Shown here: one piece after another, positions 1 through 64,000 of the stretch
Numbering within the stretch: the stretch's first letter is position 1
Layout: the number at the start of each line of letters is the position of its first letter
Assembly (NCBI GenBank): GCA_023412495.1
Contig: JAEYNP010000113.1
Span: 124,001 to 188,000, forward strand
Source of the DNA: Pseudomonadota bacterium
GTDB taxonomy: Bacteria > Desulfobacterota > Desulfobulbia > Desulfobulbales > Desulfocapsaceae
Length of the DNA: 64,000 bases
Direction of reading: 5' to 3'
Position numbers and translations under genes: made by a program
The notes under the pieces: generated by a model
Told to the model about the DNA's origin: nothing
Database searches by the model: none
The model's input: only the letters and a program-made list of their open reading frames with translations

Positions 1-940
1 ATCCGGAGATATCCAGTTGCGTCACCGCCCTGCCCTCCTCGGCACGGACGAATACCGTCTCCGGGTGGGCGACCACCCGTTCCCGGCCGTCGCCCGGCAC
101 ATGGGGATAGACCGCCTTCACCAGGGCGGAGAGCAGAGTGGATTTGCCGTGGAAACCGCCGCCGATGACCACATTCACCCCCGGCCGCAGTCCCAGCCCC
201 CGGCACGGTCCGCCATTTTTCAGGTTGACGGTCACGGCCAGCTCTTCCGGGGCTCGGAAGGGGACTGCCCCTCTGAGCGGCTCGTCGGAAATGCCGGATG
301 CACGCGGCAGCACCGAGCCGTCGGCGACGAAGGCCACGAGGCCGCAACGATCGAGCTCCCCTTGCAAGGCCATCATATCCTCCACCGCCGCGCAGTGATG
401 CAGCAACCGGGTCTCGGTGACCGCCTGGCGCAGATCGGCGACAATTGACTGAAGTTCGACGGAAAACATCTCCGCCGCCTGCCTGCCAAGTACTCGGTTG
501 TCCCGGGACCCCGGCAGACTGATACGGAAGGCGAGATGCAGTTCGCTGTCGCCGAAGCTGACGAGGTTGCGCTCCAGGACCTGGGGCGGCAGCGCCAGCG
601 GCTGGAACGAGCCGCTGCCCTGGGCCCCGCGGCGCTGCCTGGCATGCCGGGCGACGCCCGCCTGAAAGGCCCGGAGCAGATAATCTGCCGCGGCCAGCCG
701 GCGAGGCGCCGAGGCAAGGCTCCAATCCTCTAGCCCGAGGTCGGCAAAGCTCGTCCCCAGTCGGCAGACTGAGGCCGGGAAGGCTCCCGGACTCCCCTGG
801 ATGTGCCGGAAGTCGACGGTGTAGCGGTCGCCGGCAAAGATCCGGCCGAGGAGCTGCCGGTAGCCGCCGAAGGCGCTGCCGTCAAGGTTCAGCAGAAAAG
901 CTGCCAGATCGACTGTGGTCGGGAGAGAGGGGTTGGTCAT
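1..940 (-). CDS. Predicted ATPase of the ABC class (COG3044-like), 3' end outside window
   Basis: The minus strand is open from an ATG at 940 to the left edge (about 313 residues), so the C-terminal part is missing. The N-terminus (MTNPSLPTTVDLAAFLLNLD, then GSAFGGYRQLLGRI) matches the start of the COG3044 family of predicted ABC-class ATPases. A Walker A-type loop, GGGFHGKSTLLSAL, lies at about residue 256, followed by KAVYPHVPGDGRERVV, as usual in that family. The signature motif and Walker B lie beyond the window. The family is soluble and its substrate is unknown. The neighbouring chemoreceptor gene is read in the same direction after a 169-bp gap in which no feature was recognised. Confidence in the family is good; no cellular role can be given. 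Confidence 0.8.
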   Translation of the reverse strand, partial: MTNPSLPTTVDLAAFLLNLDGSAFGGYRQLLGRIFAGDRYTVDFRHIQGSPGAFPASVCRLGTSFADLGLEDWSLASAPRRLAAADYLLRAFQAGVARHARQRRGAQGSGSFQPLALPPQVLERNLVSFGDSELHLAFRISLPGSRDNRVLGRQAAEMFSVELQSIVADLRQAVTETRLLHHCAAVEDMMALQGELDRCGLVAFVADGSVLPRASGISDEPLRGAVPFRAPEELAVTVNLKNGGPCRGLGLRPGVNVVIGGGFHGKSTLLSALVKAVYPHVPGDGRERVVAHPETVFVRAEEGRAVTQLDISG

Positions 941-1109
941 ACCCCCAGTCAAACCAATGCCGGGTATTTTTTCAAGTACTAGGCGATGTCATCAGCATCT
1001 GCTTCATATTAAGGACCATCAACTCCTGATATTTCGCCAGATTCTCGACCGCCAGGCTATCTATTTCCGGGGTTGTCGGTATCGGAATCCTTATTGCAGT
1101 CGCCAGGTT

Positions 1110-2774
1110 TCATACCTTGAAGCGTTTCATCGATTGCTCGAGTTTCGCGGCCAACTCGGAGAGTGACCTGGCGCTCGTCTCAACCTGGCTGCTGCCCGCC
1201 CCCACCTGATTGGCTTCGTTGTTGATCTCCGCAATATTTTGGGTGATCTCGGCGACGACCACGGAACTCTGGGCGACATTCTCGTTGACCTCGGAGATCC
1301 CCTGGGAGGCCTGGGAGATGTTGCCGGCGATCTCGTTGATCGCCGCCGACTGTTCCACGACGGCGGTCGCTATGCCGTTGATGACGTTGTTGATGTCGGC
1401 AATGACCCTGGCAATCTTGTCGATGTCGGCAATGGTCGTGGTGGTGGTCTGCTGCATCTCGTCGATCTGATTCTTGATCTCCACCGTCGCGGCCGCCGTC
1501 TGCCGGGCGAGTTCCTTGATCTCATTGGCGACCACGGCAAAGCCGCGGCCGGCCGCGCCGGCCCGGGCCGCCTCGATGGTGGCGTTCAGGGCCAGGAGGT
1601 TGGTCTGCTCGGAGATCTCGGTGATCGTCTCCGTGACCCTGCCCACCTTGCGGGCGGAATCCCCGAGGGCCGCGACCTTGCCCGACGTCTCCCGCGACTG
1701 CCTGACGGCGCTCTCCGAGACCTCCCTCGCCTTCTCCGCATTGCGGCCGATCTCGTTGACGGTGGCCGTCATCTCTTCGGTGGCCGTGGCGACCATGCGG
1801 GCATTGTTCGCCGACTGCTCCATGGCGGCGGAAACGGACTGTATACTGGCGCTCATCTCCTCGGCCGCGGCGGCCACCGACCCGGATTTGCGGGCGGTGC
1901 CGAGGGCGGAGCCGGACAGCTGCCTGGAGACCGCGGCGAGGTCTGACGACGAGGTGGAAAGCTCGGAGACACCGGCAACGACCTCCCCTATCATCGTCCG
2001 CAGCCGGGTGACGGTTTCATTCATCGAAGCCGACATCCGGCCGATCTCGTCCTGCCGGTCCACCGCAAGCTGCATCGTCAGATCGCCCTTCGCCATGGCT
2101 TCCGCCAGCTTCACGGTCCTGTTCACCGGCCCGGTGATCGAGCGAATCAAGAGGAATCCGGAAACCCCGCTGAGACCTGTCGCCCCGAGCAGCAGTGAGA
2201 TGACGAGGATGACCGAGCGGCCGGCCTTGTCTTCGGCCTCCCTGGCGGCTCCATTCGCCATCTCCGTCTGAAAGGCGATGAGTTTTTCAATAGAGGAAAA
2301 ATAATTGCGCTGCACCTCGCGGAGGTTGCCGAGGAGCATCTTTTTCGCCTCCTCTATCCGGTCCGATTTGACGTGGTCGAGATACCGGTCGAGCACCGGA
2401 TCGTATTTGTCGTGGGCCGTTATCATATCCTGCAGGATCTGCCGGCCCTTTTCACTGCGGACGGTTTGTTTCAGCGAATCGATGGCGGCAGCAGTCTGCT
2501 CCCTCGCTTCGACAATCCGCTTCAGCTCGGCCGCCTGGGTCGCCTTGTCGTTGTCGATCACGATATTGCGCAGGGCCCGGGCGGAGACGTTGACCTTGTC
2601 TATGATGCCATGAGCCTGCTCGACCTTCGGCATCCTGTCTGTGGCAAGCGTTCCGACATCGCCGCTCAGTTTTTTAATCGTGGTGATGGAAACGAGGCCG
2701 TTGATCAGCAGAAGCACAAGCATCAGACCAAAGGCAAGGATCAGGCGTGTTCCGATTTTCATGTTCACGAACAT
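1110..2774 (-). CDS. Methyl-accepting chemotaxis protein
   Basis: 554-residue chemoreceptor. The start at 2774 is chosen because AAGGAGAAATA lies directly upstream; the open frame continues further upstream without a good start. Order: N-terminal TM helix (about 7-30), a helical periplasmic four-helix-bundle type sensor region with the short acidic/basic helices usual for 4HB_MCP domains, a second TM near residues 190-212, HAMP, then the long cytoplasmic coiled coil. The signalling tip is clear: [20 protein letters not shown], then [15 protein letters not shown]. The protein ends at [10 protein letters not shown] without a CheR-binding pentapeptide. It lies 131 bp after the receiver-only gene and may be the last gene of the signalling operon. 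The ligand is unknown. Confidence 0.93.
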
Positions 2775-2905
2775 TATTTCTCCTTCGATACAGGATGGTT
2801 TTGTCGCTTTCTCGCATGATTCTCTCGAAGAAAGGCCACGAGAAAGGATGATGGGCGAACTCCGGGGCAGGGAGTTCCTGTTCACTTGGTTTCTGAATCG
2901 TTTGG

Positions 2906-3286
2906 CTAGGTGGCGAGGGACTGGCGGGCAAGCACGATCTTTTCGAGCAACTCCTCGAAATCGATGGGTTTCAAGCAATAGTCGAAGGCTCCCTGCCGAA
3001 TCCCGACAATCCCCGCGTTCGGCGAGGCATGGCCGGTGAGGATGATCACCTGGAGGTGAGGACGGATTTTTTTCATCTCCGCCATGCACTTCAGGCCGTC
3101 GAGTCCCGGCATGGTGACGTCCATGATCACCACATCGAAGTCGTCCTGTTCCAGCAGGTCGAGCGCCTCCAGGCAACTGCCCGCCGCGGCGTATTCGACT
3201 TTGCGCCGGGTAAAGAACTTGGCCATGATGTCGCGAAAATCGGCCTCGTCGTCAACCAGCAGGATTTTCCTGTTCTTCTTCATCAT
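2906..3286 (-). CDS. Receiver-only response regulator (CheY-like)
   Basis: 126 residues forming a single REC domain: acidic pair in [10 protein letters not shown], phospho-acceptor Asp in [13 protein letters not shown], Thr in IILTGHAS and Lys in YCLKPIDF. No output domain follows. The tandem ATG at 3286/3283 is preceded by GAGGAGG. It overlaps the 3' end of the pyruvate-dikinase-like gene by 35 nt, so the two are translationally coupled. Its partner is probably the histidine kinase at 8513-10174 in the same run. With no output domain it should act by protein contact, for instance on the dikinase-like protein or the chemoreceptor; this is inference. Confidence 0.93.
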
Positions 3287-5855
3287 CGACCTCCTCACAT
3301 GTTGACCCGCTCTTACCGAGCATTTCCTCGATCTCCCGCACAAACTTCTCCCGATACAGCTCAACCGCCCCCGGCTGGCTCATGACCATGTCAAGCTGCC
3401 TGGCATGCAGGGTGAGGTAGCCGAGGATCTGCAGCCGCTGCTCGAGGTATTCCGCCGATTTCTTCTTGACCCGGGCCAGCAGCGAGTCGGATCGCAGCTC
3501 AATGCGGAAATCGTAACGTTTCAGGATATCGGCCAGAAGTCTGGCTCGGACCGCCTTGCGCTGCAGGTCGGCCGCGCCGCCCTTGAACCGGAAGGTGACA
3601 TAGCTTTCCGTGCGCAGATCGCTCAGGTAGGCCTCGATCATGGCGTAGTGGTAGCCGAGCCGGACGCTGAGATTGCAGAAATGCCTGGAAATGAGAAAGT
3701 AGTTCTTGGTTGTCAGGGCCGAGGGCACCGACGGGTCGAGTTCCGGCCGCATCATCGACTGAAAGATGATGGAGCCGAAGCCCCGCACCGAAACCGGCGG
3801 CGGCCCCGCCCACGGATATGCGGAAATGCCCCGCCAGATGGCCAGCATGGGCAGAGAGACGATATCCTCGATACGGATGGTCTTGGTCTCTCCCCCCGCA
3901 CCCTCCCGGAAACCGTCCGCCAGATCGATCACCCACCATTCCAGGGGGACCTCTTCGACGAGGCGCTTGGCGGCCGCATGGTAGAAATGGGTATTCTGGC
4001 CGAAGCTGAACATCTCCGACACCGATTTTTCGTGACAGAACCGGGTGATATCGTGGAGGGTCTCGCACCAGGACGACTTGAAGCGCGGCGAAGCCGGGTC
4101 GTTCAAATTGAGCGGGGTGATGAGTTGCAGGGCCTCGGTGAGGATACGCTGCACGGGGCTCCCGGCCATGATATCCCTTTTCACGTTTCGCTGCTTGAGC
4201 AGGTCTTCCCGCCGCCCCTCGTACACCGCCCTGCCGGTGGCATGGACGGTGACGGTTTCGCCGCTCGCAAGCCGGCTCATGGCCTCCGTTAGGCCAAAGA
4301 GAGCCGGGATATGGAATTCCCTGGCGATGGTTGCCAGGTGCCCGGCCTCGGTGCCGCCCTCGGCCACCACCGCCGCCGCCCGGTTTAAAAGCGGCGCCCA
4401 CTCCGGCAAGGGATGGTCGAGCAGGAGAACTGCACCCTTTGGGAAACGCCGTATCTCATCGGGGGAATCCACCTTGAAAATCTCGCCGCTGGCGATGCCG
4501 GAGCTGGCGCACACCCCGCCGAAGAGGATCGGCCTGGCGCCGGATTCGCCGATGGCCGTCTCAGCCTTCACCGGCTCCTCCGTCGGGTGGCTGCCGGAGA
4601 GTGGCCTGCTCTGGAGTATGTGGAGCGCACCCTGATGGTCGAAGGACCATTCGATGTCCTGGGGCTCGCCGAAATGCTCTTCGAGCATCAATGCGGTCTC
4701 CGTCAGTTTTCTCACCTGATTGTAGGTGAGGGAAGGCGTGCCCTGGCGGGTCGCCTCCTGGCGGATTTCGCTGTAAACGACCGGATAAGGCTTGTCCCGG
4801 CCGACCAAAAAGAGATCGGCGGCCTTGGAGCCGTCGACCACACCTCTGGCGATGCCGGCGGTGGCGTTGATCCTGAGCAGCCCGTTGTCCTCGGGGCCGG
4901 GATCGCGGCTGTAGACCACCCCGCTGACCAGGGCGTCCACCATCACCATGCAGCCGACGCACATCTCGATGTCTTCGTGCCGGAAGCCGCGCTGGCGCCG
5001 GTAGGCGATGGCCCTGGCCCCATATTTGCTGGCGATAACTTCCTTGTAGGCGGTCACCAGGTTGTTGCGGTCGACATTCAGCACGGAATTGTACAGGCCC
5101 GCGAAGGACACTGTGCCGCCATCCTCGCCCAGGGCGGACGAGCGCACGGAAACGAGACAGCCGGGATAGGTGGCTTTTTCCAGCCGGGTGTAGTGTACCT
5201 GCAGCAGTTCCTCCAAATCGGTCGGCAAGGGCAGGTTGTAGATCATATCCTTGATGCCCTGGCAGCCCCTGTAGAGGGAGTCGAGATCGTCAGGCTCGAG
5301 TACCTGCAGCCGCCGGTTGATCTCGGCAATGTGTTCGGCGGTGAGAAAACTTCGGGTGGCGGTGGCCGTCATGACAAAGCCCGGGGGGATTACTACCCCC
5401 GGCAGCCGGGTCAGCTCGCCCAGGTTGGCCATCTTGTCCCCCACCAGAAACCGGTGTTTCAGGCTTGTCTCCGGCAGGGGGAGAATGAGCGGTCCATGCC
5501 GCAGAGAGGGTTTTCGTTCGATGATCTGTTCCAGGCCAGCGCCGATTTCGTCGAAGATCTTCTCCAGATCGCCGTAGCGGCCGGGCGCCATGGCCAACAG
5601 ACTGCGGATCATCTTGTAGACGTTCACCAGAATGGTGGTGACCTTCGACCGGATAAAGGCCATCCGGTAGGATTCCCCGCCGTAGTACATCTTTTCCAGA
5701 TCGGCCATGGCCTGCAGGGCATTGTTGTTGGCGGTGAGCAGGCTGCGGAAATGGGAATATCTCCTTCTGAAGCCGTCACAGAACTCCTCGTAGCTCAACT
5801 CGGGCTGCGGCGTGGGAAAGAAGCTTTCTTTCAGATTGGAAAAAAATTTCAGCAT
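3252..5855 (-). CDS. PEP synthase/pyruvate phosphate dikinase-like protein without the PEP-binding barrel
   Basis: 867 residues. After a helical N-terminus (1-125) comes the pyruvate-dikinase ATP-grasp domain: GDKMANLGELTRLPGVVIPPGF near 139-160, VSVRSSALGEDGGTVSFAG near 236-253, and DIEWSFDHQGALHILQSRPL near 400-419. A mobile phosphohistidine domain follows, GGTEAGHLATIAREFHIPAL, with the expected His at about 506. The last 300 residues do not resemble the PEP-utilising TIM barrel of PpsA/PpdK, so the usual PEP-forming half reaction is not expected. It may phosphorylate its own His or transfer to another acceptor. The start at 5855 follows GGAG at suitable spacing. It sits between a TauE/two-TM pair and a receiver protein, which points to a signalling or regulatory role. 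Confidence 0.88.
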   Translation of the reverse strand: MLKFFSNLKESFFPTPQPELSYEEFCDGFRRRYSHFRSLLTANNNALQAMADLEKMYYGGESYRMAFIRSKVTTILVNVYKMIRSLLAMAPGRYGDLEKIFDEIGAGLEQIIERKPSLRHGPLILPLPETSLKHRFLVGDKMANLGELTRLPGVVIPPGFVMTATATRSFLTAEHIAEINRRLQVLEPDDLDSLYRGCQGIKDMIYNLPLPTDLEELLQVHYTRLEKATYPGCLVSVRSSALGEDGGTVSFAGLYNSVLNVDRNNLVTAYKEVIASKYGARAIAYRRQRGFRHEDIEMCVGCMVMVDALVSGVVYSRDPGPEDNGLLRINATAGIARGVVDGSKAADLFLVGRDKPYPVVYSEIRQEATRQGTPSLTYNQVRKLTETALMLEEHFGEPQDIEWSFDHQGALHILQSRPLSGSHPTEEPVKAETAIGESGARPILFGGVCASSGIASGEIFKVDSPDEIRRFPKGAVLLLDHPLPEWAPLLNRAAAVVAEGGTEAGHLATIAREFHIPALFGLTEAMSRLASGETVTVHATGRAVYEGRREDLLKQRNVKRDIMAGSPVQRILTEALQLITPLNLNDPASPRFKSSWCETLHDITRFCHEKSVSEMFSFGQNTHFYHAAAKRLVEEVPLEWWVIDLADGFREGAGGETKTIRIEDIVSLPMLAIWRGISAYPWAGPPPVSVRGFGSIIFQSMMRPELDPSVPSALTTKNYFLISRHFCNLSVRLGYHYAMIEAYLSDLRTESYVTFRFKGGAADLQRKAVRARLLADILKRYDFRIELRSDSLLARVKKKSAEYLEQRLQILGYLTLHARQLDMVMSQPGAVELYREKFVREIEEMLGKSGSTCEEVDDEEEQENPAG

Positions 5856-5892
5856 GCCGGTCTCCGCCTCATCCTGCAGTTGGTCGGGTAAG

Positions 5893-5970
5893 GGCAGGAA
5901 CCGGACGGCCGGTTCCTGCCTGATAGCTCATCCCCCACAAGGGAGGATAAGTACCTTCACGAAAGGTACT
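5893..5970 (-). other. Intercistronic hairpin cluster
   Basis: In the 113-bp gap between the two-TM protein and the dikinase-like gene there is a perfect 12-bp stem (GGCAGGAACCGG, loop of 4, CCGGTTCCTGCC; 5893-5920), a weaker ATCCTCCC/GGGGGAT stem (about 5931-5949) and a perfect 8-bp stem (AGTACCTT/AAGGTACT; 5950-5970) that touches the stop codon at 5969-5971. None has a T-tract on the minus strand, so they look like mRNA processing or stability elements rather than terminators. Confidence 0.6.
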
Positions 5971-6658
5971 AATGACCTATCTTATATCCCAAACCTTCAA
6001 AAATATACATGAGACCAAACCCGTACCACAAGGTATAGATTACATAGAAGGCGAGGGAGGCGAGCACCAGGGCAATGTTCTCCTTCCAGTTCTCGATCTT
6101 CACGCCGTAGTAGTTATATGCGGGCTCCAATGCCTTTTTCGAGACATTGTCGAAAACCTTGGCTACGTCAAAATTATGCTGCTTGGCCAGTTCCTTACTG
6201 ATCTTGCCGAAGGAGTTCCACCAGTTCAACAGAGCCTGCCGCTCGTCGGAGCCGTATTTTTCGGCGACCGGCTGGCCATCGTTCTTGAACATCTTGTCGG
6301 CGTCGTCCAGAGCGGATTTCATGATGCCCGCCACATCGCCCTTGACTGTCAGCTCCACGCCGGAAACAGTCGCCTCGGCGCCCGCCGTGACGAATAATTT
6401 GGCCGTTTCGGCCGCCTCCTTGTCACTCTTCATCTTGATGGTGACGTTGATGATCTCTCCCTCCTTTTTGGCTGTCGCCTCCATCATCTGGGGGACGAAG
6501 TAGGAGGACCCCTTGGAGATCATGTTGAAGAGGTTGTCCATGTAATCCAGGCCGTTCTGCTTGCCGGGAAAGACCGGACTGAAGATGATCCCCAGCAAGG
6601 CAAAGAAGGAGATCAGCATGAAGATTCCACGTGTTTTGAGTTTGCTGTGCATGCTCAT
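5969..6658 (-). CDS. Two-TM membrane protein of the TauE operon, function unknown
   Basis: 229 residues with one TM helix at about 11-30 and another at about 200-222, separated by roughly 165 soluble residues that should be periplasmic. The soluble part is charged and helical (KMKSDKEAAETAKLFV, DDADKMFKNDGQ). It begins 1 nt after the stop of the TauE gene, whose last codons supply the GGAGG ribosome-binding site, so it is surely co-translated and probably partners the exporter. No family is recognised. Position and topology suggest an accessory or sensor subunit; this is inference. Confidence 0.85.
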   Translation of the reverse strand: MSMHSKLKTRGIFMLISFFALLGIIFSPVFPGKQNGLDYMDNLFNMISKGSSYFVPQMMEATAKKEGEIINVTIKMKSDKEAAETAKLFVTAGAEATVSGVELTVKGDVAGIMKSALDDADKMFKNDGQPVAEKYGSDERQALLNWWNSFGKISKELAKQHNFDVAKVFDNVSKKALEPAYNYYGVKIENWKENIALVLASLAFYVIYTLWYGFGLMYIFEGLGYKIGH

Positions 6659-6659
6659 A

Positions 6660-7976
6660 TTATTTGCCCTCCGATTTTAAGGCGGCGGAAGAAGGCGTGT
6701 ACTCCGGTACATGCTCATCTTTCAGTTCTTTCAGGTTGGCGAAAAATACCCAGAATACCCAGATGGCGAAGGCCCCGATGACCAGGAAGAACAGGCTGTT
6801 GCCGACAGTGTCGAGCAGGGCGCCGGTTTCCTTGGAGATCTGGATGTATTCCATGCTCTTGAGTTTGGACGGCATGGCGAAGAACCGGTTGATGAAGCCG
6901 GCGGTTACCGCCAGGGCGAAGAAGCCGCGGATCTGAATACCGGGAACGACTTTGGTGACCAGGGAACCGACCTGGACGCCGATGAGCGAGCCGAGGAGCA
7001 TGCCCATGGCCAGGGTATAAAACACGAAGCCGTAGATGGCGTACTGACTCAGTGAGGTATAGCCGGCGGTGAAGACGATCTGGAAGATGTCGGTGCCGAC
7101 CGTGGTCATGGAGGAGACGCCGAGACCGTAGACGAAGATCGGGAAGGTCAGAAAGCCGCCGCCCACGCCCATGATGGAGGCCGCAGCGCCGACCAGCAGA
7201 CCGCTGCCCCAGAGGAATATCGCGGAGAGCTTGCGTCCGCCGGGAGTGACGCCCTGATCGAAGGTGATCATCGGCGGGATATGGACGGACTGCAGTTTCT
7301 TGCCGAGCGGCGGGATATCCTCGTCGCGGGTCTTCTTCTTGCCCACCGCCTCGCCGCGTCGGGCCTTGAAGTAGTCGGTCAGGGCGTAGAAGGACAGAAA
7401 GCCGAGGATGAAGACATAGACCATGGTGATGAACAGATCGCTCAGCACCGGGTTGAGATCATAGAGATAGCGGTTCAGCATGCCGCCGAGCGTCGCTCCG
7501 ATCAGCGAACCGACGAGGAAGTTGACCGCCAGGCCGATGGAGATGTTGCCCAGTTTGCGGTGAAGGACGCTGCCCATGATCGCCTTGGCGAAGATGTGGA
7601 ACAGGTCGGTACCGACCGCAAGAATACCTTTCACGCCCGCACTCATCAGCGCCGGAGCGATGATGAAGCCACCGCCGGCCCCGATGCAGCCGGTGATGAG
7701 ACCGGCGCAGACGCCGACGAAGACGGAAGCGAAGAAGATGAGGTTGGTGTAATGCGACGGCATGTAGGCCGATTTGCCGCCGATGACGTTCGGCAGGCCC
7801 GAGCCGTCGCCCGCGGCGATGGCGATGCCGCCCAGCAGGACCGGCAGGAGCATGAGAATCAGTATGTTTCTCCGCTTCCGGTTGCGCAAAATGTTGTTCG
7901 ACATCTCCAGATCCCAGCGAGCATAGGCCTGGGAGCCCTGCAGCATCAACTGGTAAAAATCCCTAAAATAGCTCAT
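6660..7976 (-). CDS. TauE/SafE family sulfite/anion exporter
   Basis: 438-residue polytopic membrane protein. The two TauE half repeats are recognisable: GCIGAGGGFIIAPALMSAGV followed by AVGTDLFHI in the first, and IMGVGGGFLTFPIFVYGLGV followed by TVGTDIFQI in the second. About eight to nine TM helices follow a 40-residue cytoplasmic N-terminus. An AAAGGGG ribosome site precedes ATG at 7976. TauE/SafE proteins export sulfite, sulfoacetate or related organosulfonates, but the substrate cannot be read here. It lies in an operon with a two-TM protein, a dikinase-like protein, a histidine kinase and receivers, so transport may be tied to signalling. Confidence 0.92.
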   Translation of the reverse strand: MSYFRDFYQLMLQGSQAYARWDLEMSNNILRNRKRRNILILMLLPVLLGGIAIAAGDGSGLPNVIGGKSAYMPSHYTNLIFFASVFVGVCAGLITGCIGAGGGFIIAPALMSAGVKGILAVGTDLFHIFAKAIMGSVLHRKLGNISIGLAVNFLVGSLIGATLGGMLNRYLYDLNPVLSDLFITMVYVFILGFLSFYALTDYFKARRGEAVGKKKTRDEDIPPLGKKLQSVHIPPMITFDQGVTPGGRKLSAIFLWGSGLLVGAAASIMGVGGGFLTFPIFVYGLGVSSMTTVGTDIFQIVFTAGYTSLSQYAIYGFVFYTLAMGMLLGSLIGVQVGSLVTKVVPGIQIRGFFALAVTAGFINRFFAMPSKLKSMEYIQISKETGALLDTVGNSLFFLVIGAFAIWVFWVFFANLKELKDEHVPEYTPSSAALKSEGK

Positions 7977-8030
7977 TTGTGCACCCCTTTAAAATGGTTT
8001 ATTTTGATGCTTCGCCTTGCCTGTCAGAGC

Positions 8031-8459
8031 TCAGCTCGGCATGGACATATGCTTCTTCATCTGGGCCGCTTCGATCTTTTCCTGATGGAGCCGCTTTTTC
8101 TCGTAGGCGTCGGCAAGCTTCTCCAGCAGGGGCTCGAGCTCGATGGGCTTCATCAGATAGTCGAAGGCGCCCAGTTTCATCCCTTCGATCCCCGAATCCA
8201 CCGAGGCATGGCCGGTCAGCAGGATGACCTCGACCAGCGGTTTCAGGTTGCGGATCCGCCGCAGGGTCTCGATGCCGTCCATATCCGGCATCTTGACATC
8301 CAGCAGCACGACATCCGTACGACTGTGCTCCAGGATCTCCAGAGCTTTCCTGCCACCTTCCGCGCCTTCCACATGCAGGCCTCTCTTGGCCAGCCGTTTC
8401 ATGATAACCTCGCGGAATTCATCCTCATCATCTACTACCAGAACGTTGAATTCTCTCAT
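8031..8459 (-). CDS. Receiver-only response regulator (CheY-like)
   Basis: 142 residues: REC domain with LVVDDEDEF, phospho-acceptor in VVLLDVKMPDMDG, VILLTGHAS and YLMKPIEL, then a short basic helical tail (YEKKRLHQEKIEAAQMKKH). No output domain. GAGGAG lies 7 nt before the ATG at 8459. It follows the histidine kinase by 53 nt and precedes the TauE gene by 54 nt, so it is the likely phospho-acceptor of that kinase. It resembles the receiver at 2906-3286 in and around the phosphorylation site, so the operon carries two parallel single-domain receivers. Confidence 0.93.
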   Translation of the reverse strand: MREFNVLVVDDEDEFREVIMKRLAKRGLHVEGAEGGRKALEILEHSRTDVVLLDVKMPDMDGIETLRRIRNLKPLVEVILLTGHASVDSGIEGMKLGAFDYLMKPIELEPLLEKLADAYEKKRLHQEKIEAAQMKKHMSMPS

Positions 8460-8512
8460 GGCATTACTCCTCTTGTTGGTTTTGACAAAAAATCGATCGG
8501 CGCTCAGTCCCT

Positions 8513-10174
8513 TCAGTTCATTCCCGGTTTGCTGTAATGCGTCACCGGCAGGACGACCCGGAAGAGCGCGCCTCCTTCCTTCCTGTTTTCCACGGATATC
8601 GAACCGCCCAGCTTCTTGACGATGTCGTAGCTGATATAGAGTCCCAACCCGGTCCCCTTGTCGGGGTCCTTGGTGGTGAAAAACGGCTCGAAGATCTGTT
8701 TGATATGCTCCGGCGAAATGCCGGGCCCGTTATCTGCACACTCGACCACCAGTTTGCCTTCGCTGTTTTTGCGCGTGGTGATCTCGATGACCCCTCTCGA
8801 GCCCACCGCATCGAGGGCATTGTTGATGAGGTTCAGGAAAACCTGCTGCAGCTGTGGCCCGTCGGTCATGGTGGCGGGGAGATTCTCCCCGAGATTTTTG
8901 ACGATGGTGATGCTGTTGTTCTCCGCTTCGCGCTCGATGAAGGACAAGGCCTCGTCGATGAGTTCGTTGATCTGCACCTGATCCTTCTGGGATGTTATCT
9001 TCCGCGAGAAGCCGAGCAGCCGGTGGGTGATGGTGCCGGCCCGCTTGACGTGGTAGCGGATCTTGTCCACCGAGTTTCGGTATTCGTCGATGTTCTTGAC
9101 GGCTGCTGGGTCCTCCTCGGGCAGCAGCTCGCTGATCCAGCCCGCCTGGTTGGTGATCATCTGCAGCGGGTTGTTGATCTCGTGGGCGATGCCCGCCGCC
9201 AGCCGGCCGATGGTCGCCATCTTTTCCACGTGGGCGAACTGCAGGCTGTGCGCGGCATGTTCCTTGTCCGCCTGTTCCAGGTGGCGGGCCAGGGCCAGAC
9301 TGACCGCCACCGCAGCGGACAGGGAGAGGACGAGAATGACCCCGACGATGAGGAGCAGCCGGTTGCGCAAGGACAGATAAAAGCCCATGGAGTCGGCGAG
9401 ATTGGCCTTCAGCACCAGGATCCACTGGCCGTCGCCGATCCAGCGTGTTTTGTAGATAAATGTATCGGTGACCACCGCCTGGGCCTTGTTGTCGACGGAA
9501 ATATGTTGCCGGTCGGTTTCGCTCAGTTCACCACTGCCAAGCAGGCTCGGCGTCTGGAGTTCTCCTGCCCGGTTGATGATGAAGGCGTCGCTATGGGGTC
9601 CCAGTTGAGCGGAATGAAGCAGCGAATTGAAGATGGACGAATTGATGGTCGCCCGCAGCACGAAGGTCCTCAGGGAATCGGTCACCGCCACCACAAAGTG
9701 CGGAATGTTGCGATAGCCGGTAAAGACGTCACTGACATGCACTCCGCGGATCAGAGTCTCCTTGAACCAGGGTGCATCGCCGTAGCTCTTGTCCTTCACC
9801 AGACTGCGGTAGGGACCGACGTAGCCGTGCTGGATGCCGCTGGAATCGATCACCTGCAGGTCGACTATATCCCCCTGCGGCCCCATGGCCAGATAAAGAT
9901 CGTCCAGGTTTTTTTGGTTAAGGAAGAAGTCATGGGGATAGAAGGAGACCATCATGCTGAGCAGGGAGATCTTGTCCTTCAGGAAAATTGAGATGACGTC
10001 GGTGCGGTGTTCGATAGTACTGGCGGCAAGCTCCTTCAGCTTTATGACATTGGTCTCCTCGACCGTCTCCTTCATGATCCAGGCGAAGCTGACGATAGGC
10101 ACGATGCTCAGGCAGAAGAAGGCTATCAGCAGCCGCCTGGTCAACGCCGAGTAGTATTTTTTCTGTCGTTCCAT
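8513..10174 (-). CDS. Sensor histidine kinase with periplasmic dCache-like domain
   Basis: 553 residues. TM1 at about 14-33, a periplasmic region of about 230 residues with a dCache look (PWFKETLIRGVHVSDVFTG, and DAFIINRAGEL), TM2 at about 273-296, then the kinase core: H-box GRLAAGIAHEINNPL with His near 331, N-box NLINNALDAVGS, G1 DNGPGIS, F-box FFTTKDPDKGTGLGL. There is no fused receiver. GAGGGGATA precedes the ATG at 10174. It lies 12 nt after the HTH gene and just before a receiver gene, so it is expected to phosphorylate the two receiver-only proteins of this operon. The periplasmic ligand is unknown. Confidence 0.95.
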   Translation of the reverse strand: MERQKKYYSALTRRLLIAFFCLSIVPIVSFAWIMKETVEETNVIKLKELAASTIEHRTDVISIFLKDKISLLSMMVSFYPHDFFLNQKNLDDLYLAMGPQGDIVDLQVIDSSGIQHGYVGPYRSLVKDKSYGDAPWFKETLIRGVHVSDVFTGYRNIPHFVVAVTDSLRTFVLRATINSSIFNSLLHSAQLGPHSDAFIINRAGELQTPSLLGSGELSETDRQHISVDNKAQAVVTDTFIYKTRWIGDGQWILVLKANLADSMGFYLSLRNRLLLIVGVILVLSLSAAVAVSLALARHLEQADKEHAAHSLQFAHVEKMATIGRLAAGIAHEINNPLQMITNQAGWISELLPEEDPAAVKNIDEYRNSVDKIRYHVKRAGTITHRLLGFSRKITSQKDQVQINELIDEALSFIEREAENNSITIVKNLGENLPATMTDGPQLQQVFLNLINNALDAVGSRGVIEITTRKNSEGKLVVECADNGPGISPEHIKQIFEPFFTTKDPDKGTGLGLYISYDIVKKLGGSISVENRKEGGALFRVVLPVTHYSKPGMN

Positions 10175-10186
10175 TATCCCCTCGCC

Positions 10187-10801
10187 TCAACTTGTGAAAA
10201 ACGAGCGCAATTCGCTGGTCAGCCGGTCAAGCGGCAGGTTTTCGGCGAAGATCAGGTCGGCGGGAACGGTGAGCAGGCCGTTGTCGAGGGCCAGCTTCGT
10301 CGCCCGATCGACGAAGAGAACGGTCTTCACGTTAGACATGCCGGCCAGAAGATCGCAGGTGGCCGAAAGATCTTTGCTGAACGAGCGTTTGAAGACCACC
10401 ACCACATCCGGATCGAAGGTGAGGATGGTCAGGTGGGCCTGCCTTCCCAGGGTAGCGCTTTCCGCCATCACCAGATTCCGGTCATGAGCGAACAGCTTGC
10501 AGATATGATCGAAGGTTTCTTCCTTTTCGTGCAGCTCGTTGCTGTTCGTCGCCAGAAAGAGGATCCTGCCGGTTTTAGGCGGCAGCAGAGTGGAGGCGAC
10601 GGGCATGTTGTTGCGGAGCAGAAACCAGAGGACCTGGCCGATATCGACCAGACTGTCGTCAGCTGCGGCGGGCTTGAGGATCTTCATGGAGATTAAACCC
10701 TTGACCCTTTTCGGGGAAATCCGGCAGGCCTTGGCGATCTCCTCAACAGTGAGAAGCCGCTGCTGCTGCTGTCCGCTGTAATACAGTCCTCTGATCATCA
10801 T
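10187..10801 (-). CDS. HTH regulator with pseudo-receiver-like C-terminal domain
   Basis: 204 residues. Residues about 15-45 form a helix-turn-helix like those of MerR/excisionase proteins (LLTVEEIAKACRISPKRVKG, then LISMKILKPA). Residues about 65-200 alternate beta and alpha segments like a receiver (GRILFLATNSNELH, LTILTFDPDVVVVF, NVKTVLFVDRATKLA), but no phospho-acceptor Asp stands in the usual context, so I call it a pseudo-receiver. An AGGGAGA ribosome site precedes ATG-ATG at 10801. It is the first gene after the sigma-54-type promoter at 10845-10860 and is followed after 12 nt by the histidine kinase. It could be the DNA-binding output of this operon; no named family is claimed. Confidence 0.75.
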   Translation of the reverse strand: MMIRGLYYSGQQQQRLLTVEEIAKACRISPKRVKGLISMKILKPAAADDSLVDIGQVLWFLLRNNMPVASTLLPPKTGRILFLATNSNELHEKEETFDHICKLFAHDRNLVMAESATLGRQAHLTILTFDPDVVVVFKRSFSKDLSATCDLLAGMSNVKTVLFVDRATKLALDNGLLTVPADLIFAENLPLDRLTSELRSFFTS

Positions 10802-10844
10802 TCTCCCTGGTCCTTGATATTTGTTTTTCGGCCGCTTTGGTCAT

Positions 10845-10860
10845 TGCAACCGCCATGCCA
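10845..10860 (-). promoter_or_regulatory. Sigma-54-type (-24/-12) promoter of the HTH-headed operon
   Basis: Minus-strand TGGCATGGCGGTTGCA has GG and GC elements exactly 10 nt apart, as RpoN promoters require, and agrees with TGGCAC-N5-TTGCA except for C to T. The predicted start would be near 10833, about 30 nt before the ATG at 10801. Fifteen bases (TGGCATGGCGGTTGC) are identical to the element upstream of the Ehr-like operon at 19774-19790. Confidence 0.75.
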
Positions 10861-10954
10861 CCCATTGTTTGATAAAATATAATTATTTTCAAAAACTTAT
10901 CCGACAAATACAGAAAACGGGACAAGGCCTCCCATGAGGTGAAAAAGGAGTATT

Positions 10955-11080
10955 TGTTAAGGAATGGTGACAAGAACCCTTTCCTCCCTTTAATCAAGGG
11001 AAATTACTCGAAAATAGTTTGTTAACTGGGGGTGACAGTGGAGAAACGGGAAGATGAGGCAATGTATAGCCGCGGTAACA
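10955..11080 (-). promoter_or_regulatory. Three 18-bp activator-type sites upstream of the HTH-headed operon
   Basis: On the minus strand: TGTTACCGCGGCTATACA (11063-11080), TGTCACCCCCAGTTAACA (11020-11037) and TGTCACCATTCCTTAACA (10955-10972). All begin TGTYACC and end ACA, an imperfect dyad of TGT-N12-ACA form. Starts are 43 and 65 bp apart, and the nearest site is 95 bp upstream of the -24 element. Number, order and spacing repeat upstream of the Ehr-like operon. They are probably bound by an activator of the sigma-54 promoter; the NtrC-family protein at 21282-22658 is the natural candidate. The remainder of 10802-11158 shows nothing else recognisable. Confidence 0.7.
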
Positions 11081-11158
11081 GACAGTGGAGGTTTTGCAGG
11101 ACATCCCGAAGGGCAGCCACCTGGATCCAGCACATGGAGGAGGGGCCGTCCATCGAAT

Positions 11159-11902
11159 TCAACGGAAATAGTCGAGCAGGGCCTGCAGGGTGGTGAGGGG
11201 ATGCGGCGGGCAGCCGGGGATATAGAGATCGACGGGGAGTATGCTGTTGAGGTCGCCGACGATCTCCTCGCTGCCGTAGAATGGCCCGCCGGAGATGGAA
11301 CAGGCGCCGCTGGCGATTACTACCTTCGGGGCCGGGACAGCATTCCAGGTGGCGAAAAGCGCCGCCCGCATGTTGCGGGTAATCGGGCCGGTGACATGGA
11401 TGCCGTCGGCATGCCGGGGCGAGGCGACGAAATCGATGCCGAACCGGGAAAAGTCGAAAAAAGGGGTGTTCAGAACATTGGTATCCGACTCGCAGCCGTT
11501 GCAGCCGCCGGCCGAGACCTGGCGCAGTTGCAGCGACCGGCCGAAGATTCTGTGGAAGTGTTTCCTGGCGTGGTCGGCGAGAGCGGGCAACGTGCCGCCG
11601 CATATCAATGCTTCACGGCTGGCCGCCCCCAGCCTGTAATCCTGGCTGAAGGTGACGAAGGCTCCGCCGGCCACCGTCTCGCAACGCCCGCAGAAGATAC
11701 ACCGGCCAAGATCGATGGTCCTGTCATGCTCTGAGACCGCCTCCTGGGGACAGACCGCAGCGCAACGCCGGACAATGTCCGGATCGCAGGTCCTGTTGAT
11801 CTTGGGCAACCCCCGGTACGGTGGCCGGAGCTCGATGCTCTCCCTGGGGTAATTCGTTGTCCGGCAGCCCTGTTCGAGCCTGTTTCTGATGATCTTCAGC
11901 AT
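11159..11902 (-). CDS. Ehr-like complex small subunit: ferredoxin-like N-terminus fused to HyfI/HycG/NuoB-like domain
   Basis: 247 residues. Residues 80-247 match group 4 hydrogenase small subunits/NuoB, with all four cysteines of the proximal cluster: two in SAGGCNGCES, one in SGACSISGG and one in PGCPPHP. Residues 35-80 are ferredoxin-like but reduced: CAAVCP plus CIFCGRC can complete one 4Fe4S cluster, while the second cluster is incomplete (TC-x7-C only). This corresponds to HyfH and HyfI in one chain. The ATG at 11902 follows GGGAG-type sequence; the HyfG-like gene ends 63 nt upstream. It is the last gene of the operon, and no terminator is evident before the next promoter region. It probably carries electrons from a soluble donor to the membrane arm. 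Confidence 0.88.
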   Translation of the reverse strand: MLKIIRNRLEQGCRTTNYPRESIELRPPYRGLPKINRTCDPDIVRRCAAVCPQEAVSEHDRTIDLGRCIFCGRCETVAGGAFVTFSQDYRLGAASREALICGGTLPALADHARKHFHRIFGRSLQLRQVSAGGCNGCESDTNVLNTPFFDFSRFGIDFVASPRHADGIHVTGPITRNMRAALFATWNAVPAPKVVIASGACSISGGPFYGSEEIVGDLNSILPVDLYIPGCPPHPLTTLQALLDYFR

Positions 11903-11965
11903 ATGTCCTGCTCCCGGCGCAAGCCGGCGGATGTTGGGAATTGCATCGACGTAATCGATCTCATG

Positions 11966-13477
11966 TCACAGGTCGAAGCCGCAATAGGAAAGGTTGAAGC
12001 TCTTGTTACACAGCGGGAAATCGGAGATCTCCTGATTCCGGAGGGCCATAGCCAGCCCGGTCCAGTTATGAAAGGAGGGATCCTTGATCTTGTACCTCTC
12101 GATTTTACCGCTTTCATCTGTCAGCACGCAGTGCGACACCTCCCCGCGCCAGGCTTCGCCCACGGTCACCACGAGGGCGTCCGGCATGAGTGCGGGCGCA
12201 TCCGGCAGCGTATCCCCCTCCCCTGCCTCCTTCAGCATGTTGAGAAAGGTCCGGATCAGGCCCAGGGAGTGGAAGATCTCGCTCTTGCGGATCATCGCCC
12301 GGCTGTGGACATCGCCGCTCACCGAGTCGTTGCGGTTGACGTACATCCCGGCAAAAGCCTCGGTGGGGAAAACCACCCGCGCGTCGTAATCGAGCCCGGA
12401 GGCGCGGCCGCAGCAGCCCACCAGACCGAGGTCCTTGGCCATCGCCCGGGAGACCCTGCCGGTGCCCTCGAAACGGGCCTGGACGGTGTGGGCGGAAAAA
12501 AGCAGATCGGCGACATGGGCGAGCTCCAGCGTCAACTCCTTCAATTTTTCCTCGATCATTTTCGCCTGATCGAGTGCAACCCTTTGGGAGACGCCCCCCG
12601 GCCGCACCAGGCTCTTGCCGAAGCGGTTGCCGGAAAGAGCGAGCAGGAGGTTCAAAAACTCGCCCCGCATCCGGCCGAAAAAAGCAGCAGGCGGATTGAA
12701 GGCGACATCGCCTGAGAGGGCCCCCAGGTCGCCGACATGGTTGGCGAGCCGCTCCAGTTCCAGCGCAATCGAGCGGATGATCCTGTCACCGAAATCGACC
12801 CGGATGCCGGCCAGGGCCTCCACAGCCTCGCAGCAGCAGAGGCCGTGGCCGATGGCGGTGTCCCCGGCTATGGACTCGCAGATCACCGGCAACCGCTTTG
12901 CGGCCACCTTCGTCAGCAGTTTCTCCACGCCTCGGTGCTGGTAGCCGAGCTGGATCTCCAGGGACAGGACCTCTTCGCCTGCGCACTGGAAACGGAAATG
13001 GCCGGGTTCGATGATGCCGGCATGGACCGGCCCCACCGCCACCTCGTGGATGGCCGTCCCCTCGATCCGGAAGTAGGGGTAATTACCCGGGATATCAAGA
13101 GAATAGTCGTTGCCGAAGACATCCGGCACACCCCGGCAGTTGGCGTGGTAGCGGACCATCTTCAGCCAGGGGTGGCCCAGCGGCACGATCCCGTACTGCT
13201 CGGCGATCTCCCGCTCGAACATGTGGAATTTCGGGTTGTCGGCGGTGAGCGAGGGGAAGGCATCCCCCACTTCGGTGGCGATGACATGGAGATCCTGGTT
13301 GCGGACCACCGCCAGCAGCCGGTTGGTCCCTCCTTCGGCAAAAGCAAAGAACTGGACGACGTAGCCGTCGCCTGCGGCGAAATCCAGGAGCAGCCTGCGG
13401 AAGCGGTCCATTGGCAGGCAGGGGATGTCGCTTCGTTTGACGGCCTCGCCGTTTCTTATCTGCAGCAGCTCAGCCAT
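11966..13477 (-). CDS. Ehr-like complex large subunit (HyfG/HycE/NuoCD-like) without Ni-Fe ligands
   Basis: 503 residues: a NuoC-like N-terminal part (AEQYGIVPLGHP, and YSLDIPGNYPYF) then a NuoD/HycE-like large subunit (HFRFQCAGEEVLSLEIQLGY, QHRGVEKLL). At the L1 position, where hydrogenases have RxCGxCxxxH, it reads SIAGDTAIGH: both cysteines are gone, Gly and His remain. Near the C-terminus the L2 DPCxxC is replaced by NLSYCG. With no Ni ligands it cannot be a hydrogenase. This matches the energy-converting-hydrogenase-related (Ehr) type. It overlaps the HyfF-like gene by 8 nt. It may couple an unknown redox reaction to ion pumping; substrate unknown. Confidence 0.88.
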   Translation of the reverse strand: MAELLQIRNGEAVKRSDIPCLPMDRFRRLLLDFAAGDGYVVQFFAFAEGGTNRLLAVVRNQDLHVIATEVGDAFPSLTADNPKFHMFEREIAEQYGIVPLGHPWLKMVRYHANCRGVPDVFGNDYSLDIPGNYPYFRIEGTAIHEVAVGPVHAGIIEPGHFRFQCAGEEVLSLEIQLGYQHRGVEKLLTKVAAKRLPVICESIAGDTAIGHGLCCCEAVEALAGIRVDFGDRIIRSIALELERLANHVGDLGALSGDVAFNPPAAFFGRMRGEFLNLLLALSGNRFGKSLVRPGGVSQRVALDQAKMIEEKLKELTLELAHVADLLFSAHTVQARFEGTGRVSRAMAKDLGLVGCCGRASGLDYDARVVFPTEAFAGMYVNRNDSVSGDVHSRAMIRKSEIFHSLGLIRTFLNMLKEAGEGDTLPDAPALMPDALVVTVGEAWRGEVSHCVLTDESGKIERYKIKDPSFHNWTGLAMALRNQEISDFPLCNKSFNLSYCGFDL

Positions 13478-14897
13478 GGATCACCCCGCCCAGGACTTCA
13501 ATGGTAGCGTCGATTGTATCGTGCATCGCCTCCGGCATCCAGATTGAGAGGAGCACCGAGGTGAGGAGCAGCACGTAAGGAGGCACGATGCGCAGAACAC
13601 CGAAGTCGATCCGGACCGGCCCGCTCCGGCCGGCAAAGGACATGCCGGTGAAGATCGGCGCGGCCCCGGCCACCACCAGCACGAGACAGCCGATGAACGA
13701 AAGCCCCGCAAGCCAGCGACCGGTATCGAAAGCGCCGATCAGGATGAACAGCTCGCTGATGAAGAGACCGAAGGGCGGCAGCCCGGCGAGCCCCACGAAG
13801 CCCGCGAAGAAGGAGAGAAATGTTCCCGGCAGAAAGCCCGCCAGTGCCCCCACCCGCTCGACCGCCTTGGTCTGGTAGCCTGCGAGGATATTGCCCGCCG
13901 ACAGAAACAGTGACGACTTGAGGAGTGAATGGTGGATCATGTGCAGTATGGCGCCGTAGAGGGCCAGCCCGCCGATCCCTACCCCGAAGACGATGACGCC
14001 CATGTTCTCGATGCTGGAGTAGGCGAGTAGCCGCTTGTAATCCTGCTGCCTGACGATGAAGATCCCGGCAACCAGCATCGACAGGAGGCCGAAACCGATG
14101 AGGATCGCACCGGAGAAATCATCGAGTCCCGCGAGATACATCAGGGTGTGGACCTTGTAAACCCCGAGCAGGGCGCAGTTGAGCAGGGCCCCGGACAGCA
14201 GGGCCGATACAGGGCTCGGCGCCTCGCTATGGGCATCGGGCAACCAGGTATGCATGGGGGCGAGACCCATCTTGGTGCCGAAACCGATGATCACGAAGAT
14301 GAAGCCGATCTTCAGCCAGAGGGGGTCGAGCCTGTCTGCGACACCGTTCAGGGAACTGAAGGTGAGATCGGTGATGATCTCGGCGCTGTCGAGGGACAGA
14401 GTGATGAAAAAGCAGCCGAGGAGGGCCAGCGCGATGCCCACCGAGCAGATCAGCACATACTTCCAGGTGGCCTCGAGGGCCTCGCGGGAACGGCTGACGA
14501 AAATAAGGGGCGCGCTGACCAGCGTCGTCGCCTCGATGGCGATCCACAGGACGATCGGGTGATCGGCCAGGGCTACCATGCTCATGGTGCCGAGAAAGAG
14601 CAGCAGGCAGCCCAGGCAGACCTGCTGGTTCACGCCCTTGGCTTCGTTCAGGTAAGAGGCGGCATACCAGGAGTTGCACAGGAAGACGAAGGAAGTGACG
14701 AGCAGCACCAGCATGCCGATGGGCGCAAGGGCGAAGGCTCCCGCCGCAAGCACCGGCATCGGCCCCAGGCAGGCGACGACTGAGATGACAAAATGGCCGA
14801 GGCCGGTAGCGATCAGAAGGTTCCGACCGATGGCGGCCGGCAGGAAGAAGGCAGCAGACCCGGTCAACAGCGGCAGGAGAAACAGGAATTCCAGCAT
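13470..14897 (-). CDS. Ehr-like complex membrane subunit, HyfF/NuoM-N-like antiporter
   Basis: 475 residues with about 14 predicted TM helices. Characteristic Mrp/NuoN-type stretches are present: GFGTKMGLAPMHTWLPDAHS with the conserved Lys, SEAPSPVSALLSGALLN, YSSIENMGVIVFGVGIG, and LHMIHHSLLKSSLFLSAGNI with the conserved broken-helix Lys/His. This is one of the two antiporter-like proton/sodium channels of the complex. The ATG at 14897 has GAGGGAT upstream and lies 1 nt after the HyfE-like stop; the 3' end overlaps the large-subunit gene. Which ion is moved cannot be read from the sequence. Confidence 0.9.
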   Translation of the reverse strand: MLEFLFLLPLLTGSAAFFLPAAIGRNLLIATGLGHFVISVVACLGPMPVLAAGAFALAPIGMLVLLVTSFVFLCNSWYAASYLNEAKGVNQQVCLGCLLLFLGTMSMVALADHPIVLWIAIEATTLVSAPLIFVSRSREALEATWKYVLICSVGIALALLGCFFITLSLDSAEIITDLTFSSLNGVADRLDPLWLKIGFIFVIIGFGTKMGLAPMHTWLPDAHSEAPSPVSALLSGALLNCALLGVYKVHTLMYLAGLDDFSGAILIGFGLLSMLVAGIFIVRQQDYKRLLAYSSIENMGVIVFGVGIGGLALYGAILHMIHHSLLKSSLFLSAGNILAGYQTKAVERVGALAGFLPGTFLSFFAGFVGLAGLPPFGLFISELFILIGAFDTGRWLAGLSFIGCLVLVVAGAAPIFTGMSFAGRSGPVRIDFGVLRIVPPYVLLLTSVLLSIWMPEAMHDTIDATIEVLGGVIHG

Positions 14898-14898
14898 A

Positions 14899-15558
14899 TC
14901 AATCCCTCAATCGTTTCAGAAGATCGGTGTCGATGTCGTCGAAGGCGTGATTGATGTTGTGCAGGATAATGCCCATGATCATCACCCCCGCCAGCAGGTC
15001 GAGCAGGACGCCGAATTCGATGATATGGGCGGTGCGCGAATGGTTGGTGAGCGCCGTGCCCATAAGATAGATGCCATTTTCCAGCATGAGGTAGCCGATC
15101 ACCTGGGTAATTGCCTTCCTTCTGGCCATCATCAGGAAAAATCCGCCGGACATGGTGGCGACGGCGGCGGTCAGCACCAGCTCTTTGCCGCCGCTCGTGG
15201 CCTGGAATTGTTCTTTGATCACCACGGCCAGCACCATGATGAGAAGGCCGAAGAAGAGCGAGGCGTGATAGCCGATGATCGGCTCCACCTCCCGCTTGAT
15301 CGAGACCCGCCGCAAGGCCAGCCACAAGAGGGCCGGAATGAGGATGCCCTTGATCACCACCATGACCTGGACGAAGAGGAGATCGCCGCCATCGAATCTG
15401 CCGTCGAAGTGCAGGAAAAAGGGGCTGAGCGAAACAAGGATCCCCTGGCAGGCCATGATCTTCACCAGGGCCCCGAGCCGGCTCGAAGCCAGCGACAGGA
15501 GGACAGAAAGGAGCACCAGCACCATGCACATGTCGCTGATGTGTATCATGTAGATCAT
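14899..15558 (-). CDS. Ehr-like complex membrane subunit, HyfE-like
   Basis: 219 residues with about six to seven TM helices, matching hydrogenase-4 component E (HyfE, related to NuoK/MrpC). Typical stretches are QVIGYLMLENGIYLMGTALT and IIEFGVLLDLLAGVMIMGI, with the conserved Glu residues inside TM helices. The ATG at 15558 overlaps the HyfC-like stop as ATGA, showing translational coupling. It probably forms part of the proton path between the HyfC-like and antiporter-like subunits. Confidence 0.9.
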   Translation of the reverse strand: MIYMIHISDMCMVLVLLSVLLSLASSRLGALVKIMACQGILVSLSPFFLHFDGRFDGGDLLFVQVMVVIKGILIPALLWLALRRVSIKREVEPIIGYHASLFFGLLIMVLAVVIKEQFQATSGGKELVLTAAVATMSGGFFLMMARRKAITQVIGYLMLENGIYLMGTALTNHSRTAHIIEFGVLLDLLAGVMIMGIILHNINHAFDDIDTDLLKRLRD

Positions 15559-16469
15559 TCGACGAAACCTATGGTGAGAATGACGGCGAAGAGGACAAGG
15601 GTGCCGGAGGTGAGGATGAATTTCGGAACCAGGTTCATCTTCAGGCGCGCAGTCACCGACTCCACCACGCCGATAGCCGCATAGACGAGCGCGAGCACGC
15701 CGTAGAAGAGCGGGACCCCTGCCGGCCCAAGGCTGCCGAAAGGACAGATGATGAGAGCGAGAAACGAGCTGTAGAACAGCAGCCGGTACATGGAGGCGAG
15801 CTCGATCAGGGCCAGGTCGGGGCCGCTGTGGTCGAGGATCATCACCTCATGGATCATAGTCAGCTCCAGGTGGGTGGCCGGATCGTCCACCGGCACCCGG
15901 CTGTTCTCGGTGAGCAGGATCATGAAGAGGGCGACAAGCACCAAGAGAAGCAGCGCGCCGCCAGCCCCGGCGAGGTGGATCGGCACCTCCCCCGTGAAAT
16001 ACCCGGCAAAGCTCAGAGCCCCGGTCATCCGGTAGAAGAGGATGACAATCACCAACAGAGAAACCTCGGCAAGCGTCCCGAACAAGGCCTCACGGGCCGC
16101 CCCCATGCCCTGAAAGGGCGAGGCCGTGTCGAGGGCCGCAAGGATGGTGAAGAAGCGCATCACCCCCATGACGTAGAGCAGGAGAATGACATCACCGTGA
16201 AAGGACAGCAGGGGCTCCCGTCCCGCCAGGGGAAAAAAGAGCAGGAGCAATACCGCCCCGGCTATCGAGACTACCGGGCCGAGCCGAAATACCGGGCCCG
16301 CGCTTTCGCTGTAGACCGAGCCCTTGCGGAGGAGCTTTTGCAGGGTGAGGTATTTGATCATGAGCGGCGGCCCCTTTTTTCCGGCGAAGAAAGCCTTCAC
16401 CTTCAGGAGGATCCCGGGGTACAAGGGCGCCAAGAGGAGCGCAAGAACTGTCGACATTATTGATTCCAT
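15555..16469 (-). CDS. Ehr-like complex membrane subunit, HyfC/HycD/NuoH-like
   Basis: 304 residues with about eight TM helices, matching HycD/HyfC. Seen: GILLKVKAFFAGKKGPPLMI near the N-terminus, DTASPFQGMGAAREALFGTL, and VPVDDPATHLELTMIHEVMI with the acidic residues of the NuoH-type interface loop. This subunit anchors the hydrophilic arm and links it to the pumps. GGAGGAAAGAGG precedes ATG-GAA at 16469. A MITE-like element of about 145 bp separates it from the HyfB-like gene, the only large gap in the upper operon. Confidence 0.9.
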   Translation of the reverse strand: MESIMSTVLALLLAPLYPGILLKVKAFFAGKKGPPLMIKYLTLQKLLRKGSVYSESAGPVFRLGPVVSIAGAVLLLLFFPLAGREPLLSFHGDVILLLYVMGVMRFFTILAALDTASPFQGMGAAREALFGTLAEVSLLVIVILFYRMTGALSFAGYFTGEVPIHLAGAGGALLLLVLVALFMILLTENSRVPVDDPATHLELTMIHEVMILDHSGPDLALIELASMYRLLFYSSFLALIICPFGSLGPAGVPLFYGVLALVYAAIGVVESVTARLKMNLVPKFILTSGTLVLFAVILTIGFVE

Positions 16470-16485
16470 TCCTCTTTCCTCCCGC

Positions 16486-16630
16486 TAGGAGCCTGGCGGA
16501 TTATAGCTATTTTTTCTCAGATCGAGGCATTTTCGAAAATTAAGCGCAGTCATGTACGTAACATTACGAGCATTAATTTTCGAAAATAACGAAGAGATGG
16601 GGAAATAGGGCATAATCCGACGGACTCCTA
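16486..16630. mobile_element. Probable MITE (non-coding inverted-repeat element) between the HyfB- and HyfC-like genes
   Basis: The ends are an imperfect inverted repeat: left TAGGAGCCTGGCGGATTAT then AGCTATTT, right (reverse complement) TAGGAGTCCGTCGGATTAT then GCCCTATTT. Inside lies a perfect 15-bp pair, ATTTTCGAAAATTAA (about 16530-16545) against TTAATTTTCGAAAAT (about 16573-16587). TA at both ends fits a TA target duplication, as with IS630/mariner-type elements. There is no transposase and no credible ORF. The right terminal TAG is the stop codon of the HyfB-like gene. The transcript would fold into one long hairpin inside the operon. Confidence 0.7.
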
Positions 16631-18601
16631 AAGGGTTTCCCACCAGAAGAGAACAGCCAGCAGCACCAGGATCGCCACGATGATATAGCCGATATAGAGC
16701 TGGATGTTGCCGTGCTGGATCCAGCGCAGTTTCGCCAGCAGGGCGAGACCCGGCCGGGTGACCCCCCGTTCGAGGATGACCTCGGTCAGATCGTCGACCC
16801 GGCTGTCGTAGGCCGTCCAGCCGGGAAAGATCGCGGTGAGCCGCACCTCGGTCTCCCGCACCGCGACCAGGGGCCGGAAAAAATTGACGATGCTCCGGGC
16901 AAAGGAGGCGCCGGTGTACTGGATGCGGGCGGTGGGCCGAGTGAAACCGCAGCCCCAGGTGGGGCCTCGGACGACTTCCTTGCCCCGGTAGAGAGCCGCG
17001 CGCAGCAGGAAGAACACCAGGAAAAGGCCGAGGAGCAGCCGCGCTCCCAGGGCGAGGTTCGATCCGATGCTTCGGAGCTGCTGCCAGTCGATTAGCGAAA
17101 GATCGAGGCAGTCCGCCAGGGCGAAGACGGAAAAGTGGATGAAACCTTCCGGGAAAAGGCCGATGACCAGGCAAAGCGCCGTCAGGAAAACCATAGGCAG
17201 GGTAAAGCCGAGGCCGCCTTCGCCCGCTCTTGCCGCCTGCTCGGTGCGGGGTTCGCCGAGAAAGACGATGCCCACCACCTTGGTGAAGCAGAAGGAGGCC
17301 AGGCCGCCGATGGCGGCCAGCGCGCAGATGGCGAGAATCGCCGGTAGAAGCGTCCCCGTCCCGTGGTTCAGACCCTGAAAGGCCGCAAAATAGATGAGGA
17401 ATTCGCTGACGAAGCCGTTGAAGGGCGGCAGACCGGCAATGGAAAGCGAACCGACCAGGAATGTCCCACCGGTGACCGGCATCTTCTTCATCAGGCCGCC
17501 GAGATCGTCCACATGGCTTGCACCGGTTTTCTTGACCACGACGCCCGCCCCGAAAAACAGCAGGCTCTTGAAAATCGAGTGGTTGAGCACATGGAGGAGG
17601 GAGCCGGCGAAGCCGAAGACCGCCATGGTGGTGTCGGCTACGCCCAGCCCCATCATGCCCAGTCCCGCGCCGATCAGGATGATGCCGATATTTTCCACGC
17701 TGTGATAGGCGAGCAACCGCTTGAGGTCATGCTTGCCGAGCGCGTACACCACGCCCATGACGCCCGAGACCATGCCGCAGACCAGCACCATCCGGCCCAG
17801 CATAGGGTCGCTGTCGCCGAGCAGGAAGAACATCCTGAGGATGCCGTAGATCCCCATCTTGATCATGACCCCAGACATTAGCGCCGAGATATGACTGGGT
17901 GCGGCAGGATGAGCATGGGGCAGCCAGATGTGCCCGGGCATGACCCCCGCCTTGACGCCGAAACCGAGAAAGGCGAGCAGGAAGACCGCCGATTTGCTGG
18001 ACAGCGGCAGGGAGTTGGCACCCTCGAAGGAAAAGCTGCCGGTATGGCTGTAGATGATGGCAAAGGCGGCGAAGACGAGCAGGGCCCCGGCTTGGGAAAA
18101 GAGAAAATAGAGATAGCCGGCAAGCCTCGATTCCTGCTTCTCGTAGTCGTACAGGACGAGGACGAAAGAGGAAATCGACATCATTTCCCAGGCTATGGCA
18201 AAGCTCAGCATGTTGCCGGCGGCCACCACCATTGCCATGGAGGCGACCAGGAAGGCCGTGAAAAACACATTGATCGCCGAACGCCACGACTTGGCGCCGT
18301 CCGCAAAGTACTGGCAGCCGTACATGGTGGCCAGCGGAGTGATCAGGAAGATCGGCACCAGAAAGAAGATGCTCAGCCTGTCGAGGGAGAAATCGAGGAC
18401 AAAAATCCTCAGCCAGGTCCAGGACCAGGACAAGCTCTCCGGCTCTTCGGCGGCCGTGAAGATGGTTAAGAACGCCGCCAGGGAAGCGCAGGCCACTATC
18501 CCGGCCGAGACGTATTTAGACAGGGCGAAGCGGCGCCAGCTCAGGAGCGACAAGGCTCCCCCGGCCAGGATAAGGGCCAGGGAGAGGAGGAAGGTATTCA
18601 T
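16628..18601 (-). CDS. Ehr-like complex membrane subunit, HyfB/NuoL-like
   Basis: 657 residues with about 16 TM helices, resembling hydrogenase-4 component B. Seen: SFAIAWEMMSISSFVLVLYD, GFGVKAGVMPGHIWLPHAHP with the conserved Lys, SHISALMSGVMIKMGIYG, YHSVENIGIILIGAGLG and LNHSIFKSLLFFGAG. A soluble C-terminal segment (KEVVRGPTWGCGFTRPTAR) and a last TM helix follow, as usual in HyfB. The ATG at 18601 overlaps the stop of the unknown first gene (ATGA). The stop codon TAG (16630-16628) coincides with the end of the MITE-like element, so the original C-terminus may have differed slightly. Confidence 0.92.
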   Translation of the reverse strand: MNTFLLSLALILAGGALSLLSWRRFALSKYVSAGIVACASLAAFLTIFTAAEEPESLSWSWTWLRIFVLDFSLDRLSIFFLVPIFLITPLATMYGCQYFADGAKSWRSAINVFFTAFLVASMAMVVAAGNMLSFAIAWEMMSISSFVLVLYDYEKQESRLAGYLYFLFSQAGALLVFAAFAIIYSHTGSFSFEGANSLPLSSKSAVFLLAFLGFGVKAGVMPGHIWLPHAHPAAPSHISALMSGVMIKMGIYGILRMFFLLGDSDPMLGRMVLVCGMVSGVMGVVYALGKHDLKRLLAYHSVENIGIILIGAGLGMMGLGVADTTMAVFGFAGSLLHVLNHSIFKSLLFFGAGVVVKKTGASHVDDLGGLMKKMPVTGGTFLVGSLSIAGLPPFNGFVSEFLIYFAAFQGLNHGTGTLLPAILAICALAAIGGLASFCFTKVVGIVFLGEPRTEQAARAGEGGLGFTLPMVFLTALCLVIGLFPEGFIHFSVFALADCLDLSLIDWQQLRSIGSNLALGARLLLGLFLVFFLLRAALYRGKEVVRGPTWGCGFTRPTARIQYTGASFARSIVNFFRPLVAVRETEVRLTAIFPGWTAYDSRVDDLTEVILERGVTRPGLALLAKLRWIQHGNIQLYIGYIIVAILVLLAVLFWWETL

Positions 18602-19680
18602 AAACGTTCGTATTCGGTATATTCGGCCCCCGAGCCCATCCTGTTGAAGTTCATCAAGGCGACGAACAGATCGTCCTGCAGCAGCGGATAGATGTTGCCG
18701 TAACAGTAACCGTGCCGTTTCCAGCAGGCCTGCCAGGGCACGAAGTAGCGTTCCTTCCTGCCGCGGAAGCCTCTCATGTCGATCTCGAGCCCGGAAACAC
18801 AGATGAGGTTGCGCAGATCATCGGGTCCCGTGGCGGCAAAGGTGTCGCAAATCCCGGAGAAACCGGCCTGAAGGTGGACGAGGGTGGCCGCGAGTTCGGG
18901 GTTTTTTTGGGTGACGATCCGGGGCATCAGTTCCGCAACCGCCGGGAAGGGGGGCGGATCATCCTGTGGTGATTTGCCGGCAAAGAAAAATAGCTCCGGC
19001 CCAAAGTATTCGCCGATCGGGCTAAAGACACCCGGCTGCCAGGAAAACTCCCGCTCATCCAGGATTTGCCTGAATCCGGCCGACAGGGGGAGGGTGACCA
19101 GCGACCCAGCGGAAGCGCGATCCCGCTGCAATGTTTTGCCGGCTTCGGCAATCCTATCGACATGCACTTGCAAGCCGACCCCGGCCGGATTGCCCTTGCC
19201 GGAAACCAGGCCCTCCGGAATGGTCACCACCGGTTTTCCGGTACTGTCGCAGCCCAGGCGGATATGCTCCTGGGCGAACCGGTATTGCCGGACATAAGGG
19301 GCAATGAATTCGGCGGGAGTTGCCGGGGCCACCTTCCCGAAGTCTTCCCGGGACCGTTGACCGGGCAGTCCGGTGTAGGCCCCCCAGTTCTGTTCATAGG
19401 GGATCATGGCGGAAAAAATGACGATATGGTCCTGTTCTCCCCACATGGCATCCGAGGAGGAACGGTATCCCAGGGTCAGCCTTTCGGCCAGATTGGCTGC
19501 CGTCTCGCAGGGTCTCGTCACGATAGGGTTATGAAAGCCGAGGGAGGAACAGAGTGTTCGCAGACGCGGGAGAAATTCATACGCGGGGATCAATCGACCG
19601 CGGACCTTGCAGCTCGGGATTTGCGGTAAGGGGTCTGAGGTTGTCAATTTTTCCTCCATATAAGAGATGAGATGTCGCAT
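18598..19680 (-). CDS. Unknown protein heading the Ehr-like operon
   Basis: Up to 360 residues, no signal peptide or TM helix, no family recognised. ATG at 19680 and 19659 have poor ribosome sites. A TTG at 19647 has GGAGG five bases upstream, so the protein may start at LTTSDPLPQIP and be 349 residues. Visible stretches: CETAANLAERLTLGYRSSSD, GCDSTGKPVVTIPEGLVSGK, and a C-terminal part rich in aromatic residues and cysteine (WQACWKRHGYCYGNIYPLL). It is translationally coupled to the HyfB-like gene (ATGA) and is the first gene after the sigma-54-type promoter, so it should belong to the complex, perhaps as a soluble partner or assembly factor. This role is inference only. Confidence 0.8.
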   Translation of the reverse strand: MRHLISYMEEKLTTSDPLPQIPSCKVRGRLIPAYEFLPRLRTLCSSLGFHNPIVTRPCETAANLAERLTLGYRSSSDAMWGEQDHIVIFSAMIPYEQNWGAYTGLPGQRSREDFGKVAPATPAEFIAPYVRQYRFAQEHIRLGCDSTGKPVVTIPEGLVSGKGNPAGVGLQVHVDRIAEAGKTLQRDRASAGSLVTLPLSAGFRQILDEREFSWQPGVFSPIGEYFGPELFFFAGKSPQDDPPPFPAVAELMPRIVTQKNPELAATLVHLQAGFSGICDTFAATGPDDLRNLICVSGLEIDMRGFRGRKERYFVPWQACWKRHGYCYGNIYPLLQDDLFVALMNFNRMGSGAEYTEYERL

Positions 19681-19773
19681 TTCTCATTTTGATGAGAGAA
19701 ACCGATTGTTGACGCACTACTCCCGATGTTGCGAGGGTCGCTGGAAAGCGGCACGCCTTTTGCGAATCAGGGC

Positions 19774-19790
19774 TAGCAACCGCCATGCCA
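19774..19790 (-). promoter_or_regulatory. Sigma-54-type (-24/-12) promoter of the Ehr-like operon
   Basis: Minus-strand TGGCATGGCGGTTGCTA, with GG and GC 10 nt apart, is the same 15-nt core as at 10845-10860. The predicted start near 19763 gives a leader of about 80-115 nt, depending on which start codon of the first gene is used. Three upstream sites at 19886-20010 keep the same distance from it as at the other locus. Confidence 0.75.
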
Positions 19791-19885
19791 TCCTCCTTAC
19801 CCCGGCAAGATTCAACTATGAACAATGATAATGAAAAGTTACCTCCAAACCCCTAAGGAACGCCGGTGCCCTTACCCCCTGTTTT

Positions 19886-20010
19886 CGTGAAGCTACGGTG
19901 ACAAAATCGGAATCATCCATATAATTATTTGAAATAATGACACAAATAATGTTTACTGAGGGTGACAGTCATATCACGGGACGGAAAGCGAGTGTATAGC
20001 CGAAGTAACA
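19886..20010 (-). promoter_or_regulatory. Three 18-bp activator-type sites upstream of the Ehr-like operon
   Basis: Minus-strand sites: TGTTACTTCGGCTATACA (19993-20010), TGTCACCCTCAGTAAACA (19950-19967) and TGTCACCGTAGCTTCACG (19886-19903, with the terminal ACA changed to ACG). Starts are 43 and 64 bp apart, and the nearest site is 96 bp from the -24 element, matching 43/65/95 at 10955-11080. The outer site is only 16 bp from the start codon of the divergent kinase gene, so the same regulator could repress its own kinase/regulator operon. The 19826-20026 gap holds nothing else evident apart from an AT-rich stretch at 19917-19950. Confidence 0.7.
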
Positions 20011-20026
20011 GCGGGGACGGACGGGT

Positions 20027-21262
20027 ATGGATGACGAAAAGAATGAAGAAAAATCGGGTGAAAGCTTGCTGATCGATATCCTGGAGAGACAGAAGAAAGA
20101 CCTGGTCATCAGGTTCCTGAAGAAGCACGAGGAGGCCGAGGCCAACAGATCGTTCATCGACAAGATCATGTCCAACCTCTCCGACCTGATCATCGTTCTG
20201 TCCGCCGATCTGCACATTGTTCAGGCCAGCAGGGAATTCTACCGGGTGCTGGAACTCGAGGACATGGAGCCGGGGCTCGCCCTCAAGGACATCACCGGCC
20301 GAGAGAGTCTGCAGCTGCTCACCGAGCGGCTCTCGGGCGGGGAATTCCACGATCTCGAGACGACCCTCATCAGCCGGGCCGGCAAGCCCGTGCCGGTCAT
20401 TATCCGCGGCACCACCTATGTGACGGAATCAGGGCGTATTCTCCATATGCTGGTAGCCTCCGACCGCCGCGATTTCTACGAGGTCATGGGGCGGATGCGG
20501 GAGGTGCAGGATCAGCTCATTCACTCCGGGCGCCTGGCGAGCCTGGGCGAAATGGCCGCCGGCATCGGCCACGAGCTGACCCAGCCGCTCAACACCGTGC
20601 TGCTTCTCGCCCGCAACTGCGTGAAGGCCATGGACAACCCGGTGGAGAACGCAGCGATGATCAAGGAGAACCTGGTGACGATCATCGAGCGGGTGAACCA
20701 CTCGTCCTCCATCATCAGGAGCCTGAAGGGGTTTGCCAGCAAGGCCAGGGAAGAAGTCGTGCCGGTGCGGATCAACGTCATCATTCTCGATGTCCTGAGT
20801 TTCCTGGACGCCCAGCTGCTGCTCTCGGATATCGCCGTCGACCTGGAACTGGCTGAGAAGGATTACTGGGTGATGGGCCACGAGGTGCGGATCGAACAGG
20901 TCCTGCTCAACCTGATCCAAAACGCCATTCAGGCCATGGCCGAGACCAGGAAGCCGGTCCTCAAAATCACCACCTTCCGCCACGCCGGTGTCGATTCGGA
21001 GAGCCTGCAGCCCAAGGCCTATGTGGGCATCTCGGTCACCGACAACGGCGAGGGGATCGATCCTGCCATCCAGGCCAAGATCTTCGATCCCTTCTTCACC
21101 ACAAGGGAGGTCGGCGCCGGGATGGGCTTGGGGCTGTCGATCGTCGAGCGCATCGTCAGGGGATTCAGCGGACAGATCAAGGTGGACAGCACGCCCGGCA
21201 GCGGGACAACCTTCACCGTCTATCTGCCTGAACATGAAAAAGAGAACGGCTCGCCGGAATGA
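20027..21262 (+). CDS. Soluble PAS-domain sensor histidine kinase
   Basis: 411 residues without TM helices, so it senses in the cytoplasm. A charged helical N-terminus (1-45) leads to a PAS domain (about 46-150, SNLSDLIIVLSADLHIVQAS), then HisKA with the DctB-like H-box GEMAAGIGHELTQPLNTVLL, N-box NLIQNAIQAMAE, G1 DNGEGIDP and GAGMGLGLSIVERI. It is followed after 19 nt by an NtrC-family regulator and is almost surely its kinase. It is divergent from the Ehr-like operon, with the shared regulatory sites in between. GGACGG precedes the ATG. The PAS ligand may be a redox or metabolite signal; this is inference. Confidence 0.95.
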   Translation: MDDEKNEEKSGESLLIDILERQKKDLVIRFLKKHEEAEANRSFIDKIMSNLSDLIIVLSADLHIVQASREFYRVLELEDMEPGLALKDITGRESLQLLTERLSGGEFHDLETTLISRAGKPVPVIIRGTTYVTESGRILHMLVASDRRDFYEVMGRMREVQDQLIHSGRLASLGEMAAGIGHELTQPLNTVLLLARNCVKAMDNPVENAAMIKENLVTIIERVNHSSSIIRSLKGFASKAREEVVPVRINVIILDVLSFLDAQLLLSDIAVDLELAEKDYWVMGHEVRIEQVLLNLIQNAIQAMAETRKPVLKITTFRHAGVDSESLQPKAYVGISVTDNGEGIDPAIQAKIFDPFFTTREVGAGMGLGLSIVERIVRGFSGQIKVDSTPGSGTTFTVYLPEHEKENGSPE

Positions 21263-21281
21263 AACGCAGGGAAGGTCGAAA

Positions 21282-22658
21282 ATGGAAAAGAAAAGCACCA
21301 TTCTGGTAGTGGATGACGATCAATATCTGCTGTCGGCCATCGGCCAGACCCTGATGCTGAACGGGTTCCGGGCGGACCTTCAGGCCAGCCCGCTCGCCGC
21401 CCTGGAGCTGGTGAAAAGCAATTCCTATATGGCGGTCATCGCCGACATTCGGATGCCGGTGATGGACGGCATGCAGCTGCTCGGGGAAATCGGCAAGATC
21501 GACCGCGACCTGCCAATCATCATGATCACCGGCCATGGCGACGTGGCGCTCGCGGTGCAGGCCATCCGGACCGGCGCCTACGATTTCCTGGAGAAACCGG
21601 TGGACGAAGAGGTGCTGCTCGCCTCGCTGCAACGGGCGGTGGAAAAGCGGCGGCTGGTCATGGAAAACCGGCAGCTCCAGGAGGATCTCGCCCGCCAGAG
21701 CCGCCAGTCCTTTTTCCGCGGCATGGTCGGCTGTCACCCGCTGATGCATCGTCTCTACGATGTGGTGGAGATGGCGGCCAGGGCGGCTGATCCGGTGCTG
21801 CTGTCCGGCGAGACCGGCACCGGCAAGGAACTGGTGGCCCGGGCCATTCATCAAATCGCCAGGCCTAGGGGTACCTTCGTCGGTGTCAACATGGCGGCGC
21901 TCCCGGCGGAGATGATCGAATCGGAACTCTTCGGCCACGAGCGGGGGGCCTTTACCGGGGCCGTCGCCACCAAGATCGGCAAGTTCGAGTATGCCAAGGA
22001 CGGGACACTCTTTCTCGATGAAATCTGCAGCCTGCCCAACACCCTCCAGGCAAAACTCCTCCGCGTCCTCGAGGAACGCAGCTTCTGCCGCCTGGGCAGC
22101 AATACCCAGCTCCCCCTGCAGGCGAGGATCATCTCGGCGACCAACAAGGATCTCCATGAGGAGATCGCCGGCGGGCGATTCCGCCAGGATCTCTTCTACC
22201 GGCTGAACGTCCTGTCCATCGACATCCCGTCGCTCAGGAAGCGCAAGGAGGATATCCCGCTTCTGGTCGAATATTTTCGCCAGGAATATTGCCGCGAACG
22301 GCAGCAGACCGTGCCGCCCTTCACCGCCCAGCAGATGGAGAAGATCACATCCCAGGATTGGCCGGGCAACATCCGCGAGCTGCGCAACTACGTGCGGCGG
22401 GCCTGCGTCTTCGGCGAACCGCCCGAAGAGCAGGCGAAGGATGCCGCCGCCCTCTCTCCCGAGCCGGGCGGAAAGGGGTTGCAATCGCTCAGGGATTACA
22501 TGGAGTTGCACGAAAAGGAATACATCATCCGCGTCCTGTCCCAGCATGGGGGCAAGGTGGGAGCATCCCACCAGGTGCTTGGCCTTTCCCGCAAGGGGCT
22601 GTACGACAAGATCAACAAGTACTCGATCGATCTCGCTGCTTGTAAGAAGGAGGAGTGA
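21282..22658 (+). CDS. NtrC-family sigma-54-dependent response regulator
   Basis: 458 residues. The start at 21282 follows AGGGAAGG. REC domain (1-120) with LVVDDDQYL, phospho-acceptor in VIADIRMPVMDG, ITGHGDV and EKPVDEE; AAA+ domain with Walker A SGETGTGKELVARAIH, the sigma-54 contact loop ERGAFTGA, Walker B GTLFLDEICSLP and arginine-finger region GGRFRQDLFYRLNV; C-terminal Fis-type HTH (GGKVGASHQVLGLSRKGLYD). All parts needed to activate sigma-54 promoters are present. Given its place beside the six conserved 18-bp sites and two -24/-12 promoters, it is the best candidate activator of both the Ehr-like and the HTH/TauE operons. Confidence 0.95.
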   Translation: MEKKSTILVVDDDQYLLSAIGQTLMLNGFRADLQASPLAALELVKSNSYMAVIADIRMPVMDGMQLLGEIGKIDRDLPIIMITGHGDVALAVQAIRTGAYDFLEKPVDEEVLLASLQRAVEKRRLVMENRQLQEDLARQSRQSFFRGMVGCHPLMHRLYDVVEMAARAADPVLLSGETGTGKELVARAIHQIARPRGTFVGVNMAALPAEMIESELFGHERGAFTGAVATKIGKFEYAKDGTLFLDEICSLPNTLQAKLLRVLEERSFCRLGSNTQLPLQARIISATNKDLHEEIAGGRFRQDLFYRLNVLSIDIPSLRKRKEDIPLLVEYFRQEYCRERQQTVPPFTAQQMEKITSQDWPGNIRELRNYVRRACVFGEPPEEQAKDAAALSPEPGGKGLQSLRDYMELHEKEYIIRVLSQHGGKVGASHQVLGLSRKGLYDKINKYSIDLAACKKEE

Positions 22659-22880
22659 AAAGACTCCATGACTAAGAAAATTCGAAAATTCCGCCAGGAG
22701 CCGTCCCATTTATAAGATCACATCGACGATTCCGCTACGCTTTCCTCAGTGAGCTAAAATACGTGTTGCTGAACAGTTACCAGAAAGTCAAACTCGTGAA
22801 GGTGCTTATCCTCGATTGAAAGGCCGGGAGGAAAGAGCGGGGGGAGTCGTCGCCCCGCAACTGCGGAAAGGTGACGGCAG

Positions 22881-22908
22881 GCGGGAGGGGCGGCGGTGCC
22901 CCTCCCGC
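22881..22908. terminator. Strong hairpin between convergent genes, probable bidirectional terminator
   Basis: GCGGGAGGGGC, 6-nt loop, GCCCCTCCCGC is a perfect 11-bp stem lying 20 nt beyond the uspA stop and downstream of the convergent NtrC-family gene. No T-tract follows on either strand, so it is not a textbook intrinsic terminator. A second, smaller GC-rich stem (GCGGGG/CCCCGC) lies near 22838-22859. The rest of 22659-22928 shows nothing else. Confidence 0.5.
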
Positions 22909-22928
22909 ATTCGTCTGGTCTGCCGGTG

Positions 22929-23450
22929 TCATTCGCTGGCCGACGGAACGATCAGCACCGGAATTTTCGCTTTCTTGAGGGTCGATTTTATCGTCTGGCC
23001 GACAGAGGTGCCGGACAGCAGGCCCTGCCCGGCCCCCAGAATGATCAGGTCGCAGGCCTGTTCTTTCGCGACCTTGATGATGACCTCGACCACCTCGCCG
23101 TTCTCGATCACGATTTCGTTTCCGGGAATATCGTATCCCGTCTCATTGGTGACCGATTCCATATAGAATTCGCTCAAGGCGGTCTTAGCCATCTGCCGGG
23201 GCGAAACCTTGCCGACGAGGGCATGCCTCGCCTCCTCCTTATGCTGCTTCACCACCTCCATCCATTTGTCCTTGCCGAAGAGCCCGATCATGTGTCCTTC
23301 GTAGTTGCTGGGCAGCGGTTCCATGACATGCAGTAGAATGATCTTGGCACGGAACTGGTTGGCCAGCAGGGCGGCGTGCCGAAAGGCGATCCGGCTCGCT
23401 GTGGAAAGATTGGAGGTAAACAGAATTGTTTTATAACCTTTCACTTTCAT
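22929..23450 (-). CDS. Universal stress protein, UspA family
   Basis: 173 residues, one Usp domain. The N-terminus YKTILFTSNLSTASRIAFRH and C-terminus DLIILGAGQGLLSG then TIKSTLKKAKIPVLIVP carry the usual fold; the glycine motif of ATP-binding members is present in variant form. An insert (NETGYDIPGNEIVIENGEVVEVII) is usual for longer bacterial members. GGGGAG lies upstream at a rather long spacing. It is a monocistronic gene between a signalling pair and an efflux operon. Role: cytoplasmic stress protein, partner unknown. Confidence 0.93.
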   Translation of the reverse strand: MKVKGYKTILFTSNLSTASRIAFRHAALLANQFRAKIILLHVMEPLPSNYEGHMIGLFGKDKWMEVVKQHKEEARHALVGKVSPRQMAKTALSEFYMESVTNETGYDIPGNEIVIENGEVVEVIIKVAKEQACDLIILGAGQGLLSGTSVGQTIKSTLKKAKIPVLIVPSASE

Positions 23451-23805
23451 CGAATTGCATTACTCCCCTTTTGAAAAAATAATGGCACAGCGATGCGTCC
23501 GGCCAGACCACCTGGCAGTCCGCCCCTCGAACTCCTTCGCTGAAGTTACTGAACCGCAACGCGCCGGCAACTCTCCCGTCCGTCTCCTGACGACTCCTGT
23601 TCGGTTGGCGACGGGAAATATCCTGCACCGGATCAAGCCGCACCGGAGCATTCCCTGTTCTTTCGCCATTGTACGACATTTTCAAAGTCTCTTGAAGAGG
23701 CAATGGACATTGACCGGTTTTCGAAAAATTCTACCAGCGCATAACATTCCCGAACACAGCGACTCTCGGATCAGGAAATCGAACGGCATGTGATTCCATA
23801 TGTTT
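23451..23805. other. Intergenic region upstream of the UspA gene
   Basis: This 355-bp stretch separates the RND pump gene (ending at 23806) from uspA. Short open frames exist on both strands but none has a plausible ribosome site, codon pattern or recognisable product. It must hold the uspA promoter. I see no sigma-54-type element and none of the TGTYACC sites found at the other loci. Confidence 0.5.
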
Positions 23806-26800
23806 TCAGTTTTTTTTCGGGACTTGCGAACCATCATCTGTCAACAGGTGGGTCTCCGCCTCCTTCTTGCTCCCCCTCCGTTTCAGCCACTGCTGCAGTT
23901 GCTCCATATAGATGTAAAACACCGGCGTGACATAGAGGGTCAGCGTCTGGGAAAAGAGCAGGCCACCCACGACCGCAAGGCCGAGCGGACGGCGGGATTC
24001 GGCGCCGGCGCCGTAGCCGAGGGCGATGGGGATGCCGGCCATGAGCGCCGCCATGGTGGTCATCATGATTGGCCGGAAACGGATGATGCAGGCCTCGTGG
24101 ATCGCCTCCTCGGGGCTCTTGCCCTCGCCCTGGGCCACAACGGCGAAATCGATCATCATGATGCCGTTCTTCTTGACCAGGCCGATCAGCATGATGATGC
24201 CGACAAAGGCGTAGATCGACAGCTCGGTCTTGAAGATCAAAAGGGTGAGCAGCGCGCCGAAGCCTGCAAACGGCAGCGCGGTGAGGATGGTCAGCGGGTG
24301 GATGAAGCTCTCGTAGAGGATGCCGAGCACGATGTAGATGACGACGATCGCCAGCAGCAGCAACCAGCCCATGCTGGCGAGCGATTGCTGGAACTGCTGG
24401 ACGTTGCCCTGGAAGGAGTACGTCACCCCGTCGGGCAGCACGGTCGCCGTGAGCTGCTGCAGGTCTGCGAGGACATCGCCCAGGGCCACGCCGGGCGGGG
24501 TGTTGAAGGAGAGCGTCACCGAAGGCAGCTGCCCGGTATGGTTGATGGACAGCGGCCCGACCCCCTGCTCGAGCGTCGCCACCGCGGTGAGCGGCACCAG
24601 CTTGCCCTGGCTGGAGCGGACATACACCTTGTCAAGGACGGCCGCGTCGGTCCGGTAGCGGGGCAAAAATTCCATGATCACTTCGTACTGGTCATTGGCC
24701 CCGTTAATTGTCGAGACCGAGCGCTTGCCGAAGGCGCTGTACAGGGTTTCCTCGACCTGGCGCGGCGAGATGCCGAGCAGCAGGGCCCGATCCCGGTCGA
24801 TCTTCACGTTCAGCTCGGGGTTTTCGAGCTGCAAATCGCTTGAGACATCGAGCAGGTTCGGCTGGTCGCGCAGGACCGTCTCCAGCTTCTTGGCCGAGGA
24901 ATAGAGCAAGTCGAGATCGAGCCCCTGCAGGGTGAGCTGGTAGAGGCTGCGGGTCCTGCGGCCGCCGATATTGATGGTCGGCCGGTTGATCGGCATGGCC
25001 CTGATGCCGGGCACCGAGTTCAGTTTCGGCCGCAGTTCGGCGATGACCTGGTCGATCCCCAGTTGTCTTTCCGCACGGGGCTTCAACACCACCAGGATGA
25101 AGACCGAGTCGTCGACGTCCACGAAAAAGCGGTCGACATTTTCATCTTTTTGCAGGATTTCCGCCAGCTGCATGCCATGACCGACCATGGACGTCCAGGA
25201 GGTGTCCTGGGCGGTCTCGGTGTTCACCAGAATCATGTCGCGGTCCTCGGACGGGATGAAGCCCTTCGGGACGACCTGGAAGAGGTAGACGGTCGCCGCC
25301 AGCACCGCGAGCGACAGGGCCATGGTGGCGACCCTGTGGCGGAGGACGAAGCGCAGGCTTTTGCCGTAAAGTTCCACCATCGCCTGGTACATGGTCTCGG
25401 TTGCCAGATAGATCCGGCCGTGGCGGATGCGATGCGGCTCGCGCAGGAAACGGCTGGCGAGCATGGGCGTGAGCGTGAGACTCACCACTCCGGAGATCAG
25501 CACCGCCACGCCGATGGTCACCGCGAACTCCCGGAAGAGCCGGCCCATCATCCCGCCCAGGAAAAAGAGGGGGATGAAGATCGCCACCAGCGAGAAGGTC
25601 ATGGACAGGATGGTGAAGCCGATCTCCCGCGCCCCGTCGAAGGCCGCCTGCATCCGGCTCTTGCCCATCTCCATGTGCCGGACGATGTTCTCCAGCATGA
25701 CGATGGAGTCGTCCACGACGAAGCCGACTGAAAGCGTCAGCGCCATCAGCGAGATGTTGTCCAGGCTGTAGCCCAGCAGATACATGACGGCGAAGGTGCC
25801 GACAATGGACATGGGCAGGGACAGGCTGGGAATGGTGGTGGCGGAGAGGTTGCGGATGAAGAGGAAGATGACCATCACCACCAGGGCGAGCGTGAGCAGC
25901 ATGGTGAACTGGATCTCGTGCACCGAATCCCGAATCGGGATGCTGCCGTCGCGGAGTATGGTGAGTTTCGCGGAAGCCGGAAGGCTTTCCGCCAGATCGG
26001 GCAGCACGGCCTTCACCGCCTCGGCGACCTCCAGGGTATTCATACCCGGCTGTTTGAAGACTGCCAGGAAAATGGACTGGGCCTTGCTCGTCCGGGTGAA
26101 GAACCAGGCGGCATCCTGATCGTCCTCGACACTGTCGAGCACCGTCGCCACCTCGGCGAGCCGCACCGGCCGGCCGTTGCGCACGGCCACGACGATATCC
26201 CGGTACTCCCTGGCCGCCTCCAGCTGGCCGTTGTCCTGCAGCGTCACTTTCTTCCGCTCGCCGGAGAGCTCACCCAGCGGCCGGTTGGTGTTCTGGGCAT
26301 CGACGGCGTTCGCCACCTCGGCCACATCGATATCGAAGGCCTTCAGCGCCACCGGGTCGAGCTGGATGCGCACCGCAAACTTCTGCGAGCCGCGTATCGC
26401 CACCTGGGCGACGCCGAGAATCGTCGACAGCCGCTGGCTGATGGTCTGGCCGTACTGGTCGAGCACGCTGAGCGGCAGGGTCGGGCTGGCGAGCGAGATG
26501 TAGAGGATCGGCAGATCGGAGGGGTTGGCCTTCCTGAAGGTCGGCGGCGAAGGCATGTTGTCGGGGAGGCGCCCAGCGGCCGAGCTGAGGGCCGACTGGA
26601 CGTCCTGGGCGGCGGAATCGATGTCCCGTTCAAGGGCGAACTGCAGGGTGATCTGGGTGCGGCCGGCGGTGGAGACGGAGGTCATCGAGTCGATGCCGGC
26701 GATCCGCGAAAACTCCTTCTCGAGCACGGTGGCGACGGAGGCCGCCATGGTGTCCGGATTCGCCCCCGGAAGAGTCGCCGAGACGTTGATGGTCGGGTAG

Positions 26801-26925
26801 TCGACGTTCGGCAGGTCGCTGACCGGCAGCTGCTTATAGCCGATGAGGCCGAAGAGCAGGATGGTCAGCATCGTCAGCACGGTCATGACCGGCCGACGGA
26901 TGAAGATGTCGGACATCGAGATCAT
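23806..26925 (-). CDS. RND efflux pump inner-membrane transporter (AcrB/MdtB-C family)
   Basis: 1039 residues, the usual length. N-terminus ISMSDIFIRRPVMTVLTMLT, two large periplasmic domains and 12 TM helices. The proton-relay Asp pair stands in SVGFVVDDSIVMLENIVR, and the second half has PLTILTALPFAGFGALLTLL and IGLVKKNGIMMIDFAVV. The start at 26925 overlaps the adaptor stop as ATGA. Sequence style is closer to the MdtB/MdtC (HAE-1) branch than to metal pumps: no Met/Cys metal relay is apparent. Exports hydrophobic or amphiphilic compounds by proton antiport; substrate unknown. Confidence 0.95.
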   Translation of the reverse strand: MISMSDIFIRRPVMTVLTMLTILLFGLIGYKQLPVSDLPNVDYPTINVSATLPGANPDTMAASVATVLEKEFSRIAGIDSMTSVSTAGRTQITLQFALERDIDSAAQDVQSALSSAAGRLPDNMPSPPTFRKANPSDLPILYISLASPTLPLSVLDQYGQTISQRLSTILGVAQVAIRGSQKFAVRIQLDPVALKAFDIDVAEVANAVDAQNTNRPLGELSGERKKVTLQDNGQLEAAREYRDIVVAVRNGRPVRLAEVATVLDSVEDDQDAAWFFTRTSKAQSIFLAVFKQPGMNTLEVAEAVKAVLPDLAESLPASAKLTILRDGSIPIRDSVHEIQFTMLLTLALVVMVIFLFIRNLSATTIPSLSLPMSIVGTFAVMYLLGYSLDNISLMALTLSVGFVVDDSIVMLENIVRHMEMGKSRMQAAFDGAREIGFTILSMTFSLVAIFIPLFFLGGMMGRLFREFAVTIGVAVLISGVVSLTLTPMLASRFLREPHRIRHGRIYLATETMYQAMVELYGKSLRFVLRHRVATMALSLAVLAATVYLFQVVPKGFIPSEDRDMILVNTETAQDTSWTSMVGHGMQLAEILQKDENVDRFFVDVDDSVFILVVLKPRAERQLGIDQVIAELRPKLNSVPGIRAMPINRPTINIGGRRTRSLYQLTLQGLDLDLLYSSAKKLETVLRDQPNLLDVSSDLQLENPELNVKIDRDRALLLGISPRQVEETLYSAFGKRSVSTINGANDQYEVIMEFLPRYRTDAAVLDKVYVRSSQGKLVPLTAVATLEQGVGPLSINHTGQLPSVTLSFNTPPGVALGDVLADLQQLTATVLPDGVTYSFQGNVQQFQQSLASMGWLLLLAIVVIYIVLGILYESFIHPLTILTALPFAGFGALLTLLIFKTELSIYAFVGIIMLIGLVKKNGIMMIDFAVVAQGEGKSPEEAIHEACIIRFRPIMMTTMAALMAGIPIALGYGAGAESRRPLGLAVVGGLLFSQTLTLYVTPVFYIYMEQLQQWLKRRGSKKEAETHLLTDDGSQVPKKN

Positions 26926-28112
26926 GACCTGCCCCGCCCCGCCTCCCGGCCCGAAGGCGAGGCCGTCTGTTCCGCGGGCGCCCTGCGGTCGACGACCTTG
27001 GCCCCGTCCGTGAGCTGCAGCTGGCCGTCGGTCACCACCCTTTCCCCGGGAGAGATGCCCTTCTCCACAACGGTCTCGTCACCGAAGACCATCCCCGCCT
27101 CGATCCGCCGGTCCTCGACGGTCATATCGTCCCTCACCACGAAAACATGGGGCCCGCTCTGGCTCACCTGAATGGCGGTGCTGGGCACCACCGTGACATC
27201 CGGCCGGGTGGTAAGCACCAGCCGCACCTCGACGAATTGTCCGGGCCAGAGGGCCTTATCGCGATTGGCGGCCTCGGCCTTCAGGAGCAGTGTGCCGGTG
27301 GTGGAGTCGACGCTGTTGTCGAAAAAGGAAAATGCCGCGGGGATTTCGCCCGCAGGCTCGGCGATGAGCACCTGCAGCGATCCCTCCTCCCGGTATTTTT
27401 TCAGCTCGCCGAAATGGCGGCCGGGGACGGCAAAGGAGACCTTGACCGGGCTGACCTGATTGATGGTCACCATGGTTTCGTCATTGGCCTTGATCAGGTT
27501 GCCGGAGAAAACCACCTGCTGACCGGTGCGCCCGTCGATGGGGGCGGCGATCGTGCAGTATTCCAGCTGCAGCCGGGCATTTTCCACCGCCGCCTCGCCC
27601 GCCTTGATGCTGGCGGAGAGCGTCGCCACCTTGGTCTGGGCCTGCTCGGCCTGTTCCGTCGAGACATAGCCCTTTTTGGCAGCCCGGCTGTAGCGCTCCA
27701 GCTCTTTTTTGGCATTTTCGAGCTCCGCCCGGTCCCGGGCGAGATTGCCCTGCGCCTGGTTGAGCATCGCGGTGTACGGCCGGGGATCGAGGGAAAAGAG
27801 GAGATCCCCCTTCTTCACCTCATCGCCTTCCCGGAAGTGGATGCTCTGCAGGATGCCGGTGACCTGGGACTTGACCGACACCGAGGCGTAGGGCTCCACC
27901 GTGCCGACGGCCCGCAGCTCCACCGGCACGCTCTTCTGCAAGGCCTCACCCACCAGCACCGGCACGGCCCGCTTCTTCGGCTGGTCGGCCTTTGCCTTGC
28001 CGCCAGGCTGGTCGGCGGAACATCCGGCTAAAAACAGGACGAGCAGGAATAAGCCGGCAAGCAAAAATCCCTTTCGACGTGTGGCGCGGGTTTTCAAGAT
28101 TTTCTTCATCAT
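26922..28112 (-). CDS. RND efflux periplasmic adaptor, lipoprotein (MdtA/AcrA-like)
   Basis: About 396 residues. I take ATG at 28112; a TTG at 28118 overlaps the upstream stop and is also possible. An N-terminal signal with lipobox LFLAGC puts the lipidated Cys near residue 31, then PVELRAVGTVEPYASVSVKS, the biotinyl-lipoyl half motif KKGDLLFSLDPRPYTAMLNQ, a coiled-coil hairpin (NLARDRAELENAKKELERYS), and YCTIAAPIDGRTGQQVVFSG. It bridges the inner-membrane pump and the outer-membrane factor. It is coupled by overlaps to both neighbouring genes. Confidence 0.94.
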   Translation of the reverse strand: MMKKILKTRATRRKGFLLAGLFLLVLFLAGCSADQPGGKAKADQPKKRAVPVLVGEALQKSVPVELRAVGTVEPYASVSVKSQVTGILQSIHFREGDEVKKGDLLFSLDPRPYTAMLNQAQGNLARDRAELENAKKELERYSRAAKKGYVSTEQAEQAQTKVATLSASIKAGEAAVENARLQLEYCTIAAPIDGRTGQQVVFSGNLIKANDETMVTINQVSPVKVSFAVPGRHFGELKKYREEGSLQVLIAEPAGEIPAAFSFFDNSVDSTTGTLLLKAEAANRDKALWPGQFVEVRLVLTTRPDVTVVPSTAIQVSQSGPHVFVVRDDMTVEDRRIEAGMVFGDETVVEKGISPGERVVTDGQLQLTDGAKVVDRRAPAEQTASPSGREAGRGRS

Positions 28113-28114
28113 GA

Positions 28115-29605
28115 TCAATCTACCGCTGAAGTATCTGTTTCGGTTTCCTGCACATTGCCGCCGGCAGCCACGCCTTGTTCCAGCCCGTCCCGCCAGCCGC
28201 CGCCCAGGGCCTTGAAGATCGCCACAAGGGCTAAATTGAGCCGCTGCTCGCTTTGGGCCAGCTGATCCTCGGATTGGTACAGGGCGCGCTCGCTCTGGAG
28301 AACATTGAGGAAATCCGTAAGACCGCTCTCGAAGAGCCCCGTGGCCATCGCCACCGCCCTTTCGCTCGAGTCGACGGCCTCCATGAGAATGCGCCTCGTC
28401 TCCTGTTCCTTGACAAAGGCCGCGAGACCTATCTCAACCTCGGCAAAGGCGGCAAGCACCGACTGTTGATACTCGGCAATCGCCGCATCCCGGCGCGCCT
28501 CGCTGATTTCGACGCCCGCCCGCCGCCGGCCCTGGTCGAACAGCGCCAGGTCGATGACCGGCCCGGCCGCCCAAAAGCGGCTGCTTTTGCTGATGAGATC
28601 CCCGAGGCTGGTGCTCTGCAGTCCGATGGCAGCCGGCAGGGAAAAGCGGGGGAAAAGCTCGGCGGTGGCAACGCCGATATCGGCGGTGGCGGCGGCCAGG
28701 CGGCGTTCCGCGGCGCGGATGTCGGGGCGCTGACGCATGAGCTCGGACGGCAGGTCTACCGGAATCCCGTCCGGCGCGAGGGGGATGGCTGCCTCCCGGG
28801 ACAACTCGGCTGTGAGGCTTCCCGGATGGCCGCCGAGAAGGAGGGCCAACTGGTACATCGACTGCCGGGCGGCCGCCTCCAGGGCCGGCACCGTGGCCCT
28901 GGTCAGGGCCAGCTGAGTCTCGGCCTGGACCAGGTCGAGTTCGTTGCCGAGACCCATCTCGTAGCGGCCTCTGACTACTTCCACCGTTCTTTCCTGGGTG
29001 GCGATGTTCTTGCGGGTGGTTGCGAGGCGCTTTTCGCTGCCCCGCAGTTCCAGGTAATTCCTCGCGACCTCCGCCTGCAGGGTGACCAGGACAGCGCGCA
29101 GATCCTCCTCGGTGGCGGCAAGGGCCGCATCGGCCGATTCCACCGACCGCCTCACACCGCCAAAGATGTCGATCTCCCAGGCGGCGTCGAAGCCGATCTG
29201 GAAGAGGTTCCGATTGCTCCCCGTGGAGGAGACATTCTCGCTCCGCCGGCTGTGGCTCGCCTCCGCCGAACCGAAGATGGATCCGGTCGCCCCGGCGATT
29301 ACCCGTTCGGCCCTCGCCTCGCGGATGCGGGCGGCGGCGCGCTGCAGGTCAAGGTTGGCGGCCGAGGCCCGCATGACCAGGGAGTCGAGCAGGGGGTCGC
29401 GAAAGAGGGTCCACCACCGGCCGCTGGCGTACCCGGCGCCGAAAGTGGAAAGGGCGATGGAACCCTGCCACGCCGCCGGCATCTCCGGCTGCGGCGATCG
29501 ATAATCGGGGCCCACCGCCGGGCAGCCGGTCAGCAAGACCAGCCAGATCACGCCTGTCCGCCGTATCGCCTTCCATCGGTAAAACGTCATAAGCCAGGAG
29601 TTCAT
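28115..29605 (-). CDS. Outer-membrane efflux factor, NodT/OprM-type lipoprotein
   Basis: 496 residues. Signal peptide with lipobox LVLLTGC (Cys near 28), then VGPDYRSPQPEMPAAWQ, typical of NodT-family OMFs. Two repeats of long helices follow, including AEVARNYLELRGSEKRLATT and RYEMGLGNELDLVQAETQLA, and in the second half GVEISEARRDAAIAEYQQSV and LFESGLTDFLNVLQSERALY. First gene of the RND operon. An intergenic region of 220 bp lies upstream, with a GGACCC/GGGTCC palindrome near 29769-29782 that may act as the end of the preceding gene. Confidence 0.94.
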   Translation of the reverse strand: MNSWLMTFYRWKAIRRTGVIWLVLLTGCPAVGPDYRSPQPEMPAAWQGSIALSTFGAGYASGRWWTLFRDPLLDSLVMRASAANLDLQRAAARIREARAERVIAGATGSIFGSAEASHSRRSENVSSTGSNRNLFQIGFDAAWEIDIFGGVRRSVESADAALAATEEDLRAVLVTLQAEVARNYLELRGSEKRLATTRKNIATQERTVEVVRGRYEMGLGNELDLVQAETQLALTRATVPALEAAARQSMYQLALLLGGHPGSLTAELSREAAIPLAPDGIPVDLPSELMRQRPDIRAAERRLAAATADIGVATAELFPRFSLPAAIGLQSTSLGDLISKSSRFWAAGPVIDLALFDQGRRRAGVEISEARRDAAIAEYQQSVLAAFAEVEIGLAAFVKEQETRRILMEAVDSSERAVAMATGLFESGLTDFLNVLQSERALYQSEDQLAQSEQRLNLALVAIFKALGGGWRDGLEQGVAAGGNVQETETDTSAVD

Positions 29606-29825
29606 TCTGCTGAGGGTGAAAGGCGGGGGTATGGATAAGGTGGCAAGGGTGCGGGTCCTCTTTGGGGTCGTGGGTCTTGTAAATTACTACATTGTTCAAA
29701 GGCTTATGACAAGGTAATTTTTTGCGCGCGGAAGGCAAGCGGCGATGGTGAAATAATACGGTTGGCGAAATGGCAGGACCCTTGGGTCCGCCGGGATCCG
29801 GCGCCCAAAGGCCGGCAAGGCAGGA

Positions 29826-31964
29826 TCAGGTACGATTCTGCTCAACCGTCACGTTGAATTCCTCGAGCTGCACGGCGGCGTCCTTGCCTTCGCCCACCAG
29901 ATGAAAGGAAAACGACTGCCTCGCCTCGGCGTTGATGAAGTCGAATTCGACCCTCCCCTCCTCCCCGGCAAACAGGGTCGGGAAGGTATCGTAAGCGATG
30001 TCGGAAACCGGATGTTCGTTCTGGCGCAGGAAGAGCTGGAGCTGCAGTCCCTCCTCGGAAGCCTGCAGGGCCAGAACCCGGATGGACACATGGACCCTGG
30101 AGCCGGCCGGGAACTGCAGATACTGGGCCCCGGCGAGGCTGTCCGACCACTCGTTGCCCCACTTTTCCGGCAGCTTGCGGATCTCGCCGCCGGCGAACTG
30201 CAGGACCTGGCTCCTGTTCTGTTCGGCGACGGAATGATCCATGGCGGCGGCCATCGCCCACAGCCGGTTGGTGTGGGCAGGCTTGTCCGGCCCCAGCAGA
30301 GCGGCCGGCTCGCCAAGCAGCGACCGGGATTTGGCCTTCAGGCAGCTGCCCTCCCTGGTGCACTCGTAGCTGATATTGTCGGCGCCGTGCCAGCGGAGCT
30401 TGCCGCCGGTGTAGCTCACCATCTCCCTGGACTTCCGGTAGTCGCGGAAGATGCTCCGGCCCACCAGGGACTTCGGCATCTCGAGATTGAAGTAGTCGAA
30501 AATGGATAGCGTCATATCGACGAGGCCGTAGGAGCCCTCCTTCAGCCGGGGCAGCCGGTCGCCATCCGGAGCGAGAACGACGAGAAAGCCCCAGCTGCTC
30601 ATCCACTCGGCCAGTTCCGAGCCGTGGGATTCATCGCTGGTGAGGACGACCAGAGTGTCGTCTAGAATCTTCTCCTGATTCAGCCACGTGATGAAATCGG
30701 CGACTGCCCTGTCGAGGATGGCGACCGTGGCGGTCCTCCGGTCGGGATAACGTTCCGCCACTTCATCGGAGACGTGGAAAGGATGATGGGTGCCGACCGT
30801 CAGCAGGGTGAGCAGCCACGGTTTCTCCTGGTTTCGGAGATCCCTTATGTAGGGAATAATCTGCCGGAAAAAGGCCGGATCGCTCGGCCCCCACATGGAG
30901 GCGTCTGGATCGGGCTCGGTGAACCACTCGCTGCCGTGCACCTCCTGGAAGCCGATCATGGGCATGACCCGATCCTTGCTCATGAAATTGAGGCTCGCGG
31001 CCTGGAGGAAATGGGTGGTCCAGCCGGCCTCCGCCATTCTCGCCGGCAGGCAGTCCCCCGCCCGGCCGAGGTTCTGCTGCAGCTCGAAGGCCTTGGGCGT
31101 CTCAAAGGAAAACTTGCTGAAATCCCCGCACAGCAGGGAATAGATTCCCCGGATCGTCTGGTGGCTATGGGTCGCGAAGTCGGGCACGAGCATGCCGCCT
31201 GGCGTGGCATCCGCCAGAGCCTGCATTGAAAACGCCTCTGCCTGCACCCCCATCGCCTGCCTGATCTCCGGGTGATAGAGCCCGGTCAGCCCCTCCAGGA
31301 CGATAATCATGACGTTTTTGCCGCGACCCCTCTCCAGCAGCGAGGCCCCGCTCAGGTCCACCTGCTTGAGGTCCGGCGGCAGATCGGCGATTGTCAGGAG
31401 CAGCGGAGGCTCCTGCAGGGAACTGAGCAGGGCGTCCCGGACGAACCAGTGCAGAGGGTTGTACCGAGAGGCCACGCTGACATCCTCATGCCGGTGGCTG
31501 AGCTGGACCTGGATCGCCAGCAGGATAATACCCGCTGCCGTCCCCGCTGCCAAAAGGATTGGCCGGACGGCGGGCCGGCGCTCGGACCCGCGCCAAAAAA
31601 CGGTAAGGCAGAATGAGAGGAGCAACAGGGCGGTGAACAGCGGGTGGGCGAGGTGCATGCCGAATACGGAATTGAAGACGAACTCCGGATCGGCCAGATA
31701 TTGCAGATCGGATAAGGAAGGCAGCCGCTGGATGGCCACTTGCAGTTCCATCGAACCGGCCTGGAACAGCACCCAGAAGAGCAGGAGCGGTAAACGAAGC
31801 CGAAAAGGGCCGGCCAGGAGGATGAAAAAGAGCAGAAGGCCGCAGCCGAGGTCGGACACCAGGCCGATCGGCTCCTGACCGTCCAGCTGCGACAGCCGCC
31901 GGAGAAATGGCATAAAACACGGGATGCCCAGCAGGATGGGGAAAAGTTTATCGTTCACCTTCAT
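29826..31964 (-). CDS. LtaS-type membrane phosphoglycerol transferase/sulfatase
   Basis: About 712 residues; ATG at 31964 is preferred to a TTG at 31973. Five TM helices occupy residues 1-165, followed by a periplasmic sulfatase-fold domain: NVMIIVLEGLTGLYHPEI with the metal-binding Glu, THSHQTIRGIYSLLCG with the nucleophile Thr position, LLTLLTVGTHHPFHVSD, and VVLTSDESHGSELAEW with the Asp/His metal ligands. A C-terminal beta-rich segment (RVEFDFINAEARQSFSFHLV) is extra. LtaS-type enzymes transfer glycerol phosphate or ethanolamine phosphate; in a Gram-negative host a periplasmic glucan or lipid A acceptor is more likely than teichoic acid. Monocistronic. Confidence 0.88.
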   Translation of the reverse strand: MKVNDKLFPILLGIPCFMPFLRRLSQLDGQEPIGLVSDLGCGLLLFFILLAGPFRLRLPLLLFWVLFQAGSMELQVAIQRLPSLSDLQYLADPEFVFNSVFGMHLAHPLFTALLLLSFCLTVFWRGSERRPAVRPILLAAGTAAGIILLAIQVQLSHRHEDVSVASRYNPLHWFVRDALLSSLQEPPLLLTIADLPPDLKQVDLSGASLLERGRGKNVMIIVLEGLTGLYHPEIRQAMGVQAEAFSMQALADATPGGMLVPDFATHSHQTIRGIYSLLCGDFSKFSFETPKAFELQQNLGRAGDCLPARMAEAGWTTHFLQAASLNFMSKDRVMPMIGFQEVHGSEWFTEPDPDASMWGPSDPAFFRQIIPYIRDLRNQEKPWLLTLLTVGTHHPFHVSDEVAERYPDRRTATVAILDRAVADFITWLNQEKILDDTLVVLTSDESHGSELAEWMSSWGFLVVLAPDGDRLPRLKEGSYGLVDMTLSIFDYFNLEMPKSLVGRSIFRDYRKSREMVSYTGGKLRWHGADNISYECTREGSCLKAKSRSLLGEPAALLGPDKPAHTNRLWAMAAAMDHSVAEQNRSQVLQFAGGEIRKLPEKWGNEWSDSLAGAQYLQFPAGSRVHVSIRVLALQASEEGLQLQLFLRQNEHPVSDIAYDTFPTLFAGEEGRVEFDFINAEARQSFSFHLVGEGKDAAVQLEEFNVTVEQNRT

Positions 31965-32117
31965 TTCGACCAAGACCTGGAGAGTTTGCTGACGGGTGAA
32001 CCGCGGGAATGGTTACACCCCCGATCCCGGAGGAGCGGGAAATTTCATGGCCGCAGCCAGAGCCAGTATAGAAGCAATTTGGGGATAAGACAAGATGGAT
32101 CCACGGAAATCGGTCGC

Positions 32118-33179
32118 TCAGGACTTCAAGGTCTCCCCGATCACCCTGAACCAGTTGCCGTGGGCGATCTTTTCCAGTGCCGGCCGGTCGAAGCCTTCCT
32201 CCGCCAGCTTGGCGAGAATCTTCGGCAATCCCGCCACGCTGCCCACCTCTTCGGGCAAGAGGACTCCGTCCAGGTCGGATCCGAAGGCCACGTGATCGAT
32301 GCCCATCCTGTCGACACCGTAAAGAATGTGGCGGACGATTTCGCTGATCGGCGTCCGGGCGGTGAGCTGTCCGTCGGCTCTTAGAAAAGCCGGGGCGAAA
32401 TTGATGCCGACCACGCCGCCAGACTCCTTGATGGCCGAGAGCTGGGCGTCGGTCAGATTACGCGAGCATGGACAGAGGCCGTGCATGCAGGAGTGGCTGG
32501 CCACCAGAGGTTTGCCGGATATCCGTGCCACATCCCAGAATCCCTTTTCATTCAGGTGGGAGAGGTCGAGCAGGATGCCTTTGGCATTGCAGGCGGCAAC
32601 CAGTTCGAAACCGGCCGGAGTCAGACCGGGTCCGGTATCGGGACCGCCGGGAAAGGCGAAGTCCACTCCGAAGCCGAAGGCGTTGGGCCGGCTCCAGACG
32701 AGGCCGAGGGAGCGCAGGCCCCGGTCGTAATAGTGGTCGAGATTGGCGAGATCGGAGGCGATGGCCTCCGCCCCCTCGAAGTGCAGGATGGCGGATATTG
32801 TGCCGTCCGCGAACTGGCGCGCCAGCTGCTCGTGAGACCTGGTCAGGCGGATGCGGCCTCCCGCCTGTTCCTCCAGCAGCAGAAAACGATCGATGCAACG
32901 ATTGGTGACCCACTCAGCGTAATCGCCGGGGATGGGCTGCGATTCCTCCCCGCCTTTGGCCGGCAGCGAGATCGAGAAGACTCCATCCTCCGGCTGCATT
33001 CCCGGCGGCGGGACGAAAATGGCGAACAGACCGCCGCCGAACCGCCCCTCCACTGCCCGGGGAATATCGAAATGGCCGATTTCGCCCCGATCAAGGAAAG
33101 ATCGTGTGGTTCCGGAAAGAATCATCAGGGAATCGTTGTGGCCATCGAAAATCCTGAGGTTGTCGAGCTTTGTGGTCAT
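32118..33179 (-). CDS. Membrane dipeptidase family protein (peptidase M19)
   Basis: 353 residues with the full M19 zinc set: FDGHNDSLMIL (HxD), ILHFEGAEAI (Glu), LLDLSHLNEKGFWDV (His), PLVASHSCMHGLCPCSRNLT (His, Arg) and HVAFGSDLDGVLLP (Asp). No signal peptide, so it is probably cytoplasmic, like many bacterial homologues that act on D-amino-acid-containing dipeptides. GAGG precedes the ATG at 33179. It stands alone, with a long spacer before the divergent porin gene. Confidence 0.94.
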   Translation of the reverse strand: MTTKLDNLRIFDGHNDSLMILSGTTRSFLDRGEIGHFDIPRAVEGRFGGGLFAIFVPPPGMQPEDGVFSISLPAKGGEESQPIPGDYAEWVTNRCIDRFLLLEEQAGGRIRLTRSHEQLARQFADGTISAILHFEGAEAIASDLANLDHYYDRGLRSLGLVWSRPNAFGFGVDFAFPGGPDTGPGLTPAGFELVAACNAKGILLDLSHLNEKGFWDVARISGKPLVASHSCMHGLCPCSRNLTDAQLSAIKESGGVVGINFAPAFLRADGQLTARTPISEIVRHILYGVDRMGIDHVAFGSDLDGVLLPEEVGSVAGLPKILAKLAEEGFDRPALEKIAHGNWFRVIGETLKS

Positions 33180-33532
33180 GCGTTTCGCCTCGATTATTTC
33201 AATTCGTAAGTTCTTCTTGTGCTTCCATTTCCTCTTGAAATTCTCCCTTCAGTATTGTGCCGGAGAGGAGGTTTTCTGCCCGCGGCAAGGGGTTTCCGTC
33301 TAGTCCATTTTCTCACATATAAGGGGATTACAATTTGCACCAAATTTTTTCATCAAGATTTTACCTCCACAGCTGTCTCTCATGACCAAACCCGCCTGGA
33401 GGCGAAAGCACTTGAGACCCTCGCGAAAAACTTCCCCCACAAGGTAAGTACCTGCAGGAGATTTATTTCAACGAAACAAACAATGAATTTCTAAGGTAAA
33501 TGGCAGACCCCGAAATTTGGATGAAAAAATTT
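33180..33532. other. Intergenic spacer between the dipeptidase and LbtU-like genes
   Basis: About 350 bp. It contains the dipeptidase promoter region. Near 33456-33497 there is a diverged relative of the AT-rich repeat seen at 54495 and 57065 (shared ATTTCTAAGGTA). A small open frame at 33219-33494 has no ribosome site or recognisable product and is not called. Confidence 0.4.
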
Positions 33533-33610
33533 ATTAGGTGTATCTAATTTTCGATTGACTCCCTGAAGAAATATTGTAGATTGCCCTGCTGAAATTAGCT
33601 GCGCCTAATT
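33533..33610 (+). promoter_or_regulatory. Probable metal-repressor-controlled promoter with two palindromic boxes
   Basis: ATTAGGTGTATCTAAT (33533-33548) lies just upstream of a -35-like TTGACT (33555-33560), and AATTAGCTGCGCCTAATT (33593-33610) lies just past the predicted start. A -10-like TAGATT is at 33577-33582, 16 bp from the -35. Both boxes share TTAG-N6-CTAA, like DtxR/IdeR-type iron boxes. Position around the promoter fits repression, and the downstream gene is an iron-carrier-type porin. The identity of the repressor is inferred. Confidence 0.6.
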
Positions 33611-33733
33611 CATGGAATTCATCTCATAACATACGTGAATTCCTCCTCATACCACAGCTTGATCAATGGCAGACCTTCCCCTGCTGAGGAGAAGGGAATT
33701 TACGATAACAGAGCAGGAGCAAAGGAAGAAATT

Positions 33734-34882
33734 ATGTACAAGAGAGTGAATCGAGCTTTGGCCATCGGGACGGCCGTCATGTGGATGACCTATACACCCT
33801 TTGCCGTGGCTGATACCGCCACCCCGGAGATGGTACAGGCAAAGACCACCCAGGTGCATGAACCCGTTCGGGAGGACGGTGGACCGGCGGGCGATACCCG
33901 GCCGGAGGAGGAAGGCCTGAAGCTCAATGAATACCTGACGCTGAACGGCCTGGTCGAAGTCGATGCGATCGTCGCAAGAGATTTTGAGGGCGCGGACACA
34001 AGCACCATCGAACTCTCCACCGTTGAGCTCGCCCTCGCCGCCCGGGTCGCGGAATGGGCAAGCGGCCTGGTCGTAGTCACCTATGAGGAAGATGACTTTT
34101 TTCTCGACCAGGCTAACATCACCCTGGGCAAGACGGAGAAAATGCCTTTCTTCCTCACCGCCGGCAGAGTCTATGTGCCGTTCGGTTATTTCGCCACCAA
34201 CATGCTCCAGGATCCACTGACCCAACTCCTCGGAGAAATCAACGTCGAGGGCGTAACAGCCGGCCTCGAGCTTTTCGGCCTCACCGGGGAATTCTTCGGT
34301 TACAAGGGAATGCAGGAAACCGGAGAGAGCGAATCCCTGAGAGGTGTCGGCGCGGCACTCACCTATGCCTGGGAGCAGGACGAAACCGCCCTCAACACCG
34401 GGATCGCCTGGGTCAACAATATCGCCGACGCCGAAGGGATAGCCGACGTACTGAGTGAGGGCGGGATCGATACCCTCGCCTCCCTGGTGAACGGCATCAG
34501 TATACATCTCGATGCTGGACACGGTCCCTTCGCCGTGATAGGCGAATACACCTCCGCGTTGGACAGCTTTGCATCCGACGAACTGGCTCCCGAAGACGGA
34601 GCCGAAAGCGGCGCCAAGCCCGCCGCCTGGAACACCGAACTCGCCTACACCACCGAGCTCTTGTCACGCGAGACGGTCATTGCGGCGGGTTACCAGGGTT
34701 CCCGCGAGGCCGTTGCCCTGAGTCTGCCCGAACAGCGGTTGATCGCCGCGGTTTCCATGGAGGTGGTCAAGAACACCCACGTGAGCCTCGAATATTATTA
34801 TGACCAGGACTATGCCGTGGGAGACGGCGGCACCGGCGAGGACGGTTACGGCTTCACCACCAGACTCGCCTATGCCTTCTGA
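33734..34882 (+). CDS. LbtU-like siderophore-type outer-membrane porin
   Basis: 382 residues. The start at 33734 follows AAAGGAAGAA and gives a clean signal peptide (KRVNRALAIGTAVMWMTYTP, cleavage after AVA). The mature part begins with a helical/linker segment and then is made of alternating amphipathic strands (LNEYLTLNGLVEVDAIVARD, GKTEKMPFFLTAGRVYVPFG, HVSLEYYYDQDYAVGDG) ending in the aromatic C-terminal RLAYAF usual for outer-membrane barrels. This pattern, with TAGRVYVPFGYFATNMLQDP, matches the LbtU family, named for the legiobactin receptor of Legionella; unlike TonB receptors there is no plug or TonB box. The upstream boxes support iron regulation. Confidence 0.82.
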   Translation: MYKRVNRALAIGTAVMWMTYTPFAVADTATPEMVQAKTTQVHEPVREDGGPAGDTRPEEEGLKLNEYLTLNGLVEVDAIVARDFEGADTSTIELSTVELALAARVAEWASGLVVVTYEEDDFFLDQANITLGKTEKMPFFLTAGRVYVPFGYFATNMLQDPLTQLLGEINVEGVTAGLELFGLTGEFFGYKGMQETGESESLRGVGAALTYAWEQDETALNTGIAWVNNIADAEGIADVLSEGGIDTLASLVNGISIHLDAGHGPFAVIGEYTSALDSFASDELAPEDGAESGAKPAAWNTELAYTTELLSRETVIAAGYQGSREAVALSLPEQRLIAAVSMEVVKNTHVSLEYYYDQDYAVGDGGTGEDGYGFTTRLAYAF

Positions 34883-34894
34883 TAAGGAATAGAA

Positions 34895-35026
34895 ATGATC
34901 AGCCTTGCATGGAAGCCGAAAAATAATCGCTTCCATGCAAAAGAATCCGCCGCGGAAGACAAATTCGCCAATCTCAAACATCCGAATGATCATGAACCAG
35001 CAGAACTCGAATCGGCAACCGCTTAG
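34895..35026 (+). CDS. Possible small peptide gene (43 aa) between the porin and DUF2325 genes
   Basis: ATG at 34895 has AAGGAAT five bases upstream, better than any start of the following DUF2325 frame. It encodes 43 residues beginning MISLAWKPKNNRF, charged and without a TM helix, and overlaps the start of the DUF2325 frame in another phase. It could be a leader that couples translation, or noise. No homologue is recognised. Confidence 0.22.
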   Translation: MISLAWKPKNNRFHAKESAAEDKFANLKHPNDHEPAELESATA

Positions 35027-36218
35027 GCGGAAAAAACTATGGGAAATCGAAGAATGTTTCAAATGTGCGCTGATCGGCAGCTGCCTGACCCGCACCGAGC
35101 TGCGCAGGCTCGCCGAAGAGAAGGTCTTCGGCATCGAACCCGGCGCCGAAGACTATCAGCTGCATACCAGGTTTATTGCCATCGCAGGCCGCCAGGACTT
35201 GCCGGGCAAGACCCTGCATAAGTACCTGGAAAAGAAGTTTCGGCAAGAGACCAGGAAATACTTATTGGTCGACACTGAAGAGGAGATCAAGACCCTCTGG
35301 GCGGCGGACCTTGCCGATGGTCGGCCGGACAGCGCCTGGTGGGCCGTGGTTACTCATCCCCTTGCCTCCATGGAGCTCGTCGCACAGTACTCCAGGGAAT
35401 TGCATATGCTGAGCCACGAGGGAGTCGCCGGCTATCGCAGAAGAAAGGAGCTGATCGCCAACCTCCGGCTGAAGGTGTCGATGCTCGAAGAGGTGCTCGG
35501 TTCGGAACGGGAACTACACCTGCGGGAAAAACGGAGGCTGCAGGAAGAGCTAGCCGACCTCTCCATGAAGCTCGACGCCCGGGCCGCCGAGAGCCGCGAG
35601 AACAGCCGGCTGCGCGAGGAAATCGCCGCCCGGAACGAACGCTGCCGACTTCTCGAGCAGACCCTTCGCGAGTCGGTCGAGCGCCGGGAAAACGAGCGGC
35701 TGCTGCACCAGAATGCCGAACTTGCCGCCCAGATCGACGAGCTTTCCGCGGCCATGGCCGGGATGGCGGAACAGCGGCGCATTCTCGATCTGCGGGCAAA
35801 AGAGCGGGACAGGGAAATCTCCGCGCTGGAAAACATGCTCCTGCGTCAAGAGTCGGGGAGCAATGAGTGCTCAACCTGTGCCGACCGGGATACCGCCAAC
35901 TGTCCCGGCATCAATCTCTGCGGCCAGACTGTTCTCTACGTCGGCGGCATGCACAATCTGGTCTCCCATTACCGGCAACTGGTCGAAAAATCCGGCGGCC
36001 GTTTCCTGCACCATGACGGCGGCCGAGAGGCCTCGCGCAATCTCCTGCCCAAGATGCTGGCCACGGCCGACGCGGTGCTGTGCCCGATCGACTGCGTCAG
36101 CCACGACGCCTGCAACTGCGTCAAGAAAATGTGCAAACGCTTTCGGAAAAGGTTCATCCCGATGCGGAGCGCGAGCCTCTCCGCCCTGGCCAGAGGCCTG
36201 ACCCACATCGTTCAATAG
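34986..36218 (+). CDS. DUF2325 protein with long coiled coil
   Basis: About 410 residues. No in-frame start has a good ribosome site; ATG 34986 is chosen, with 34935 and 34992 as alternatives. Residues 15-130 form a helical domain beginning LWEIEECFKCALIGSCLTRT. Residues about 165-290 are a charged coiled coil. A cysteine pair follows (ECSTCADRDTANCPGINLCG), then the C-terminal DUF2325 domain: VLYVGGMHNLVSHYRQLVEK, GRFLHHDGGREASRNLLPKM and PIDCVSHDACNCVKKMCKR. DUF2325 has no established activity. The cysteine-rich ends suggest metal or redox sensing, and the gene follows an LbtU-like porin; both points are inference. Confidence 0.82.
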   Translation: MIMNQQNSNRQPLRRKKLWEIEECFKCALIGSCLTRTELRRLAEEKVFGIEPGAEDYQLHTRFIAIAGRQDLPGKTLHKYLEKKFRQETRKYLLVDTEEEIKTLWAADLADGRPDSAWWAVVTHPLASMELVAQYSRELHMLSHEGVAGYRRRKELIANLRLKVSMLEEVLGSERELHLREKRRLQEELADLSMKLDARAAESRENSRLREEIAARNERCRLLEQTLRESVERRENERLLHQNAELAAQIDELSAAMAGMAEQRRILDLRAKERDREISALENMLLRQESGSNECSTCADRDTANCPGINLCGQTVLYVGGMHNLVSHYRQLVEKSGGRFLHHDGGREASRNLLPKMLATADAVLCPIDCVSHDACNCVKKMCKRFRKRFIPMRSASLSALARGLTHIVQ

Positions 36219-36258
36219 CATCTCTTCCCAACAAATACTCTCACTCGAAAGGAGCAAA

Positions 36259-36624
36259 ATGAATACCGAAAACCGATTGGAAACAATACAACGCAACGGC
36301 AACCTGCACATCAGACTCCATGGCCGGTTCACGCCCGAGACGGCGGAGGAGCTGACCCGGGCCATGGCCGAGACCTATCCGGGACAGGGCAACATCTTCA
36401 TCCATACTGCCGGACTCGACTCGGTCGAGCCTGAGGCCAGGGAGGCCTTCGACCGCGGACTCGGAATGGCGCAGCTCCCTCGAGACCGGGTCTATCTGAC
36501 CGGCCGAAAGGGGCTGGAAATCGGCTGGGACAGGGGCAAGGTGATCGTCTATGAAAAAAAGAAGACAGGCTGTTGCGGGCGCTGCCGAGGGCACAACGCA
36601 CCTGTGAGGGTCGATTTCCAATAG
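36259..36624 (+). CDS. Small protein with STAS-like core and C-terminal cysteine motif, unknown role
   Basis: 121 residues, with GAAAGGAGC eight bases before the ATG. Residues 10-95 have the strand/helix order of a STAS-type domain (GNLHIRLHGRFTPETAEELT, GNIFIHTAGLDSVEPEAREA, DRVYLTGRKGLEIGWDRGKV), but the usual phosphorylatable Ser context is not evident. The tail KKTGCCGRCRGH carries three Cys and one His and could bind a metal. It lies 40 nt after the DUF2325 gene in the same direction, so the two may work together. Function not assigned. Confidence 0.72.
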   Translation: MNTENRLETIQRNGNLHIRLHGRFTPETAEELTRAMAETYPGQGNIFIHTAGLDSVEPEAREAFDRGLGMAQLPRDRVYLTGRKGLEIGWDRGKVIVYEKKKTGCCGRCRGHNAPVRVDFQ

Positions 36625-36827
36625 CCCCAAACTCCCGTCAATATAAAACCTTATCCGAATTGCGGACCAATCTTCCCCGAGCACCTGGACTAATCCTGAT
36701 ATCAGGTAGTATACTTAAGTAATCTCCAGCAGATAAATTGAAATGAAGACCTGGTTACATCATTTGCCAACCATAAGGACCGACCGCCAGACTCGTAACC
36801 ACAGCCTTTTTCCTCAGGGGGGTCACC

Positions 36828-38552
36828 ATGAAAAAACGAGTAGAGGATATTTACCGGCCTGAAATATACGCAGTCCCCCCCGACACTTCCGCCACCCTGG
36901 TCATGGATATCATGCGGGAGAAGAACATCAGCTGCATCGTCCTCACCGAGGAGGAAAAACCTGTTGGAATCTTCACCGAACGGGATATCGTCCGGTATAT
37001 GGCCCGGCCCCATGTCGATTTCGCCGACAACACCATCGACCGGTTCATGACCCGCGATGTCCACACCATCACCGCGGACACTATGCTGTACGAAGCTTTC
37101 AGCGTGCTCACCGAAAAGCTCATCCGCCATCTGGTGGTGGTCGACCACGAACACAAGGTCCAGGGCCTCGTCACCCAGTCCGACCTGCTCGACCACTTCG
37201 AATCCGAGTACCTGGAGAAAGGCTATACGGTCGGGCAGATCATGAACAAGCGCATTATCACCGTCGATCCCTACGATAGCGTGGCCCGTGCGGCCAAGGC
37301 CATGGCCGACGGCTCGCTCAGTTTTCTCATCGTCTCCCGTCAGCTCCAGCCGGTGGGCGTGGTCACCGAGCGCGATATGGCTGGTTTCGCCGCGGCGGGC
37401 ACGGATATCGAGAACACGATGATCCAGGAAGTGATGAGCAGCCCCGTACAGACAATCGGCGCCGATCAACTCGTCTTCAAGGCCACCGCCCGGATGCACG
37501 AGTACGACATTCGCCACCTGGTGGTGATCAACAGCCAGGGCAAGGCCATCGGGGTGGTTACCCAGACCGACCTGGTTCGCGGACTGGAAAGCAGGTTTAT
37601 CGAGACGATGCGAGTCGTCGCCCGGGAACAGTCCGAGGAACTCGCGGAAACCCGGCGCCTTCTGGCGGAGAAGTCCCTCTTCCTCGACGCCCTCCTCAAC
37701 TCAGCCATCTCCGCCGGGATTGTTCTCACCGACCGGGAACTGCAGGTCAGCCACCTGACCCATTCCGCCGAATTCATCCTCGGCATCACGGCACAGGATG
37801 TGGTGGGCAAGGACATCCGCACCCTGGTCGAGCATCGGAACATCCCCTACGGCCGGCTCGAGCAGGCGCTGGCCAGGATCTGCAACGGGGACACCTACAC
37901 CTTCACCATGCAGCGCCGGGACAACAATCGCTTGAAAACTATCCAGGCGACACTCTCCGGCACCTTCGATGGCGATACTCCGACGGGAGTTCTGCTCCTG
38001 CTCGACGATATCACCGATAAACGGGCCACCGAGGAAACCTTGCACCGACTAGCTTATTACGACACGCTGACCGGCCTGGCCAACCGGTCGATGTTCAGCG
38101 ACAGGCTGAAGTCGGAGTTCGCCCGCTCCCGCCGCAACGACACACCCTTCTCCCTCATCTTCATCAATGTTGACGGCTTCAGAAATGTCAACACCACTCT
38201 CGGGCATCAAGCAGGCGACCGGCTGCTCCAGGGAATTGCGGGAAGACTCGACGGCCTGCTGCGGGAGAGCGATACTGTGGCGAGGCTCGGAAACGACGAG
38301 TTCGGCATCATCCTCGGCAACACCGCGACCACTGGAGACACCCTCAACGTTGCCAGAAAAATCTTGAAAAAGCTCTCTCCCGATTATGACCTGAACGGCA
38401 CCGCCTTCACTGTCAGTTTCAGTTTTGGCTTGGCCATGTTTCCAATCCACGGCGAAAATGAAGAGACGCTCGTTCGCAATGCCGCCATGGCGCTGGACCA
38501 GGCGAAGTCGAGGGGAAGAACGAACAGGGAGTCGAATATGGTGATAGCCTAG
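36828..38552 (+). CDS. Four-CBS, PAS, GGDEF protein (putative diguanylate cyclase, variant motif)
   Basis: 574 residues. Two Bateman modules (CBS x4, about 1-255; for example NISCIVLTEEEKPVGIFTER and RHLVVINSQGKAIGVVTQTD), a coiled linker, a PAS domain (about 285-400), and a C-terminal GGDEF domain from YYDTLTGLANRSMFSDRLKS. The signature reads RLGNDEF, with the second Gly replaced by Asn, and there is no I-site RxxD at the usual place. Catalysis is therefore uncertain. CBS pairs generally bind adenine nucleotides, so nucleotide state may control c-di-GMP output. AGGGGGG precedes the ATG. Soluble, monocistronic. Confidence 0.9.
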   Translation: MKKRVEDIYRPEIYAVPPDTSATLVMDIMREKNISCIVLTEEEKPVGIFTERDIVRYMARPHVDFADNTIDRFMTRDVHTITADTMLYEAFSVLTEKLIRHLVVVDHEHKVQGLVTQSDLLDHFESEYLEKGYTVGQIMNKRIITVDPYDSVARAAKAMADGSLSFLIVSRQLQPVGVVTERDMAGFAAAGTDIENTMIQEVMSSPVQTIGADQLVFKATARMHEYDIRHLVVINSQGKAIGVVTQTDLVRGLESRFIETMRVVAREQSEELAETRRLLAEKSLFLDALLNSAISAGIVLTDRELQVSHLTHSAEFILGITAQDVVGKDIRTLVEHRNIPYGRLEQALARICNGDTYTFTMQRRDNNRLKTIQATLSGTFDGDTPTGVLLLLDDITDKRATEETLHRLAYYDTLTGLANRSMFSDRLKSEFARSRRNDTPFSLIFINVDGFRNVNTTLGHQAGDRLLQGIAGRLDGLLRESDTVARLGNDEFGIILGNTATTGDTLNVARKILKKLSPDYDLNGTAFTVSFSFGLAMFPIHGENEETLVRNAAMALDQAKSRGRTNRESNMVIA

Positions 38553-38563
38553 GAGCCTGGCCC

Positions 38564-39763
38564 TTATTCCGACCTCAGGGCCTCGACCGGATCGAGTCCG
38601 GCCGCCTGCCGGGCCGGGAGGATCCCGGCAACGATGCCGATGCCCATTGCCAGCAGTTCGGCGAGCACGACGAAACTCCAGGGCGTGTGGACGGGCAGAA
38701 GCGGCACGAAGACGTGGATGATCCAGGCTATGGCGGCGCCGGCCACAAGCCCCGTGCTGCCGCCCAGACCCGAAAGCACCGTCCCCTCGAGGAGAAAGAG
38801 TAGCAGGATGTGCTGCCTCGTGGCGCCGAGGGCCCGCAATAGGCCGATCTCAGCGGTGCGCTCGCGCACGGCGATGGTCATGATGGTGAAGATGCCGACG
38901 CTGCCGACGAGCAGCGAAATGCCGCCCAGGGCGCCCACAGCCACCGTCAGCATGTCGAGCACGGAGCCGAGCACGTCCAGCATCTGCTGCTGAGTGGTGA
39001 TGGTGAAATCCTCCTGCCCGTGCCTGTTGATGAGGATGCGGCGGATGGCCGCCACCACCTCTTCCGGCTGATAGCCGCTGCGGTAGAGGACATCGATCTC
39101 CATCAACCCCTCCCGGTCGAAGAGATCCAGGGCTCGCACCGCCGGGATGTAGATGGTGTCGTCCATGTCGAAGCCCAGGATCTGCCCTTTCGGTTCCATC
39201 ACCCCGATTACCCGGCCCGGCTGGTTGCCTACCTGAATTCGCCGGCCCAGGGGATTCTCCCCCGGGAACAGTTCTTGGGCCACTTTGTCTCCCAGCACCA
39301 CGAAGGGCCTGGCCAGCCGGGGATCGTCCGGCGGCAGGAACCGGCCGGTCGCCACCCGCAGGCGGAAGGCCCTGTCCATCTCCGGCCCCACGCCGTAGAG
39401 GGTGATGCGCCGGGTGCGGCCTTCAGCCTTCACCTCGACATTGCCCTGGACCATGGGCACCACCGCCTCGACCTGGGGCAGCCGGCGCAGGGCGTCGCAA
39501 TCCTCCAGCGTCAGCAGCCGCTCTGATCCGAGGATGCCCAGGGTAGTGCCCATGGTGGTCACCTTGCCGGGATTGATGGCGATGAGGTTGGTGCCGAACT
39601 GGGTGAACTCGGCGATCACGAAACGCTGCAAGCCCTCGCCCATGGAGGTGAGGAGGATGACGGCGCCGATGCCTACGGCGATCCCGAGGCCGGTGAGGAA
39701 GGACTGCAGCCGCTTAGCCCGGATGGAGGCGGTGATGAAGCGGATCTGGTCGAGGATCTGCAT
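38564..39763 (-). CDS. ABC transporter permease, MacB-type
   Basis: 399 residues with one N-terminal TM, a periplasmic MacB core (GTNLIAINPGKVTTMGTTLG, FVVLGDKVAQELFPGENPLG) and three C-terminal TMs (IFTIMTIAVRERTAEIGLLR, ALGATRQHILLLFLLEGTVL). The end ARQAAGLDPVEALRSE is the standard FtsX-type terminus. It is the last gene of a four-gene operon and paralogous to the permease next to it, so the transporter probably uses a heterodimer. The stop lies 12 nt from the convergent GGDEF gene. Confidence 0.94.
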   Translation of the reverse strand: MQILDQIRFITASIRAKRLQSFLTGLGIAVGIGAVILLTSMGEGLQRFVIAEFTQFGTNLIAINPGKVTTMGTTLGILGSERLLTLEDCDALRRLPQVEAVVPMVQGNVEVKAEGRTRRITLYGVGPEMDRAFRLRVATGRFLPPDDPRLARPFVVLGDKVAQELFPGENPLGRRIQVGNQPGRVIGVMEPKGQILGFDMDDTIYIPAVRALDLFDREGLMEIDVLYRSGYQPEEVVAAIRRILINRHGQEDFTITTQQQMLDVLGSVLDMLTVAVGALGGISLLVGSVGIFTIMTIAVRERTAEIGLLRALGATRQHILLLFLLEGTVLSGLGGSTGLVAGAAIAWIIHVFVPLLPVHTPWSFVVLAELLAMGIGIVAGILPARQAAGLDPVEALRSE

Positions 39764-39775
39764 GGCCAGCCATCC

Positions 39776-40984
39776 TCAATGTCCGGAGAGCGCCCGGATC
39801 GGGTCGAGGCGGGCCGCCCGGCGCGCAGGCAGGAGCGAGAAGACAAAACCGGTGGCCAGGGCGGTTCCCATGGCCGCCGCCACCGCCCATGCGGGCGGCA
39901 TGGTCTTGAACTGCGGATAGAGCTGGGCGATGCCCCAGGCCCCGGCAAAGCCGAGGATCAGGCCGAGGGCACCTCCGATGGCGGAGAGAAGCAGGGCCTC
40001 GCTGACCAATATTGTCATGATCCGCGCCTTCGTCGCCCCCAGCGCCTTGCACAGGCCGATCTCGGCGGTCCGCTGGACCACCGACATGAGCATCACGTTC
40101 ATGATCAGGATCCCGGCGACCACCAGGCTGATAGCGGCGATCCCGGCGACGGTCAGCGTCAGCGTTCCCATGATCTTGTCGAAGGTGGCGAGCACCGAAT
40201 CCTGGGTGATGATTGTCACATCCTCCTCGCCGTGGTGGCGCCTGGCGATGGTCTCGGTAATGAAGGTCTTCAATTTGGGCAGGGTTTGCTGATCCTTGGC
40301 CTCGACGAGGATGCGGAAGAGGCCGCTGGTGTTGTAGAGCATCTGGGCGAAGGCCACGGGCACGATCACCAGTTCCTGGGTGTCGAAACCGAGCGATCTG
40401 CCTTCCGAGCTGAGGATGCCGATCACCCGGCAGCGGTATCCGCCAAGCCGGATCAGTTCGCCCATGGCCGACTCACGGCCGAAGAGTTCCGCATGGACCT
40501 TGCTGCCGATGACGCAGACCGGCCGGGCGATATCCCAGTCCTCGTCGGGCAGAAAGCTGCCCAAGGCCAGCTGCAGGTGATGGATATCGAGGAAGGAGGT
40601 GGTCGAGCCGAGCACCGGGACCTGTCGTTCCCTCCCCCGCCGGACCGCGTGCAGCTCGCCGATATTGAGCGGCGCGACCCTCCCGACAAGTTCGCTGCGC
40701 GTGAGCGCCAGGGCATCTTCCAGGGTCAGGTCCCGCGGCGTCTCGCCGACCAGCGTCGCCGGGGTGTTGGAAGCGGTTTCGGCCCGACCGGGAATGATGA
40801 TGACGAGATTGGTGCCGAGCGACGAAAACTGATCGACGATATAGAGCCGGGCCGCGTTGCCGATGCCGGTGAGCAGGACCACGGCGGCCACGCCGATGCT
40901 CATGGCCAGCAGCATGAGCCCCGTGCGCACCCGGTTGCTGCCGAGACTCGCGAGGCCGAAACGGAGGATATCCAGCGGCCGCAT
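39776..40984 (-). CDS. ABC transporter permease, MacB-type
   Basis: 402 residues, same architecture as the neighbour: TM1 (SNRVRTGLMLLAMSIGVAAV), periplasmic core (GTNLVIIIPGRAETASNTPA, SLGFDTQELVIVPVAFAQML), three C-terminal TMs with MSVVQRTAEIGLCKALGATK and end ARRAARLDPIRALSGH. It lies 4 nt after the ATPase gene and 12 nt before the second permease. MacB-type exporters act by mechanotransmission on periplasmic substrates handed to the adaptor. Confidence 0.94.
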   Translation of the reverse strand: MRPLDILRFGLASLGSNRVRTGLMLLAMSIGVAAVVLLTGIGNAARLYIVDQFSSLGTNLVIIIPGRAETASNTPATLVGETPRDLTLEDALALTRSELVGRVAPLNIGELHAVRRGRERQVPVLGSTTSFLDIHHLQLALGSFLPDEDWDIARPVCVIGSKVHAELFGRESAMGELIRLGGYRCRVIGILSSEGRSLGFDTQELVIVPVAFAQMLYNTSGLFRILVEAKDQQTLPKLKTFITETIARRHHGEEDVTIITQDSVLATFDKIMGTLTLTVAGIAAISLVVAGILIMNVMLMSVVQRTAEIGLCKALGATKARIMTILVSEALLLSAIGGALGLILGFAGAWGIAQLYPQFKTMPPAWAVAAAMGTALATGFVFSLLPARRAARLDPIRALSGH

Positions 40985-40988
40985 GCCC

Positions 40989-41663
40989 CTAGCCTCCGCT
41001 GTCGAAGGCCAGCCGACCGTCCACCACCCGAACGCGCCGGCGGGCCCGGTCGCCGATCTCCGGATCGTGGGTCACCACCACCAGGGTCTGGCCGGCCGCG
41101 TTCAGCCGCTCGAGCAGTTCGATGATCTCCGCCCCGCTGCTGCGGTCGAGGTTGCCGGTGGGCTCGTCGGCCAGCAGCACCGCCGGCCGGTTGATCACCG
41201 CCCGGGCGATGGCCACGCGCTGGCGCTGGCCGCCGGACAGCTCGTCCGGCTTGTGGTGGCGCCGCTGGGCAAGGCCGAAACTCTCGATAAGCGATGCGCT
41301 CCGCTCGTGGCGCTCGCGGGCCGCGACGCCAGCCAACATCAGCGGCAGCTCGATGTTCTGCTGGGCGGTGAGCCGCGGGATGAGATGGAAAAACTGGAAG
41401 ATGAAGCCGATCTTCAGGCTGCGGGTGGCCGCCAGCTCGCGGTCGTCGAGGCTCGTCACGTCCTTGCCGTCCAGGAGATAGGTGCCGCTGTTCGGGGTGT
41501 CAAGCAGGCCAATGATGTTCAAAAGCGTCGACTTGCCCGAGCCCGACGGTCCCATGATCGACAGATACTCGCCGGCGTCGATGGCAAGCGACACGTGGTC
41601 CATGGCCCGGACCTCCTGACCGCCGACCGTGAAGGTCCGGCTGATGTCGCGCAGTTCGATCAC
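40989..41663 (-). CDS. ABC transporter ATP-binding protein, MacB/LolD-type
   Basis: 224 residues with every ABC motif: Walker A GPSGSGKSTLLN, Q-loop FIFQFFHLIPRL, signature LSGGQRQRVAIARA, Walker B AVLLADEPTGNLD and H-loop VVVTHDPEI. It starts with GTG at 41663 overlapping the adaptor stop (GTGA). As in many MacAB-like operons, ATPase and permeases are separate proteins. Confidence 0.95.
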   Translation of the reverse strand: MIELRDISRTFTVGGQEVRAMDHVSLAIDAGEYLSIMGPSGSGKSTLLNIIGLLDTPNSGTYLLDGKDVTSLDDRELAATRSLKIGFIFQFFHLIPRLTAQQNIELPLMLAGVAARERHERSASLIESFGLAQRRHHKPDELSGGQRQRVAIARAVINRPAVLLADEPTGNLDRSSGAEIIELLERLNAAGQTLVVVTHDPEIGDRARRRVRVVDGRLAFDSGG

Positions 41664-42814
41664 TTCAGACCCTCGTCACCGGCCTCGACCACCGCAGCCA
41701 CCCCATCCTTGAGGCCCTCGCGGTCAATGGTCGTGACCACCTGTTCGCCTTCCGCCACCCCTTCCCGGATCTCGGTGAACTGCCAGTTGGCGAGCCCGGT
41801 TTGCACCTTGCGGTACTGCAGGCGGCCGGCCGCCCGGTCTAAAACATAGACATGGCCGTCCTTCAACAGCGCCTCGCTCGGGATCCGCACCACCTGCGGC
41901 CGGGATTCGAGGATGATCTCGACGTCGGCACTGTAGCCGACCAGGAGATTGAGACTCTCCACAGGCTCGTCGAAATCGACCTCCACCTCGACGGTGCGGG
42001 CCTGCTTCGCCTGCTCCAGAACATAGGGCGAAATCGCCCGGGTCATGCCCATGAAGGTCTTCTTCGGGAAGGAGTCAAGGGTTATGCGGGTGGGCATCCG
42101 CGGCCGGATCTGGGCGGCGTCGATTTCGTCAATGGGCGCGGCCACGTAGAGGGAATCCAGGTTGATGAGATCGACCACCGGCAACGTGGCGATGCCGGGA
42201 GGCGAGGGGGTGATGTACTCGCCGATCTCGCCGTTCACCTCGGCCACGATACCGGCAAAGGGCGCGGTGATGACAGTCCGCTCGACCATCGCCGCCGCCG
42301 CATCGATCCGGGCAAGACTCACCCCCTTTTGCGCCTCGGCGGCCCTGCAAGCGGCTTTTCTGGCAGCCGCAGTGGACACGGCCTCCTCGTAACTCGACTC
42401 GGAGGTCCCTTGGTTCTTGCGCAGCTCGGTCTGTCGCTTGGCCTGACGCTCGGCATAGTCAGCCGTAAGGCAGGCCTCCCGGGCCGAGGCCTCGGCCACC
42501 GCCGCCTGCTGCCGGGCAAGCTCCAGCTCCGCGGTCAGATCCTTGTTCCACAGGGTGACCAGCAGCCGGCCGGCCTCGACCTTATCCCCCTTTTCCACAT
42601 CGAGGACGGCGATCCGTCCGCCCACAGCCGGCGCCAGCAGGGCCCGGCGCCGGGCCTTGACGGAGCCGGCGCGGGTGTTGGCCACTGAGGCTTCGACCGT
42701 GCCAACGTCCGCCGTCTTGACCGCAACGGTAATCGGTTTTTCGCGGCTGAGATAGATATAGCCGAAGGACCCGCCGGCCAGCAGCAGGATGAGTATGAGA
42801 AATAATCGTTTCAC
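41660..42814 (-). CDS. MacA/HlyD-type periplasmic adaptor of the ABC exporter
   Basis: About 384 residues. GTG at 42814 gives KRLFLILILLLAGGSFGYIY as N-terminal anchor; TTG at 42820 or 42853 are alternatives, none with a clear ribosome site. Seen: NTRAGSVKARRRALLAPAVG, the half-lipoyl motif EKGDKVEAGRLLVTLWNKDL, a coiled-coil hairpin and the second lipoyl half VITAPFAGIVAEVNGEIGEY. First gene of the exporter operon. No outer-membrane factor follows, so it may borrow one from elsewhere. Confidence 0.9.
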   Translation of the reverse strand: MKRLFLILILLLAGGSFGYIYLSREKPITVAVKTADVGTVEASVANTRAGSVKARRRALLAPAVGGRIAVLDVEKGDKVEAGRLLVTLWNKDLTAELELARQQAAVAEASAREACLTADYAERQAKRQTELRKNQGTSESSYEEAVSTAAARKAACRAAEAQKGVSLARIDAAAAMVERTVITAPFAGIVAEVNGEIGEYITPSPPGIATLPVVDLINLDSLYVAAPIDEIDAAQIRPRMPTRITLDSFPKKTFMGMTRAISPYVLEQAKQARTVEVEVDFDEPVESLNLLVGYSADVEIILESRPQVVRIPSEALLKDGHVYVLDRAAGRLQYRKVQTGLANWQFTEIREGVAEGEQVVTTIDREGLKDGVAAVVEAGDEGLK

Positions 42815-42991
42815 GGGCAATTTTTTATTCGAGAGGGCAGGAACCGGCAACAAACCGCGGCGGCGACATCCGAGTAGATCTTAATCCTTAACTCTTAAAG
42901 GTCAATCTCAGAAATTCCCAAGATTTTGAAAGGTTCGATCACCCTTCCCGACAAGCCGGGGAAACCAGTATTTTTTGCGCCGAAGGCGCCA

Positions 42992-44344
42992 TTATAAGCT
43001 GGTTTCTGGCTTCTGGTTTCTGGCTTCTGACACGAAGGCGGCGTAGAGGGCACGTACAGCATTCTCGTAATCGCCAGCGGCAACGCCGATGATGATATTC
43101 ATCTCAGAGGCGCCCTGATTAATGATCCGAACATTGATCCCGGCGTTTTTCAAGGCTGTGAAGATCTTGGCAGCGATCCCCACGGTGCGCACCATGCCCT
43201 CACCGACCACCGCAATCAGCGCCAGATTCCGCTCGAGCGACAACTGATCGGGCTCGAGCTGGCGCCTGATCTCGTCGAGGATCAGCTCGTCCATACCCTG
43301 CAGCTGGGCATCTTCGACAATGACGCTGATCGAATCGATGCTGGACGGGCACTGCTCGAAGCTGACCCCCTGCTCCCGCAGGATGCCGAGCAGCCGGTGG
43401 GCAAAGCCCACTTCCCGATTCATCAGGGATTTCTCCAGATTGATCATGGAGAAATCCCTGCGGCCGGCGATGCCGGCGATCTCCGTCCCGGATAGTGTCT
43501 TCTCGCTCAGTTCCGGAACGATCAGAGTGCCCGGATCCTCGGGGCGATTGGTGTTTTTGATGCGGATGGGGATGCCAGCCTCTCGGACCGGCAGGATCGC
43601 CTCGTCGTGGAAGACCGAGGCGCCCATGTAAGCCATCTCGCGGATCTCTCGGAAGGAGACTTCGTCGATGGTCTGCGGGGAATCAACGATCCGGGGATCG
43701 GCCATGAGAATGCCCGAAGTGTCGGTCCAGTTCTCATAGAGGACGGCCCCGGCCGCCCGCGCGGCGATCGCCCCGGAGATGTCCGAACCGCCCCGGGAGA
43801 AGGTCTTGATCCGGCCCTGGCGGTCGCGGCCATAGAAACCCGCCATGACGTACAGGGCGCGGGGGTCGTTCAACCGTTCTCCGAGCAGGCGGTAGCTTTC
43901 CCGGTCGATGGTGCCATTCGCCCGGATGATAATGTAGTCCGCCGGATCAATGAAGTCAGCACCGAGATACTCGGCGATGAGCCTCGCCGAGAAAAATTCC
44001 CCGCGGGAAGCGACGTAGTCGCGTGTACAGCCGGCGGCAAGCTCTTCGCCGAACCTGTCGATCAGCCCGGTGACCTCGCTGTCCAACCCCAGGTCGGCCG
44101 CGATCCCGGCGAAGCGATCGCGGATCAGGCCGAAGGGTTCGCCGATATCGGTGGACATGGCAGCCATCTCATGACAGAGATACAGCAAATCCGTCAGCTT
44201 CGCCTCCGCGGCATGCCTCTTTCCCGGAGCCGAAACCACAATGATCCGGCGCCGCGGGTCGGCCGCGACGATTGCGCCTACCTTTCTGATCTGGTCCGCA
44301 TCCGCGACACTCGATCCCCCGAATTTGACAACGATCCTCTCCAC
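42992..44344 (-). CDS. Aspartate kinase
   Basis: About 450 residues. GTG at 44344 has GGGAGG eight bases upstream and gives the usual start ERIVVKFGGSS; an ATG at 44362 (TGATG with the CBS stop) is possible. Seen: KFGGSSVADADQI (ATP/aspartate site), FSRGGSDISGAIAARAAGA, YENWTDTSGILMADPRIV, then two ACT domains (SMINLEKSLMNREVGFAHRL, and VGEGMVRTVGIAAKIFTALK). It phosphorylates aspartate in lysine/threonine/methionine synthesis, with feedback through ACT. The last residues, SEARNQKPETSL, are encoded by an intergenic 7-nt repeat (43003-43030), so the C-terminus has been replaced or extended. Confidence 0.94.
   Translation of the reverse strand: MERIVVKFGGSSVADADQIRKVGAIVAADPRRRIIVVSAPGKRHAAEAKLTDLLYLCHEMAAMSTDIGEPFGLIRDRFAGIAADLGLDSEVTGLIDRFGEELAAGCTRDYVASRGEFFSARLIAEYLGADFIDPADYIIIRANGTIDRESYRLLGERLNDPRALYVMAGFYGRDRQGRIKTFSRGGSDISGAIAARAAGAVLYENWTDTSGILMADPRIVDSPQTIDEVSFREIREMAYMGASVFHDEAILPVREAGIPIRIKNTNRPEDPGTLIVPELSEKTLSGTEIAGIAGRRDFSMINLEKSLMNREVGFAHRLLGILREQGVSFEQCPSSIDSISVIVEDAQLQGMDELILDEIRRQLEPDQLSLERNLALIAVVGEGMVRTVGIAAKIFTALKNAGINVRIINQGASEMNIIIGVAAGDYENAVRALYAAFVSEARNQKPETSL
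43003..43030. repeat. Heptanucleotide repeat at the 3' end of the aspartate kinase gene
   Basis: Four consecutive 7-nt units: TTTCTGG, CTTCTGG, TTTCTGG, CTTCTGA. The array lies inside the last codons of the kinase gene. The neighbouring ATTATAAGCTGG is shared with the array at 58896-58916. A short GCGCC-GAA-GGCGC hairpin lies beside it at 42978-42990. Confidence 0.75.
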
Positions 44345-44361
44345 CCCGTTTCCTCCCGGCA

Positions 44362-44799
44362 TCAGCAGGCCGGCGCTTCCGTATCGGAAGCGACCATTTT
44401 CACCAACTCGAGGCTCGAGACGATTCCCTTCGGCTCGTTGCGCTCCCCGGTAACTAGCAGGTGGTTCACCCCCGCCTCATACATGACCTTGATGGCGGAA
44501 ATAACGTCCTGGTCCTCGTCGAGTTGGATACAGGAATGTTTGGTGGACGAGTCGGTGTGGAAATCGCACTTTGTCATGAACGTGGAAATTTTGGTGTTGT
44601 CGAGATCGTATTCGTTGGCCAGGCCGTGCATGATATCGGTAACTGTGATTACACCGACCAGCTCCTCGCCGACCTTCACCGCCAGCACCGATACATTGGC
44701 CTCTGCCATGAGCCTTATTGCCTTTCGCAGGCTGTCGTCGACGTTTATTACCGGAAACTTCCGTTTGATTGCCTGTTTTACCTTCAGGGAAGCTGCCAT
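44362..44799 (-). CDS. CBS-domain pair protein
   Basis: 145 residues forming one Bateman module: residues about 10-65 (KFPVINVDDSLRKAIRLMAE, VSVLAVKVGEELVGVITVTD) and 75-140 (QDVISAIKVMYEAGVNHLLV, NEPKGIVSSLELV). GGAGG lies five bases before the ATG. The stop touches the aspartate kinase gene (TGATG), suggesting co-translation. CBS pairs usually bind adenosyl ligands; the partner is not known. Confidence 0.92.
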   Translation of the reverse strand: MAASLKVKQAIKRKFPVINVDDSLRKAIRLMAEANVSVLAVKVGEELVGVITVTDIMHGLANEYDLDNTKISTFMTKCDFHTDSSTKHSCIQLDEDQDVISAIKVMYEAGVNHLLVTGERNEPKGIVSSLELVKMVASDTEAPAC

Positions 44800-44990
44800 G
44801 GGACCCTCCTTTCTGAGAAGAATGACTCCGCCATTTATGGTGCTTTTCTTCGATTTTATCTTTTTTCCGGACTATTAGCAATTCCCCGACAAATGTAAGA
44901 CCGGGAAAGGTGTCCTCCGGTCCCGCCATGGTTGCAAGACTCGCGATGACAGCGGGAGATGGCTGCGGAGCGAATACTTTTTCCAGAACC

Positions 44991-45917
44991 TCAGATGATG
45001 AGTTTCACATCGGTGAGATTGGCGGTCTTTTGCGCCAGCTCGCGGAGATGGAGGCGCTGAACGGTTGCCGCGATCTTTTCGATCTCCGTGGCCAGCGATC
45101 TCGACTCCAGATCGAACTGCACTCCGCAGATGTTTTTATAGCCCTTATTTTCCCGGACCTTCGAGATGTTTCGAATATGGCCATGAATTTCGAGGGCCTC
45201 GAGATCCGCTACCTGGATATAAAAGTGAATCATCTGGCCGACCTGGAAGGGCGGCTGAGTCGAGGTGACCTGAAAGGCCAGACCCTTCGCGCTCACGTCG
45301 ACCATCTGATAGCTCTGCCCGATAGTCGACGCCGGCCCGGTCTTGATGACGATGCGGGCATCAACGGTCGAAATCGCCTTGATCCGGTACAACCGGTATT
45401 GCTTGTTGATGCGGCCGATCACCGGAAATCGAAAGCGCAGGACCGGCGCTTCCCTGACCACGTCCGGCCGATCGAAAGTGCAGCCGAATTCGATCGCGGT
45501 GGTCCCGGAAAAGTAGCGGATGACCACCCGTTCCGATCCCCGCGCCAGGGCGTTGCCGAGGGCGGGATTGAGTGGGGTCAGGATGACGGAATCGAGCTCC
45601 TTCAGATATGAGCCGGGTTCATAGTCGGGTTCGACCAGCTCTACCCTGTCACCAACCTCGAACTCCACGAGCTCGGGCAGCTCATCGACAATATTAGCAA
45701 AGAACGTCCGGGTCGAGCCATCGATCTGCAACTCCAGGAGATGCTCTTCGAAGAGCACGGTCTGCAGATAAGGGAGGATCTGCTCCGGCCGGGAGAGGAC
45801 CCCGGTGTTGTCCGGCTCATCCCCGGAATCTGGAGCAAATGTACTGTCGCCGGAGAAATAGGAACGGAGCAGCGCATTGATTTCCTTTACTTTATCTGCA
45901 TCAGGACCTTTGGCCAT
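44991..45917 (-). CDS. YcgR-like PilZ-domain protein with degenerate c-di-GMP motif
   Basis: 308 residues; ATG at 45917 follows GGGAGGAGATG. N-terminal variable part (1-60), then a YcgR-N-like beta domain (RTFFANIVDELPELVEFEVG) and a C-terminal PilZ domain. The second PilZ motif MVDVSAKGLAF is intact, but the first reads QYRLYR (RxxR) instead of RxxxR, so c-di-GMP binding is doubtful. Third gene of the rnhA-flavin reductase-PilZ run, 17 nt after the flavin reductase. Probably a cytoplasmic effector. Confidence 0.8.
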   Translation of the reverse strand: MAKGPDADKVKEINALLRSYFSGDSTFAPDSGDEPDNTGVLSRPEQILPYLQTVLFEEHLLELQIDGSTRTFFANIVDELPELVEFEVGDRVELVEPDYEPGSYLKELDSVILTPLNPALGNALARGSERVVIRYFSGTTAIEFGCTFDRPDVVREAPVLRFRFPVIGRINKQYRLYRIKAISTVDARIVIKTGPASTIGQSYQMVDVSAKGLAFQVTSTQPPFQVGQMIHFYIQVADLEALEIHGHIRNISKVRENKGYKNICGVQFDLESRSLATEIEKIAATVQRLHLRELAQKTANLTDVKLII

Positions 45918-45934
45918 CCGCTCATCTCCTCCCT

Positions 45935-46546
45935 TCAGCCTTTCTTTTTCGTTCTTCCGAGGTGGTTCTTTCGGCGCTGTTCCCGGCGGGCCACGGAATG
46001 GCCGAAGGTGCCGAGAGGATGCCGGCCAAGGGCGAAATACCCGCCATGGCAGTAGGCGAGCAGGCCGCTCTCGCCCAGCCGAATTTTCCCGTCCCGGTCG
46101 ATCAGCGATTTTTCCACCTTGTTGCGAACTATCTCGGCCAGGAAGAGATCGTGGGTGCCGAGCTCGGTTACGCTTTTCACCCGGCATTCCAGGGCCACCG
46201 GGCTTTTCTTCAGGGAAGGCACGACCACTTCGGCTCCGGGCTCCAGCTCCAGGCCGAAATGTTTGATCTTATCGACCTTGCGACCCGAGCGGCAACCGCA
46301 GAAGTCGGTCATCTTGAGCATGTCTCTGGTGGTAAGGTTGATGACGAATTCGCCGGTCGCGCGAATGTTCTCGTAGGAGAGCCGCTCCTTACGCACAGCG
46401 ATGGTCACCATCGGCGGCCGGGAACATGCGACCCCGGTCCAGCTGACCGTGAAGACGTTGGGGCGGCCCTCCCGGTCGACGGTGGTAACCAGCACCGCCG
46501 GCAACGGCCCGAACAGGATCGAGCCCTTAAATATCTCCTTGGCCAT
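45935..46546 (-). CDS. Flavin reductase-like/flavoredoxin family protein
   Basis: 203 residues: LFGPLPAVLVTTVDREGRPN, NVFTVSWTGVACSRPPMVTI and SYENIRATGEFVINLTT match the FMN-binding flavin-reductase-like domain found in flavoredoxins of sulfate reducers. The C-terminal 30 residues are strongly basic (RREQRRKNHLGRTKKKG). The start overlaps the RNase HI stop by 20 nt. Likely a cytoplasmic FMN-dependent electron carrier or reductase. Confidence 0.92.
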   Translation of the reverse strand: MAKEIFKGSILFGPLPAVLVTTVDREGRPNVFTVSWTGVACSRPPMVTIAVRKERLSYENIRATGEFVINLTTRDMLKMTDFCGCRSGRKVDKIKHFGLELEPGAEVVVPSLKKSPVALECRVKSVTELGTHDLFLAEIVRNKVEKSLIDRDGKIRLGESGLLAYCHGGYFALGRHPLGTFGHSVARREQRRKNHLGRTKKKG

Positions 46547-47276
46547 TGCCCGCCTCCACGCCCTTCATGGTCAGCTCGTACTGCTCGTCGACCGGCAGGC
46601 CCTGCTGCCGGGCACAGCCGACCGCGAGGCGATCGCACCGTTCGTTCTGCTCATGGCCGGCATGGCCCTTGACCCAGTGAAACGCCACCTCCAGTCCTTC
46701 CAGAAGACCCAGCAGCCTTTGCCACAGGTCGCTGTTCAGCGCTGCCTTTCCGTCGCCTTTGATCCAGCCGTTTTTCCGCCACTTCTGCGCCCAGCCCTTT
46801 TCGACAGCGTTGACCAGGTAGCTCGAGTCGGAATAGAGATGGATCCTCCGCCGGCCGCCCTGCAACTCTTCCAGGGCGACTATGGCGGCCATCAGTTCCA
46901 TCCTGTTGTTAGTGGTCAGGCGAAAGCCGCCGGAGATCTCCCATTGTTCACCATCCGCTTCGATGATTATCCCGTACCCCCCGGGGCCGGGATTGTTGAG
47001 GCAGCCCCCGTCGGTGTAGATGAGGATCTCGTTTTGCTTAGGTGGGGATTGATACGGTGGGCTTGCTGATTGCGGGGCGGATTCAGCCAGTGGACGTTTG
47101 CCTTCCCGCCCTCGATAGACCGGATCATCCAGCCAGGCCCGGGCCTCCTCCTCGCTTGCAAAACTCTTGTATCTCGCGCCGGCGAAACCCTTGACCTGCG
47201 CCTCGGCGGTCGGCCAGTCGGTGAAGATCCCGCAGGTGCGGCCTGCGGCCACTGCATAGTATTTTTTCTTTGTCAT
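46527..47276 (-). CDS. rnhA: Ribonuclease HI with N-terminal hybrid-binding domain
   Basis: 249 residues. Residues 1-50 are the RNase H1 N-terminal (viroplasmin-like) domain that binds RNA/DNA hybrids: KKYYAVAAGRTCGIFTDWPT, QVKGFAGARYKSFASEEEAR. The catalytic domain (about 85-235) has EILIYTDGGCLNNPGPGGYG (Asp), RMELMAAIVALEEL (Glu), YSDSSYLVNAVEKGW (Asp) and HAGHEQNERCDRLA (His, Asp). It removes RNA from RNA/DNA hybrids. First gene of a short run with flavin reductase and the PilZ-like protein. Confidence 0.95.
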   Translation of the reverse strand: MTKKKYYAVAAGRTCGIFTDWPTAEAQVKGFAGARYKSFASEEEARAWLDDPVYRGREGKRPLAESAPQSASPPYQSPPKQNEILIYTDGGCLNNPGPGGYGIIIEADGEQWEISGGFRLTTNNRMELMAAIVALEELQGGRRRIHLYSDSSYLVNAVEKGWAQKWRKNGWIKGDGKAALNSDLWQRLLGLLEGLEVAFHWVKGHAGHEQNERCDRLAVGCARQQGLPVDEQYELTMKGVEAGNGQGDI

Positions 47277-47452
47277 CGTTCTTCAAACCCTTACATTACC
47301 GTAGCGTGCTTCTGCAAGTTCAAATTCTTGTTCGAACAAAGAAGAAATAGCCATCGACTTCGTTTCCTCATCCGGTGGAAACTGGAAAAGTGAATTACCA
47401 AAAAACAGCACAATACTCACCCGGGATTTCCGCCCTGAAGGACAACCGGGCG

Positions 47453-47929
47453 TCAATCGGAATTTACAAAGAGGATTTCCCCTTTGGAAAGACCGTCCTT
47501 TCGTCTATTCTGACTGATTTTCCGACGGAGATCGATCAGTAAGTCTTTTTCGGCGAATTCTTCTTCCGGCAGACGCTCGATCAGATCCACCAGGGCAATC
47601 TCCAGGGCCTCGATAGCGGTGCCGCTCGGAACAACCAAAAGAAAACGGGCCGGAGCGATCTCAATGAGCTGCAGCCATGGAATGGACTGCAGATTGCGGC
47701 TGGGCGGAACGATGAGCAGGGCCGTATCCTTCGTAACCTTCACTACATCCACCTTCCTCTCCTCGGGCTTCGTCTGGATCATGTAATCGACGCATTTGAC
47801 GATGGCCTTGGCCCGGTCGCTGTCGATGCTTTTCAAGTTTCTGACGATCCGGTGCGGCAGGGTGACGGTTATAGGACTACTCTCCTCCGTGAATTTGGGC
47901 GGACGGCCGCCTCTGGTCTTTCTCTTCAT
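47453..47929 (-). CDS. Probable ribbon-helix-helix-type DNA-binding protein
   Basis: 158 residues; ATG at 47929 with GAGGAG directly upstream. The N-terminus is basic with an AT-hook-like GGRPPK, followed by SPITVTLPHRIVRNLKSIDS and DRAKAIVKCVDYMIQ, which resembles a ribbon-helix-helix. The rest (VVKVTKDTALLIVPPSRNLQ, FLLVVPSGTAIEALEIALVD) is a mixed alpha/beta domain I do not recognise. Monocistronic, divergent from the asparagine synthetase gene and so a possible regulator of it. Function is inference. Confidence 0.7.
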   Translation of the reverse strand: MKRKTRGGRPPKFTEESSPITVTLPHRIVRNLKSIDSDRAKAIVKCVDYMIQTKPEERKVDVVKVTKDTALLIVPPSRNLQSIPWLQLIEIAPARFLLVVPSGTAIEALEIALVDLIERLPEEEFAEKDLLIDLRRKISQNRRKDGLSKGEILFVNSD

Positions 47930-48019
47930 TCTCCTCTTCTCTCCAGGTTTGCAAAGACAACTACAATAACCGTCGAATTTCAAAATGGCTACCAATTTTA
48001 ACGTAAAAACTCCTATCAA

Positions 48020-48372
48020 TTATTATATAGTGATAATTTGCACTTAGAGATCAATTGCTGACGTGACCCTGCCGACAATTTTCCCTGAAAAACATAAACA
48101 ATTGTATTTATTCGTTTTTTTAATTTTTTTCAAATGGAGAACCACTTTTCGGGACCGATGTTCAAAAATTTGAACATTTTTCTTTACGAATTTTTAAATA
48201 GATTTATCATTACCAGCCAAAAATGGAGTAATAGGGTGTTTTATGAAAAACCACCCTTGGAACTCTCCTTGATGATTGACAGAGACTCGAACGGGACGAA
48301 CAGGCGAAGGTTATGCCAGGAACAGCTGCTCCGCCTAGAACAAACCGATCGGTATTTTTACGATGAGTCAGT
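48020..48372. other. AT-rich divergent promoter region upstream of asparagine synthetase
   Basis: This 350-bp stretch is much richer in A/T than its surroundings (runs near 48100-48190). It separates the RHH-type gene from the asnB-like gene and must hold both promoters. An open frame at 48134-48415 has no ribosome site and overlaps the synthetase start; it is not called. No operator could be picked with confidence. Confidence 0.45.
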
Positions 48373-50238
48373 ATGTGCGGGATATGCGGCTTTAACTGGA
48401 ACGACAAGCAGCTGATCTCCGTGATGAACGACAGCCTCGTGCATCGCGGTCCCGATCAGCAGGGCGTTTTTTGTCATGAATCAATCTCCCTCGGTTTCCG
48501 GCGGCTGTCGATCATCGATCTCAGCGAAAACGGCAGCCAGCCCATGTTCAATGAAGACCGCAGCCTCTGCCTGGTCTTCAACGGAGAAATCTACAATTTT
48601 CAGGAACTGCGGCCGGAGCTGATTGCCCGCGGGCACACCTTCCGGAGCAGGGCGGATTCCGAAGTCATCCTCCACGCCTATGAAGAATACGGCAAAGAGT
48701 GCGTGCACCGGCTACGCGGCATGTTCGCCTTTGCGGTCTACGATCTGAACAGGAAGTCCCTCTTCCTCGCCCGGGACCGGATCGGCATCAAGCCGCTCTA
48801 TTACTATCATAAGGATGGGAAATTCCTGTTCGCCTCGGAGATCAAGGCGATCCTGCAGGACCGGTCGGTGGTGAGGGAAGTGAACGACCAGGCGGTATAC
48901 GACTATCTGGGCTTCGAGTTCGTTCCCGCGCCACAGACCATGTTCCGCCACATCAACAAGCTCCCCTCCGGCCATCACCTCACTCTTGAAGACGGGCAGG
49001 TGGAAGTCGCCGGATACTGGGACCTGGCCATGGGAACCGCCCCCACCACCTTCAGCTACAAGGATGCTGTCGAACGGCAGAAAGAGTTGCTGGGCGAGGC
49101 GGTGAAGAGCCACCTGGTGAGCGATGTGCCCCTTGGGGTTTTCCTCTCCGGCGGGCTCGATTCCAGTTCGATTGTAGCCTTGATGCGACGGTATATCTCG
49201 GGTCCGATCAAGACCTTTACCATCGGCTATCACGACAAAAGCTTCAGCGAGCTCGACTACGCCGCCATCGTTGCCAGACACTGCGAGACCGAGCACCAGG
49301 TCCTGATGCTTGACGACATCCGTCCTGAGTATGTGGAGAAGACCCTCTACCACCTGGACGAGCCGATGACCGACCTTTCCACCGTTCCCCTCTATCTCCT
49401 CTGCAAACAGGCGCGGGAACAGGTCACGGTCTGCCTGAGCGGCGAGGGGGCGGACGAGAGCTATGCCGGCTACGACCGGTTCAAGGCCGCCAGGATTGCC
49501 TCCTGGTTCAACCGCCTGCCCGAATCCCTGCGCAGACAGGTGATCGGCCGACTGGTCGCCCGGCTGCCCGACCAGCCCCAGAAGAAAGGGGCGATCAACA
49601 TGCTGAAGCGCTTCATCGAGGGGGCCAACCTTCCGGACGAAGGTGACCATCTCCGCTGGCAGTACTTCCTGAGCGAAGGCCTGGCGGAAAACCTCTTCAC
49701 CGACAGTTTCCGGCGGGCCGTCATCTCCGAGCCATTTCGGCTGGTGCGGGAATACGCGAAGAGATGCCGTGACTCAGATCCGGTCAACCGGCAGATCTAC
49801 CTCGACATGCGTTACATGATGACAGACAGCGTGCTGATGAAGGTCGACAAAATGAGCATGGCCAGTTCGCTTGAGGTCCGGGTGCCACTCCTCGATCACG
49901 TGCTGGTGGAATTTCTCGCCTCCCTGCCCGGCGACTGGAAGCTGAAGGGGATGACGACCAAGTACATCTTCCGTTCGGCCCTCGAAGAGTTCCTGCCGAA
50001 GGAGATCGTTCATCGCGGCAAGCAGGGCTACAGCCTGCCGGTCAAACACCTCCTGCGCGGCGAGATGAAACAGTACATGGTGTCGCTCTTGAACGATTCC
50101 CCGCTGATCAGGGAGAAAATGAATGTCGGCTTCGTCAACCGGCTCATCGACGAGCACTGCTCCATGAAGCACAACCACAACCACGTGCTCTGGGCGCTCA
50201 TGAATCTATCCATCTGGCACAACAGATTTTTCAGTTAA
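48373..50238 (+). CDS. asnB: Asparagine synthetase (glutamine-hydrolysing)
   Basis: 621 residues. Class II amidotransferase N-terminus with catalytic Cys2 in MCGICGF, NGEIYNFQELRPEL and RSRADSEVILHAYEE; synthetase domain with the PP-loop VFLSGGLDSSSIVALMRRY and LSGEGADESYAGYDRFKAAR. Length and the C-terminal VHRGKQGYSLPVKHLLRG are usual for the AsnB/exosortase-associated branch. Such genes often sit in surface-polysaccharide clusters, and the next gene is a sugar epimerase-type enzyme, so the amidation target may be a sugar acid or peptide rather than free aspartate. Confidence 0.93.
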   Translation: MCGICGFNWNDKQLISVMNDSLVHRGPDQQGVFCHESISLGFRRLSIIDLSENGSQPMFNEDRSLCLVFNGEIYNFQELRPELIARGHTFRSRADSEVILHAYEEYGKECVHRLRGMFAFAVYDLNRKSLFLARDRIGIKPLYYYHKDGKFLFASEIKAILQDRSVVREVNDQAVYDYLGFEFVPAPQTMFRHINKLPSGHHLTLEDGQVEVAGYWDLAMGTAPTTFSYKDAVERQKELLGEAVKSHLVSDVPLGVFLSGGLDSSSIVALMRRYISGPIKTFTIGYHDKSFSELDYAAIVARHCETEHQVLMLDDIRPEYVEKTLYHLDEPMTDLSTVPLYLLCKQAREQVTVCLSGEGADESYAGYDRFKAARIASWFNRLPESLRRQVIGRLVARLPDQPQKKGAINMLKRFIEGANLPDEGDHLRWQYFLSEGLAENLFTDSFRRAVISEPFRLVREYAKRCRDSDPVNRQIYLDMRYMMTDSVLMKVDKMSMASSLEVRVPLLDHVLVEFLASLPGDWKLKGMTTKYIFRSALEEFLPKEIVHRGKQGYSLPVKHLLRGEMKQYMVSLLNDSPLIREKMNVGFVNRLIDEHCSMKHNHNHVLWALMNLSIWHNRFFS

Positions 50239-50259
50239 GACATCAGTAAAAGGGGAAGT

Positions 50260-51243
50260 ATGAAGGTTTTAGTCACCGGCGGCACGGGTTTTACTGGCAA
50301 GGCGTTGGTCCGCCGCCTGCTCGACGAAGGGCACGAAGTGGTCGCCCTGGATTACCAGGAAGGTCTGAAGACCGAAGAACTGCGGCAATGGGGCGCCAAG
50401 GTCGTCATTGGCACGGTCACCGACCCGGAGATCGTCAAAAGAGTAATGGATGGGATCGACATCGTCCACCATCTGGCCGCGGCCTTCCGGGAGATGGACG
50501 TGCCGAACAGCTACTACGACGAGGTCAATGTCGATGGGACACGAATCGTTCTGGAGGAGGCTTTTCGGCAAAGGGTGAAAAAATTCATCTACTGCAGCAC
50601 CTGCGGAGTACACGGCAACATCGACAACCCACCCGGAGGCGAGGATTCTCCGATCCAGCCGGCCGACTATTACCAGCGGACCAAGTACGAGGCGGAGCCG
50701 ATCGTCCAGGAATACTTCAAGAAGGGCCTGAAGACGGTGATCCTGCGGCCGGCGGCAATCTACGGCCCCGGCGATCCGGAACGGTTCTACATGATCTTCA
50801 AGCGGGTGGCGAAGGGCCTCTTTCCCATGTTCGGCAGCGGCAAAACCTACTACCATCCGCTCTACATCGACAATCTGGTCGATGCCTTCATGCTGGCCAT
50901 GGAAGAGGGCAAGGGCGACGGCCAGGCCTATCTTATCGCCGACGAGGAATATTTCGAGATCGAAGAACTGGTCAAGCGCACGGCGCGGGCCCTGGGCGTT
51001 TCGGTCCGCATCCCGCATTTCCCCGTGATGCCGGTGGTCATTGCCGGCCATATTTGCGAGAAGATCTGCAAGCCCTTCCACATCACCCCCATCATCTTCC
51101 CGAGAAGGGTGGACTGGTATCGGCAGAACCGCGCTTTCAGGATCGACAAGGCCAAGAGGGAACTGGGCTACAACCCCCGGGTCGGCATCGACGAAGGCCT
51201 GCGCCGCACCGGAGAATGGTACAGGAAGGAAGGGTATCTTTAA
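50260..51243 (+). CDS. NAD-dependent epimerase/dehydratase (extended SDR)
   Basis: 327 residues. Rossmann motif VTGGTGFTGKALVRRLLDEG, Ser in FIYCSTCGVHG, active-site Tyr/Lys in DYYQRTKYEAE, and ILRPAAIYGPGDPERF typical of nucleotide-sugar SDRs. It lies 21 nt after asnB with AAGGGGAAG before the ATG, so it is co-transcribed. Substrate unknown, probably a nucleotide sugar or a sterol/isoprenoid-like ring. Confidence 0.92.
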   Translation: MKVLVTGGTGFTGKALVRRLLDEGHEVVALDYQEGLKTEELRQWGAKVVIGTVTDPEIVKRVMDGIDIVHHLAAAFREMDVPNSYYDEVNVDGTRIVLEEAFRQRVKKFIYCSTCGVHGNIDNPPGGEDSPIQPADYYQRTKYEAEPIVQEYFKKGLKTVILRPAAIYGPGDPERFYMIFKRVAKGLFPMFGSGKTYYHPLYIDNLVDAFMLAMEEGKGDGQAYLIADEEYFEIEELVKRTARALGVSVRIPHFPVMPVVIAGHICEKICKPFHITPIIFPRRVDWYRQNRAFRIDKAKRELGYNPRVGIDEGLRRTGEWYRKEGYL

Positions 51244-51288
51244 GCATTTCAGTTTAAGCATTTCAGCCTTCAGCTCTCAGCTTTCAGC
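51239..51288. repeat. Heptanucleotide repeat downstream of the epimerase gene
   Basis: Two copies of the 14-mer TTTAAGCATTTCAG (51239-51252, 51253-51266) run into four 7-nt units TTTCAGC, CTTCAGC, TCTCAGC, TTTCAGC (51261-51288). The unit is the reverse complement of the TGAAAGC array at 61893-61920. The remainder of 51289-51495 holds no gene that can be supported. Confidence 0.75.
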
Positions 51289-51495
51289 AGATAGCATCTG
51301 AATACTGAGAGATGCGAGCCGACAGCCAGTGTCAGATGTTGTAAGATCGCGCAGTAATTTTGCCTGTGAGGCACGATTGAGGGAGCAGCGCTATGCGCTA
51401 TGTGACCGAAAGAGTAACGAAGCCAGGAAGCCAAAAGGACAAGCAAGGTACAACAGATGATGTCTGACAGGACACTAGCCTGCCCGCAGCGTTCC

Positions 51496-52251
51496 CTATT
51501 CGCTTTGGCCTTTTTGGCGTTGTCCGCGAATGGTGACCTCCCTGGCCGGAACTCCCATGGCAATGCTGCGCTCGGCTACGGAACAGGTGATTACCGCTCC
51601 GGCCGCCGCCACGCTGCCCCGGCCCATGACCACCCCGCCCAGCACCGTGACATTTGCCCCTAGCCATACATCGTCCGCCAGCCGCACTCCGTCGTCCCGC
51701 CTGATCCCCTGCTCCTTGATGGGAATGTCCAACCGGTCGATGTTGTAACTTCCGCCGCCGACAATAAAACACCTCTGCCCGATGATACAGTCTTCACCTA
51801 TGAAAACGGGGCAGTCGCTGGTGGACTGGATGATCGTGCCGGCATTCACGCCGGTATTTCTGGCAATATGTATTGTACCCTCCTTGCAGGAAAGCATCAC
51901 TTGATTGGAAAGAATCACCTCATCGCCAAGGATGATGGTCGCTGACTTCGTGTCGCTGCGACCATCAAGGATACACTGTTCGCTGATCACTACATTGTTG
52001 CCGATATGAATCCGGGACGGGTGGCGCAGGACGATATTGCCGCCGAACAGCACGCCCTTGCCACAGGACCCGAACAGACGCGGCCAGAACGTTTTCCGCA
52101 GGACCATCCCCACACCACCCGGAAAATTGCCCAGCAGTTGGCATAATTCAAAATAGAGCAAGTATTTCAATGAAGTGCTGCCGACAATGACTTTTTGATA
52201 CTTGGCCAGCGCAGAGCCCTTCTCGGTGATCGCTTTATGCGTTTTTTCCAT
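51496..52251 (-). CDS. Acyltransferase with left-handed beta-helix (hexapeptide) fold
   Basis: 251 residues; ATG at 52251 is preferred to a TTG at 52314 that would lie inside the terminator hairpin. Hexapeptide repeats run from about 75 to 235 (IHIGNNVVISEQCILDG, VILSNQVMLSCKEGTIHIAR, WLGANVTVLGGVVMGRGSVA), interrupted by a loop that carries the usual catalytic region (GGSYNIDRLDIP). It resembles serine/sugar O-acetyltransferases. It probably modifies a surface polysaccharide, in keeping with the neighbouring asnB, epimerase and SGNH hydrolase genes. Confidence 0.88.
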   Translation of the reverse strand: MEKTHKAITEKGSALAKYQKVIVGSTSLKYLLYFELCQLLGNFPGGVGMVLRKTFWPRLFGSCGKGVLFGGNIVLRHPSRIHIGNNVVISEQCILDGRSDTKSATIILGDEVILSNQVMLSCKEGTIHIARNTGVNAGTIIQSTSDCPVFIGEDCIIGQRCFIVGGGSYNIDRLDIPIKEQGIRRDDGVRLADDVWLGANVTVLGGVVMGRGSVAAAGAVITCSVAERSIAMGVPAREVTIRGQRQKGQSE

Positions 52252-52264
52252 AAGTTCCCATAGG

Positions 52265-52306
52265 CAGAAATAAGAAAAGGCCGGCTTCCGTCCCGAAACC
52301 GACCTT
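52265..52306 (-). terminator. Intrinsic terminator after the SGNH hydrolase gene
   Basis: On the minus strand AAGGTCGGTTTC, 6-nt loop, GAAGCCGGCCTT forms a 12-bp stem with two G-U pairs, followed by TTTCTTATTTC. It lies 65 nt past the stop of the SGNH gene and just before the acyltransferase start codon. Confidence 0.75.
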
Positions 52307-52370
52307 TCCTGCAATGTTATGTAGGTATCCTACCCCCGGTCAGATCATGCACCGGGCCTTCCAGCAGTTG

Positions 52371-53348
52371 TCATGTTGCTTTTCCGGACTTGGCTCGGAA
52401 CGTTCTGCCCAGCACCAGGGCGACTGTCAGGACGGCAATGGCCAGAAGAGTCAACTGCGCCGGCAAGCTGGTGTGCAGCATCACGTAGGCAAAAGCAACA
52501 AGCGGGTAGAGGAAAATCCGCACCGCCGCCCGCACAGAATCATGCTCGGCAATGAATCTGGCCACAGGCGGCGAGTAGTGGTAATAGAGTTCCACGAAGG
52601 TGGTGCCGGGGCCGTTGGTCAAGAGGAATCTATCCCTGAAGTTCTTGAGCAGGACTACCTTTGAGGCCAGTTCGGAGCCGAAGGCCGCGGTGGCGATGAA
52701 GCAGCCGCCTCCCCCGCCTCCTGAGGAATACGGCAGAGCTCCGGAGAATTGCTCGGCCAAAACCCTCGAGCCTTCTGCATTGGGATGCAGACCGTCATAG
52801 GTCAGGGTGGCCCATTTGCCGACAACGGCGCCGTAGGCATCCACCAGGGTGACTCCTTTTGCCGAGGCTACTGAGGCGATGGACGGATTGTAATCGTTCC
52901 CTATGGAGACGGTGAGGTTCTGCCGCGTGTTGGGAGTCACGTTGGCAACAATCGGCGTGGCACCGGCAGCCCTGCTTTTGTCGATCATCACCCCGATGTT
53001 GAATTTAACAGTCGACGAAGAAACACCCCAGATAGCATCGTTGGCCCCCTCCATGATCAGGATATAGTTCGGCTTATCCCCGGCCAAGACGCTGGAGATT
53101 CTACTCGCCCCGGCACCGGTCTGCTCTCCCGACTTGCCGCGATTGACAACAGTTGCCTTTCCACCCACCATCTCCTGCAGGAAGGCTGAATAGGGTGTTG
53201 AACCGGTGCCCGCGGTGATAGAATCGCCGAAGGTTACTATCGTATCGGCCGCGCCGGCAGAGGACACTTGTAACAAGACAAAACAGGCAAAGGCCAGAAT
53301 ACTCCAACCACCCAAAGTGATCCGTTCCATAGTAAGTGTATCTTTCAT
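52371..53348 (-). CDS. Secreted SGNH/GDSL hydrolase with CFI-type C-terminal sorting region
   Basis: 325 residues. Signal peptide (about 12-33, ending SSAGA), then the SGNH domain: [13 protein letters not shown] (nucleophile Ser), NRGKSG (block II Gly), [11 protein letters not shown] (block III Asn) and DGLHPNAEG (block V Asp/His). After a poly-Gly linker comes [20 protein letters not shown] then [13 protein letters not shown], a TM helix and a short basic tail ([12 protein letters not shown]): the arrangement of the CFI-box-CTERM sorting domain. It probably removes acyl groups from a surface glycan or lipid, and is anchored or processed at the C-terminus. No good ribosome site is seen at either ATG 53348 or 53330. 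Confidence 0.87.
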
Positions 53349-53410
53349 ATTTGTTAAATCATTTCAGCTAAAAAGGATAGTCGGCGAGGGTTGCCTTTCC
53401 CTTTCGTCCG

Positions 53411-54220
53411 CTATTTGACTACGCTCGATTTGTAGACTCGCAGGTATGCCTCTTCCGGACGTTCGATAAAAGAAGGCATATTGGCGATGGACGCATTTCT
53501 CACCGTTTCCGTTTCGTCGGGGTCCATTTCGGTTGTAGTCTCTTCTTCCACAACTTCGAGTTCGATCTCTTCCGACCAACTCTCCCCATTCCAGGTGCTC
53601 AGCAGTTGGACGTAGTCGTCATGACGGTACCCTTGCCAGGTCACCTGGGGTATTCCCTTGGCGTTCAGCGAAATCACCGGGAGAATGTCCGGCACCTCGT
53701 TGCCGCTGTTTATGCGCATGGGGATCGACCAACTCTCCTCCGCATATCTGGAGAAATAGATCTCATCCTGCCCTCCATCGTTGGCCGACCATGCAACCCA
53801 GGCAACTCCCGCATTGTCAAATACCACCGATGGCGCCAGGTTTTCCTTCAACTGATAAGGGATGGACGCCGGTTCCGTCCAGGTATCGCCTTTACCGACG
53901 GCAAAGCGAACGGTGTAATCGCCTCCGAGGGCAGTCGTCCAAACCAGCATTCTCTCGCCCCCCTTGCCGGCATCTATGACCGGGTGACCGTTTCTGAAGG
54001 CGTCATTTGTGACCTTGACCGGTTCACTCCAGGCTCCACCCTTGTAGGTACTGAAGTAGACCTGTTGCCCATCCGCGTCTCCGCTGCTCCAGACGACATC
54101 CCCCTTATCGACCTTGACCACCGTCTCAGCGGATTCGTAACCGGCCAGGACATCCGGCGGTTGACACAACAGACCTGAAAAGAAAAGGAAGAAGATTGGT
54201 GATACACCGATTTTTTTCAT
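53411..54220 (-). CDS. Secreted sialidase/BNR-like beta-propeller protein
   Basis: 269 residues; ATG at 54220 has AGGAGATT upstream and gives a signal peptide ending VLA. The mature protein is made of four-strand-like repeats with Asp-box-type spacing (VYFSTYKGGAWSEPVKVTND, VRFAVGKGDTWTEPASIPYQ, IYFSRYAEESWSIPMRINSG, VQLLSTWNGESWSEEIELEV), as in BNR/sialidase-fold propellers. The acidic C-terminus (VVEEETTTEMDPDETET) is unusual. It lies 62 nt before the SGNH hydrolase gene and may share its surface role. No catalytic residues of a true sialidase can be assigned. Confidence 0.82.
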   Translation of the reverse strand: MKKIGVSPIFFLFFSGLLCQPPDVLAGYESAETVVKVDKGDVVWSSGDADGQQVYFSTYKGGAWSEPVKVTNDAFRNGHPVIDAGKGGERMLVWTTALGGDYTVRFAVGKGDTWTEPASIPYQLKENLAPSVVFDNAGVAWVAWSANDGGQDEIYFSRYAEESWSIPMRINSGNEVPDILPVISLNAKGIPQVTWQGYRHDDYVQLLSTWNGESWSEEIELEVVEEETTTEMDPDETETVRNASIANMPSFIERPEEAYLRVYKSSVVK

Positions 54221-54494
54221 AATAATCTCCTGCACATTGCTACCCTCGACTGTTACCTTCTGCGCTCTTGAAAAAAGCACAAGGAATCGGCATGATTTGC
54301 CAAAATGCTTCAGAATTTGCTTTCAGAGCCAAAAACGGCTTTCAGCAAAGATCTACTCCGAGCCTGAAAAATGAGTCTTCTCTATACCACAGAACAGAAG
54401 AAAAAACAAAATCTAAGCTGGTGAGCTTACTACTGAAGGAGCAGTTCTTCGTCGGTCAATCCTCCGCATTCAACTCATGCGGACGTACCTATAC

Positions 54495-54539
54495 GAAATT
54501 CATTATTAAAAAACAAGAAATGCATTTCTAAGGTACTAA
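54495..54539 (+). repeat. AT-rich 44-nt repeat, copy 1
   Basis: The sequence from AAATTC through AAAAAACAAGAAA to ATTTCTAAGGTACTAA occurs here and, inverted, at 57065-57107 (about 37 of 44 bases identical, one gap). A weaker relative is at about 33456-33497. It ends just before the stop of the GspC-like gene. The rest of 54221-54575 holds no supported gene. Confidence 0.65.
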
Positions 54540-54575
54540 GGCCCCTTCTGCCGGAACCTCATTCCTGTAGCTGCC

Positions 54576-55229
54576 TCATTCCTGATCCGGCAGCGCAATA
54601 CGAACTCTCTCGGGAATCAGCCGATCATGGATATCGCCCCCCTCTGAGGAGGCGAATGATTTTTCCTGCCGGGAAGGCGCGGCGGGTACGGCAGGGGTGG
54701 AAACTGAACCCATAGGCTCCCGCGAACGATAGCTCGCCGCTTCGCTCATGCCGAGAACTTCGTCCCTGCCGTTGACACGAAGCACGACCTTGCCCCAGAG
54801 AATGCTTTTTATTTGCGCCCCGGCCACCACATCGCCGATCTGATAAAGCTGTTGCTTTTTGTCTTTTTTGGAGAGGATTACCGCCCTGCTAGCCCGGCTA
54901 CCCGCATCGATGACTCCCATAAGAACGAGATCGAGAGACGTCACCGGCAGAGCAGCCGACGCCGCGGTGACCGCAATTCCCGTGTTTGTTCCTGCGAGAT
55001 CTTGGTCAGAGAGATTGGGATCGATAATTTCAGAATGTTCATCGACAAACGGGGCGGCCGATACCTCCTTGGGCTGCTCTGCCGAGACACGGCCGGCCAT
55101 GTTTCGATCCGCTACCGATACATCGGCCAAGGCAAAGCGATCCGACGTCGGCCAGAACATCTTCACAAAGAAGAGAAGCGCCGTTGAGATGAAAATGAGA
55201 AAGGATGCGGAAGCGATGCGAAAAACCAT
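54576..55229 (-). CDS. Orphan GspC-like (type II secretion protein C) protein
   Basis: About 217 residues; ATG 55229 is the first ATG, a TTG at 55331 would add 34 residues unlike the family. Short cytoplasmic N-terminus, one TM helix (FLIFISTALLFFVKMFW), a linker rich in Ala/Ser/Asp, then the homology region LDLVLMGVIDAGSRASRAVI, QQLYQIGDVVAGAQIKSILW and GKVVLRVNGRDEVLGM typical of GspC. A PDZ domain is missing; the C-terminus is a low-complexity tail. In type II secretion GspC links the inner-membrane platform to the secretin. No other gsp gene is visible, so it may serve a distant system or another trans-envelope machine. Confidence 0.8.
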   Translation of the reverse strand: MVFRIASASFLIFISTALLFFVKMFWPTSDRFALADVSVADRNMAGRVSAEQPKEVSAAPFVDEHSEIIDPNLSDQDLAGTNTGIAVTAASAALPVTSLDLVLMGVIDAGSRASRAVILSKKDKKQQLYQIGDVVAGAQIKSILWGKVVLRVNGRDEVLGMSEAASYRSREPMGSVSTPAVPAAPSRQEKSFASSEGGDIHDRLIPERVRIALPDQE

Positions 55230-55379
55230 GAGAGTGACTTTTAGAAAATCCGGAGGCGAGCATCGACTGTCAGCTATCTTGGCCTCGCACCGATTCGACC
55301 TCAAGCTAGCCGATTCGGGACCGCGAATCAAGACTTTTCGCGACGGAAATATAATCCTCCATCCACCCGTACCTCCGGC

Positions 55380-55423
55380 AGAAAAAGAAGAGGCCGGCTG
55401 CCCCTTTCGGGCAGTCCGGCCTC
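55380..55423 (-). terminator. Intrinsic terminator after yajC
   Basis: GAGGCCGGCTGCCC (55390-55403) pairs with GGGCAG-T-CCGGCCTC (55409-55423), a 14-bp stem with one bulge and a 5-nt loop. On the minus strand TTCTTTTTC follows directly. It closes the tgt-yajC unit before the GspC-like gene. Confidence 0.8.
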
Positions 55424-55469
55424 GTTTATTCTGTTCCGCGACCTGCAGAGTTCAGCAGCCTTTTATCCC

Positions 55470-55829
55470 TCAGCCTCCGGCACTCTTGTTCTCGCTTTTG
55501 AGAGGTGCGGTTCCTTCTTTGGAGAGCGACCCGCCGATGGCATCACGGGATACCTTGATGACCACATCCTTTGCAATCTCGAGAGAAATGACATTGTCGT
55601 TGATCCCGGTGATCACCCCGTGAATTCCCCCTTTGGTATAAACTTTGTAGCCCTTCTTCAAGTCGTTGAGGAATGCCTGATGCGCCTTTGCCTGTTTCTG
55701 CTGCGGCCTGATCAGCAAAAAGTAGAAAACCACGAAGATGAGGATAAGCGGGAGGAACTGGCCCAACGCGCCAAGCCCCCCTCCGGCTGCACCGGCAGCC
55801 CCCTCGGCTGCGAAAGCAATTCCTGTCAT
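55470..55829 (-). CDS. yajC: Preprotein translocase subunit YajC
   Basis: 119 residues: a short N-terminal segment rich in Ala/Gly, one TM helix (LPLILIFVVFYFLLIRPQQK) with the conserved RPQQK, then KAHQAFLNDLKKGYKVYTKG and GGIHGVITGINDNVISLEIA of the family. YajC joins SecD and SecF in the inner membrane. Its place after tgt is the common bacterial order, but secD and secF do not follow here: the unit is closed by a terminator. Confidence 0.95.
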   Translation of the reverse strand: MTGIAFAAEGAAGAAGGGLGALGQFLPLILIFVVFYFLLIRPQQKQAKAHQAFLNDLKKGYKVYTKGGIHGVITGINDNVISLEIAKDVVIKVSRDAIGGSLSKEGTAPLKSENKSAGG

Positions 55830-55928
55830 AATAAGCCCTCCGAAATTTTAGGAAATGATATCGGTAAAAATCCGTCCTGAATGGAAGTTTTTTACACACC
55901 TGCCCCTTTTAAACTGAGTGCATGGTAA

Positions 55929-57457
<1,529 letters not shown>

Positions 57458-58834
57458 ATGAAAACAGTCGTCATCATTGAAAACGAGGCCGTGGAACTCA
57501 AAGCCATGGTCGGCCTCTTCACTCAGTGGCAAAAAGAGATCAACGTCCTGACGGCGTCTGAGGAACAGGCCGCCATCAACATCATCTCAAAGCACGACGT
57601 CGATCTGTTGGTCTGTGACCTGGCCATACCGAAAAACGACAACCTGCAGGGATTCTCCCTTCTTACCCATACCTTCCCCTATATCCCCTGTATTGCGCTG
57701 TCGCCAGCCAAGGGTGCGGGAGCGGCAGAGGCGATCAAGCGGGGTGCCAGCCGCTGCCTGGAAAAACCGGTGGATGCGGATCAGCTCCTGTTGCACGCCG
57801 GAGATCTGCTGGAAACCTCCACCAGCGGCATCGTCCGCGGCATTCCCATCCACAGTTTTCTTCAGATGCTCGAAACCGAGGAAAAGACCTGCACCCTCCG
57901 GATCGATACCACGGACGACACAGGACTCCTCTATATCCAGGACGGAGTGCTGATAGGGGCGGAAACGAAGAATTTCGTCGGCGAGGAGGCCGCCCATATC
58001 ATCTTGTCCTGGCAGGAAACGGTCGTGCAGATCCGCCATTTCAACGGCCAGAGGAAGAGGCAGATCAACAAACCCCTGATTTCCATCATCATGGAGGCCT
58101 TCCGGATCCGCAATGAGAGAGAGAAGGAAGAGGCTTCCGCAGCGAAGCCCCATCAGCTGCCGCTCAGGCATCTCTCCACCCAGGGCAAACGCATTCCCCT
58201 GGAGATCGGCTCGCGGGTGAAACTGGAGTTTCCCCAACTCGATTCGCTCGTCGAGAGCACAATGGTGGGGATGCTGCAGGACCATTTCCTGATTGTCACC
58301 AATCCGCAACCCTATGCCGATATCTCGGAGAGGCTCGGGGTGACCGAACGGGTTATCATCAAATACATTCACAAGGGACGGCTATGGATGTTCAAGGCCC
58401 AGTTGCTGAACAGCGTGGAGTCCCCGTCTCCGCTGTTCTTTTTCGAGTATCCCGGCGTCATCCATTACCATGAACTTCGGGAAGCGAAGAGAAGCTCCAT
58501 AACCATCCCCTGCACTTTCCATCTGCCCGACAAACCGGAACTCTACGGAGCGCTGAGCGACATGAGCCTGTCCGGGGCCCTCTGCCAGATCAGGCACAAA
58601 AGCGATACCATCCTTCCCCGGATAGATATCGGCAAGAAGGTCATGCTCCGGTGCCTGCTGCCCGGAATCAAGGAGGAACAGATCATCGGCGGCATCGTCC
58701 GTAACACCCAGGCGGATACGGACGAAACCAGAATCGGCATCGAATTCGAGGACCTGCAGCAGCACCTGGCCGACACCATCGGCAATTATCTGTATGCCAT
58801 CGACGACCAGGAAGATGGGTACTTTACAGATTGA
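57458..58834 (+). CDS. Response regulator with DUF4388 and PilZ domain
   Basis: 458 residues. REC domain (1-115) with VVIIENEAVELK, phospho-acceptor Asp in LLVCDLAIPKNDN and LEKPVDADQLL. DUF4388/PATAN-like region (about 122-210: RGIPIHSFLQMLETEEKTCT, TGLLYIQDGVLIGAETKNFV). A YcgR-type N-domain (IPLEIGSRVKLEFPQLDSLV), then a PilZ domain with both c-di-GMP motifs intact: REAKR (RxxxR) and LSDMSLSGA (DxSxxG). So phosphorylation and c-di-GMP could meet in one protein. It is a single gene flanked by a 20-21-nt direct repeat. No kinase gene is adjacent. Confidence 0.9.
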   Translation: MKTVVIIENEAVELKAMVGLFTQWQKEINVLTASEEQAAINIISKHDVDLLVCDLAIPKNDNLQGFSLLTHTFPYIPCIALSPAKGAGAAEAIKRGASRCLEKPVDADQLLLHAGDLLETSTSGIVRGIPIHSFLQMLETEEKTCTLRIDTTDDTGLLYIQDGVLIGAETKNFVGEEAAHIILSWQETVVQIRHFNGQRKRQINKPLISIIMEAFRIRNEREKEEASAAKPHQLPLRHLSTQGKRIPLEIGSRVKLEFPQLDSLVESTMVGMLQDHFLIVTNPQPYADISERLGVTERVIIKYIHKGRLWMFKAQLLNSVESPSPLFFFEYPGVIHYHELREAKRSSITIPCTFHLPDKPELYGALSDMSLSGALCQIRHKSDTILPRIDIGKKVMLRCLLPGIKEEQIIGGIVRNTQADTDETRIGIEFEDLQQHLADTIGNYLYAIDDQEDGYFTD

Positions 58835-58877
58835 TCTCTGTGGGAGAGGATCCTTGGGTTGCGGGCGTCAGCTTGCA

Positions 58878-59972
58878 TTATAAGCTGGCGTCCGGTTTCT
58901 GATTTCCGGCTTCTGATAAGATGCGCCGGATTTCCTGCTCCTTGGCCGCGATATTCTCAGCCAGGCGGAACTGGCGGACCGCCCTTGCCAGATTGTCCCC
59001 GTCTTTCGCCACCCGAAAATAACTGTTGCCCCGCAGATGATCTGTGAAAAATCGAACACCCAGTTCGAAGGTGATGAGATATACCGCCTCGAAAATCAGG
59101 TTCCGCTGCTTTTCGGCAAGGAAGACTCCACCTGAGAAATAACCTTCGAGCAGAGCGCGGCAGCAGGTGAGATCGAAGGACACGGCGGAGGCATCCCTGC
59201 CCTTCTCCCCGGCCCGGTTGCAGCAGGACCGCAAGCAATCCCCCAGATCGTAGTGAATGAGCCCGCCGCCCACCGTATCGAAATCGAGCATCCCGTCACC
59301 GGATGCGGAGAAGATGAAATTGTCGATCTTGGGGTCGCCGTGAAAAGGTTGCACGGCAAGGATCCCGGCCGCTCTGGCATCATCGAGGATGTTCGTCATC
59401 GGCCGCACCCGCGCAATACTCTCCAGGCAGTACCTTCCATCCGCATCCATCTCCCGCGGTTTTTTCGCCACGATCAGATCGAATTCGTCCATATATCCGG
59501 GAAGATGGTGAAATCCCGGCAACGGCTCGGCCAGTTGCGCAACATCGAGGTCGGCGGCAAGCAGATGAAACCGGCCCAAGGTCCTCCCAACCCGCACGAA
59601 CCAGTTCTCTTGTGAGGAATTGCCTGCGTGGCTGCCGGCCAGATACGTCTGGCCGCGCCAGAAACCGCCCCGGCTATCCCGATGGTACAGTTCCCCGGTG
59701 AGCGTCCGCACCGGCTCCGCAATCAAAAAAATAAGACCCGTTTCTTTCTGCTTTTTTTTGAGATGGCCAGTAATGCGGACGAAATTGTCGATGACCCGGC
59801 GCGGCTCGGGAAACACCTCGGCATTGATATTCTGCAACACAAGAGTGGCGTCTGCGCTACGGACCAGATAGGTATCGTTGATATTCCCCTCTCCAAGCCG
59901 CTCTATCGGACATATCCGTCCGTCCCGACAGAACGTCGCAGCCACCTCCCTCAGTTCAACTGTGCCGTCCAT
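58878..59972 (-). CDS. Aminoglycoside-phosphotransferase-fold sugar kinase (NahK-like)
   Basis: 364 residues: ERLGEGNINDTYLVRS, LVLQNINAEVFPEPRRVIDN, catalytic loop VQPFHGDPKIDNFIF (HGDxxxxN) and MLDFDTVGGGLIHYDLGDCL. The QxINxxVF pattern and length match N-acetylhexosamine 1-kinase-like members of the APH family. It is followed after 3 nt by a gene order that includes a glucokinase, supporting a role in sugar phosphorylation. The C-terminal SEAGNQKPDASL is encoded by an intergenic 7-nt repeat, as in the aspartate kinase. Confidence 0.88.
   Translation of the reverse strand: MDGTVELREVAATFCRDGRICPIERLGEGNINDTYLVRSADATLVLQNINAEVFPEPRRVIDNFVRITGHLKKKQKETGLIFLIAEPVRTLTGELYHRDSRGGFWRGQTYLAGSHAGNSSQENWFVRVGRTLGRFHLLAADLDVAQLAEPLPGFHHLPGYMDEFDLIVAKKPREMDADGRYCLESIARVRPMTNILDDARAAGILAVQPFHGDPKIDNFIFSASGDGMLDFDTVGGGLIHYDLGDCLRSCCNRAGEKGRDASAVSFDLTCCRALLEGYFSGGVFLAEKQRNLIFEAVYLITFELGVRFFTDHLRGNSYFRVAKDGDNLARAVRQFRLAENIAAKEQEIRRILSEAGNQKPDASL
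58896..58916. repeat. Heptanucleotide repeat at the 3' end of the APH-fold kinase gene
   Basis: Three units TTTCTGA, TTTCCGG, CTTCTGA, of the same family as 43003-43030, again preceded by ATTATAAGCTGG and again encoding the last residues (QKPDASL) of a minus-strand gene. Confidence 0.7.
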
Positions 59973-59975
59973 CCA

Positions 59976-60989
59976 TCACCCCTGCAATTCCGACAGTCCC
60001 AGGCAGGCAGCCCCGAAGAGGGCGGCATCGGCACGAAGAATCATGTGTACCGGGATCTCGCGCATGAGATCCGACATCACCCCCTTGCTGTTGAACCCCT
60101 CCAGGAACCCGGCAAAGGACACCTTGCCGGTCAGACGCGGCAGAATGCCGCCGCCGAGATACATTCCTCCCCGGGCGTAGAGTTTCAGGGCCAGGTTTCC
60201 CGCTTCACTGCCGAGGATCGAAAGAAACAACTCGACAGCCTTGCTGCACAAGAGGCATTTTTTCTTGCCAACCGCCCCCCCGACGATGATTGGAATTTTA
60301 TCCTCGACCTGATTCATGGCTTCGGCAATCATTTTCGATTCCGGGATGTGGTGATATTCCCTGCAGAACTCGTAAAGATTGGCGAGGCCCGGCCCGGCAA
60401 CGAGCATTTCGTAGCTGACCGGCGATCTCCGGCGGCGCATCCAGGTGAGAAGTTCCTGCTGTTCGTCGTTCACCGGAGCGAAATCGGTGTGGCCACCCTC
60501 CGAACCTTGGGCGTACATCTTCCCCGAGGTCTCCAGCAGAAAACCTTCGCCAAGCCCCGTGCCAGGTGCGATAATTCCCCGGATATCACCACGAAGATCG
60601 CTTCCCGCCTGTATCTCCAGGAGATCATGAGGGCCGAGCCGGGCGATGGACCCGGCCACGGCGGTGAGATCGTTCAGCAACAGAACTCTCTCGAGGCCGA
60701 ATCGTTGTTCGAGCCGCCGGGCGTCGATATCCCAGGGTAGATTGGTGAGCCGGGCCCTTTCTTCCGAGACCACGCCGGCCACCGCGATACTGGCGAAGCC
60801 GGGGAGGTGGTCGCACTCGGCGAGAAAACGTTCGATGATTTCTTCGACATTCACATATCCGGTATTGAGGTAACGCCGCTGGAAAAGCGAGTTTGCGCCG
60901 GGACTCTCAAGCGGAAAGACCGCCAACTCGCTTTTGGTGCCGCCGATATCCGCGGCTAGAAGTGTCGCTGTTGCCGGTAGGCGTTCCAT
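59976..60989 (-). CDS. glk: Glucokinase
   Basis: About 337 residues; ATG at 60989 gives the usual N-terminal length, ATG 61007 and 61001 are possible. Seen: LLAADIGGTKSELAVFPLES (phosphate-1), NLPWDIDARRLEQRFG, LLNDLTAVAGSIAR with catalytic Asp, GIIAPGTGLGEGFL (phosphate-2) and GSEGGHTDFAPVNDEQQELL, as in E. coli Glk. It phosphorylates glucose with ATP. It lies 3 nt before the APH-fold kinase gene, forming a two-kinase sugar unit. Confidence 0.92.
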   Translation of the reverse strand: MERLPATATLLAADIGGTKSELAVFPLESPGANSLFQRRYLNTGYVNVEEIIERFLAECDHLPGFASIAVAGVVSEERARLTNLPWDIDARRLEQRFGLERVLLLNDLTAVAGSIARLGPHDLLEIQAGSDLRGDIRGIIAPGTGLGEGFLLETSGKMYAQGSEGGHTDFAPVNDEQQELLTWMRRRRSPVSYEMLVAGPGLANLYEFCREYHHIPESKMIAEAMNQVEDKIPIIVGGAVGKKKCLLCSKAVELFLSILGSEAGNLALKLYARGGMYLGGGILPRLTGKVSFAGFLEGFNSKGVMSDLMREIPVHMILRADAALFGAACLGLSELQG

Positions 60990-61060
60990 ACTCAACCCCA
61001 TGCTCATTGGTTGCACGACGGCGCCCCTGCGTCCCGGCCCTTGATGGTCAGGCTGGAATC

Positions 61061-61831
61061 TCACCCGTCGATCGACTGGATATCCGTGGCCTCCGTCCTG
61101 TTGTTATCCTGATTCTTCATGATCGAGAACTCGAAAATATTCGAAGAATCGAGAAACAGCGAGTCGTTCACCTCGGGGGCCTTGGAGCAGTGAAAGAAAA
61201 CGGATTGCGGGGTCAGGCCATCTTTGTTCAGAATATAATACCGCAGGAACCCGAAGCCCCGGTCGGCGTTGTAATTTATGGGAATGCCGCGGTAGCGCGG
61301 TTCGCCGCCCTGATTGGCGATGGGCAGCAGGCCGGGGATGAGGAAGCCCGACAGAAAGCTGTCCGCCGCCTCCTTCAAGTCGTTGCTCACATGGCGAAAA
61401 CCGATCACCTCCACCCGGCACCCCATGTTCTGCAGGGCGAGCACCAGGCGAATGAAATCGCCGTCGCCGGTAAGCAGGATGATCCGGTCGAGATTCCGCG
61501 CCTGGAGCAGGGCGTCGATGGCCAGATCCATGTCGGCATTTGCCTTGGTGGTAAGAATGCCCTCGTCATCGACGAAATGCCTGACGAATTTTTTGATAAC
61601 CTTGAAGCCGCACTGCCGGATGACGTCGTGATAGCGGTAGAGTTTCTGGCGGTACTCCGGGTCGTCCTTGGTCCGTTCCCGGTCCTCGGCAAGATAGGAG
61701 TTCGCCCGCAACAGGACCGACTTGCCGACACTCGCCAGCTCGACCAGAACATCATAGCGCATGCCGTAACCGCCGCACATCCTGATGTTCTCGGCATCCA
61801 CGTAAATTCCGGTTTTCAACATTCCTTGCAT
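61061..61831 (-). CDS. NYN-domain (PIN-like) nuclease with C-terminal cold-shock-like domain
   Basis: 256 residues. Residues 1-165 form a LabA/NYN domain: TGIYVDAENIRM (first Asp), KANADMDLAIDALLQA, RIILLTGDGDFIRLVLAL and ADSFLSGFLI, with the acidic residues expected for a metal-dependent RNase. Residues about 175-250 look like a cold-shock fold: YNADRGFGFLRYY and QSVFFHCSKA resemble RNP1 and RNP2. So a nuclease is fused to a nucleic-acid-binding domain. It precedes glk in the same direction. Substrate unknown. Confidence 0.87.
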   Translation of the reverse strand: MQGMLKTGIYVDAENIRMCGGYGMRYDVLVELASVGKSVLLRANSYLAEDRERTKDDPEYRQKLYRYHDVIRQCGFKVIKKFVRHFVDDEGILTTKANADMDLAIDALLQARNLDRIILLTGDGDFIRLVLALQNMGCRVEVIGFRHVSNDLKEAADSFLSGFLIPGLLPIANQGGEPRYRGIPINYNADRGFGFLRYYILNKDGLTPQSVFFHCSKAPEVNDSLFLDSSNIFEFSIMKNQDNNRTEATDIQSIDG

Positions 61832-61851
61832 AGTTTTTTCTGTTTTAAAAA

Positions 61852-61920
61852 GCTGTCAGCGATCAGCTCTAAGCTAAACAACGACAACCAAATGAAAGCT
61901 GAACGCTGAAAGCTGAAAGC
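61852..61920. repeat. Heptanucleotide repeat between guaA and the NYN gene
   Basis: Degenerate 7-nt units GCTGTCA, GCGATCA, GCTCTAA, GCTAAAC (61852-61879), then four units TGAAAGC, TGAACGC, TGAAAGC, TGAAAGC (61893-61920). The unit is the reverse complement of that at 51261-51288. The array ends 12 nt before the guaA stop. Confidence 0.7.
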
Positions 61921-61931
61921 CTGCAGTTTAC

Positions 61932-63482
61932 CTACTCCCATTCGATGGTAGCCGGCGGTTTCGACGAGATGTCGTAGACCACCCGGTTCACCCCCCGCAC
62001 CTCATTGATGATCCGGCTGGAGATCTCGCCGAGGATCTCGTAGGGGAGCTTCGTCCAATCGGCGGTCATGGCATCGCGGGAATCCACGGACCGAATGGCG
62101 ATGACATGTTCGTAGGTCCGGCCGTCGCCCATGACCCCCACGGTCTGGATGGGGAGCAGCACGGCGAACGACTGCCAGACCTTCCGGTACCAGCCGGCGC
62201 GGCGCATCTCCTCGAGCACGATGACATCCGCCTGCCGCAGGATGCGCAGCCGCTCGACAGTCACCTCGCCCATGATCCTGATGCCGAGCCCCGGGCCCGG
62301 GAAGGGCTGCCGATAGATCGCCTCCTCGGGCAGGCCGAGTTCCAGGCCCAACTCCCGCACCTCGTCCTTGAACAGCTCGCGCAGGGGCTCGATGAGATCG
62401 AGGTTCATGATCTCCGGCAGGCCGCCCACGTTGTGATGGGACTTGATCGGCGCCTCGCCGCGGAAGCTCACTGACTCGATTACGTCCGGGTAGAGGGTGC
62501 CCTGGGCCAGGTATTTGACCCCGCCGATCTTTTTCGCCTCTTCTTCGAAAATCTTAATGAAGCCGAGGCCGATCCGCTTGCGCTTGACCTCTGGATCCTT
62601 CACCCCTTCCAGTTGGCCGAGAAAGTAGTCGGTCGCATCCACGTCGATCAGGTTGAGTTGGGTCTTCTCCTTGAAGAAGCGCAAGATGGCCTCGGTCTCG
62701 CCGGTCCGCATCAGACCGTTGTTGACGTAGATGCAGGTGAGCCGATCGCCTATCGCCCGGTGGATAATCGCCGCCACCACCGAGCTGTCCACCCCGCCGG
62801 AGAGGGCGCAGATCACCCTGTCGCTGCCGACCTTTTCCTTGATCGCAGCCACATTCTGTTCGATGAAGGAGTGCATAGTCCATTCCGGCCTGCAGTTGCA
62901 GATCCCGAAAATGAAGTTCCGGAGGATGTCGGTGCCGATCAGGGTATGGGCGACCTCCGGGTGGAACTGCACCGCCACCAGCGGTTTTTCCATATGCCGC
63001 AGGGCGGCGTAGGGGGAGTTCTCACTCACTGCAGTCACCTGGAAGCCCTCCGGCATGACCTCGACCCGATCGCCGTGGCTCATCCACACCTGATGTTTCA
63101 TCCCCTCCAGGACCAGGCCGGCAAAAAGATCGCCGGTATCCTGGATGGTCAGCTCAGCCTTGCCGAATTCGCGCTTCTCGGCCTTTTCCACCTTGCCGCC
63201 CATCTGCTGGATCATCAATTGAGCGCCGTAGCAGATGCCCAGCACGGGGATACCCAGATCGAAGATGGCCGGATCGGAATGGGGGGCGCCGTTATCGTAT
63301 ACCGAACACGGCCCGCCGGACATGACAATGCCGGAAGGCTTCAGTTCCTTGAGCTTCTCCAGCGAGATGGAAAACGGATGGATCTCGCTGTAGACCTTCT
63401 GTTCCCTGATGCGCCGGGCGATGAGCTGGGTGGTCTGGGAGCCGAAATCAAGAATGATGATTTTTTCGCTGTGAATGTCCAT
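61932..63482 (-). CDS. guaA: GMP synthase (glutamine-hydrolysing)
   Basis: 516 residues, full length. GATase domain with [12 protein letters not shown], nucleophile Cys in [12 protein letters not shown] and [15 protein letters not shown]-PPase domain with [15 protein letters not shown] and INVNNGLM-like region [12 protein letters not shown]; dimerisation domain ending [18 protein letters not shown]. It converts XMP to GMP. It follows guaB by 27 nt in the same direction, the usual guaBA order. Confidence 0.97.
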
Positions 63483-63509
63483 GTGCTGTACTCGTGTCGT
63501 GGGTTCGGT

Positions 63510-64000
<491 letters not shown>

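Follow-up and report, generated by a model that had tools for sequence, protein, structure and literature searches.

The window, by which we mean the whole 64-kb stretch of DNA analysed here, comes from a relative of the sulfate reducers and carries an operon headed by a gene for an HTH protein, an Ehr operon, and a two-component pair made up of the histidine kinase HK1 and the response regulator RR1 (Table 1). The gene order of the HTH operon is repeated in many relatives' neighbourhoods. Its first product has a predicted structure with a pLDDT of 88 and receiver-like structural matches (E from 2.5e-4), from which no specific function could be assigned. Ehr complexes are defined by complex-I-like subunits and a large subunit without Ni-binding CxxC pairs, and the genes of the window show both features: no CxxC was present in 23 of 24 aligned large subunits, that of the window included, the exception being P0067 with one CLCC. 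We know of no established function for Ehr complexes. For u360, the first gene of the Ehr operon, a sequence search of its alignment against solved structures gave no trusted match; judged by its predicted fold, the product may be an LCIB-type protein, resembling carbonic anhydrases, that partners the complex-I-like subunits of Ehr.

Table 1. Regulatory sites and genes of the locus (positions in the window).
Feature	Sequence or content	Position	Strand	Basis or remark
Site A, HTH-operon array	TGTTACCGCGGCTATACA	11063..11080	-	pattern match and matrix
Site B, HTH-operon array	TGTCACCCCCAGTTAACA	11020..11037	-	pattern match and matrix
Site C, HTH-operon array	TGTCACCATTCCTTAACA	10955..10972	-	pattern match and matrix
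Sigma-54 (-24/-12) element, HTH operon	TGGCATGGCGGTTGC	10846..10860	-	sequence match
Site A, Ehr/kinase-side array	TGTTACTTCGGCTATACA	19993..20010	-	16 bp from kinase (HK1) start codon
Site B, Ehr/kinase-side array	TGTCACCCTCAGTAAACA	19950..19967	-	pattern match and matrix
Site C, Ehr/kinase-side array	TGTCACCGTAGCTTCACG	19886..19903	-	ends ACG; matrix
Sigma-54 (-24/-12) element, Ehr operon	TGGCATGGCGGTTGC	19776..19790	-	sequence match
Sigma-70-like promoter toward kinase gene	GTGACA-16-TATAAT, 11/12; -35 hexamer within site C	19898..19925	+	1 found vs 0.7 expected in shuffles
HTH operon, gene 1	204-aa protein, weak HTH_17-like N-terminus and receiver-like predicted fold	10187..10801	-	
HTH operon, remaining genes	HK2, single-domain receiver RR2, TauE/SafE permease, 229-aa unknown, PPDK_N/PEP-utilizer protein	3252..10174	-	
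u360, Ehr operon gene 1	no sequence family, LCIB-like predicted fold	18598..19680	-	
Six Ehr genes	complex-I/group-4-hydrogenase-like; large subunit without CxxC motifs	11159..18601	-	
HK1	HisKA/HATPase histidine kinase, weak PAS match	20027..21262	+	
RR1	NtrC-family response regulator: receiver, GAFTGA AAA+ domain, HTH_8	21282..22658	+	proposed array-binding protein

Upstream of the two operons, a preliminary description of this DNA had placed six 18-bp sites as two triplets of common order and spacing, five of them of the form TGTYAC...ACA and the sixth ending ACG. Both points were borne out. Start-to-start spacings (A to B, B to C, C to element) are 43, 65 and 112 bp in the HTH array and 43, 64 and 113 bp in the Ehr array, and TGTYAC-N9-ACA has five exact matches in the window, all within the two arrays (100 shuffles: mean 0.24, maximum 2). 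The sequence TGGCAYRNNNNTTGC matches twice, both times at an array promoter (shuffles: mean 0.10, maximum 1), and a matrix built from the six sites scores its own sites at 18.8 to 21.4 and every other window position at 10 or below. The layout is that of an NtrC-type unit, with a -24/-12 element (GG...GC) present twice and operator sites of dyad form ahead of the promoter, in relatives as well as here; near-perfect inverted repeats are found in the relatives' regions L133, L145 and L148. The two arrays share 45 of 54 site bases, and the surroundings, as had been claimed, are unconserved: agreement between spacers stays at shuffle level, with 26 matches from B to C (shuffled mean 22.4, maximum 29) and 46 from C to the promoter (mean 44.0, maximum 55), and 12 of 25 bases agree between A and B.

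The sigma-70-like promoter that overlaps site C has similar counterparts in some close relatives. Across the order, such promoters overlapped 6 of the 33 C sites, where 4.2 were expected (2 of 33 A sites, 8 of 33 B sites), and a looser rule gave 7 C sites against 2.1 expected (maximum 8). This enrichment is not significant, and we therefore dropped the overlap as an order-wide feature and report it for the close relatives only.

HK1 orthologs (E<=1e-60) were present in 52 of 257 genomes of the order Desulfobulbales; among 395 genomes sampled across the phylum, 7 had HK1 at this threshold, and every one belongs to this order. The preliminary description had proposed scanning related genomes with a matrix, and the scan showed clear enrichment: with the window-only matrix, a spaced pair of sites lay upstream of HK1 in 33 of 51 orthologs from other Desulfobulbales genomes (100 shuffled sets: mean 0.06, maximum 1), and in 29 of 47 once the four closest relatives were set aside. 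Matches of at least 11 bits upstream of HK1 pointed toward the target 73 times and in the opposite direction 6 times. A refined matrix, built on 136 sites in 61 regions, likewise gave 33 of 51; the two sets differ, with 31 genomes in common and 35 in their union. Neighbour spacings in the refined set (n=84) fell at 38-43 bp in 38 cases, at 64-71 bp in another 38 and elsewhere in 8. The A-B spacing is thus kept at 38-43, and B-C, 64-65 in the window, reaches 71 elsewhere, so that C does not hold to a strict helical phase.

Past the last site, a -24/-12 element was recognised in 26 of the 61 regions (relatives and window), 21 of these at 112-135 bp; TGGCATGACGGTTGC is the element after the arrays of genomes G142 and G143. 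IHF-like sites between C and the promoter occurred in 9 of 22 cases (shuffles: mean 4.5, maximum 10). The usual target among the neighbourhoods examined is one operon, (HTH)-HK2-RR2-TauE-229aa-PPDK, mostly divergent from HK1-RR1, and one array (L180) is present in a cultured relative, Desulfogranum marinum DSM 2058 (G003). The remaining 16 of the 51 HK1 genomes divide equally: eight carry the array not beside HK1 but at the cluster of target genes, which indicates that the array follows its target, and eight lack an array of canonical spacing at HK1 with either matrix, nor in the part of their target clusters that was retrieved. These last eight show other spacings or orientations (G168, G169, G053, G049), a single site (G137, G238) or no site (G105, G183). 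The operator is accordingly not confined to the window: many relatives have it next to the gene for this regulator.

The array is also specific to this locus. Across the 257 genomes, a strict A-B pair pattern had 9 matches and a strict B-C pair pattern 11, all at the array locus, and a pattern of site C plus the sigma-54 element had 13, of which 11 were at the array locus; the reversed-pattern controls of the two pairs and the control of the third all gave 0. The sensitivity of these patterns is low, with matches in 8, 11 and 12 of the 257 genomes, respectively, so degenerate targets elsewhere could escape them.

RR1 is the best candidate for the protein that binds the sites. It is a linked regulator with a receiver, a sigma-54-activating GAFTGA AAA+ domain and a Fis-type HTH; the receiver Asp is retained in all 19 RR1 sequences compared and GAFTGA in 18 (GTFTGA in L202). 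Common to these 19 is a recognition-helix region SRKxxY(D/E)K, where regulators beside other Ehr operons have DRKTxYR(K/R) and those beside paralogous HTH operons (S/T)RPTLHAK. Six such paralogous operons (34-44% identity, one 25%) lie away from RR1 orthologs, and none of the six has a site of at least 11 bits (best 10.2), with the -24/-12 element retained in five; four of the six genomes (G005, G133, G146, G184) have no RR1 ortholog. We consider it improbable that the sites serve another enhancer-binding protein of these genomes, with RR1 a mere neighbour. Similar TGT/ACA motifs do serve enhancer-binding proteins that are not closely alike in their DNA-binding domains, according to part of a published survey (PMC4641369), and four genomes (G047, G048, G054, G139; genome completeness unreported) have sites where HK1 and RR1 were not found. 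Against this stand the association of the array with HK1-RR1 throughout the order, the lack of sites at the HTH operons of the four RR1-less genomes, and a recognition helix specific to RR1.

The array might instead be bound by the HTH protein as its own regulator, the sigma-54 element being served by some other regulator. Sites are lacking, however, at all six paralogous HTH operons, and genome G144 keeps the sites and HK1-RR1 with no HTH homolog detected, its spacings deviating (33 and 66) and its sites nearly symmetric. Three sites upstream of a -24/-12 element are, moreover, enhancer geometry, and we regard binding by the HTH protein as quite unlikely.

The likeness between arrays, here as in relatives, runs position by position: A sites look like A sites, B like B and C like C. 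The simplest account is that both window arrays descend from a single ancestral array by copying. For each of them, the positional counterpart in G143 is a closer match (65% and 68%) than the second window array (52%), which argues that the duplication is old. The claim that the arrays reflect maintained regulation and not a recent duplication therefore needs amending: the duplication is indeed not recent and regulation has been maintained, since orthologous operons are again preceded by the triplet at its spacing, but an old duplication of the array likely lies behind the two copies. That the promoter likeness is merely a functionless residue of segmental duplication is very improbable indeed, for although the likeness of A, B and C suggests common descent, the spacers have decayed to chance and the sites have not, the duplication is old, and single arrays are conserved across the order.

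Close relatives have one array, or two that flank only the first gene of the Ehr operon or decayed Ehr fragments. G001 and G147 are one-array loci, u360 lies between two arrays in G143, only gene fragments do so in G142, and the two arrays of the window surround the Ehr operon. Because this operon stands between two copies of the array and sigma-54 element, it appears to have joined the regulon. That the array might serve Ehr operons in general was rejected, because a sample of 80 loci around Ehr large subunits (many on short contigs) held no array; six of them had one exact TGTYAC-N9-ACA each, and none had an HTH homolog or close HK1 or RR1 relative beside Ehr (best RR1 matches 34-40% identity). 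We tentatively suggest, as a scenario on the doubtful side, that copying of an enhancer-promoter cassette drafted the Ehr operon into an existing sigma-54 regulon, from a one-array ancestor such as G001 and G147 to the two arrays of the window, with u360 alone left or present in G143 and fragments in G142; if u360 is the LCIB-type partner of the Ehr subunits, what was captured may be an energy-coupled CO2/bicarbonate module governed by a two-component switch. The relatives offer a series of states for bringing an energy-conserving complex under an existing enhancer, a process usually only inferred, and a regulator of Ehr offers a clue to when Ehr complexes are made.

Taken with the locus specificity and the association with HK1-RR1, these arrangements lead us to conclude that the A-C triplets are very probably the enhancer (upstream activating sequence) of RR1, driving the sigma-54 promoters of the HTH operon and, in the lineage of the window, of the Ehr operon. 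On a presumed signal, HK1 would phosphorylate RR1, whose dimers on A, B and C would form an active AAA+ oligomer; this would loop to the -24/-12 element, and sigma-54 polymerase would be opened. Bound RR1 probably also represses HK1-RR1, because site A lies so near the kinase start codon. An operator and a target operon are thereby predicted for an uncharacterised Desulfobulbales two-component system, with a geometry that is strict and open to test.

The preliminary description knew of no operator of this form, which was mistaken: E. coli QseF (GlrR) has three upstream activating sequences of consensus TGTN12ACA before a sigma-54 promoter, as given in part of PMC6075780. The GlrR consensus is also written TGTCN10GACA, with three putative sites in P. 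mirabilis (excerpt of PMC8745638); the available part of PMC3844500 describes no GlrR sites. The annotated window neighbours of RR1 belong to families other than those of the QseF/GlrR system. At glmY, the excerpts describe three 18-bp TGTN12ACA sites upstream of a sigma-54 promoter, a sigma-54-dependent response regulator and, on the QseF side, IHF (PMC6075780, PMC8745638); the window likewise has three sites before each sigma-54 promoter, five of the six exact. RR1 is nevertheless not recognised as a GlrR ortholog, scoring 340 bits against an NCBIfam cut-off of 763. Its proposed targets are an HTH/TauE/PPDK operon and Ehr, whereas that of QseF is an sRNA, and window-type sites have a left half, TGTYACC, that is stronger than the right and are mostly one-directional.

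Half sites and spacing are identical in the TGTN12ACA operator of CrtJ/PpsR, so far as the source excerpt gives it. CrtJ/PpsR is, however, a photosystem repressor of purple bacteria and not a sigma-54 system. PrsR of the PEP-CTERM system is an NtrC-like regulator for which a motif ending in TTTACA has been predicted ahead of a sigma-54 element, but this motif has 17 nt and is only sometimes repeated (PMC1569441, in part); RR1 scores 377.7 bits against a PEP_resp_reg cut-off of 502.6, and no PEP-CTERM family matched among 20 window proteins scanned. Among the papers listed from an open-licence library, none describes this operator or operon of Desulfobulbales, judged by the title or the opening of the abstract. 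Compared by half sites and spacing, the array resembles enhancer-binding-protein motifs of D. vulgaris, a member of another order, where three motif groups consist of the half sites TGT and ACA at a distance of 9, 11 or 12 bp, several regulator genes are divergent from a sigma-54 promoter, and regulons mostly comprise one to four operons (available part of PMC4641369). The form of the operator is thus already known from other bacteria, and this array and its regulon are an addition to that kind.

Named homologs of the proteins encoded in the window point to a member of the Desulfobulbales as its source. In the window, the Ehr operon and the HTH operon follow each other on the minus strand, and the histidine kinase HK1 and the NtrC-family response regulator RR1 are divergent from the Ehr operon. 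The array reported by the preliminary description, three 18-bp sites (A, B and C) followed by a sigma-54 (-24/-12) element, is indeed present before both operons, and TGTYAC-N9-ACA is matched exactly five times in the 64 kb, where 0.24 matches would be expected. The only sensory family that Pfam gives for HK1 is PAS, as a weak match. The leader protein of the HTH operon combines a weak HTH_17-like domain with a predicted receiver-like fold and is possibly a response regulator of non-canonical type. An RND efflux operon, situated past the gene for a universal stress protein, has no relation to the arrays as far as seen.

Features of the window locus and its two arrays
Feature	Coordinates	Strand	Content
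RND efflux operon	23806-29605	minus	AcrB-type permease, adaptor, outer-membrane channel
RR1	21282-22658	plus	NtrC-family response regulator
HK1	20027-21262	plus	histidine kinase
Kinase-side array	19774-20010	minus	sites A, B, C and -24/-12 element
Ehr operon	19680 down to 11159	minus	u360 and six complex-I-like genes
HTH-side array	10845-11080	minus	sites A, B, C and -24/-12 element
HTH operon	10801 down to 3252	minus	HTH-HK2-RR2-TauE-229aa-PPDK
HTH-operon leader protein	10187-10801	minus	204 aa

The arrays are no peculiarity of the window. HK1 orthologs (E<=1e-60) occur in 52 of 257 Desulfobulbales genomes; one of these regions had no upstream sequence and was excluded, leaving 51, two of them shorter than 480 bp (354 and 427). 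A scan of these regions, with a matrix built from the six window sites only and two same-strand sites at array spacing counted as a pass, found a spaced pair upstream of HK1 in 33/51 genomes, and in 29/47 once the four closest genomes were removed; over 100 shuffled sets of the 51 regions the mean was 0.06, and no set gave more than 1. A refined matrix, restricted to sites pointing toward the target, also passed 33 of the 51; 31 regions were common to both matrices and 35 were recovered by either. Of the 16 genomes recovered by neither matrix, eight have their array at the target gene cluster, which in these genomes lies away from HK1; in four the sites are differently spaced, two show a single site, and two none. 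The refined set comprised 61 regions (the 51 HK1 regions, both window arrays, the HTH-side arrays of relatives G142 and G143, plus another six from the target side, chosen because sites were present) and yielded 136 sites with the consensus TGTCACC-N5-T-N2-ACA, the fullest being inverted repeats such as TGTTACCTCCAGGTAACA (locus L133). Neighbour spacings (n=84) fall at 38-43 bp (38), 64-71 bp (38) or other values (8), and 26 of these 61 regions have a recognisable -24/-12 element, which in 21 of them stands 112-135 bp beyond the last site.

Across the 257 genomes, strict A-B and B-C pair patterns gave 9 and 11 matches, every one at the array locus, with none for the reversed control; site C plus the sigma-54 element gave 13, of which 11 were at the array locus and two elsewhere (control 0). 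Because these patterns match in just 8, 11 and 12 genomes, respectively, degenerate targets may exist elsewhere. Among 395 genomes sampled over the phylum, seven have HK1 at E<=1e-60, all of them already on the Desulfobulbales list.

The relatives provide an unusually clear evolutionary series. In G001 and G147 there is a single array, HK1 and the HTH operon diverge directly from each other, and the Ehr operons lie elsewhere, adjoining other regulators. G143 has two arrays with u360 alone in between; an Ehr piece ended by a contig edge is on a different contig. In the window, two arrays enclose the whole Ehr operon. G142 has two arrays about 430-500 bp apart (L115, 12641-13070), between which lie short pieces resembling EhrL (20 aa) and EhrB (43 and 18 aa), indicating a decayed Ehr operon; its kinase-side array lacks one base of site C and has lost the -24/-12 element, and an intact Ehr operon is present at another place in the genome. 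The window's HTH-side and kinase-side arrays are closest to their counterparts in G143 (65% and 68%, respectively) and only 52% alike, so the duplication predates the split between the window and G143, in line with the earlier view that it is not recent. From these arrangements we infer a sequence of duplication, insertion and loss, in which the Ehr genes could have arrived either with u360 or separately.

Several observations bear on RR1 as the candidate array-binding protein. In some genomes there are paralogous HTH operons whose nearby NtrC-family regulators are different ones, or that have none in sight. Of six such operons, none has a site of at least 11 bits in its 480-bp upstream region (best 10.2), and five keep the -24/-12 element. 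An RR1 ortholog is absent from four of the six genomes (best relative 43-44% identity or below threshold); the other two have RR1 and an array at another locus. Conversely, G144 has the sites and HK1-RR1 without a detected HTH homolog. In an alignment of 19 RR1 sequences with 12 other regulators, two of the latter unrelated, every RR1 sequence has SRKxxY(D/E)K as its recognition-helix region; the reading is DRKTxYR(K/R) in regulators next to other Ehr operons (five could be read, a sixth is truncated) and (S/T)RPTLHAK in those beside paralogous HTH operons (n=4). Against RR1 as the binder, four genomes have sites with no HK1 or RR1 detected, which draft incompleteness could explain. At Ehr loci L003, L006, L026, L215 and L216, a kinase and an NtrC-family regulator of their own run in the same direction as the Ehr genes, and this regulator has the DRKTxYR(K/R) helix and a GAFTDA, GSFTDA or GAFTNA loop. 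Since the paralogous HTH operons keep a sigma-54 element but lie near a third regulator type, the one with the (S/T)RPTLHAK helix (L113, L118, L119 and L120), the regulator seems to have been exchanged jointly with its operator.

What the sequence itself shows is the set of parts, the order in which they stand and how they are conserved. NtrC-family activators bind tandem sites as phosphorylated dimers and build up an AAA+ oligomer, which then remodels the sigma-54 polymerase of the -24/-12 element. Phosphorylated RR1 would act likewise from the array sites at the Ehr and HTH operons. RR1 would probably also repress its own operon, because site A ends 16 bp short of the HK1 start codon and, in the window, the -35 hexamer of a good sigma-70-like kinase promoter falls within site C; the overlap of such a promoter with site C is not significant across the order.

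By curated cut-offs, RR1 is neither a GlrR nor a PrsR. The preliminary description knew of no operator of this form, but passages of one report describe E. coli QseF, helped by IHF, binding three TGTN12ACA sites upstream of the glmY sigma-54 promoter (PMC6075780), and passages of another describe three putative QseF sites at P. mirabilis glmY (PMC8745638). For D. vulgaris, section 6 of PMC4641369 describes three motif groups in which 9, 11 or 12 bp separate a TGT from an ACA half site, most of the regulons with such motifs comprising one to four operons. Like E. coli glmY, the window operons have three TGTN12ACA-type sites before a sigma-54 promoter, and on this comparison the operator form is of a known kind, described in other bacteria.
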